This document shows, piece after piece, positions 1 to 33,448 of a stretch of 33,448 nucleotides of DNA. Origin of the DNA: Bacteroidales bacterium (GTDB taxonomy: Bacteria; Bacteroidota; Bacteroidia; Bacteroidales; P3); assembly GCA_017480145.1 (NCBI GenBank), contig JAFVBF010000064.1, positions 1-33,448 of the forward strand, written 5' to 3'. A model generated the notes under the pieces. It ran no database searches. It had not been told where the DNA came from and worked only from the letters and a program-made list of their open reading frames with translations. Made by a program: the position numbers and the translations under genes. The number at the start of each line of letters is the position of its first letter. Position 1 is the stretch's first letter.

Positions 1-85
1 CCGGGGGGAGGATGGGTCCGATGTCCGTCGTGGTGGCGCTCATCAGTTTCTCGCAGGGCCGACTGTACGGCCCGCTTTCTGCCAG

Positions 86-120
86 AAACCGTGCATCTCT
101 TGCCCAGAGATGCACCGTTT
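86..120. repeat. Palindromic repeat, left copy of an inverted pair
   Basis: A 10-bp perfect stem (GTGCATCTCT, 91-100, with its complement at 106-115) surrounds the 5-nt loop TGCCC. The reverse complement of 86-120 matches 345-379 at 33 of 35 positions, so this is one half of an inverted repeat enclosing 224 bp. The arrangement could be a MITE-like element, a REP/BIME-type intergenic repeat or an invertible segment. No transposase is encoded between the copies. Confidence 0.7.
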
Positions 121-319
121 ACGCAACCAACAAGGAAACAGGCTGATACGGAGGCAAAGGGCGGAAACAAGGGCATGTCGGGACGGGGTTTTCGGCGGGA
201 TGCGGAAGCCCGAAGGGACGGAGCGACAGAGCCCACGTGGGGCTGACAGTCAATATCAATAAACCGTATAAATCAGTCTCTTACGGAATAATTTTAACGA
301 TTCTGCCCGCAAGTAAGGA

Positions 320-336
320 TATATTTGCTACCTTTG
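320..336 (+). promoter_or_regulatory. Putative Bacteroidetes -7 boxes
   Basis: Two overlapping matches to the Bacteroidetes -7 consensus TAnnTTTG occur on the plus strand: TATATTTG (320-327) and TACCTTTG (329-336). I see no good -33 TTTG at the usual 19-nt spacing. They point into the palindrome at 345-379 and away from the minus-strand TonB receptor gene, so the target is unknown. Confidence 0.35.
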
Positions 337-344
337 CAAAACCA

Positions 345-379
345 AAACGGTGCATCTCTGGGCAAGAGATGCACCGTTC
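345..379. repeat. Palindromic repeat, right copy of an inverted pair
   Basis: A 14-bp perfect stem (346-359 pairing with 365-378) surrounds the loop GGGCA. It is the inverted counterpart of 86-120. It lies directly after promoter-like boxes on the plus strand, so a plus-strand transcript would begin with this hairpin. No T-tract follows it, which argues against a simple intrinsic terminator. Confidence 0.7.
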
Positions 380-570
380 TCGGTCTTAAAATACACTAAA
401 ATAAAATATATCAATACATTACATATCCCGCATTATCATTAAGCAGCCATATCCTACCTGACGGTTCATTTCTCTATTTCTTGAAGAATGGCTTCGGAGG
501 GGAAAAAACAGACATTCCATTTAGACATACAGAACGTCTTGCCCCATAATAGCAAGAAAGAGAGAGACAG

Positions 571-2934
571 TTAGAAAGAGAATTTCAATCCTAACGTGGC
601 AAGGAATGGCAGTTGATTGATACGTCCAAGCGTGATGCGGTCAAAATAGAAGAGGTTGTCTCGGTTGTAAACATTGGTGATGCCGGCCGAGATTTCGAGC
701 ATGGAACGTGTGGCAATAGAGATTTTACGCTTCAGTCCCAAGTCAAGTCTATGATAGGTAGGCAGACGACCCTCGTTGAGCGCTGCATAAAGCACCCCCA
801 TATGCCCATTGGAGGAAGCATAATCATCGCCGATGGCAGACGGTGTCCAAAGTTCATAGATGCCCTGCGTCTGCGTGTAGGGAAATCCGCTGCCAAAAGT
901 CCAACGGCCGCTCAGCTCCCATTGGCGAGATTGACCTAACGCATAGGTAACAAGGAGATTGACCGTGTGGCGACGGTCGTAGTGCGGAGCATAGGTGAGC
1001 AGTTCGTCGCTACGGGTGACACGTGCAAAGGAATAGGTTGCCCAAAGGTAGAGACGCTCTATGTCGTAACAGAGACTCATGTCGAGACCATAGGCAAGCC
1101 CCTCCTCGACAATAAAATCAGTAAGGTAATAAAACGGTTGTTCGTAGATGCCTCCCGTTTGATAGGCTGCATCGTTGCGATCGTAGATACGATTGCGATT
1201 GGCATTAAAGAGCGTACTGAAATTCTTCAGATAGATTTCAATGTTGGTTGTAAGGTGATTGGTGATGTCGTATTCTGCGCCTAAGACCAGATGCTGGGCC
1301 CGTTGAACGCAGCTGGTAGCATCATCGCCCCGGAAGGTGGAGGGCTTGCTGAGATGAACGCTGGTAAGGAAGCCGCTGAAGAGGTTGACGATATCGTTGT
1401 CGGAACGAGCATCGAGGAGTATCTGGCTGTAGAGTCCGCCAGCCATTTTGAATCGAAGCCTGTCGCTGGCAGCATACTTGACTGCCAGCCGGGGCTCAAA
1501 ACTGCCCTCCGAAAGAGCATTGTAATAAATATAGCGCAGCCCCGGTTCGAGAATCCAGGAACCAGAGAGGTACTTGTAGGTACCATAGAGGCTGATGGCA
1601 TTGGTGTGCTCCTGCTGGTCAGACTTATAACCATAAGCGTTGTAGAACAGATAGTCGGTGGTGTAGCCCTCCATATTGACACCACATTTGAGGCTGTTGC
1701 TGCCAAAGAAGTTGGTGATATTGAAGCCCATGTTAAAGCCATTCACCGCACTGTGTTTTTCAAAATCGGAGGCATCAACCAGATTGATTTGATAATCGGA
1801 ATAGGCCAAGACACCATCAAGGACAGCCGACGAACCCGTCACCAAGGTGAAATTACCCCCCAGCCCATAGTTGCGCCAGCGATAGTCAGCCAATGACTGA
1901 TAGCGTGATACAGAATCATCGAAATTGAATCCAAAGATGCTGAACTTGCTTCCATTGCCCATGTTGAGCGTCAGTTTGCCATAGAGGTCGAGGAAATCGA
2001 AAGGCAGTCCATCGTCAATATAGGGATAGAACACCGTAGAGGTCTTGGAGAGAAAGGAATTTTTGGCCGAAAGCAGGTAGGTCAGGGTGGTCTTGCTGTT
2101 AGCAGACTCTCTCATTAGCGGCCCTTCAAGGATGGCACCAGCACCGAACGTATTTATCGAGAGTTTGCCCGAATGACGGTACTTGTTGCCGTCGCGCGTG
2201 GTGATGTCCATGACCGAGGAAAGCCGGCCCCCATATTCCGCCCCAAAGCCTCCGGTGTAGATATCTGCATTAAGGATGACATCGGTTTCAAAAATAGAAT
2301 AGAGACCAATGGAATGGAATGGATTGTACACCACCATGCCATCAAGCAGGCAAAGGTTCTGAATCATAGAGCCCCCGCGGATGTGGAGCTGTCCCCCTTG
2401 GTCGCCCGAGGAACTGACCCCAGGCAGCACCTGCAGGTACTGCGCTAAATCGGACGTACCCCCAATGGCAGGCATCTGGGCAATCTGGGAAGCCGTGATT
2501 TTCTCAACCGAAACCTGTGTGTTCAGCCGACGCTCCTCTACCCTGCTGTCAGTAATATTGACCGTGTGCAGCTGCGTGGCAGAACGATGCAGATGGAGGG
2601 ACAGCTTTAGCGTAGCACCGTGCGAGACGTGAACGGAGTCGGAATATTCCTCATAACCCACATAGCGGACGAGAAGGCGATAGTCCCCTTGTGGTACCTG
2701 ATTGATGAGGAAGAAGCCATTGATGTCAGTGGCAGCACCATGCGTGGTGCCCTCCAACACCACGTTGGCAAAAGGTATGGCCTCGCCATCGGTGGCATCA
2801 TAAAGTACGCCACGTACCACCCCCTGAGCATAGGCGATGCCACCCAAAACAAGCCAAAGGGAAAGCATCAAGCCTTTGACAAAGCAGGCTACCAGCGTGT
2901 TGAATTGTGAAGACACCCTCAGAGACACCGACAT
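571..2934 (-). CDS. TonB-dependent receptor with carboxypeptidase-regulatory-like N-domain
   Basis: This is a 787-residue outer-membrane active-transport receptor that would import a ligand using TonB energy. A signal peptide (residues about 1-36, ending near G-I-A-Y-A-Q) is followed by a CarboxypepD_reg-like beta-sandwich (about 38-120; SDINGFF-like turn, G-D-Y-R-L-L-V-R-Y-V-G-Y). A plug domain follows (about 135-260; L-H-I-R-G-G, L-L-D-G-M-V-V-Y-N-P, G-G-F-G-A-E-Y-G-G-R), then a 22-strand-type barrel ending in a terminal Phe. No SusD-like lipoprotein gene is adjacent, so it is not a classical SusCD pair and the ligand is unknown. It starts 7 bp after holA and is likely the last gene of that operon. 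A second start at residue 23 would leave a shorter signal peptide; I kept the first Met. Confidence 0.9.
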   Translation of the reverse strand: MSVSLRVSSQFNTLVACFVKGLMLSLWLVLGGIAYAQGVVRGVLYDATDGEAIPFANVVLEGTTHGAATDINGFFLINQVPQGDYRLLVRYVGYEEYSDSVHVSHGATLKLSLHLHRSATQLHTVNITDSRVEERRLNTQVSVEKITASQIAQMPAIGGTSDLAQYLQVLPGVSSSGDQGGQLHIRGGSMIQNLCLLDGMVVYNPFHSIGLYSIFETDVILNADIYTGGFGAEYGGRLSSVMDITTRDGNKYRHSGKLSINTFGAGAILEGPLMRESANSKTTLTYLLSAKNSFLSKTSTVFYPYIDDGLPFDFLDLYGKLTLNMGNGSKFSIFGFNFDDSVSRYQSLADYRWRNYGLGGNFTLVTGSSAVLDGVLAYSDYQINLVDASDFEKHSAVNGFNMGFNITNFFGSNSLKCGVNMEGYTTDYLFYNAYGYKSDQQEHTNAISLYGTYKYLSGSWILEPGLRYIYYNALSEGSFEPRLAVKYAASDRLRFKMAGGLYSQILLDARSDNDIVNLFSGFLTSVHLSKPSTFRGDDATSCVQRAQHLVLGAEYDITNHLTTNIEIYLKNFSTLFNANRNRIYDRNDAAYQTGGIYEQPFYYLTDFIVEEGLAYGLDMSLCYDIERLYLWATYSFARVTRSDELLTYAPHYDRRHTVNLLVTYALGQSRQWELSGRWTFGSGFPYTQTQGIYELWTPSAIGDDYASSNGHMGVLYAALNEGRLPTYHRLDLGLKRKISIATRSMLEISAGITNVYNRDNLFYFDRITLGRINQLPFLATLGLKFSF

Positions 2935-2941
2935 GACCCGA

Positions 2942-3937
2942 CTAATGCGTTATCTTAAAAATCAATTCCTTAAGAATCTCTCCATCCGACACAGTACCAG
3001 CATTGCCTATGCCTTTGCTCTTGAGGTCGGCCTCATGCAGATAGCGTACTGCCAGGGCAAGCCGTGGCAGCGTGTAATTGCGGGCAGCCTCATCATACTC
3101 ACGAGCAGCATAGGGATTCTTAGTCTGCGAAGAATCCTGTATATGCAGCATCAAATTAATAATATACTTATAGAGGACAGGAATCACCATCTGGATAGGA
3201 TTCTCCTTGGGGTTGGCGGCAAAATGGTTGACAATACGGCTGCATTTGTCCATGTCGCGCCGACCGATGGCATTCTGAAGTTCAAAGACATTATAGTCCT
3301 TGCTGATGCCCATGTATTTCTCCACGGCAGCATCATTGATAACCCCGCCTTCGGGCAAAGCCAAAAGTACTTTATCCAATTCCTGAACCAGTTTGGAGCG
3401 GTCGCTACCGATGGTGGAAGAGATAAGAGTGGCGCATTTCTCGGTAATGGAACCACCTTTGGAACGCACATAGGCGGCAATCCATGGAGCCACCTCGTAG
3501 TCGCGTAACGCCTTATGCTCATAGACCGAACCATGCTTGGCGATGGCTTTGTAGGCTGCCGTGCGTTTGTCGAGGCTCTTATGTCGGTAGCATAGCACCA
3601 GAACGGAGCTGGGTGACGGTTTTTCGAGGTAGGATGACAAACAATCCCACGCACCCTCTTTGGTCGGGATGTCCTGCGCCTCCTTGACGACAACCAACTT
3701 GACAGGCGACAGCATGGGATACTGCTTGGCCAGATTGACAACCTCCTGCATCGTCACATCGCGTCCATAGACCACCTTCTGGTCAAAGTCGCGAAAATCG
3801 GCGGGAACCAGATTGTTTTCCATATAGTCACAGATCTGGTCGATGAGGTAATTCTCCTCGCCAGTGAGGAGATAGACAGGCTTGTACTGCTGCGTCTGTC
3901 GGAGTTCGGCGATAGCTTTTTCGGCGGTGATTTCCAT
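2942..3937 (-). CDS. holA: DNA polymerase III subunit delta
   Basis: This 331-residue protein is the delta subunit of the clamp loader, which opens the beta sliding clamp during replication. The N-terminus has the typical P-V-Y-L-L-T-G-E-E-N-Y-L-I-D pattern (the degenerate AAA+ entry), and the middle has S-D-R-S-K-L-V-Q-E-L-D-K, conserved in HolA. The reading frame is open a further 63 codons upstream, but those overlap the preceding deaminase gene and do not look like protein. I therefore place the start at Met 3937 (M-E-I-T-A-E-K), 14 bp after the deaminase stop. It sits in a tight minus-strand run with a housekeeping purine gene and two outer-membrane genes, an unrelated mix typical of Bacteroidales operons. 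Confidence 0.93.
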   Translation of the reverse strand: MEITAEKAIAELRQTQQYKPVYLLTGEENYLIDQICDYMENNLVPADFRDFDQKVVYGRDVTMQEVVNLAKQYPMLSPVKLVVVKEAQDIPTKEGAWDCLSSYLEKPSPSSVLVLCYRHKSLDKRTAAYKAIAKHGSVYEHKALRDYEVAPWIAAYVRSKGGSITEKCATLISSTIGSDRSKLVQELDKVLLALPEGGVINDAAVEKYMGISKDYNVFELQNAIGRRDMDKCSRIVNHFAANPKENPIQMVIPVLYKYIINLMLHIQDSSQTKNPYAAREYDEAARNYTLPRLALAVRYLHEADLKSKGIGNAGTVSDGEILKELIFKITH

Positions 3938-3951
3938 GTGGCGAGGATGGA

Positions 3952-4980
3952 TTACTGATTGTCGTATTGCTGTAGTTCGTCGTGGAAAAATTCCAGCTGG
4001 ACACCCGCCTGGCGGAAAAGTTCTTCGCTCTCGGCACCGGCATGGTACTTGCGTTCGCAGACCACGCGCTTGATACCGCAGTTGATGATGAGCATGGCAC
4101 AAGTACGGCAGGGGGTCATGCGGCAATAGAGCGTGGCTCCATCCAACGCAATGCCGCGACGGGCGGCCTGACAGATGGCATTCTGCTCAGCATGAACCGT
4201 GCGTACACAATGGTTGGACACATGGCCTTCGGCATCGATTGTCTTGCGGAACAGATGCCCCACTTCGTCGCAATGCGGCAGTCCGGCAGGCGAACCGACA
4301 TAGCCCGTGACCAGCAGCTGGCGATCCTTGACAATGACGCAGCCGCTACGCCCACGGTCGCAAGTGGCGCGCTTGGAGGCCGTGTTGGCCAGTTCCATGA
4401 AATACTCATCCCACGAGGGACGACGGTAGGTAATTTTCTGCAAGACGGCTTCTACCTGTTCGTGCAACTGCTGTATGGAGCCACCATTGTCGAAACAAAA
4501 GTCAGCCTCTTCGATGCAGCGCTTCAAATTCTGCTTGTTAGGGTCTTCGGACGACATCTCGCGCTGCTCGTTAGCAATAAAAGTTTCGTATGAGACATGG
4601 TCGGTTTCAGAGCCACGAAGCACCACGCGCTCATAGCGAACCCTGGGGTCGGCATCGACAGCGAAAAGATAGAAGCTGGGCTTGTCGCGCAAAGCGGAGA
4701 CCTCGCCAGGCGTGCGGACACTCTCGATAATGCAGTTGCACCCCGATGCCTGTGCCTGCTGATAGAGTTGCTCCACAATGTAGGATGGAGAGTGCTGTGC
4801 ACGCAGGTCATTGCCCACGAGTGTCATCGAATCGCGGTCAACAGGCAGCCCACGACGCTTGATTTCCTCGATGATGAACGCCCGCACCGAATAGTGGACA
4901 AAGTCCTTATTCTTGACCAAATAATCAACAATGGTTCCCTTGCCCGCTCCAAGCGTCCCCGTTATTCCTATGGTAATCAT
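3952..4980 (-). CDS. P-loop kinase-like / dCMP deaminase fusion
   Basis: A 342-residue two-domain protein. Residues about 1-180 form a nucleoside/dephospho-CoA-kinase-like P-loop domain with Walker A G-T-L-G-A-G-K-G-T (8-16). Residues about 186-340 form a zinc deoxycytidylate deaminase with H-A-E (263-265; His zinc ligand, Glu proton shuttle) and P-C-R-T-C (290-294; two Cys ligands). The deaminase converts dCMP to dUMP, feeding dTMP synthesis. The opening R-P-S-W-D-E-Y-F-M resembles eukaryotic-type dCMP deaminases; yeast Dcd1 likewise has an N-terminal P-loop-like region. The kinase domain may act on or sense a nucleotide; this is inference. The antiphage deaminase AvcD has a similar domain order but is longer, and the purE and holA neighbours favour a housekeeping role. 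Confidence 0.85.
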   Translation of the reverse strand: MITIGITGTLGAGKGTIVDYLVKNKDFVHYSVRAFIIEEIKRRGLPVDRDSMTLVGNDLRAQHSPSYIVEQLYQQAQASGCNCIIESVRTPGEVSALRDKPSFYLFAVDADPRVRYERVVLRGSETDHVSYETFIANEQREMSSEDPNKQNLKRCIEEADFCFDNGGSIQQLHEQVEAVLQKITYRRPSWDEYFMELANTASKRATCDRGRSGCVIVKDRQLLVTGYVGSPAGLPHCDEVGHLFRKTIDAEGHVSNHCVRTVHAEQNAICQAARRGIALDGATLYCRMTPCRTCAMLIINCGIKRVVCERKYHAGAESEELFRQAGVQLEFFHDELQQYDNQ

Positions 4981-4998
4981 GATACGGATTATGACAGG

Positions 4999-5505
4999 TT
5001 ACACCTTGTATTTGTACTCCAATCGGGCGAGTTCCTGATTGGCTTTGACGATTTTACCTTTAAGGCCCTGCTTGTAGTCAATGACCTTCTGCATGAGGGC
5101 GGCATCGCCACAAGCCATTATCTGCAAGGCCAATACGGCAGCATTCTGAGCCCCATTGACGGCCACCGTGGCAACGGGGATTCCCGGGGGCATCTGGAGC
5201 ATGGAGAGCATTGCGTCAAGACCTTCGAGGGAGCTCCCCTTAATGGGGACACCAATAACCGGAAGAGGCGTCTCGGCAGCTATGACTCCCGGCAAGGCGG
5301 CAGCCATGCCTGCGCCGGCAATGATGACTCTAACGCCACGCAAATGTGCATTACGGGCAAAGTCGGAGACCTCGGCAGGTGTGCGATGGGCCGAGAGGGC
5401 ATTCACTTCAAAGGGAATCTGCATCTCCTCCAAAAACTGGCAGGCTTTTTCCATGACAGGCAGATCGCTGGTGCTGCCCATGATGATACTTACTAACGGA
5501 TTCAT
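4999..5505 (-). CDS. purE: N5-carboxyaminoimidazole ribonucleotide mutase
   Basis: A 168-residue cytosolic enzyme of purine synthesis that moves the carboxyl group of N5-CAIR to form CAIR. It has the diagnostic G-S-T-S-D-L-P-V-M (10-18), S-A-H-R-T-P (38-43, with catalytic His40) and Q-M-P-P-G-I-P-V-A-T segments. Length is normal for class I PurE. The usual A-A-H-L-P-G reads A-A-A-L-P-G here (68-73). I believe other Bacteroidetes PurE proteins share this, so I do not read it as inactivating. No purK lies next to it. It sits 13 bp after the porin stop and 18 bp before the deaminase fusion gene, so it is probably co-transcribed with both. Confidence 0.93.
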   Translation of the reverse strand: MNPLVSIIMGSTSDLPVMEKACQFLEEMQIPFEVNALSAHRTPAEVSDFARNAHLRGVRVIIAGAGMAAALPGVIAAETPLPVIGVPIKGSSLEGLDAMLSMLQMPPGIPVATVAVNGAQNAAVLALQIMACGDAALMQKVIDYKQGLKGKIVKANQELARLEYKYKV

Positions 5506-5518
5506 ACTATAAAAAGAT

Positions 5519-6694
5519 TTAATCGTCTACGGTTTTGATGACGGACTTGACCCCCTCCTTAAAAAGGCTGACGGCGTTTTCGCGGAAGCGGTCGCGAATG
5601 ATGCGGTGGATGTCCATGAACCAGGTGACACCGACATTGGCAGTGAGTTCGTTGGATTGGGACGTAAGTCCTGGGGTAACCACATCAGGATGCTCTTCGT
5701 GGCGATGGCATAGGAAGCCGTGGAATCGAACAGCCTTGCAGATAGATGGGACAATCTCAAATCCGCCACCAATAAAATAGGCATCGGTTTCGGGACGCGA
5801 AAGGACATCATTAATCAAGCCCGAAACGGCATACTCGGCAAAAGAGTACTCATAGACGGAATGATTGGTCTCATAACCCCCTTTAGCAAAAATATTGAGC
5901 CACGAGAGCGCCTTATAGTTAGCACAACTGACCACACAGAAGTTTTTTCCCCAGTCGTCAGTGGCAAGGGCATGATGTAGAAAATCGAGGTAGAGATCCC
6001 AGCGGTCGTAAGTAAGCTTATTACCCAAGCCGACGACATTCATGAAACAACCTCTTTCGCGCTCAAAGAAATTGACGGAATAGAGTGTTTGGAAGTGACC
6101 GAAGGTACCCGTCCAAAAAAGGTTGTAAGAAATGAGGCTCTTCTTGTATTCGGAACCGAACGTCTCAGGCTGCGAGGCCAAGGAAAAAACGTATGGGGAA
6201 TTTGCGACCTGAAAAACTATCTTTTGGCTACCCTCGGCAAAGGAATAGGTTGCCGAAGCCGCAAGTTGGAAACAGGAAATCTCATCCCAATAATAACTAT
6301 TGAAATAGACATCTATGGGAGAGGCGTCGTACTCATAGCCTCCCACAAAGAGCGCATCCTTGCCCAGACGAAAACCCCAATGCTCCGAAGCCTTGTAGTC
6401 AAGGTATAGGAAGTCCGTATTGTCAAACATAGAAACCGAACCAGGATTGGCGATAATGCGCTGACGAAAGAAATAGGAGAAATGCTCATTGAGGTTGCCC
6501 CCAACGCGGAGATTGAAATAGCGGCCACGAAAGCCATAGGTATCATCTCCCGACAGATGGCTGTAATCAAATTCCGCCCGGGTTTCGAGATTGAGAGCGG
6601 AAAATACGGGTGTCAGCTGCAACTGAGCATGAGACTGAGATGGGGCAACCAAGCAAAGCAGCACAACGAGTACGGATAAGGGGAAAAGTCTCAT
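5519..6694 (-). CDS. Porin of the OprO/OprP (phosphate-selective porin) type
   Basis: A 391-residue outer-membrane beta-barrel. A signal peptide (M-R-L-F-P-L-S-V-L to S-H-A-Q, about 23 residues) precedes alternating amphipathic strands rich in Tyr, Phe and Gly. The pattern with E-F-D-Y-S near the N-terminus and F-F-R-Q-R-I, then L-G-K-D, fits the phosphate-selective porin O/P family (PF07396). The frame stays open to 6751, but a TAnnTTTG promoter box lies at 6732-6739, inside that extension. I therefore start at Met 6694, which also restores a normal signal peptide. The natural solute cannot be read from sequence. It is the first gene of a five-gene minus-strand run. Confidence 0.78.
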   Translation of the reverse strand: MRLFPLSVLVVLLCLVAPSQSHAQLQLTPVFSALNLETRAEFDYSHLSGDDTYGFRGRYFNLRVGGNLNEHFSYFFRQRIIANPGSVSMFDNTDFLYLDYKASEHWGFRLGKDALFVGGYEYDASPIDVYFNSYYWDEISCFQLAASATYSFAEGSQKIVFQVANSPYVFSLASQPETFGSEYKKSLISYNLFWTGTFGHFQTLYSVNFFERERGCFMNVVGLGNKLTYDRWDLYLDFLHHALATDDWGKNFCVVSCANYKALSWLNIFAKGGYETNHSVYEYSFAEYAVSGLINDVLSRPETDAYFIGGGFEIVPSICKAVRFHGFLCHRHEEHPDVVTPGLTSQSNELTANVGVTWFMDIHRIIRDRFRENAVSLFKEGVKSVIKTVDD

Positions 6695-6731
6695 AATAAA
6701 TGCAAATCCTGTAGCAGAAACAATAAGAATG

Positions 6732-6739
6732 CAAAAATA
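6732..6739 (-). promoter_or_regulatory. Putative promoter of the porin-purE-deaminase-holA-TonB run
   Basis: The minus strand reads TATTTTTG, a match to the Bacteroidetes -7 consensus TAnnTTTG. Transcription would begin near 6725, about 30 nt before the start codon at 6694. No clear -33 TTTG lies at ideal spacing. The site decides the start codon because the longer reading frame would begin upstream of it. Confidence 0.5.
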
Positions 6740-6757
6740 CGCTTTTTGCAAGAAATG

Positions 6758-6789
6758 TTGCAGGGATTGGCTATTATTTAATATTTTTG
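6758..6789 (+). promoter_or_regulatory. Putative promoter of the 6836 outer-membrane gene
   Basis: A -33-like TTG (6758-6760) and the -7 box TATTTTTG (6782-6789) are separated by 21 nt, within the range for the Bacteroidetes primary sigma factor. Transcription would start near 6796, leaving a leader of about 40 nt. It is divergent from, and partly interleaved with, the minus-strand box at 6732-6739. Confidence 0.6.
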
Positions 6790-6835
6790 CAAAATCGGAA
6801 TTGCAGGTAACTTAAACAATAATGAACTATAAACC

Positions 6836-7513
6836 ATGAAAAAAAGCAACAAATTCAAATCAATCGTGATGGCTGCAGTGCTAATAGCATGCTCAGCAAC
6901 AGCTAATGCCCAGTTAGAGTCTGGCATCTATTTTGATCTGACGATTCCTACTGGAAGTTTTGCCAAGGATGTTAATGCCATACCATTTGGACAATCCAAT
7001 ATCGGAAAAGATGCCGTCGTAGGTATCGGGGCGACGTATCGTGCCAGCTATGATTTCGACATTCAAGTAGGACACATTGCCCCCTTTGCCGAAATCAGCC
7101 TCCTATGGAACCGCATCAGCAGCGACAACCGAGACCAGTTCGACAAAGTTGATGGTTCTGCGCCCAACTACTTCAACATCCCCCTGATGCTCGGTATTAA
7201 TTATAAATACCCCCTCAATGAACTACTTCAGCCTTATGGCGAGTTTGGCATCGGTACCGATTTATTTATGACCAGCAAAGAAAGTTTTAAGGGACCCCTG
7301 GGAACAGTGAAATATAAATATTCATCTACCTTCAACCTTTGCTGGCAGATCGGTGCTGGCGTGATTGTGGGACAATATTTCAGTGCCGGACTAACTTATA
7401 TGAACATGGGCAGACACAAGATGAAGCATAGTTCCAGTTCGGATGGAGGCAACATCGGTACCGAAAAGAGAAGTCTTGGGGCAGTCATGGTGCGTTTGGG
7501 ATTCCATTTCTAA
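6836..7513 (+). CDS. Small outer-membrane beta-barrel protein
   Basis: A 225-residue protein with a clear signal peptide (M-K-K-S-N-K start, cleavage after A-T-A-N-A). An eight-strand-type barrel follows, with alternating hydrophobic residues and repeated G-x-G-x patterns such as Y-G-E-F-G-I-G-T-D, ending L-G-F-H-F with the terminal Phe typical of BAM substrates. It fits the outer-membrane beta-barrel (OMP_b-brl) group common in Bacteroidetes. The function is unknown: such proteins may be structural or bind small hydrophobic ligands. It is the only long plus-strand gene I support, has its own promoter and terminator-like hairpin, and is therefore probably monocistronic. Confidence 0.82.
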   Translation: MKKSNKFKSIVMAAVLIACSATANAQLESGIYFDLTIPTGSFAKDVNAIPFGQSNIGKDAVVGIGATYRASYDFDIQVGHIAPFAEISLLWNRISSDNRDQFDKVDGSAPNYFNIPLMLGINYKYPLNELLQPYGEFGIGTDLFMTSKESFKGPLGTVKYKYSSTFNLCWQIGAGVIVGQYFSAGLTYMNMGRHKMKHSSSSDGGNIGTEKRSLGAVMVRLGFHF

Positions 7514-7537
7514 AACAATCTCACACTCCATAGCAGT

Positions 7538-7582
7538 CACAAACGAAGGGGCCACGGCAATGCCGTGGCCCCTTCGTTTGTG
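7538..7582. terminator. Long hairpin between convergent genes
   Basis: A 22-bp perfect inverted repeat (7538-7559 with 7561-7582) has a formal loop of one base, in practice a few. It lies 24 bp after the stop of the plus-strand barrel gene and about 255 bp after the stop of the minus-strand giant gene. No strong T-run follows on either side, but position and stem length suit a bidirectional terminator or 3'-end stabiliser. Confidence 0.7.
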
Positions 7583-7836
7583 TGTTTGAAAGAATGGCGA
7601 CTATTGAATTAATCCATCGTGACAACTATTAGTCCAACCCTTTCGATAAAACGAGAGCAGAGCAGCTTGCTGGTAAGCCGATGCAAGAAATGGACTAACG
7701 GCATTTGAATAATTCACGTCGAAAACAAACTAACAATATAACTATGAAACATTTGCACAATATATGTAGAACATCATCAACGTGGGATTCATATTCGGCT
7801 CGAAGGCATTGAAATGGGAACACATGGACAATGGAT
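7583..7836. other. Intergenic spacer between convergent genes
   Basis: This is the remaining part of the 323-bp gap between the barrel gene (stop 7513) and the giant gene (stop 7837). I see no ORF, RNA gene, repeat or clear promoter in it. Confidence 0.5.
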
Positions 7837-10800
7837 TTACCGTGCAATAACAACCTTATGAGCTACCGAAGCCCCTACCTTGACCATATAGACACCTGCA
7901 GAAGACATGGGATAGGACACCTGCTTTGAAGAGACTCTGCTTTCGGAAAGAATCAAGCGACCAGCAACATCGTACACCTGCAACGACTGTCCTTCGGCAT
8001 CAGCAACTACAATGGAACGGCCGGAAGCCCAAACTCTGGCATTGTTTTCAATAATGCCACGTACACCCACCTCGGCAGGATTGGTTGCAAGATGGAGTAC
8101 GGCCGTACTATCACAGCCTGCGCTATTGGCATTGGGCATGAGGTAAGAATAGTCACCTGGCTGCTCATAAACCATGCCATGCCATACGAAGCGTCCGGAG
8201 AACAGGACACAGGTATCGCCAAAGGTGGCACAGGGCAATGTCTCACCGCTAACATCCTTGACAAGACGGACGGAGAATCCTGTGCTGCGCTCATAAGAGT
8301 CTATCTGCACGCCAAAGTTGGTAAAACCTATAGCATAGGCCAAATGCTTGCCATAATGCTGAGATAGCCAATAGTGACCCGTCTGCCCCAAGAAACTGAC
8401 AGTACTGTCAATACGCATACCCGCCGCTGGCAAGAAAACGGCACCGGCTTCTTCCATGAGGCTCCACTGAGTTAGAGTATAATTGTTAGTCCCATAGGAG
8501 GTATCAACACCCGAAACGAAACTACAGCCATCAGGCAAACGCCACAACTCCGGAAGCAATACCAAACCGGGGATAGAATCGACCAACGCAAGGGCACGTT
8601 TGCCAAATGCGTCCACACGGTTGTATAACAAATACTGCCATTCCTCGGTGCTGAGCGTGCGCCACTGCCCAGCAGCATTACCGCCGTTGCTAATAGAGGC
8701 ATACATACCCCAATCATAGTTGGAACTGATGCCCGTCAAATCGGGAGCAACACCGCCAGCCGCAGGGCCATAGCCTCTGTCGGACTCCACGCTGTAGGGC
8801 TGATAGTACTGATTATACGCATCTGTAGGATTGTGATAGCCACTGGTGGCCCAGCCGAAGAGGTCTATCCAACCCAAATAGTAATCGAAAACATCCCCAT
8901 TGACATTGCCGACATAGTCGTACTGATGTTCGGCAAAGCGCCATTGCATGGCACTGGGAAGATACTGCAAATTGCCAGAAGAGAAAGCTATGCGACGGTC
9001 ATGATCAATCTCAAATACACCATTGAGCGACCCCACCCCCTGAGAATCGATAGTCAAATATAGTCGGCAGATACTGTCACAACCTACTGCATTAGCGCCA
9101 AACAATGTGTCGTAGGCCTCGCCAGACTCTTCTAAACGGAAACCATGCCACAGGTAGTAGCCGCAAGCCTCGCCGCTTTCGACCCCCACCGTGCTACGAC
9201 GGACCGTGAGATGTAACGTTATCAGGCTGTCGCACCCCTGATGGTTTAGCAACGTGTGGGAGTGCGTGTCGGTGGCAGAAGAAAGCAGCGTACCAAACCA
9301 GCGGAAAGTATCGCACACGTTATTGAAGGAATCACTGGAAGAGCTGGAGAGCAGCGTGAGTCGCAGATAAATCGTGGAATCGCATCGCACTGCATTGGCA
9401 TTAGGCATGACATAACTATACGTAGTCGTTGTATCACTGATGGTCATGCCATACCAAGAGAGGCTATCGCAGGCTGACGCCAATGTGTCGCCCTCAGTAC
9501 TTGCAAAAATAGAAAGGTGGAGATACAAATTGGAATCACAGCCATAGACATTGCTATCAACTAACGTATGATGATATATGTCTGAACTATCCAGAACAGC
9601 ACCGTACCACACCATACTATCGCACGAGCGAGCAAACGTGTCGCCATCGGAGAAATAGTGTACCGTGAGGAATAGCCGTGCGGTACTATCACAAGTATTG
9701 CTGCTTATATTGAGCGACTGGTCGAAAACGCCCGTGCTGTCATATCTGAGACCATACCACAAAAGGCTGTCACAAACCGCCGTATCAGTAATAGACAAAT
9801 AAGAGTAGGAGATATTGAGACGGACAATAGTGGCACTGTCGCAGCCCTCGCTATTGATACCACTATGAATTAGAACCGTGTCTGTCTGCGTGTAGAGTTC
9901 AATATAATTATTGATAATCGTATCGTAAGGTTCTACCCCGACGAAAATCGTATCACTCTTGGTGTAGTCGTTCTTAAAATACCAAACCGAGTCACATACT
10001 GCCGTATCGTAGATTCCCTTGCTACTTTGACGGACCAACAATACACGCCGATAGGTTGAGTCGCACCCATTCACATCGCGCAATACAGAATCAAGTACAC
10101 TGCTACTGTAGTAATAAGTGCTGTCTATCAAAATGCTGTCGCAAGCAGAAAAAGTGTCGATGGAAATGCGGCTATGAAAGACATTGATATATAATAGTTC
10201 GAGGCTGTCGCACCCTGCCACCGTGGAGAATGTGTCAATCAGAACAGTATCTGAATAATAGTCAATCCCATCATGATAGACAGAATTACAACCGTCGGTC
10301 GAAATAGTATCGTAAGAACTATAATTGACTGTTACGTTAATGGTATAAATACTGTCGCAAAGACCAAAGATCGCGCCATGCACCGTGCGAGTGTAAAGAC
10401 CAGACGAAAGGATGTTAGTTCCGCCCCAAAAATAATAATCACAGACAATAGCCAAAGAGGTATCGTAGGCATCCACACACACTGGATCACAATGTTCGAC
10501 ATCCAATTGCAAAGTCAACACAGAGTCGCACCCGAACATATTGGTGTAGTTTTTCTCGACTAAGCCAGCGACGGAAAGAGAAGTGTCCAGCCACACATAA
10601 GGCAGCAGGGTGTCGCATACTTGCTGGGTATCACGAATCGTATCAGAGTGGTTCACCGTAAGTACCAGCATTATGACACTGTCACAACCATACTGATTGT
10701 CCATCGTGTACGATGTCACAGTATCCAACGTATAGGTAACGCTATCAATCCATAAGAAGTTATCGCAAGCGATGTTGGTATCGCCAGTAGTATCCGTCTT

Positions 10801-13800
10801 GTGCATAATGAGGCTCAGCATGATGACACTATCGCAGCCATATTGGTTGGACAGCAAGACAGAGGCTGTATCACAAGTATCATAATACGTGATTCCGTCA
10901 CGCCAGCGGAGGCTATCGCAAGCGATGAGAGAATCGGAAACACTGTCACGGTGATGGACTGTCAACTTCAAAGCCCAAATGCTGTCGCATCCATAGATGT
11001 TGAGGTTGGAATCGCGAGCCGTATAGTTGCTCAACGTATAGGTCAATCCATCATGCTGCGTCCAAACAAAAGTGTCGCAAACAATATGGGTGTCCGTCAA
11101 AAAGTTGGAGTAATTGACTGTCAAGGACAATGAAACGACGCTGTCACAACCCGACTGATTGACAAAAGTTTTCGTCGTATCAATAGAAGTGGTATAGATG
11201 ATGCCCGTGGACCAAGTGTAGCTATCACATACTATCTGAGTGTCGGCCACCGTATCGGAATAGTGAACGGTGAGCATAAGATGTACCACGCTGTCGCATC
11301 CAAACATATTGGTTAAAGTCTGAGAGACGGCATTGGTGGACATGGTATAGGTAGTGGCATTGGACCACACGTAACTATCGCATACCGTATGAGTATCGCC
11401 CACAGTATCGGAATAATGAACTGTGAGAGCAAGTGTGGCAATACTATCACAGCCATATCGATTGGTCAATGTTCGTGTAGCACCGATAGTATCGTAGGTA
11501 TAAGTATCGCCGTGCCAGGAGAAGGTGTTGCAGACCTCATGAGAATCAATGGTGCTATCCGAATGGTTCACGGTGAGATAGAGCATTGCCAGGCTATCGC
11601 ATCCATGCACATTGATTAAATTTTGCGTGGCTACTGTAGAGGAAGTGTAGGCAATGCCATCCGTCCAGAAGAACGTATCACACACAACCTGCGTGTCACG
11701 AGACACGTCTGCCTGGAAAATGGAAAGATTGAGAACAACAACACTGTCACAGCCAGCACTATTGGGCATACGATGGATGGCACCGACTGTATCCTTGTAA
11801 TAAACATTGCTATCCATCCATACATAATGATGGCAAGCCATCTGGACATCGGTAGCAGTGGTAGATTTCTTGACGTAGAGGATAAGCGTATAGATGCTGT
11901 CGCAGGCAGTGGCATTGGTGATTGTGTCGTGCACTGTCGTATCGCGAATATAGATATCGCCCGTGCGAATCCATGTAAAATTGTCACAAGCCGTACGAGT
12001 ATCCGGAATCGAGACCGATGTTATCACATTGAGTCGAAGGGTCACGACACTGTCGCAGCCATAGATGTTGGGGAAGGTGTCAATGACGGATGTATCGTTG
12101 GTGTAGGTGTTGCCGTCGCTCCATACGAACGAACGGCAAACCGTCTGGTTCTCTATAGCCCGATTGCTCTTATAGACAATTAGATTGAGCAAAAGAGTAC
12201 TGTCGCATCCATCAACCGTATGGAAAGCCTGAGTATCGCTATCATTATTATTCCGGTAGGTACGGCCGTTGGTCCATGTATAGGTGTCGCAGGCAGTGTC
12301 TCGCACGGTGTCGACAACTGAATGATAAACTTTCAGATGCAATGTACGCAGGCTGTCGCAACCGACAGCATTGGTATAAACTCTCGTCGCAACATCGTCG
12401 TCGGTATAGGTGATTCCATTTTCAGCCCAAACATAAGTGTCGCAGGCCGTATCGAAAAAGTCGCTGGAGGAAGATTCCTTTACTGTCAAGAAAAGCACGA
12501 CCACGCTGTCACAACCGGACGCATTAACAAGCGTGTCAATAATCGTTCCAGATGTTGTGTAGGTCCTGTTGCCAATCCAAGAGAGGCTGTCGCATACAGT
12601 TTGATACACGGTGTCAGTGTTGTGATGCCCCAGCGTCAGGAACAACGTTATCAGGCTGTCACACCCCTGCGCATTTGTCTGCGTTTGCGTTCCTGTAAAA
12701 CTGCTTAGATATTCCCTACCATTAGTCCAAACAAAAGATTCGCATGAATGTTGATAATCAGTAAACGAAGTAGAGTGTCGGAGACTCAACGTCAGAGTGA
12801 CCGTACTGTCGCAGCCGTAACGACTGGAAAAGGTTTTGGTGAGCGTAGTGTCAACAGCATAAGTGATGCCATCGCCCCATGTGAAACTATCACATGCCGA
12901 TACAATATCGGGTGTAGCGGTGTGGTGATCCAATGTCAAGTGGAGCGTCACAACGCTATCGCATCCATATTGGTTATGCAGAACACGTATTGACGTATCG
13001 TCATCCTGCGTATAGCCGCGCCCATTGCTCCAGATGAAAATCTCACAGCCCGTTCGATAATCTATCGAACTATCCGTATGGTGCATGGCTAACGACAGGC
13101 GGCGAATACTATCGCAGCCTTCTGACGTTGTCAGCGTATCGTCATAGAGACCAGATTCATAATAGGTAAGTCCCGTCTGACTCCATAGGACGCTGTCACA
13201 GGCAGAATGGATAGAATCAACAATAGCCGAATGGAGCAGGAATAAATTGAGCGTTATCAGGCTGTCGCATCCAACCGCATTAGACATGGTATAAGTGGCA
13301 CTGCTATCATTCTCCACATAGGTCTCACCATCCATCCATAATAGGCTGTCGCACGTGGTCACAGCATCAATAAAGGTCGTAGAACGTCTGACGGAAAGAT
13401 TCAGGACAATATACCGATTGCAACCATAACGATTGGTCAAAGTGTACAGCGCAGAATCATTATCTTCAGTATATATATTACCATCACGCCACAACAGGCT
13501 ATCGCATACATCACGAGTCTCTGTCACCGTATCAGAATGCAATACGGTAAGATTCAAAGTCACAACACTATCACAGTTCTGAGCATTGGCCACCGTGTGG
13601 GTAACAGTATGCGTATTGCGCATATAGGTATGACCATCTATCCAGGTGAGGCTATCGCATACGGTATGGGTATCAGTGCCTGTTGAAGAATGGCGAAGTG
13701 ACAAGTGAAGAGTTACAAGGCTATCGCAACCTAAGTAGGTCGAGATATGGCAAGTTGCAGTATCATTGTCTTCGGCATAGGTATTGCCATCTATCCAAGT

Positions 13801-16800
13801 CAAACTGTCACACTCGGAGATAACCGCAATGCCAGAATCGGGATGTGCCACTGTTAAGGCGAGCGTCACAAGACTATCGCATCCATGATGATTCGCTATG
13901 GTAAAGGTTGCCGAGTCATTATCAGTATAGTAGGTAACAGAGTCTATCCAGAGCAGGCTGTCACAAACTGTAAGGAGATCTGTTCCAGTATTGGAATGAT
14001 ACACCTTTAGATTGAGCGTCACAGTGCTATCGCATCCCTCACGCGTGATAAAAGTATGTGTAGGAATAGCATCTGCATAGTAGGTGTTGCCATCTCCCCA
14101 AAGCAGGCTATCGCAAACAGTATCGTTGATAGTCCCCTCGAAAGTATGCCCCAAAGTCAAATGCAACGTCACCAAACTGTCACACCCTTCTGCATTCACA
14201 AGGGTTTCATGATCAATATACGTACTCAAGTAGGTTTTATCATTCACAGGCCACTTGTAAATATCGCATTCTACATGAGCATCAAGGAAGGTAGACGAAT
14301 GGTGCATTGTGAGATTGAGCGTTCTAATGCTATCACAATCATACCGATTTGTGAACCAAAGGCTCAAAAGTGTGTCTGAAGTATAAGTTTCACCATTCAA
14401 CCATGTATAACTGTCACAAGCCGTAATGTCGTCCACAATGCTATCTCGGATGAGCAGCTGTAATGCCAATACAGAAACGCTGTCGCATCCATACTGGTTG
14501 GCAAAGGTATGGGTATCTATCGTAGAAAGCACATAGATACTGTCGTTGTCCCAATGGTAACTGCCACAAGTTATCACACTCTGCGATGTCGTGTCGGAAA
14601 CATGGTGGATAGACAAACTAAGAGAAACAATGCTGTCACAACCATACTGATTGATGCCGTGATGCGTATGGCGAATACCCAACGTATCTCGATAATAAGT
14701 ATAACCATTGACCCAAATCAGGCTGTCGCAAGCAGAAATAGTATCAATACCCTCAGTAGTAGGATGAATCGTCAAGTTGAGAACATAAAGACTATCGCAC
14801 TTCTGCTGATTCAGATACCTTGCAGTATCAATTGTGCTCTGCTGGTAGGAAGAATCGGTCTCAGCCCAGAAGAAAGCATCGCAAGCCGTGTCATAGCTGA
14901 CATTACGATCAGAGTAATAAACCGTCAGGTATAGCGTAGCCACACTGTCGCATCCTTGAACAGATAGGAGGCTATCCGTACGGCTGAGGCTGGACATATA
15001 GGTGACATAATTCCATACATAACTGTCGCAAGCAGTATCAACAACCGTATCAACCGAGGTATAACCAATACTGAAATCCCTAATCAACAGACTGTCGCAA
15101 CCCGCCTGATTAGAGAGGAAAAGAGTGTCGTACAGGCTTGCATAGAAGTATGTTCCCTGCCAATCAAGGCTATCGCAAGCCAAACGATGCTCCGACACCG
15201 TATCAGCATTTCTCGCGGAGAGATGCAGTGTAACAATGCTGTCGCAACCATAAACATTGGTTAGGGTCTGAGTATAGGTACCTGCGTCTGTCAGATTTAC
15301 ACCATTCCAATCGTAGGGGAAATTGTTGTCACAGATGGTCTCGAATACCGTGGAGTCGTTGTCACAAGAAACACAAAACTGCATATTGACATCCACACCA
15401 TACTGCTGAACAGAAGAGGGTGTTCCGCCTGACATCATGTAGAAGTATTTAAGCGTTGGAACCCCACCGGATATAGAGACGGTAAGATAGTCCTGTGGCA
15501 AGGCATCCATCACTGGATAATCCGTCAGGGGGACCATACCTCCATCCACTTTGTCGCAGGAGAAATAGGTCTGCTGCGAAACCTCGATTGCGACCCAGAA
15601 CGTTCGCCCCGTCTTGACAGCATAAGAAGGCGCGATATGCACCTCTTGTAAGCCAAAGGAATCGGCCACATATGTCTGGGAGAAAACCAAAGACCCCAGA
15701 ACCCCATTGACATCAGTGGTTACCCCGGAAGTGGATAAAGAGGCATCAGGAAAGCAATCCTCATATATCTTGATTGTAAAAGAACGAGGATAGGCAGCAT
15801 TATCGTCAAGAGTTTCAAATTTTAAGGACTTTAAGAATCCGCCTGTGGCAAAATGTCCGAAACGCTCGGGACGAACAATGAGTTGGTCTCCAGCATAGAG
15901 CGTAAGTGTTCGCTGACGGCTGTTACCGCCAAAGCATCCGGATTCGGATACATTCCAATCGGAAGCACAATCGTACAAAGCGAGATGAAGCGTTGCCACA
16001 CTGTCACAGCCCCACTGATTGACAGTATCATAGGTAGCCGTACGGTTGTCTTCAACATAAGTAATGCCATCAACCCAAGTGAAACTACCACAAGCCGCCT
16101 GGTGGTCAATGCCCGTATTTGGCTGATGAATGGTTAGATGGAGATGGATACTGCTGTCACATCCGACAGCATTGGATGAGCCTAAATTCCAGGTAGCACT
16201 GTAGTTGGAAGCCCCATAAGTATTGCCCGATATTGGCCAACGGTAACTGACACAAGCCTCATGGGTATCAATAGAGAAAGAAGAGTGGCGGATAGTAAGA
16301 TGCAGCGTAACAATGCTGTCGCCCGTGGAAGCCGCATTAGACAGCGTGTGCCATGCTAATTCGGTTGAATTCTTATAAGTCGTACCATACCATACAAACG
16401 AGTCACACTCACTGGCGACAGTGTCGCCATACTGGCAATCGCCACCGATGCAGAGTTGGAGCATTACAATACTATCGCAACCGAAAATATTATGCATGGT
16501 GTCGATGTATAGACCAGACGTGGCACAATAGATATTATGCCAGGTTGTGTCGGACGTTGTCACAGCCTGCGTATCCGAAGATTGAGGACCTGACAAGACA
16601 AAATGTAGGGTTATAAGACTATCACAATGCCACTGGTTGAGAAATGAAGCCGTATCATCGGTACTGACTGCATAGGTACTGTCATTAACACTCCAATGGG
16701 CTGGCATCGCCTCACAGGAAATCAACGTATCGTTCGTCAGACTACTTTGATGAATAGTAAGATTCAGTACATAAATACTGTCGCAGACATTCGTGCCAAT

Positions 16801-18999
16801 AGGAGGCACAGTGTCCAGATATACATCTGAAGAGGTTAGGTTGTTTCCTCTCCAATAAAAACTATCGCAGTTGGTGACAGTATCTGAGGAGATAGAAGCA
16901 TTATCTATTGTAAGATATAATGTATCGATGGAAGGGCAACCCGCAGCATTACTATAACGATGGATATATGTTCCACTATTACTATAAGTCTCACTATTGG
17001 CAGACCACTGGAAACTATCACAAGCTGTGGTTCTGGTCATCGTTGTATCACCAAGGCAGACCGGGGTGTATTCCTCTGTACAGAACTGGAAATCGAAATC
17101 ATAATATTCGTTCTCTCTCAAAAGGAAATAGAATAATGTGTCATTCGTCGTGCTAAGCGTCGTAACCATATACTGCCTTGATAGCGTCGTAGTCTGATTA
17201 CAGTAAAATCTGGTTGCTTCCTCGGCACGAATAGAAATCCAAAAATCACGTCCTGAAGTTATTTCATAAGGGGTTGTCAAAGTCACAGTCTGGAGACCCT
17301 CATTAGCGGCATAGTAATCCTGAGTGTAGACCAAAGAGCCTAAAACAGAAGGATCATAGTAATCGCCTAAGGATGTCTGCAAACGTTCTGTAAGCTGTCC
17401 ATCCTCGTATATATGTATTTTAAAATTCTTTGAGGCCTGGGTAATCCTGAATTGAATCTGATATACCCGATAGCCTGTGGCGAAATTACCTATGGCCTCA
17501 GGACGGACGATTACCTGACCATTTGCCATGATATTGATATGGGTGGGCGTACTGATATTATTACCATAACACCCTTCAGGAGATGGAGTGCCATCAGGCT
17601 GATAAAGGAGCAACGTATCATAAACTCCATCATGAGAAAAGACAACCTGCCCAGTACGACTGGATCCCGAAGTGTTGTGTCGGGCAAAAATCCGTATTTT
17701 TGTCATTGTACCACTGCCCGCTCCTTCATAAGAGCTGAACGACAACCAAGGGTAATCGTGAGGAGCATAGACATGCCAATTTTCACTTGAGTGGGAAGAG
17801 CTAACCACCCAGCAGTCGATAGTATCACCCCAACGGGACAACTCTGTAGCAGAAGGGGTGACAACAAATCCGTGCGATAACGGACGGATTCCTACTATGG
17901 CTAAATTATCCTGATTAAAGGTATTGGAGTTGTTGCTGCCTATACCGCCACCACCTGGATTGAGAGCGCCTATCTGAAAATATCCATCATAACTACCCCC
18001 CCAGCCCCAATTGAAGTGGAAAGCCCCCAAATTGTCATAACCGTCGCAGATAAAAGCATGACCGGCATCATCATCGTAGCCAGCATAAAACACCGGACGC
18101 CCAGCATCAATCTCGTCCTTCAGTAACTGAGTCCACGTGGATGAGTTATCTTCATATCTTTTTAATGATAATCCCTCTCTAAAACTGAAATTTTGAGTGA
18201 GAGCGGTCAGCACTGCCGTTGGCATGGCACTGCTGCCACCATTGGCATTAAGGCCAAATGTGGTTGAAAGACTAACCCCGCAATGGTACATGAGCTGAGC
18301 CACGGCAGCCTTTTCAGCATCGGAACTGGCAGAAGAAAGCGATAATGGCATGTTTCTCCAGCGATACTGCGTGCTGCCAAAATTGGCACTCAACATCTGA
18401 CCAGAACCTGCATCGAAGTAGTTTTTACCTCCCGTCCCAGTTATCGGGGACTTCCAATAGCGCATAATCTGCGCCAATGCCGTTGCGGTACATCCCGTAA
18501 CTGTAAGTTCGCCACCAATGGAAGGACAACTGTCGTTATAGAAAGGGCTTTGATTCCATCTGGTCTGAACCAGCGGGCCAACGATGCTATAGGAGGAAGC
18601 CCCAGGACTCCGCAATGGGCGAAAATGATAGCCAGTAGAAGTATCGCTTGCAGCAAGATAGGCTACCTGTTCATCATAGGACTGAATCCATGCTGCGACA
18701 GAGGATGGGATAGGCAATGTAAATGAATTTTGAGCAGAGTAGCCAAGGACAGAGACTGCGGCATCATCAGTAGATAAAACAACAAAACCTCTGCCGCTGG
18801 AGGGAGAAAAAATGTAGAGGTTGTCATAACCTGCAGCGTCAGCAATATTATGGAAAGAGGCGGTATCGGAAGGATTGCCGCCTATGGATACAAACGTCTG
18901 CTGAGCCTTACGCCTGGCCTGCTGCGGAGACACGGGGGAGGCCCACATGCCTTGTATAAAAAATAAGAAAGAAAGAATATAGAGTATTCGTGATCTCAT
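7837..18999 (-). CDS. Giant T9SS-secreted C10 cysteine protease with about 49 Cys-rich repeats
   Basis: A 3720-residue secreted protein. The signal peptide spans about 1-20 and a SpeB-type prodomain about 21-125. The C10 peptidase spans about 137-375, with oxyanion Gln150 (W-N-Q), catalytic Cys170 (T-G-C-T-A-T-A), His314 (G-H-A-F-I-C-D-G-Y) and the N-W-G-W-G-G segment (330-335). A BACON-like domain (about 378-475) follows. A domain of about 170 residues occurs twice (about 476-645 and 1013-1210), flanking repeats 1-7; repeats 8-48 follow to about 3320. Each unit is about 51 residues with two Cys (C-D-S-x-x-W and G-C-D-S-x-x-x-L). A Fib_succ_major-like domain (about 3320-3585), a 49th repeat and a T9SS type-A sorting domain (last 75 residues, ending K-V-V-I-A-R) complete it. 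It is probably anchored at the cell surface as a protease on a long disulfide-rich stalk. The substrate is unknown; the protease resembles SpeB and Prevotella interpain A. Confidence 0.88.
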   Translation of the reverse strand: MRSRILYILSFLFFIQGMWASPVSPQQARRKAQQTFVSIGGNPSDTASFHNIADAAGYDNLYIFSPSSGRGFVVLSTDDAAVSVLGYSAQNSFTLPIPSSVAAWIQSYDEQVAYLAASDTSTGYHFRPLRSPGASSYSIVGPLVQTRWNQSPFYNDSCPSIGGELTVTGCTATALAQIMRYWKSPITGTGGKNYFDAGSGQMLSANFGSTQYRWRNMPLSLSSASSDAEKAAVAQLMYHCGVSLSTTFGLNANGGSSAMPTAVLTALTQNFSFREGLSLKRYEDNSSTWTQLLKDEIDAGRPVFYAGYDDDAGHAFICDGYDNLGAFHFNWGWGGSYDGYFQIGALNPGGGGIGSNNSNTFNQDNLAIVGIRPLSHGFVVTPSATELSRWGDTIDCWVVSSSHSSENWHVYAPHDYPWLSFSSYEGAGSGTMTKIRIFARHNTSGSSRTGQVVFSHDGVYDTLLLYQPDGTPSPEGCYGNNISTPTHINIMANGQVIVRPEAIGNFATGYRVYQIQFRITQASKNFKIHIYEDGQLTERLQTSLGDYYDPSVLGSLVYTQDYYAANEGLQTVTLTTPYEITSGRDFWISIRAEEATRFYCNQTTTLSRQYMVTTLSTTNDTLFYFLLRENEYYDFDFQFCTEEYTPVCLGDTTMTRTTACDSFQWSANSETYSNSGTYIHRYSNAAGCPSIDTLYLTIDNASISSDTVTNCDSFYWRGNNLTSSDVYLDTVPPIGTNVCDSIYVLNLTIHQSSLTNDTLISCEAMPAHWSVNDSTYAVSTDDTASFLNQWHCDSLITLHFVLSGPQSSDTQAVTTSDTTWHNIYCATSGLYIDTMHNIFGCDSIVMLQLCIGGDCQYGDTVASECDSFVWYGTTYKNSTELAWHTLSNAASTGDSIVTLHLTIRHSSFSIDTHEACVSYRWPISGNTYGASNYSATWNLGSSNAVGCDSSIHLHLTIHQPNTGIDHQAACGSFTWVDGITYVEDNRTATYDTVNQWGCDSVATLHLALYDCASDWNVSESGCFGGNSRQRTLTLYAGDQLIVRPERFGHFATGGFLKSLKFETLDDNAAYPRSFTIKIYEDCFPDASLSTSGVTTDVNGVLGSLVFSQTYVADSFGLQEVHIAPSYAVKTGRTFWVAIEVSQQTYFSCDKVDGGMVPLTDYPVMDALPQDYLTVSISGGVPTLKYFYMMSGGTPSSVQQYGVDVNMQFCVSCDNDSTVFETICDNNFPYDWNGVNLTDAGTYTQTLTNVYGCDSIVTLHLSARNADTVSEHRLACDSLDWQGTYFYASLYDTLFLSNQAGCDSLLIRDFSIGYTSVDTVVDTACDSYVWNYVTYMSSLSRTDSLLSVQGCDSVATLYLTVYYSDRNVSYDTACDAFFWAETDSSYQQSTIDTARYLNQQKCDSLYVLNLTIHPTTEGIDTISACDSLIWVNGYTYYRDTLGIRHTHHGINQYGCDSIVSLSLSIHHVSDTTSQSVITCGSYHWDNDSIYVLSTIDTHTFANQYGCDSVSVLALQLLIRDSIVDDITACDSYTWLNGETYTSDTLLSLWFTNRYDCDSIRTLNLTMHHSSTFLDAHVECDIYKWPVNDKTYLSTYIDHETLVNAEGCDSLVTLHLTLGHTFEGTINDTVCDSLLWGDGNTYYADAIPTHTFITREGCDSTVTLNLKVYHSNTGTDLLTVCDSLLWIDSVTYYTDNDSATFTIANHHGCDSLVTLALTVAHPDSGIAVISECDSLTWIDGNTYAEDNDTATCHISTYLGCDSLVTLHLSLRHSSTGTDTHTVCDSLTWIDGHTYMRNTHTVTHTVANAQNCDSVVTLNLTVLHSDTVTETRDVCDSLLWRDGNIYTEDNDSALYTLTNRYGCNRYIVLNLSVRRSTTFIDAVTTCDSLLWMDGETYVENDSSATYTMSNAVGCDSLITLNLFLLHSAIVDSIHSACDSVLWSQTGLTYYESGLYDDTLTTSEGCDSIRRLSLAMHHTDSSIDYRTGCEIFIWSNGRGYTQDDDTSIRVLHNQYGCDSVVTLHLTLDHHTATPDIVSACDSFTWGDGITYAVDTTLTKTFSSRYGCDSTVTLTLSLRHSTSFTDYQHSCESFVWTNGREYLSSFTGTQTQTNAQGCDSLITLFLTLGHHNTDTVYQTVCDSLSWIGNRTYTTSGTIIDTLVNASGCDSVVVLFLTVKESSSSDFFDTACDTYVWAENGITYTDDDVATRVYTNAVGCDSLRTLHLKVYHSVVDTVRDTACDTYTWTNGRTYRNNNDSDTQAFHTVDGCDSTLLLNLIVYKSNRAIENQTVCRSFVWSDGNTYTNDTSVIDTFPNIYGCDSVVTLRLNVITSVSIPDTRTACDNFTWIRTGDIYIRDTTVHDTITNATACDSIYTLILYVKKSTTATDVQMACHHYVWMDSNVYYKDTVGAIHRMPNSAGCDSVVVLNLSIFQADVSRDTQVVCDTFFWTDGIAYTSSTVATQNLINVHGCDSLAMLYLTVNHSDSTIDSHEVCNTFSWHGDTYTYDTIGATRTLTNRYGCDSIATLALTVHYSDTVGDTHTVCDSYVWSNATTYTMSTNAVSQTLTNMFGCDSVVHLMLTVHYSDTVADTQIVCDSYTWSTGIIYTTSIDTTKTFVNQSGCDSVVSLSLTVNYSNFLTDTHIVCDTFVWTQHDGLTYTLSNYTARDSNLNIYGCDSIWALKLTVHHRDSVSDSLIACDSLRWRDGITYYDTCDTASVLLSNQYGCDSVIMLSLIMHKTDTTGDTNIACDNFLWIDSVTYTLDTVTSYTMDNQYGCDSVIMLVLTVNHSDTIRDTQQVCDTLLPYVWLDTSLSVAGLVEKNYTNMFGCDSVLTLQLDVEHCDPVCVDAYDTSLAIVCDYYFWGGTNILSSGLYTRTVHGAIFGLCDSIYTINVTVNYSSYDTISTDGCNSVYHDGIDYYSDTVLIDTFSTVAGCDSLELLYINVFHSRISIDTFSACDSILIDSTYYYSSSVLDSVLRDVNGCDSTYRRVLLVRQSSKGIYDTAVCDSVWYFKNDYTKSDTIFVGVEPYDTIINNYIELYTQTDTVLIHSGINSEGCDSATIVRLNISYSYLSITDTAVCDSLLWYGLRYDSTGVFDQSLNISSNTCDSTARLFLTVHYFSDGDTFARSCDSMVWYGAVLDSSDIYHHTLVDSNVYGCDSNLYLHLSIFASTEGDTLASACDSLSWYGMTISDTTTTYSYVMPNANAVRCDSTIYLRLTLLSSSSSDSFNNVCDTFRWFGTLLSSATDTHSHTLLNHQGCDSLITLHLTVRRSTVGVESGEACGYYLWHGFRLEESGEAYDTLFGANAVGCDSICRLYLTIDSQGVGSLNGVFEIDHDRRIAFSSGNLQYLPSAMQWRFAEHQYDYVGNVNGDVFDYYLGWIDLFGWATSGYHNPTDAYNQYYQPYSVESDRGYGPAAGGVAPDLTGISSNYDWGMYASISNGGNAAGQWRTLSTEEWQYLLYNRVDAFGKRALALVDSIPGLVLLPELWRLPDGCSFVSGVDTSYGTNNYTLTQWSLMEEAGAVFLPAAGMRIDSTVSFLGQTGHYWLSQHYGKHLAYAIGFTNFGVQIDSYERSTGFSVRLVKDVSGETLPCATFGDTCVLFSGRFVWHGMVYEQPGDYSYLMPNANSAGCDSTAVLHLATNPAEVGVRGIIENNARVWASGRSIVVADAEGQSLQVYDVAGRLILSESRVSSKQVSYPMSSAGVYMVKVGASVAHKVVIAR
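9040..17045 (-). repeat. Tandem repeat array of about 150 bp per unit coding for C-D-S-W modules
   Basis: Reading the protein, I count 48 consecutive units here (a 49th lies after the next domain), interrupted once by a non-repeat domain at about 15370-15939. Units are 49-54 residues with a few longer ones: number 39 is extended, and number 43 has about 20 extra residues. Conserved positions are C-D-S/T, Trp at about position 6, Tyr at about 12, G-C-D-S at about 28-31, and L-x-L before a Ser/Asp-rich link. Units 16-21 and 33-35 are more alike than the rest, suggesting recent local duplication. At DNA level the copies have diverged strongly, so the protein pattern is under selection. Confidence 0.85.
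15370..15939 (-). repeat. Second copy of a domain duplicated within the giant protein
   Basis: This encodes about 190 residues starting G-C-F-G-G-N, with V-R-P-E-R-F-G-H-F-A-T-G, T-I-K-I-Y-E-D, V-L-G-S-L-V-F-S-Q and T-G-R-T-F-W-V-A-I. The segments align in order with copy one. It splits the repeat array after unit 7, as if a block of domain plus repeats had been duplicated. Boundaries are approximate. Confidence 0.7.
17060..17573 (-). repeat. First copy of a domain duplicated within the giant protein
   Basis: This encodes about 170 residues starting G-C-Y-G-N-N, with V-R-P-E-A-I-G-N-F-A-T-G, K-I-H-I-Y-E-D, V-L-G-S-L-V-Y-T-Q and S-G-R-D-F-W-I-S-I. It is beta-rich in appearance and jelly-roll-like by inference. 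The same series occurs at 15370-15939. Boundaries are approximate. Confidence 0.7.
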
Positions 19000-19102
19000 A
19001 TTAACGTTATTTCAAGTTCGTATATGGGATTTCTTGTTTTCATTTCACGATTCATTAGTTAGCATCAAGGCCCTGTTGAGTTAGAGAGTGTGAGATATTG
19101 TG

Positions 19103-22100
19103 CTATTCAGTGACAATGACCTTGCGGGCCCCGAATTCTCCTACCTTGACCATATAAGCCCCCTTGGCGGGTACCTGAAAAGAAGCACGAGATGTCGAAA
19201 TGCGAGATTCGGAGGCGATAAGCCGCCCTGTGACATCATAAATACGAAGCGGAAGACCTTCGGCACCAGCCACGATGACATTGTGAGGGGCAGCCCAAAC
19301 CTTGACATTGCTACGGTCAATGGTGCTGATGGCGGTTGGAGACTTGATGGTAAGATGGAGAACCACGGTACTATCACAGCCTTCGGCATTGGCATTGGCC
19401 AAAAGATGAGGATAGTCGCCAGACTCGTAATAGGTAGTGCCAAACCATGTAAGACTATCGAAAACCGCTATAGTGGTATCGCCATAGGTGGCACATGGCT
19501 GAATGCCATTAGTGACATCGTGCACCAATCGCACCGAACGTCCGATGCTGCGATCCAACGGTTCGACACTGACACGAGAGCGCTCAATGACAAACACATA
19601 AGCATCACTTGCATCATAGTGACGAGAGGACCAATAATAACCATTATGAGCCACCATGCTGACGGTGCTTTCGGAACGGAGTCCCGCTGCTGGCAAGAAG
19701 ACAGCCCCAGCAGACTCCATGCTGAGCCACATGGCAGCGGAATAGACATTGGTTTCATAGCCCAAATTGCTTCCCTCGGAGAAACGTATTCCTGTGGGCT
19801 GTGCCCAACTTTCTGGAAGAAGTATTACACCAGGGACACCTGCGACTGTGGCCAATGCACGCTTATTGACAGCCTTGTCACGATAGAAGAGAAGGTACTG
19901 CCATTCGTTCTCTGTAAGTGTACGCCAACGTCCTGCGGCATTGCCTCCATTACGAATAGCACAGTAGATACCCCAATCATAATTGGAGCTTACACCATCG
20001 AAGTCAGCATTGACAATGGATGTAGATGGTCCATAGCCATGGGAGTTATCTTCAGCGACAGTACTGGAGACCATGTCGAAGGGCATATAGTGGACATTGT
20101 GGGGATCACGAGGGTTATGATAGCCCGAGGCCCCCCATCCAAAGAGATCTATCCAGTCCATATACTCGGCAGAGGCACTAATGTTAGTAGCTCCAATGAT
20201 GTCATACTGATGAGCTGCAAAGCGCCAAATACTGGAATCAGGGCGATACTGTAGGTTGCCGGCGGAGAAACTCACCAGAACATTGTCGTCCACAGCGAAT
20301 ACGCCGCTCAAAGAGCCCTTGCTTTCTGCAACCAGCGTAAGATGAAGCACCACCACGCTATCACAATTTACCACATTTGTGAGTGTGTCGTAGGTTTCAC
20401 CTTCATGGGTAACAGTATATCCATGCCAGATATAGAAACCTGAAGCTGTGGCCGACTCGTCAGAAGAGGAGGAACGCCGAACACTAAGCGACAATGTCAC
20501 AACACTATCGCACCCGAAACTATTGACTATCGTGGCCATAGTTACCGTGTCTTCGGTATAATAAGTGCCATTCCATAAGATACCATCGCATACATCAGCC
20601 ATGGTGTCGCCTACAGAAGTATATCCAAGAGCAAGTACAAGCATAATGGAAGAATCACAGCCTGCCTCATTTTGCACAGCAAGCGGCTGAGGATAACTGC
20701 CCGAAGCATACCGATAGATGCCGTTCCATAGGAAGCTATCGCAGGCAGTAACAAACGTATCAAACTGGGTGCTACGAAGAATTGTCAAATCAAGAGCCAC
20801 ATTAATATTGCAGCCCACCTCATTCACATCGATAGGATGATAGTAACGACCCGAAGCAGACAAAGTGTCGCCATACCATAGAAGCGTGTCGCAGACAGAA
20901 GCAGAAGAATCATTATTGGTACTTTGCTTAACCGTAAGGTTAACCGTGATAACACTGTCACACCCCACCGCATTGGGGATCGTGACAAGGGCTACTCTGG
21001 TTGTGCGAGAATAGACACTACCACCCCATACCAAAGAGTCGCACACAGTAGAATCACAAGCGCCACGTGAAGACTTTTTAATATCAAAGTAAATATGGGT
21101 GATAGAGTCGCACCCGTTGACATCGCGAGCAGAAGTATTACGAGATGTATTGGAGCGAAGCACATTGCGCATGAATATGACACTATCGCAGGCGACAACC
21201 GTATCGTAAGCATCCTCTTGAATGGGGAACACCGTGATGACAACCTGTACGGAACTATCGCAACCATAGATAGAGGTATATGTGGTGTCGAAGAAAGACG
21301 TATCGCTGGTGTAGATGGTGCCCCGGAACGCGACACTGTTGCAAGCCTTAGCCGCAATGGTGTCAATATACTCATGGCCTATGGCAAGATCAAGGACATA
21401 TATGCTGTCGCAACCTTCTGACGCAACCCCTTCAACAGCGTGCTCATAGAATCCGGAAACCAAAAGGGTGCTGTCATACCAATAGTAACTGTCGCAGGAT
21501 AGTACAGTTATTGTATCATATATATCATAGCAAAGCGGAGGAACAATCGTATCTATAGGCTCGGGGGATTCAGTGGTATCCCAGTAAGCGATAAAAATGG
21601 AATCTGATGACACCAAAACTCGACGGGGATTGTCGGTCACACCATCCTGCCAACGAACAAATAGAAATCCATCGGAAGGGATGGCCCTTAGAACGATTTC
21701 GGATCCCTCATCAAAACTGCCACCACCAGACACCGTGCCCATATCCTCATTGTCGGAAAGAACCTGAATCTCGAACTGCGAAGACATGCCCAACTGAGTG
21801 AATCTGATTTCGTGCTGCTGGTCACCCTGTCTAACGGTAATCCTGACTGTACGGGGAGAAGATGCAGGGTTGGTATCGGCAATGACCAGAAGACGAGAAA
21901 GAGTTCCCTCGCCAGGTCCCATATTGGAATCGAAGGTTACCCAATCGTCTGATCCAGAGACTGACCAATCGTCTGCAATATGAGCTGCGCCGCGAATCCA
22001 GATGGACAACGTATCACCAAAATAAGAAAAGATGCTATCCTTAGCCGAGACAACAAGATTTTCGACTACCGGATGGATTCCCATAATGGCTTTAACATTC

Positions 22101-23239
22101 GCATTGTACGTGTTGGTTGTATTTTCGTCATATCCTCCATTCTGAGGTTGCAGGCTGCCGACCCGATAAAAGCCATCGGCAACACCTCCCCAGCCCCAAT
22201 TGAAATGGAAAAGTCCCTCACTATCATAGCCGTCACAGACTAACGAATGTTCAAACTCACGAAGGACATCCCAACGACCATTAGGACTATCGTAATCATA
22301 AACACTGTCGCCACCATAATAAAGCACCGGACGCCCCTCATCTATCTCCTGACGTAGACTCTCTTCCCAACCCTCAGTATCGTAATCCCTAAAATAAAGC
22401 CATGACGGCTCGTCTATTAAGTAATCAAAATGAGCCGCAAAAGCATCATATACATCAATTTCGTTACTATAGACAGCACTATCGACTGAGTCATTTCGAG
22501 CATAGCCGGGCATCTTGACGCTGGCATCGCAAAAATATACTAATTTCGCAATCTCATCTTTCTGTTCAATACTGTTAGCAGAAGATAGCGAGAGTGGCAT
22601 TTTCCCCCAATCAAAAGAAATCGTAGAGAAATCGACAGAGACCGTTCCAAAAGGAGTGTCCTCGCACTGTTCCTGCCCAACTCCAACTGAGGGATAATTC
22701 CAATAGCGCATAATCTGAGCCATGGAGGTGGCCACACTTCCCGTAAAACACTGCAGAGCATCTAACTCAGTAATGGAGCCACTGTATGGAGATACAGGCC
22801 CCCAAGCAGAGGCGAGCAACGGACCCACCACTTCATAAACGCCCTTGGAAGGCTTAGAGACACTTGTTTTCTTAGACGATGGGGGAAGACTATGTTTTTT
22901 TATAAATGAAATTTCGTCATCATAAGCCTGTATGCGGGAACGAACAGGCTCTGGCATCGGCAGTTGAAATTTGCCAGAGGCGGAATAAGCCAATACTGGA
23001 TAGGTGCAGTCATCAGCAGAAAGAATCACGAAACCACCTTCGTCGGACACATATATGTATAAATTGCGAAATCCCGCATCCGAAGCGATTTCATGAAAGA
23101 CAACATCCGAAGACCGCCCCCCAATCAATAGATAAGTTTTTCGCGCTTGCTGCTCAGCCTGCCATGGAGATATAGGATTGGCAAGGAGCATTGTATTAAA
23201 CAGAAAAAGTATCGTTATAAGGGAGAATCGCAATTTCAT
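19103..23239 (-). CDS. T9SS-secreted C10 pseudopeptidase with Cys-rich repeats
   Basis: A 1378-residue paralogue of the giant neighbour. The signal peptide spans about 1-20 and the SpeB-type prodomain about 21-130. The C10 fold spans about 138-395 and keeps His331 (E-H-S-L-V-C-D-G-Y) and N-W-G-W-G-G. However, Ser168 (codon AGT, 22736-22738) stands where the giant protein has catalytic Cys170 (TGT), and Pro148 stands where the oxyanion Gln should be. Both changes together argue that it is proteolytically dead. A BACON-like domain (about 395-485), an InlB B-repeat-like domain (about 488-555), eight C-D-S repeats (about 575-975), a Fib_succ_major-like domain (about 976-1241), a ninth repeat and a T9SS sorting domain ending K-V-I-V-T-E follow. 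It begins 43 bp after the 875-residue gene with no promoter evident in the gap. It may bind substrate or regulate the active paralogue (inference). Confidence 0.87.
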   Translation of the reverse strand: MKLRFSLITILFLFNTMLLANPISPWQAEQQARKTYLLIGGRSSDVVFHEIASDAGFRNLYIYVSDEGGFVILSADDCTYPVLAYSASGKFQLPMPEPVRSRIQAYDDEISFIKKHSLPPSSKKTSVSKPSKGVYEVVGPLLASAWGPVSPYSGSITELDALQCFTGSVATSMAQIMRYWNYPSVGVGQEQCEDTPFGTVSVDFSTISFDWGKMPLSLSSANSIEQKDEIAKLVYFCDASVKMPGYARNDSVDSAVYSNEIDVYDAFAAHFDYLIDEPSWLYFRDYDTEGWEESLRQEIDEGRPVLYYGGDSVYDYDSPNGRWDVLREFEHSLVCDGYDSEGLFHFNWGWGGVADGFYRVGSLQPQNGGYDENTTNTYNANVKAIMGIHPVVENLVVSAKDSIFSYFGDTLSIWIRGAAHIADDWSVSGSDDWVTFDSNMGPGEGTLSRLLVIADTNPASSPRTVRITVRQGDQQHEIRFTQLGMSSQFEIQVLSDNEDMGTVSGGGSFDEGSEIVLRAIPSDGFLFVRWQDGVTDNPRRVLVSSDSIFIAYWDTTESPEPIDTIVPPLCYDIYDTITVLSCDSYYWYDSTLLVSGFYEHAVEGVASEGCDSIYVLDLAIGHEYIDTIAAKACNSVAFRGTIYTSDTSFFDTTYTSIYGCDSSVQVVITVFPIQEDAYDTVVACDSVIFMRNVLRSNTSRNTSARDVNGCDSITHIYFDIKKSSRGACDSTVCDSLVWGGSVYSRTTRVALVTIPNAVGCDSVITVNLTVKQSTNNDSSASVCDTLLWYGDTLSASGRYYHPIDVNEVGCNINVALDLTILRSTQFDTFVTACDSFLWNGIYRYASGSYPQPLAVQNEAGCDSSIMLVLALGYTSVGDTMADVCDGILWNGTYYTEDTVTMATIVNSFGCDSVVTLSLSVRRSSSSDESATASGFYIWHGYTVTHEGETYDTLTNVVNCDSVVVLHLTLVAESKGSLSGVFAVDDNVLVSFSAGNLQYRPDSSIWRFAAHQYDIIGATNISASAEYMDWIDLFGWGASGYHNPRDPHNVHYMPFDMVSSTVAEDNSHGYGPSTSIVNADFDGVSSNYDWGIYCAIRNGGNAAGRWRTLTENEWQYLLFYRDKAVNKRALATVAGVPGVILLPESWAQPTGIRFSEGSNLGYETNVYSAAMWLSMESAGAVFLPAAGLRSESTVSMVAHNGYYWSSRHYDASDAYVFVIERSRVSVEPLDRSIGRSVRLVHDVTNGIQPCATYGDTTIAVFDSLTWFGTTYYESGDYPHLLANANAEGCDSTVVLHLTIKSPTAISTIDRSNVKVWAAPHNVIVAGAEGLPLRIYDVTGRLIASESRISTSRASFQVPAKGAYMVKVGEFGARKVIVTE

Positions 23240-23282
23240 ATATATTGTTCTAAAAGTTGATTACTCGCGATAATATAGGCAT

Positions 23283-25910
23283 TTAGCGAACAATTACCTT
23301 ACGTGCAGGGTACTGCCCCACACGAATCAAATAGATACCAGCGGCAGGTGCGGCAAAAGAGCAAGACCCAGTGGCAGCAAAATTACTATTGAGCAAACGT
23401 CCCTGCATGTCAAAGAGACAGACCTGCTGGTTATCGGCACCACGAACCACAATATCACGTCCCTGCGTGAGAATAGTGGACCGATCCAAAAGTACCGTAT
23501 TGATGCCGACCTGACCTATGGAGAGGTGAATCGTCACAATAGAATCACACTCATTAGTGATTTCGGTATCATATTGATATTGATAGTCGCCCGCTTCTAC
23601 AAGTTCCTCACCACGCCATACAAAAATGGAGTCGACCCGAACCGTCGTATCGACATACACTGTGCATGAACGAGTCTCAGCCACATCCTGAACCAAGCGA
23701 ACGGAACGCCCCACATGACGAGGGTAGGCCTCGACCGACATGGCGACATCGGTTAGGACGAAGAGATAGGCACTCTCAGAGTCGTAGTGTGTGGCAGACC
23801 AATAATAGCCATACTCATCCTCACCACTGGCGATATACATAAAACGGTTGCCTGCTGCTGGCAGGAATGCCGCACCATGAGTCTGCATGGTCTGCCACTG
23901 CTCAATGGTATAGATATTGGTGGAAAAACCATTGTCGGAGCCTGGAGTAAAAGTGCTATTGTCAGGCTGCACCCAACTCTCAGGAAGGAGGACAACGCCT
24001 CTCACCGTAACAGCCCCGCTGATGTCTGTAATGGAAGCCTGGGCTCTTTTGTTGGCCGCATTGCGACGGTGGAAAAGGAGGTGCGTCCACTCGTCAGCCG
24101 TCATCGTACGCCAAATACCAGCCTTGTTTTCTCCATTGGAGATGGGGTTGCGAATGCCCCAGTCATAGTTGGAAGCCATGTTGGAGAAATCAAGTTCCGA
24201 CATATCGACAGAAGGGCCATAGCCCTTGGCGTTATACTGATAATCCACGTTTTCATTGTTGGTGGCCCAAGGCTGATAGACCGTGTTATGGACATCGGAT
24301 GAATTATGGTATCCGCTGGTTCCCCAGCCAAAAAGGTCTAACCAGCCAGCATAATCAGCAGAAGCATAGCGATTGCCCTGTCCCATGAAATCAAACTGAT
24401 GCTCCGCGAAACGCCATTTGGACGTGCTCGGCATGAATTGCAAATTGCCCTGAGAGAACGCGACGTAGCGTCCATTGTATTTCTTGAGAGCCTCTTCGCC
24501 ATTGTCGGTATCCAAATGGTCTTCATCATCATATTCGACCTCCTCGCCTGCCTCGACTTCAAAAGCCCCAGACAGTTCACCCTCGCCTTGCGGGAAGAGC
24601 GTAAGGTGTAGATAGGTGACGCTATCACAACCAATGGAGTTGAATGTGTGGTAGGAATAGACGCCCGTTTCGGTGTATTTGGTGTAATGCCAAATATAAT
24701 AGCCACAGGCTATGGCGGTGTCGTGTGCAGGATGATTGTCAAGCAGGACAATACGAATATTCACCACGCTATCGCAGCCATAGTCACCCTCATAGCGATG
24801 CGTTTCTGCTATGGTCTCAGTGAAATAGACGCTATCTTTCCAAAAAACGCTGTTGCAGCCAACCACAGCCGAATCACTACTGACGCTCTTGTTTATAACA
24901 AGATGCAACATAAGGGTACTGTCGCACCCCTGAGCATTCTTTGCAAACTGATCGGCAGCAATCACGTCGGAAGAAGCATAAAGCATCTGTCCATGCCAGT
25001 AAAAGGAATCACAGGCTTCGGCAGAAGTATCGGCGTGCGTGTCATGATGCATGACCATATTGAGACGAAGCGTGCTGTCGCAGCCATGGATTGTAGCATT
25101 ACGGAAAACATGAGTAGGAGTACCGCCATAATAGGTGACTCCATACCATGAAACACTATCACACACAACAGCCGTTGTGTCGCCCGACTGGGCATAATGC
25201 ATAGTCAAATTGATGGCGACCACGCTGTCACAACCCAGATGGCTCGTAAAAGTAGCGGTAGGACCGACGGTATCGGAATAAAAGACCTTGCCCCCCCAAA
25301 GATACTGGTCGCAAGCCTCGGTAGTGAATGTGGTATGAATGGCTTCCTGCACCATAATAGACACCGAACTGACACTGTCACACACGCCAATACTGATGGT
25401 ATCGGACCACGACGTATCGGAAGTATAGGTCTGGCCAGCAAATTCAACAGCATTACATCCGCTAATAGAAGTATCAAAAGAGGCATTGCCCGGCAAAATC
25501 TCAAGAGGGAAATAATAGATGCTGTCGCAGCCATCGGCCGCAACCCCTCTTTTGGTTTCCTTAGCCCAACCTGACTCGGTATATTCTATTCCGTTGAAAG
25601 AAAGGCTCCCACAGCCATAGCGTACTTCATCCTGCGTGTCACGTACAGAGAGGTGGAGCGTAAGGATGAGACATGCGATGGAGTCGCATCCGTCTTCAGC
25701 CCAGCGGCCTACTACTTCACAAGCCTGACCACGAGAACGGCTTTGACGATAGATATTGCCCTGCCAAATAAAACTATCACAGGCATTATCAACGGTAACA
25801 TAAGACCATGGCTTCAAATCACAGTTGTCCTGAGCAAAAATAGCAGTGTTGTTGAAAACTAATGCTCCAAAAAGCATAAATACAACAATTACAAACTGTT
25901 TCGTGTTCAT
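23283..25910 (-). CDS. T9SS-secreted repeat protein without protease domain
   Basis: An 875-residue paralogue lacking the protease module. A signal peptide of about 26 residues (ending A-I-F-A-Q) leads straight into eight C-D-S-type repeats (about 35-435). A Fib_succ_major-like domain (about 441-740) follows, starting with an acidic insertion of about 25 residues (E-V-E-A-G-E-E-V-E-Y-D-D-E-D) absent from the other two. Then come one further repeat (about 745-800) and a T9SS type-A sorting domain ending K-V-I-V-R. Fib_succ-type landmarks include N-L-Q-F, W-R-F-A-E-H-Q, D-L-F-G-W-G-T-S-G-Y, W-R-T-M-T-A-D-E-W, F-L-P-A-A-G and G-Y-Y-W-S-A-T-H-Y. It is the first gene of the three-gene set, with its own promoter upstream. 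It is probably a surface adhesin or scaffold; the binding partner is unknown. Confidence 0.85.
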   Translation of the reverse strand: MNTKQFVIVVFMLFGALVFNNTAIFAQDNCDLKPWSYVTVDNACDSFIWQGNIYRQSRSRGQACEVVGRWAEDGCDSIACLILTLHLSVRDTQDEVRYGCGSLSFNGIEYTESGWAKETKRGVAADGCDSIYYFPLEILPGNASFDTSISGCNAVEFAGQTYTSDTSWSDTISIGVCDSVSSVSIMVQEAIHTTFTTEACDQYLWGGKVFYSDTVGPTATFTSHLGCDSVVAINLTMHYAQSGDTTAVVCDSVSWYGVTYYGGTPTHVFRNATIHGCDSTLRLNMVMHHDTHADTSAEACDSFYWHGQMLYASSDVIAADQFAKNAQGCDSTLMLHLVINKSVSSDSAVVGCNSVFWKDSVYFTETIAETHRYEGDYGCDSVVNIRIVLLDNHPAHDTAIACGYYIWHYTKYTETGVYSYHTFNSIGCDSVTYLHLTLFPQGEGELSGAFEVEAGEEVEYDDEDHLDTDNGEEALKKYNGRYVAFSQGNLQFMPSTSKWRFAEHQFDFMGQGNRYASADYAGWLDLFGWGTSGYHNSSDVHNTVYQPWATNNENVDYQYNAKGYGPSVDMSELDFSNMASNYDWGIRNPISNGENKAGIWRTMTADEWTHLLFHRRNAANKRAQASITDISGAVTVRGVVLLPESWVQPDNSTFTPGSDNGFSTNIYTIEQWQTMQTHGAAFLPAAGNRFMYIASGEDEYGYYWSATHYDSESAYLFVLTDVAMSVEAYPRHVGRSVRLVQDVAETRSCTVYVDTTVRVDSIFVWRGEELVEAGDYQYQYDTEITNECDSIVTIHLSIGQVGINTVLLDRSTILTQGRDIVVRGADNQQVCLFDMQGRLLNSNFAATGSCSFAAPAAGIYLIRVGQYPARKVIVR

Positions 25911-25963
25911 TATCTCAAGAATATAGTGCTTTATAACGCTTTTTTATAATATATATAATCATG

Positions 25964-25998
25964 CAAAAATAATATTTTTTAATAAAATAAAACACAAA
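25964..25998 (-). promoter_or_regulatory. Putative promoter of the three-gene secreted-protein set
   Basis: The minus strand has the -7 box TATTTTTG (25964-25971). A possible -33 TTTG lies at 25995-25998, separated by 23 nt, which is at the long end of the usual range. Transcription would start about 45 nt before the start codon at 25910. I find no comparable box in the gaps before the other two genes, which supports co-transcription. Confidence 0.5.
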
Positions 25999-26000
25999 AA

Positions 26001-26027
26001 GAGCACAAATGTCAGACATTTGTGCTC
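26001..26027 (-). terminator. Intrinsic terminator after the 26082 porin
   Basis: A 12-bp perfect stem (26001-26012 with 26016-26027) has a 3-nt loop. On the minus strand it is followed directly by TTTTTGTGTTTT. It lies 54 bp after the porin stop and just before the promoter of the next set, so it separates the two transcription units. Confidence 0.88.
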
Positions 26028-26081
26028 TAAACGATGCCTCATCCGAAGATGGAGGAAAATCACTCGAAAATACTCCGAATC

Positions 26082-27494
26082 CTAAAAATTGTATTTTACC
26101 AGAAGGCAGACACGATGTCCATTGACATTGTGGCAATCATCGGAATCGAAAGTAGCATCAGCCTTCATCTTGCTGTAATCTCCATAGTTAACCGAGGTAA
26201 GTTCATACTCAAGTCCCACGTTGAAATGGGCTAAATTATAGCTAATAGAAGGAGCCACACGCCACATATAATTGACGTTATTGATAGTATTATTCTTGAG
26301 GTACATCGTGTACTTGCCAGCAGCGTTAACAGCCAAATCATCAGCCGTGCCAAGATTCTTCATGAAGCCAAAGAAAAGATTGCCTTTAAACTTCTTTCCA
26401 TAGGCAAAATTGATGTAGCTGATGGAGCTACGCAACGGGGTGTAGTCCTGACTACCATCAGGGTTGAAGGCAGAAATACCATAGCCGCTAATCTGATTGA
26501 CATGGGCGGTGTTCTGGGCATAGGTAGAACGCAGCTTGACAGAGAAAAGACCTTCCACGTACTGGAAATAGACGGTTGGGGAAACAGAAGTCAGTCGATC
26601 GTCCACCTTGGTCTTGTAATCGCCAATGGTGGTCAGAACATTGTCCGACCCATTATAAACATATTCGGTGGCGGTTTCCGTAGCCAGCGTGCGCGGACGA
26701 ATGGTCAGTACATCAGCACCAATCTGGGCATAAATGGGGCCCTGTCTGTAGTTAAGCCCGACAAAAAACTCAGGAATCAACGCATTGTTTGCATACTTCT
26801 CAGAGGCGCCATCAGGACCAGGGGATTGGAACTGATATTGGTAGAGCAGATGAGCCTGTGCGCCCAAGCCAGAGGCAGTGCTGAACATATAGCGGAACTG
26901 CGGGGTACGGCTATGAGGACGGAATGGGGCACCAGCGGCAAACCCTAAAGCATCGGGCATGATTTCACCACTCAGCGGATGCCAGTCCTGACCAACACGC
27001 AAGGCATGACGACCACCCCAATTGAGGTCAACATAAGCCAAACGGAGACGGAGTACCGTATTAGTGGTGCTGAAACCAGCGAAATCAGCCTCGATACGTC
27101 CCGTGCTTTTAGCCCCTAAAACATTGGGGCCATCAAGACGCAGCCCAAACCGCGTAGAGAGCGCATGAAACTGCATTGTAGGAATATCATTGACATCGGC
27201 TTCGTCGAACTGGTCACGCTTGGAGACCGGGAGATTCCAAGACTCGTCAAAGGGCATATTGTTATAGTCGCTACCACAAACAGTATACATGCCACGGCTG
27301 TCGAAAGTCAGATAATTGCGAACAAATCCATAAACGGTGGCATGGACTTTCTGAGGTTTAGGAGCAGGGGCTGGCTGGTCGACAGGAGCTGCGACTGGGG
27401 CCTGAGGTGGTACGGGATGGTTGCGAGTGTCAACCTGAGCATTGGCAGAAAGAGCAATTAGCGCCAATGTCAAAACAGTAAGTGTTTTTTTCAT
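26082..27494 (-). CDS. Outer-membrane porin with Pro-rich N-terminal linker
   Basis: A 470-residue protein with a signal peptide (M-K-K-T-L-T to S-A-N-A-Q, 20 residues). A Pro/Ala-rich linker follows at about 27-50 (P-P-Q-A-P-V-A-A-P, P-A-P-A-P-K-P), then a barrel of about 420 residues with F-G-L-R-L-D-G-P, G-R-I-E-A-D-F-A-G and L-R-V-G-Q-D-W-H-P-L-S-G segments and a terminal Phe. It resembles the DcaP-like trimeric porins, but that is family-level recognition only. The gene lies just downstream of the anion transporter, which suggests the two may take up the same solute across the two membranes. A hairpin in the gap and a terminator after the gene frame it. Confidence 0.75.
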   Translation of the reverse strand: MKKTLTVLTLALIALSANAQVDTRNHPVPPQAPVAAPVDQPAPAPKPQKVHATVYGFVRNYLTFDSRGMYTVCGSDYNNMPFDESWNLPVSKRDQFDEADVNDIPTMQFHALSTRFGLRLDGPNVLGAKSTGRIEADFAGFSTTNTVLRLRLAYVDLNWGGRHALRVGQDWHPLSGEIMPDALGFAAGAPFRPHSRTPQFRYMFSTASGLGAQAHLLYQYQFQSPGPDGASEKYANNALIPEFFVGLNYRQGPIYAQIGADVLTIRPRTLATETATEYVYNGSDNVLTTIGDYKTKVDDRLTSVSPTVYFQYVEGLFSVKLRSTYAQNTAHVNQISGYGISAFNPDGSQDYTPLRSSISYINFAYGKKFKGNLFFGFMKNLGTADDLAVNAAGKYTMYLKNNTINNVNYMWRVAPSISYNLAHFNVGLEYELTSVNYGDYSKMKADATFDSDDCHNVNGHRVCLLVKYNF

Positions 27495-27514
27495 AATATT
27501 TAACCATTCATAGT

Positions 27515-27544
27515 ATAGGGGCAGCTATGAAAAGCCACCCCTAT
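27515..27544 (-). terminator. Hairpin between the DASS transporter and the porin
   Basis: A stem of 7 bp (27515-27521 with 27538-27544) plus an inner 3 bp across two mismatches. It lies 29 bp after the transporter stop and 20 bp before the porin start. There is no T-run, so it may be a weak terminator or an mRNA processing/stability element between co-transcribed genes. Confidence 0.4.
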
Positions 27545-27573
27545 GGTGTTAGTTTTAATTAGACTAAAGATAT

Positions 27574-28998
27574 TTAGCAGACAGAGAGACCGAGTTTACT
27601 GGCAAGAATCAGCCAGAGATACATGATAACCATGCCGAAAACACCGACCACAATGCCTACCACGGCCATATCCTTCTGCTTGATAAAGCCCTTGCCATAG
27701 GCCAATGCATTAGGAGGCGTAGATATGGGCAACGCCATGGCCAAAGAGGCAGACAGAGCTATGCTGACAAGCAATGTAGTAGCACCACCGAAAGGAGCCA
27801 ACTGCTCGGACATACCCGTGCCGACAGCAGCCAAAATCGGAATCAGGAGAGCGGCCGTAGCACTGTTGGACATAAATGTGGACATGACGATGCAGAGCAC
27901 GCCAGAGCCGATGAGAACCAACATGACAGGCCAACTGCTAAACGGAATACTATTGACCATGTGAGCGGCAAGGCCAGTCTTATCAAGGCCTACACCGAGA
28001 GCGAATCCGCCAGCCACAAGCCAGAGCACATCCCAGTCAACTTTCTTAAGGTCATTCTTGTCGAAGACACCGCAAAGGGTAAATACAGCAAACGGAATCA
28101 GAGCGACACTGAAGGAGTTGATGCCCGTCCATTTACCCGTAACCCAGAGAAGAATAGTAACGATGAACGTGATGTAGACAACCCAAGCCTTGGGACTCTT
28201 ATCAAATTCACCTTCTATCTCAACATTGACAGTCTCACCTTTGGCAAAGGGGAACATTTTCTGGAGCAGAATCCAGGAGAAAAAGAGAATCACAATGACT
28301 AAGGGGACCATTATCATCATCCAGTTGCCAAACTGAACCGTTGCACCGAGGGATTCGCCCAAGAATTTGACAGCCGTAGCGTTAGGAGGCGTTCCAATGG
28401 GAGTGCCCATACCGCCGACATTGGCTGCAATGGGGATAGATAATGCCAATCCAATACGACCTTTGCTCTCTTTGAGCGTAGCCAGCACCGGGGTTAGGAT
28501 GGCAAGCATCATGGCAGCCGTAGCCGTATTGCTCATGAACATGGAGAACAGAGCCGTGATGACGATGAAGCCCAACATAACCATGGTAGGCTTATTACCA
28601 AAAGGTTTCATCATCACTTTGGCAAGAGCAGCATCAAATTTGTATTTGGTGGCAGCAATGGCCAACACAAATCCGCCCATAAAAAGCATAATGGTGGGGT
28701 CGGCAAAAGCAGCCATGATAGCCTTGTAGCTGATAAGGGTTGATTCGTCCGTAGGACGGAGGAAGGCAACCATACTGTCGGAAGTGGTAATCAGCATGAG
28801 CACCATGACGAGGACCGAAGTAGTCCAAATAGGGATAGGCTCGCTAATCCACATACATGCGGCCAGCACAAAAAGAGCAATGACACGCTGCTCGACAACA
28901 GTGAGTCCGTCTATGCCGAAGAAATCAGTAGGGACGCACCAACAGAAAAGAGTCAGTACAATACTGACAATCCAGCCAATAAGTTTTTTCTTATCCAT
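27574..28998 (-). CDS. DASS/SLC13-family anion symporter
   Basis: A 474-residue inner-membrane protein with about 11-12 hydrophobic segments. It shows the two pseudo-symmetric signature loops of divalent anion:Na+ symporters: S-N-T (156-158) with T-P-P-N-A (203-207), and S-N-S (377-379) with T-P-P-N-A (427-431). In this family (VcINDY-like) the S-N-T loops hold the substrate carboxylates and the sodium ions. Likely substrates are C4-dicarboxylates such as succinate or malate; sulfate or other anions are possible. Length is normal and no key residue is missing. It lies between the OTC gene and a porin, all on one strand. Confidence 0.9.
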   Translation of the reverse strand: MDKKKLIGWIVSIVLTLFCWCVPTDFFGIDGLTVVEQRVIALFVLAACMWISEPIPIWTTSVLVMVLMLITTSDSMVAFLRPTDESTLISYKAIMAAFADPTIMLFMGGFVLAIAATKYKFDAALAKVMMKPFGNKPTMVMLGFIVITALFSMFMSNTATAAMMLAILTPVLATLKESKGRIGLALSIPIAANVGGMGTPIGTPPNATAVKFLGESLGATVQFGNWMMIMVPLVIVILFFSWILLQKMFPFAKGETVNVEIEGEFDKSPKAWVVYITFIVTILLWVTGKWTGINSFSVALIPFAVFTLCGVFDKNDLKKVDWDVLWLVAGGFALGVGLDKTGLAAHMVNSIPFSSWPVMLVLIGSGVLCIVMSTFMSNSATAALLIPILAAVGTGMSEQLAPFGGATTLLVSIALSASLAMALPISTPPNALAYGKGFIKQKDMAVVGIVVGVFGMVIMYLWLILASKLGLSVC

Positions 28999-29027
28999 AA
29001 TGTGAATTTTATTATTTTCTACGACTA

Positions 29028-29071
29028 AAGCCCTTACACCTATTAAATTAACTTAAAAGGCGTAAGGGCTT
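29028..29071 (-). terminator. Hairpin after the ornithine carbamoyltransferase gene
   Basis: A 13-bp stem (29028-29040 with 29059-29071) whose single non-Watson-Crick pair becomes G-U in the minus-strand RNA, with an 18-nt AT-rich loop. It lies 17 bp after the OTC stop and 29 bp before the transporter start. There is no long T-run, so readthrough into the transporter is possible. Confidence 0.6.
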
Positions 29072-29088
29072 GTTGTTTTTAAGAAAAA

Positions 29089-30090
29089 TTAGTCACCCAA
29101 TGTGGCCACCATGACGGCCTTGATAGTGTGCATACGGTTCTCGGCCTCGTCGAAAACGATGCTGTTCTCGCTCTCGAAGACCTCTTCCGTCACCTCAATG
29201 CCATCCAGACCAAACTGCTTGTTGACATCACGTCCTACCTGCGTTTCAAGGTTGTGGTAGGCGGGCAAGCAGTGCATGAATTTGCATTTAGGATTGCCGG
29301 TGGCCTTCATGAGGTCGGCATTGACCTGATAGGGCATGAGCATGTCGATACGTTCTTTCCAAACCTCGGCAGGTTCACCCATGGAAACCCAAACGTCAGT
29401 ATAGAGGAAATCGCAACCCTTGACACCCTTCTTGGGATCATCGGTAACGGTAACTTTAGCACCTGTTTCCTTAGCAATCTCCTGACATTTTTTGACAAGA
29501 TCCTTAGCGGGCTGAAGTTTCTTCGGGGCGATGATGCGGACATCCATACCCATTTTGGCACCACCGACCATGAGGCTGTTACCCATATTGAAACGGGCAT
29601 CGCCGATGTAGGCAAAAGTCACCTGACTGAGGGGCTTGTCCACATGCTCCTGCATGGTGAGGAAATCGGCCAAAATCTGAGTAGGATGGGACTCATTGGT
29701 AAGGCCATTCCACACGGGGACACCAGCATACTTAGCCAGTTCTTCAACGGTTTCCTGTTTGAAGCCACGATACTCAATGCCGTCGAACATACGACCCAGC
29801 ACGCGGGCTGTGTCGGCCATGCTCTCTTTAACCCCTATCTGGCTGCCAGAAGGGCCTAAGTAGGTGACGTGAGCACCCTGATCTTTGGCCGCCACTTCGA
29901 ATGCACAACGCGTACGTGTGGAAGTCTTTTCGAAAATGAGGGCGATGTTCTTGCCTGTCATGGTGGGCTGCTCGGTGCCAGTGTATTTAGCACGTTTCAG
30001 CTCACGGGCAAGATCAAGGAGGTGTTGGAGTTCTCTGGGACTAAAGTCCAGAATTTTCAAGAAATTACGATTTCTCAAATTGTAAGCCAT
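29089..30090 (-). CDS. Ornithine carbamoyltransferase, probably catabolic
   Basis: A 333-residue cytosolic enzyme interconverting citrulline plus phosphate with ornithine plus carbamoyl phosphate. It has the carbamoyl-phosphate loop S-T-R-T-R (57-61), H-P-T-Q (135-138), the ornithine-specific D-V-W-V-S-M-G loop (232-238) and H-C-L-P-A (273-277). The S-M-G loop separates it from aspartate, putrescine and oxamate-type carbamoyltransferases. A carbamate kinase gene lies 179 bp upstream on the same strand, so the pair probably runs in the catabolic direction (ArcB-like), making ATP from citrulline. The anabolic ArgF role cannot be excluded from sequence alone. Confidence 0.92.
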
Positions 30091-30205
30091 GTGTTTGATG
30101 ATTTTGAATTATAAATGATTTTCTTTTTATCTGTTCTAAACGCTTAGAGATTGTTTCTTTTGGAAACCACCAAGACATAATTTATAGGCGTTCCTATCAT
30201 ATATG

Positions 30206-30237
30206 CCGAGGTGTGTTTTAGGGGTGCCCCCTCTCGG
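30206..30237 (-). terminator. Possible hairpin between carbamate kinase and OTC
   Basis: A short stem, CCGAG with CTCGG (30206-30210 and 30233-30237), encloses a G/C-rich stretch that can form further pairs. It lies 33 bp after the carbamate kinase stop, inside the 179-bp gap before the OTC gene. No T-run follows. I see no known riboswitch or other gene in this gap. Confidence 0.3.
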
Positions 30238-30269
30238 ATCATGCTTGTTAAGGCATCACCTTTTACGCC

Positions 30270-31208
30270 TTATCTTACGATGCGGGTGCCACAATAGGGA
30301 TTGTCGAGCTGCCCTGCCTCAGTAATGACGCATGTCTTGCCGCCATTTTCGATGAACATAATACCGGCACGCACCTTGGGAGCCATAGAGCCTTCGGTAA
30401 ACTGACCTTCGGCAAGATACTTCTTAGCCTCTTCGACCGTGATGACATCCAGCGGTTTTTCATCCGGTTTGCGGAAGTTGATATAAACCTTTGGAACATC
30501 GGTGAGGATGTAGAATTCCTCTGCCTCAATCTGGATAGCGCACAATGCCGAAGCAAGATCCTTGTCGATTACGGCCTCGACGCCGCGCACATAATCACTT
30601 TCCTCGATGACAGGGATGCCACCGCCTCCGACAGTGACAACAACGTTGCCACCCTTGACAAGATGCTTGATGATTTTGATATTGTTTATACGCTTAGGCT
30701 TAGGTGAGGCCACGACTTTACGCCAGCCATTGCCCTTAGGATCTTCCTTATATATAGCACCTGTTTCCTCATGGAGTTTTTCGGCTTGCTCCTTGGAATA
30801 ATAAGGTCCAACCGGCTTGGTCGGGTTTTGGAACATGGGGTCAAGGGCATTGACCGCCACCTGGGTCACAATAGTAACGACATCTCGATAAATGTCATTT
30901 TTGGCGAAGACGTTGCGCAATGCAAGCTCAATCATGTAGGCAATGGAGCCTTGAGTTTCTGCCACACAGAAATCCATAGGCATCGCTGGTATATTAAAGT
31001 CCTTGTTGCCAGCCTCGTGCTGAAGCATGACATTACCCACCTGAGGACCATTGCCATGTCCAATGACAATATTATAGCCACGTTTGATGAGATTGCAAAG
31101 GCTTTCGCAGGTCTGCTCAACATTGGCCAGTTGTTCTTGATAGGTGCCTTTCTGGCCACTGCGTAACAATGCATTGCCGCCGAAAGCCACCATGGCGAGA
31201 TTTCTCAT
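30270..31208 (-). CDS. arcC: Carbamate kinase
   Basis: A 312-residue cytosolic kinase of the amino-acid-kinase fold that transfers phosphate from carbamoyl phosphate to ADP, giving ATP and carbamate (which falls apart to ammonia and CO2). Recognition rests on A-F-G-G-N-A-L (8-14), G-H-G-N-G-P-Q-V-G-N (50-59), V-T-V-G-G-G-G-I-P-V in the middle and the C-terminal G-T-R-I-V. Length is normal for ArcC. It is followed by ornithine carbamoyltransferase, the usual partner in the arginine deiminase route; the deiminase itself is not in the window. A well-formed promoter lies 63-93 bp upstream. Confidence 0.93.
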   Translation of the reverse strand: MRNLAMVAFGGNALLRSGQKGTYQEQLANVEQTCESLCNLIKRGYNIVIGHGNGPQVGNVMLQHEAGNKDFNIPAMPMDFCVAETQGSIAYMIELALRNVFAKNDIYRDVVTIVTQVAVNALDPMFQNPTKPVGPYYSKEQAEKLHEETGAIYKEDPKGNGWRKVVASPKPKRINNIKIIKHLVKGGNVVVTVGGGGIPVIEESDYVRGVEAVIDKDLASALCAIQIEAEEFYILTDVPKVYINFRKPDEKPLDVITVEEAKKYLAEGQFTEGSMAPKVRAGIMFIENGGKTCVITEAGQLDNPYCGTRIVR

Positions 31209-31250
31209 ATCTTTCTATTTGTTTTTGTTACGATAAAATAAATTAACATT

Positions 31251-31264
31251 CCCTCAAAAGAGGG
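31251..31264 (-). other. Small hairpin in the carbamate kinase leader
   Basis: CCCTC (31251-31255) can pair with GAGGG (31260-31264) around a 4-nt loop, between the promoter at 31271-31301 and the start codon at 31208. It could affect leader stability; no regulatory role is shown by the sequence. Confidence 0.35.
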
Positions 31265-31270
31265 AAAAAG

Positions 31271-31301
31271 CAAAAATACAAAAGTTATTGCATATTACAA
31301 A
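31271..31301 (-). promoter_or_regulatory. Promoter of the carbamate kinase gene
   Basis: On the minus strand TTTG (31298-31301) is followed after exactly 19 nt by TATTTTTG (31271-31278). This is a textbook Bacteroidetes -33/-7 pair. Transcription would start near 31264, giving a leader of about 55 nt. Confidence 0.75.
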
Positions 31302-31304
31302 ATC

Positions 31305-31326
31305 AAGAGGAGGATTTACCCCTCTT
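31305..31326 (-). terminator. Hairpin between the IS30 element and carbamate kinase
   Basis: AAGAGG (31305-31310) pairs with CCTCTT (31321-31326), and further G-C pairs can form inside with a bulge. It lies 15 bp after the transposase stop, outside the predicted insertion sequence end. It may stop transcripts leaving the transposase gene. Confidence 0.4.
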
Positions 31327-31340
31327 CTCAGGTTCCAGTT

Positions 31341-32312
31341 TTAAGTGGGAGAGGGATGGTGCAAATATAGTAAAAATTGGGATTTGGGGGCGGTGTAGTT
31401 TAGTTTTTTTCTTGGGCGCAGGTTGATGATGGACTGGAAGTCGGATATCTGGGCGGGTGAGAGCCGCCGCAGGTCGGTGTTTTTGGGGATGAACTGACGG
31501 ATGATCTTGTTTGTGTTCTCGATGAGGCCTTTTTGCCAGGAGGCATAGGGGTGGGCGAAGAAGATCTGGCAGCCGAGGCGGCGGGAGATGTATTCGTGGT
31601 CGGCGAACTCGGAGCCGTTGTCGGTGGTGATGGTGAGTACGGAGTCGGCGAAGGGAAGCAGGAGGCCCACGACGACGCGAGCCAGGGCGCGGGCGTTCTT
31701 GCCCTTGGGGCATTTTGCCATGAGTGTTTTTTTTGTCAGGCGCTCGACGAGGGTGACGATGACGCCGCGTCCGCCAGGGCCGACGATGGTGTCCATCTCC
31801 CAGTCGCCGAAGCGTCCGCGCTCGGCCACGATGGCGGGGCGCTGGTCGATGGAGACGCGGTTTTTGATGGCTGGGCCTTTGGAGACGTAGCGTCGTCGGT
31901 GTTTGAGGTGGTTGGGCAGGAAGGTCCAGAGGTTTCCTCCGTCGGCCTTGTCCTGCCGGACGAGCTGGTAGATGCGCTCTACGCAGACGCAGTCTCTGCC
32001 CTCTCGGAGCATCTTGCCTCGCACGCAGTCGGGCGAGCATCGCAGCCGTCGGATGGTGGAGACGATCTCGTCCTGCATCTGCGGGGTGAGGCGCACGGGC
32101 TTGCGGCATTTTTTGCGTCGGTCGTCGGAGAACATCTGCGCGTCCTTGTAGTAGTAGCGGCCGTTGGTGGTGGAGTTGACGGCGAGTTCGCGGTAGACGG
32201 TGGACTGGCTTACGCCGATGGTTCTGGCGATCTCGGCTTTTGTCTTTTTCTGTCGGAGCAGGACGAAAATCGTGTACCTTTGCTCGCTGGTAAGATGGGT
32301 ATAATGTTTCAT
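31341..32312 (-). CDS. IS30-family transposase
   Basis: A 323-residue DDE transposase. An N-terminal helix-turn-helix (about 8-45; L-T-S-E-Q-R-Y, A-E-I-A-R-T-I-G-V-S-Q-S-T-V-Y-R-E-L) binds the element ends. The catalytic triad is Asp174 (D-W-E-M-D-T-I), Asp231 (T-T-D-N-G-S-E-F) and Glu265 (G-L-I-E-N-T-N). The frame is open to 32426, but the extension is non-conserved and a -7 box lies at 32320-32327, so I start at Met 32312 (M-K-H-Y-T-H-L-T). The predicted left terminal repeat begins at 31360, so the last five or six codons and the stop appear to lie in flanking DNA. The catalytic core is intact. The GC-rich codon use differs from the neighbouring chromosome genes. Confidence 0.92.
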   Translation of the reverse strand: MKHYTHLTSEQRYTIFVLLRQKKTKAEIARTIGVSQSTVYRELAVNSTTNGRYYYKDAQMFSDDRRKKCRKPVRLTPQMQDEIVSTIRRLRCSPDCVRGKMLREGRDCVCVERIYQLVRQDKADGGNLWTFLPNHLKHRRRYVSKGPAIKNRVSIDQRPAIVAERGRFGDWEMDTIVGPGGRGVIVTLVERLTKKTLMAKCPKGKNARALARVVVGLLLPFADSVLTITTDNGSEFADHEYISRRLGCQIFFAHPYASWQKGLIENTNKIIRQFIPKNTDLRRLSPAQISDFQSIINLRPRKKLNYTAPKSQFLLYLHHPSPT

Positions 32313-32319
32313 GTCAGGG

Positions 32320-32327
32320 CAAAGGTA
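32320..32327 (-). promoter_or_regulatory. Near-leaderless promoter of the transposase gene
   Basis: The minus strand reads TACCTTTG, matching TAnnTTTG, only 7 nt before the start codon at 32312. Transcription would begin at or within a few bases of the ATG. No clear -33 is visible. The site argues against the longer reading frame to 32426. Confidence 0.5.
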
Positions 32328-32342
32328 CGTCATTTTGCCGAC

Positions 32343-32377
32343 AGTGCCGGAGGGAAATTCCCCCGGCACTTTTTTTT
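32343..32377 (+). terminator. Intrinsic terminator inside the insertion sequence, plus strand
   Basis: An 8-bp stem (32343-32350 with 32363-32370), a bulged A and a further 4 bp (32352-32355 with 32359-32362) are followed by a T-run to 32377. It works only for transcripts reading rightward, antisense to the transposase. It may block antisense or readthrough transcription at this end of the element. Confidence 0.7.
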
Positions 32378-32405
32378 GCCAGTTTGCGGATTGTTGGTAT
32401 CTTTG
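32375..32405 (+). promoter_or_regulatory. Outward-facing promoter at the right end of the IS30 element
   Basis: TTTG (32375-32378), 19 nt, then TATCTTTG (32398-32405) gives an ideal Bacteroidetes promoter reading out of the element. The -7 box lies inside the terminal inverted repeat. A transcript would start near 32412 and run antisense to the two small ORFs at the right edge. Confidence 0.55.
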
Positions 32406-32475
32406 CAGGCGGAAAGAGATTTCCATGGAGGCGTCCTCACTGAGTCACTGTTTTCGGCTTGGAGGATGCCTTCCT

Positions 32476-32874
32476 TTATTTTTCGTGGGTGATACAGTAT
32501 AGGACCATGTTGCTCTGTCCGGATTGGCTATGTTTCAGGGTGTCGCATAGCGTCAGCTTGGTGTTGCCGTACTGCATGACTATGGTGATCCAGGCGTTGA
32601 ATTTCTTGCTCTGGTTGCCTCCCTTGGGCAGGTCGATATAGAGGACATTGGCGTTTTGCACGATGCTTTTGAGCCTGAGTGCGGCGCGCGTGGATGCCTC
32701 GCTTTTGGCTGCGTGGTGGGCTATCTCTTTGACAGATGCCTTTGTGCAGGTGACGGCCATGGACAGGTGTTTGTTGCGGTACTGCTGGCCTATGTGTTTT
32801 TCGAGGGCCTGCCGCAGCAGGTTGCGTCGCTGGACTATGGCCGCGGGGCTGTTTTCTTTCGGTATGGCGGGCAT
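32476..32874 (-). CDS. Small mobile-element-associated protein (LPD3-like)
   Basis: A 132-residue protein I do not recognise with certainty. A basic N-terminal half (R-R-N-L-L-R-Q-A-L-E-K-H-I-G-Q-Q-Y-R-N-K-H) leads into A-S-V-K-E-I-A-H-H-A-A-K, then a region ending M-V-L-Y-C-I-T. The S-V-x-E-x-A-H-H-A and Y-C-I-T landmarks recur in the next ORF upstream, so the two are related. The pattern resembles the large-polyvalent-protein-associated (LPD3) or Barnase/EndoU-like nuclease-fold domains found in phage and conjugative proteins; this is a tentative match. No signal peptide or membrane segment is seen. It starts 10 bp after the upstream ORF stops. Confidence 0.5.
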   Translation of the reverse strand: MPAIPKENSPAAIVQRRNLLRQALEKHIGQQYRNKHLSMAVTCTKASVKEIAHHAAKSEASTRAALRLKSIVQNANVLYIDLPKGGNQSKKFNAWITIVMQYGNTKLTLCDTLKHSQSGQSNMVLYCITHEK

Positions 32875-32884
32875 GATAGGATGT

Positions 32885-33448
32885 TTACAGTATGGCGGGG
32901 TGATATGGGGTTATGCCCTGCGGGTTCTGGTTCTGGCCAGCAGGGCCGCGAGGGCCGCGACGAGTGCCACGATGGCGGGGCGCTGGTGGATGGAGACGCG
33001 GTTTTTGATGGCGGGGCCTTTGGTGTTTTTTTTTGTTCTTGGAGGTTTTTTGCGTTTTATGGTTTGCTGTTTTGATTTTTTTTGTATTTTTGCTGGCTGA
33101 AGAATGGGCGATCCGAGGGGCTTTTTTAAGGCCCGAGTAGGATTGCCTGTTCTTCTTTTTGTGTGGTTTGTCGCGTGTACTGGTTATGCAGTATAGCTGG
33201 TCGACGTCGCTGGTTGTTGTGCCGAGGACTATTTTTGTTTTTGCTCGGTTATGTTTGGCTGATCCTATTTTCTTTACTTTTAATTTCATATCGCGCTCTC
33301 GCCGGTTGCCTTTTAGTTTTACGGTTTTGTTTATACGGGCGGTGCGCAGCTGCTGTGGTGCATCTATGGCGGCGAGGGTTGAATAGTAGCCTTTGCTGGC
33401 GTGGTGGGCTGTTTCGCTTACGCTGTGGGTTGTTATTTTTATTTGGCG
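32885..33448 (-). CDS. Partial ORF related to the downstream small protein; continues past the window
   Basis: This frame is open to the window edge (188 codons including the stop), so its N-terminus is missing; an internal Met at 33289 is unlikely to be the start. Near the edge it reads H-S-V-S-E-T-A-H-H-A-S-K-G-Y-Y-S-T, and later D-Q-L-Y-C-I-T, matching landmarks in the 132-residue neighbour. After that comes a Lys/Ser-rich stretch and a low-complexity basic tail. The tail is translated through a 58-bp piece of IS30 transposase DNA (32966-33023) in a different frame, so it is probably not native and the gene may be damaged at its 3' end. Function is unknown; LPD3-like by the same tentative reasoning. 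Confidence 0.4.
   Translation of the reverse strand, partial: RQIKITTHSVSETAHHASKGYYSTLAAIDAPQQLRTARINKTVKLKGNRRERDMKLKVKKIGSAKHNRAKTKIVLGTTTSDVDQLYCITSTRDKPHKKKNRQSYSGLKKAPRIAHSSASKNTKKIKTANHKTQKTSKNKKKHQRPRHQKPRLHPPAPRHRGTRRGPRGPAGQNQNPQGITPYHPAIL
32966..33023. repeat. Stray 58-bp fragment of IS30 transposase DNA
   Basis: Positions 32966-33023 match 31825-31882 inside the IS30 transposase gene at 56 of 58 bases, in the same orientation. In the transposase frame the fragment reads K-G-P-A-I-K-N-R-V-S-I-H-Q-R-P-A-I-V-A, one residue different from the intact element. No other part of the transposase is recognisable around it. It may be a remnant of an older, mostly deleted copy. Confidence 0.8.

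What the first reader, a model, noticed from the sequence alone, without database searches (positions are those of the whole stretch)
7837..25910. Three-gene set of giant T9SS proteins: active protease, dead protease and protease-free paralogue
The sequence shows three consecutive minus-strand genes whose products share the same C-terminal half (C-D-S repeat units, Fib_succ_major-like domain, one more repeat, T9SS sorting domain). They differ at the N-terminus: intact C10 protease, mutated C10 protease, and no protease. One promoter precedes the set. I infer co-expression and a joint surface function, such as a cell-surface protease with a decoy or substrate-presenting partner and a scaffold. 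I know of C10 proteases in Bacteroidetes (interpain A, Bfp/Btp enzymes) but not of this three-part arrangement.
Basis: partly seen in the sequence, partly recalled or inferred. Interest (0 to 1): 0.8.

Follow-up and report, generated by a model that had tools for sequence, protein, structure and literature searches.

The report
Surface proteins with live and dead protease
An uncultured Bacteroidales bacterium carries three neighbouring genes for long, probably surface-attached stalk proteins, one tipped with a protease, one with the same protease apparently inactivated and one with none; among the genomes searched only this species has the set, and a close relative has a simpler, protease-free pair in its place.

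Summary
Three minus-strand genes (875, 1378 and 3720 aa in transcription order) share a tail of ~51-aa two-cysteine 'CDS' repeats, a Fib_succ_major-like domain, one more repeat and a T9SS-type C-terminus. The 3720-aa protein has an intact C10 protease with an I69 prodomain; the 1378-aa protein has both, but with catalytic Cys->Ser and oxyanion Gln->Pro; the 875-aa protein has neither.

A fixed three-part system is not supported. Strong matches to the tail occur in 4 of 120 same-genus genomes, and only the window's has the trio. At the matching locus G078 has two protease-free relatives. G027 has a related protein with intact C10 elsewhere. G002 is too fragmented to tell.

Dead C10 domains recur: 3 of 28 long C10 genes in 22 genomes (this one included) lack catalytic residues, each with a different pattern.

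Best reading: a fast-evolving surface-adhesin locus with protease modules gained or lost on stalks, one perhaps kept as a folded, non-catalytic module. In layout it resembles P. gingivalis gingipains and HagA. New variant of a known kind.

The parts
23283..25910 (-). Gene A (P0003), 875 aa, protease-free: 8 CDS repeats (24594-25790), FS domain (23682-24521), one more repeat, CTD (23289-23486)
   Evidence: clade with G078 and G002 proteins, support 100/100
19103..23239 (-). Gene B (P0002), 1378 aa, dead C10: I69 (22910-23182), C10 (22166-22804), BACON (21794-21970), InlB-like (21632-21751), 8 CDS repeats (20333-21505), FS (19514-20332), one more repeat, CTD (19112-19339)
22736..22738 (-). Codon of Ser168 in place of the catalytic Cys; the aligned oxyanion position is Pro148
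7837..18999 (-). Gene C (P0001), 3720 aa, intact C10: I69 (18664-18942), C10 (17977-18558), sub-cut-off BACON and DUF4082 matches, CDS repeats in two blocks (15973-17028, 9046-15342), FS (8251-9051), one more repeat (8086-8190), CTD (7846-8055)
18490..18492 (-). Codon of catalytic Cys170 (His314 at 18058-18060, Gln150 at 18550-18552)
25964..25998 (-). Bacteroidota-type promoter-like site before gene A (TTTG-N23-TATTTTTG; usual spacing 19-21, recalled)
   Evidence: 5 matches in the window, 0.64 expected
26000..26028 (-). Terminator-like hairpin between the upstream porin gene and gene A
   Evidence: 13-pair stem plus T run
26082..31208 (-). Neighbour genes CK-OTC-DASS-porin (in transcription order), used as the synteny anchor; not part of the set

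Best explanation
A fast-evolving locus for T9SS-exported surface stalk proteins. Shown: genes A and B have protease-free relatives side by side at the same place in G078, next to CK-OTC-DASS-porin; here B carries a C10 domain without its catalytic Cys and oxyanion Gln, and a third gene C carries an intact C10 on a stalk of about 49 repeats. Inferred: all three pass through Sec and T9SS, are trimmed by the sortase and held at the surface by their C-terminal ends, so that the N-terminal C10 domains sit at the outer tips of stalks of very different length; C is a surface-tethered protease activated by loss of its I69 propeptide; A and B bind or adhere through the FS domain (possibly C-type-lectin-like, recalled kinship of Fib_succ_major and Lcl_C) and repeats; B's dead C10 is kept as a folded binding module (substrate, propeptide or inhibitor capture).
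For: Domain order and open frames. T9SS sortase in the genome. A and B relatives, 15 bp apart and without protease, at the matching locus of G078; A clade 100/100, B of G000, G078 and G002 86/82. Fast change: G078's A and B tails are 52% and 58% identical to those here while OTC is 94% and CK 98%. The C10 domains of B and C lie in one clade of 8 (90/95) from G000, G002, G027 and G078. B's C10 branch is 1.34 and its tail branch 0.43; for C they are 0.63 and 0.58, for G027's B, with an intact C10, 1.21 and 0.72: relative to the tail, the dead domain has changed most. It is still full-length, without stops, at E 1.4e-41. Where B has Ser, the solved SpeB zymogen 1dki has Ser and interpain 3bb7 Ala. 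Dead C10 domains are also in G002 (L219) and G020 (L238).
Against: No expression, localisation, structure or activity data. TIGR04183 matches are below cut-off. One species only carries this dead B, so selection on the domain cannot be measured; a long branch is not peculiar to dead domains (G027's intact one 1.21). The kinship of B's C10 is unsure: IQ-TREE joins it to C's (87/86), FastTree to G027's B (0.83). The genome is 80.7% complete.
Confidence: 0.55

Rival explanations
1. Relic: the C10 domain of B is merely decaying on the way to loss. A B-type protein of G027 has an intact C10, that of G000 a dead one, that of G078 none: three stages of one process, with no function for the dead domain.
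For: Three states in three species; the dead domain has changed most relative to its tail; no remnant of the module is seen in G078's B.
Against: The dead domain is full-length, without stops and keeps its I69 partner; dead C10 domains also stand in two further genomes. G027's B is not at this locus, and gain cannot be told from loss.
Confidence: 0.25
2. One reading: an obligate three-part machine (active protease, decoy or substrate presenter, scaffold) acting as one complex.
For: Co-directional genes with short gaps and one Bacteroidota-type promoter-like site in front; shared tails.
Against: No trio was found in the 119 other genus genomes searched; the close relative G078 has A and B without protease. 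In G002 the linkage cannot be read.
Confidence: 0.13
3. B is an active serine variant: Ser168 with His331 works as a serine protease.
For: His and the NWGW motif are kept; the codon AGT is one base from a Cys codon.
Against: The oxyanion Gln is also lost (Pro148), there is an insertion before the His, and Ser or Ala stands at this position in solved zymogen chains (that these were made inactive on purpose is recalled).
Confidence: 0.03

Closest known systems
Porphyromonas gingivalis RgpA/Kgp with HagA, and PG0410-PG0411
   Same: T9SS-type surface proteases whose C-terminal adhesin domains are shared with a protease-free protein; in W83 a gingipain-type gene lies just upstream of an adhesin-only gene (passages of PMC5266723)
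   Different: Gingipains (family C25, recalled), not C10; other adhesin repeats; no dead-protease member in the passages seen
Streptopain homologues among T9SS cargo of Bacteroidales family S24-7
   Same: C10 proteases already reported among predicted T9SS cargo, in 26 genomes (passages of PMC4936053): a C10 T9SS cargo is not new
   Different: No stalk repeats, dead copy or gene set is mentioned in the passages seen
Clostridioides difficile CspB with pseudoproteases CspA and CspC
   Same: An active protease with two relatives that lack catalytic residues; both dead ones have critical roles (passages of PMC6636752)
   Different: Subtilisin-like, spore proteins, no surface stalk
Bacteroides fragilis Bfp C10 proteases with Bfi inhibitors
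   Same: C10 protease genes co-transcribed with a neighbour (passages of PMC2873492)
   Different: The partner is a small staphostatin-like inhibitor, not a dead or protease-free paralogue
Interpain A and streptopain (SpeB)
   Same: Same C10 family; gene C's N-terminal 333 aa match interpain A at 4.6e-39
   Different: No CDS-repeat stalk or FS domain in the solved chains matched (321 aa or 251-380 aa)

Membership tests
Peptidase C10 (P0001) | Pfam PF01640 over its cut-off | tested here: met
   201.8 bits, cut-off 26
Peptidase C10 (P0001) | Catalytic Cys and His with oxyanion Gln (roles recalled) | tested here: met
   Q150, C170, H314
Peptidase C10 (P0001) | Protease activity | not testable with these tools
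   needs the protein
Peptidase C10 (P0002) | Pfam PF01640 over its cut-off | tested here: met
   143.3 bits, cut-off 26
Active C10 peptidase (P0002) | Catalytic Cys with oxyanion Gln | tested here: not met
   Ser168 and Pro148 at these columns; the other 70 of 71 aligned domains keep Q, C and H
T9SS cargo (all three) | C-terminal sorting domain | tested here: inconclusive
   TIGR04183 16.3-21.5 bits, cut-off 23; DUF6383 over its cut-off (23.7) in P0002 only (28), below it in P0001 (18.5) and P0003 (21.1)
T9SS cargo (all three) | T9SS sortase in the genome | tested here: met
   NF033707, 996.8 bits, cut-off 420
T9SS cargo (all three) | Translocon genes (SprA, PorV and others) | not tested
   not searched
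Fib_succ_major (FS domain) | Pfam PF09603 match | tested here: inconclusive
   not among the matches of the three whole proteins; 9 of 43 relatives match weakly, best 8.4e-4
DGR target (FS domain) | Template repeat beside a reverse transcriptase | tested here: not met
   one RT match in the genome; no template-like match between its contig and the window plus five own-genome stretches
Gingipain/HagA-type system | Gingipain protease and cleaved adhesin domains | tested here: not met
   no such Pfam match at E 0.01; the likeness is of layout only

The most novel reading that the evidence does not exclude
Surface C10 proteases of this genus are repeatedly turned into non-catalytic binding modules on long stalks (pseudo-C10 proteins), and here a dead one is co-expressed with a live one, so that the dead domain captures substrate, propeptide or host inhibitor for its active neighbour.
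Probability: 0.2. Interest if true: 0.65.

Novelty: new variant of a known kind. Interest (0 to 1): 0.42.

Why it matters
If B's dead C10 has a function, it would be a pseudoprotease of the C10 (SpeB) family encoded beside an active one, and the states seen among B-type proteins (live in G027, dead here, absent in G078) would make testable how a surface protease becomes an adhesin. The ~51-aa two-cysteine repeat, found in 13 of 198 Bacteroidota genomes sampled, the own one included, has no clear Pfam model (34 members scanned: most widespread match GXWXG in 3, best single match DUF7930 6.5e-6 in 1) and no convincing solved relative (best E 0.24).

Tried and rejected
Diversity-generating retroelement acting on the FS domains: one reverse transcriptase match in the genome, no template-variable pair between its contig and the window plus five other own-genome stretches. 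Rejected for the parts tested.

A general FS-C10 gene pair: suggested by 3 of 79 named FS loci (L130, L136, L162). Of 20 further stretches taken around C10 matches (the C10 profile was annotated in 18), 1 had an FS gene beside the C10 gene, and that one (L242) has the length of L162's contig, so it is probably the same. Rejected as a rule.

Dead C10 tied to CDS stalks: a first count gave 3 dead of 14 complete ORFs with a repeat match against 0 of 47 without (one-sided p 0.010). It was biased: one dead gene had been fetched whole because it was dead. All 28 C10 ORFs of at least 1000 aa in the 22 genomes were then read (4 of them cut by a contig end): 3 dead of 13 with a repeat match, 0 of 15 without (p 0.087). 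Not claimed. One of the three (L238) has only one or two repeat matches.

Frequency of dead C10: 4 of 117 distinct domains with both columns aligned. This sample leans to the best and the weakest matches, so it gives no rate for the genus. Rows without an aligned Cys or His (fragments, masked or cut rows) were dropped before that count.

Full report
What is there. Three minus-strand genes, in transcription order A (23283-25910, 875 aa), B (19103-23239, 1378 aa) and C (7837-18999, 3720 aa), are separated by 43 and 103 bp. Pfam finds C10 peptidase and the I69 (Spi-type) domain in B and C and neither in A. All three end with CDS repeats, an FS domain, one more repeat and a T9SS-type C-terminus; the tails align over 837-853 columns. 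With a profile built here the repeats number 50-51 in C, 9 in B and 8-9 in A, mostly 49-52 aa apart. Tandem Repeats Finder lists no array inside the set, so I infer that the units are old and that a collapsed or expanded assembly is unlikely.

Catalytic state. C keeps Gln150, Cys170, His314; B has Pro148, Ser168, His331. Of 95 C10 ORFs in the loci then held, 75 were distinct and the 71 over 180 residues were aligned: 70 keep Gln, Cys and His, only B departs. That set came mostly from best-scoring hits. From a listing of the C10 matches of 22 genomes I therefore took 38 of the 44 matches under 180 bits (left out: B itself and five fragment rows) and 2 stronger ones. Three more dead ones appeared: L219 in G002 (R,S,I at the Gln, Cys, His columns), L213/L238 in G020 (Q,D,Q) and L234 in G002 (Cys->Ser, His kept, ORF cut by the contig end). 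All 28 C10 ORFs of at least 1000 aa in those 22 genomes were then read: 25 keep Cys and His, 3 do not (P0002, L219, L238). Their three patterns differ, which suggests separate losses (inference).

Operon. A 13-pair terminator-like hairpin lies between the porin and gene A, followed by a Bacteroidota-type promoter-like site; that composite pattern occurs 5 times in the window against 0.64 expected, once inside gene C, and not in the two gaps. The short pattern TANNTTTG also lies twice inside the end of gene A, upstream of B, and a sigma-70-like match of 9 of 12 spans the start of gene C. This is consistent with, not proof of, one transcript.

Relatives. Equal contig lengths suggest that G002 is Candidatus Colimorpha onthohippi (JAGHVA) and G027 the goat isolate RGIG3361 (JAFSPS); NCBI places Candidatus Colimorpha in Bacteroidales incertae sedis. 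The window's own species stayed unnamed. C10 domains occur in 120 of 120 genus genomes. The shared tail matches over 400 bits in 4 of 120, next best 298 bits; at most 15 candidates were scored per genome. At the matching locus G078 has A (790 aa) and B (908 aa), 15 bp apart, both without C10, followed by a repeat protein with a CHU_C domain. G002 has A at a contig end, so its follower is unknown; a B-type tail and the start of a protein with intact C10, repeats and FS lie at other contig ends and may be one gene. G027 has a B-type protein with intact C10 elsewhere (L072) and, one gene after its porin, a repeat protein of 1841 aa without a C10 match, CHU_C-like by eye. G030 has two repeat proteins (738 and 407 aa) near its DASS gene. 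Around the porin match of 18 further genomes (of 85 with a porin match) one search shows no C10, one ORF with a single repeat match (L271), one with FS matches (L262) and two with a CTD match (L272, L274).

Trees. Tail tree: A-type 100/100; B of G000, G078 and G002 86/82, with G027's B 93/91; gene C's tail outside both, its place unresolved. C10 tree: B and C together (87/86) in a clade of 8 (90/95) from G000, G002, G027 and G078; B is flagged as the one long row, with G027's intact domain close behind (1.34 and 1.21). A quick FastTree with more rows puts B beside G027's B (0.83) and C beside L071 of G002 (0.75). Either way the C10 modules of these proteins are related, and live, dead and absent states are seen among B-type proteins. 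Gain cannot be told from loss.

Mechanism. C-terminal anchoring of T9SS cargo (recalled from P. gingivalis) would put the FS domain near the membrane and the C10 domain at the outer tip, on a stalk of about 49 units in C and 8 in B. The sortase is present; the translocon genes were not searched. That B's dead C10 binds something is inference. The layout resembles RgpA/Kgp and HagA (PMC5266723, passages seen), and active-plus-dead protease sets are known from CspB/CspA/CspC (PMC6636752, passages seen). C10 proteases as T9SS cargo have been reported for S24-7 (PMC4936053, passages seen).

Literature. Searches for C10 protease with pseudoprotease (0 papers), for C10 family with catalytic cysteine changes (2 papers by listing, neither on C10 by title) and for the repeat word (0 papers) found no description of a C10 pseudoprotease or of this repeat in the held library, which lacks most subscription papers.

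Noticed in passing
window 31341-32426 and 31825-31882 / 32966-33023: Transposase-like gene (HTH_38; rve below its cut-off) near the window's end, with a 58-bp stretch repeated at 97% identity 1.1 kb away.
   Followed up: no
window 7538-7582: Near-perfect 45-bp palindrome between gene C and the convergent outer-membrane-protein gene, a likely two-way terminator.
   Followed up: no
window 15343-17445 (P0001 residues 519-1219): By eye, gene C holds two copies of a DUF4082-like domain, one before and one after the first repeat block; Pfam lists only the first, below its cut-off.
   Followed up: no
L091/L092 (G055:C9) and L093/L094 (G104:C7): Open frames of 7264 and 8112 aa with a C10 domain near the start and CDS repeats further on: larger than the one in the window.
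   Followed up: partly
L219 303-4235: In G002, a C10 domain that has lost Gln, Cys and His, on 11 CDS repeats and a CTD.
   Followed up: partly
L087 12002-16660: Repeat protein with an IgGFc_binding domain (1.1e-57), third gene downstream of G027's C10-FS protein.
   Followed up: no
L138 4556-11231 and L151 8960-17933: Side-by-side pairs of protease-free repeat-FS proteins in other Bacteroidales, like the A-B pair.
   Followed up: no
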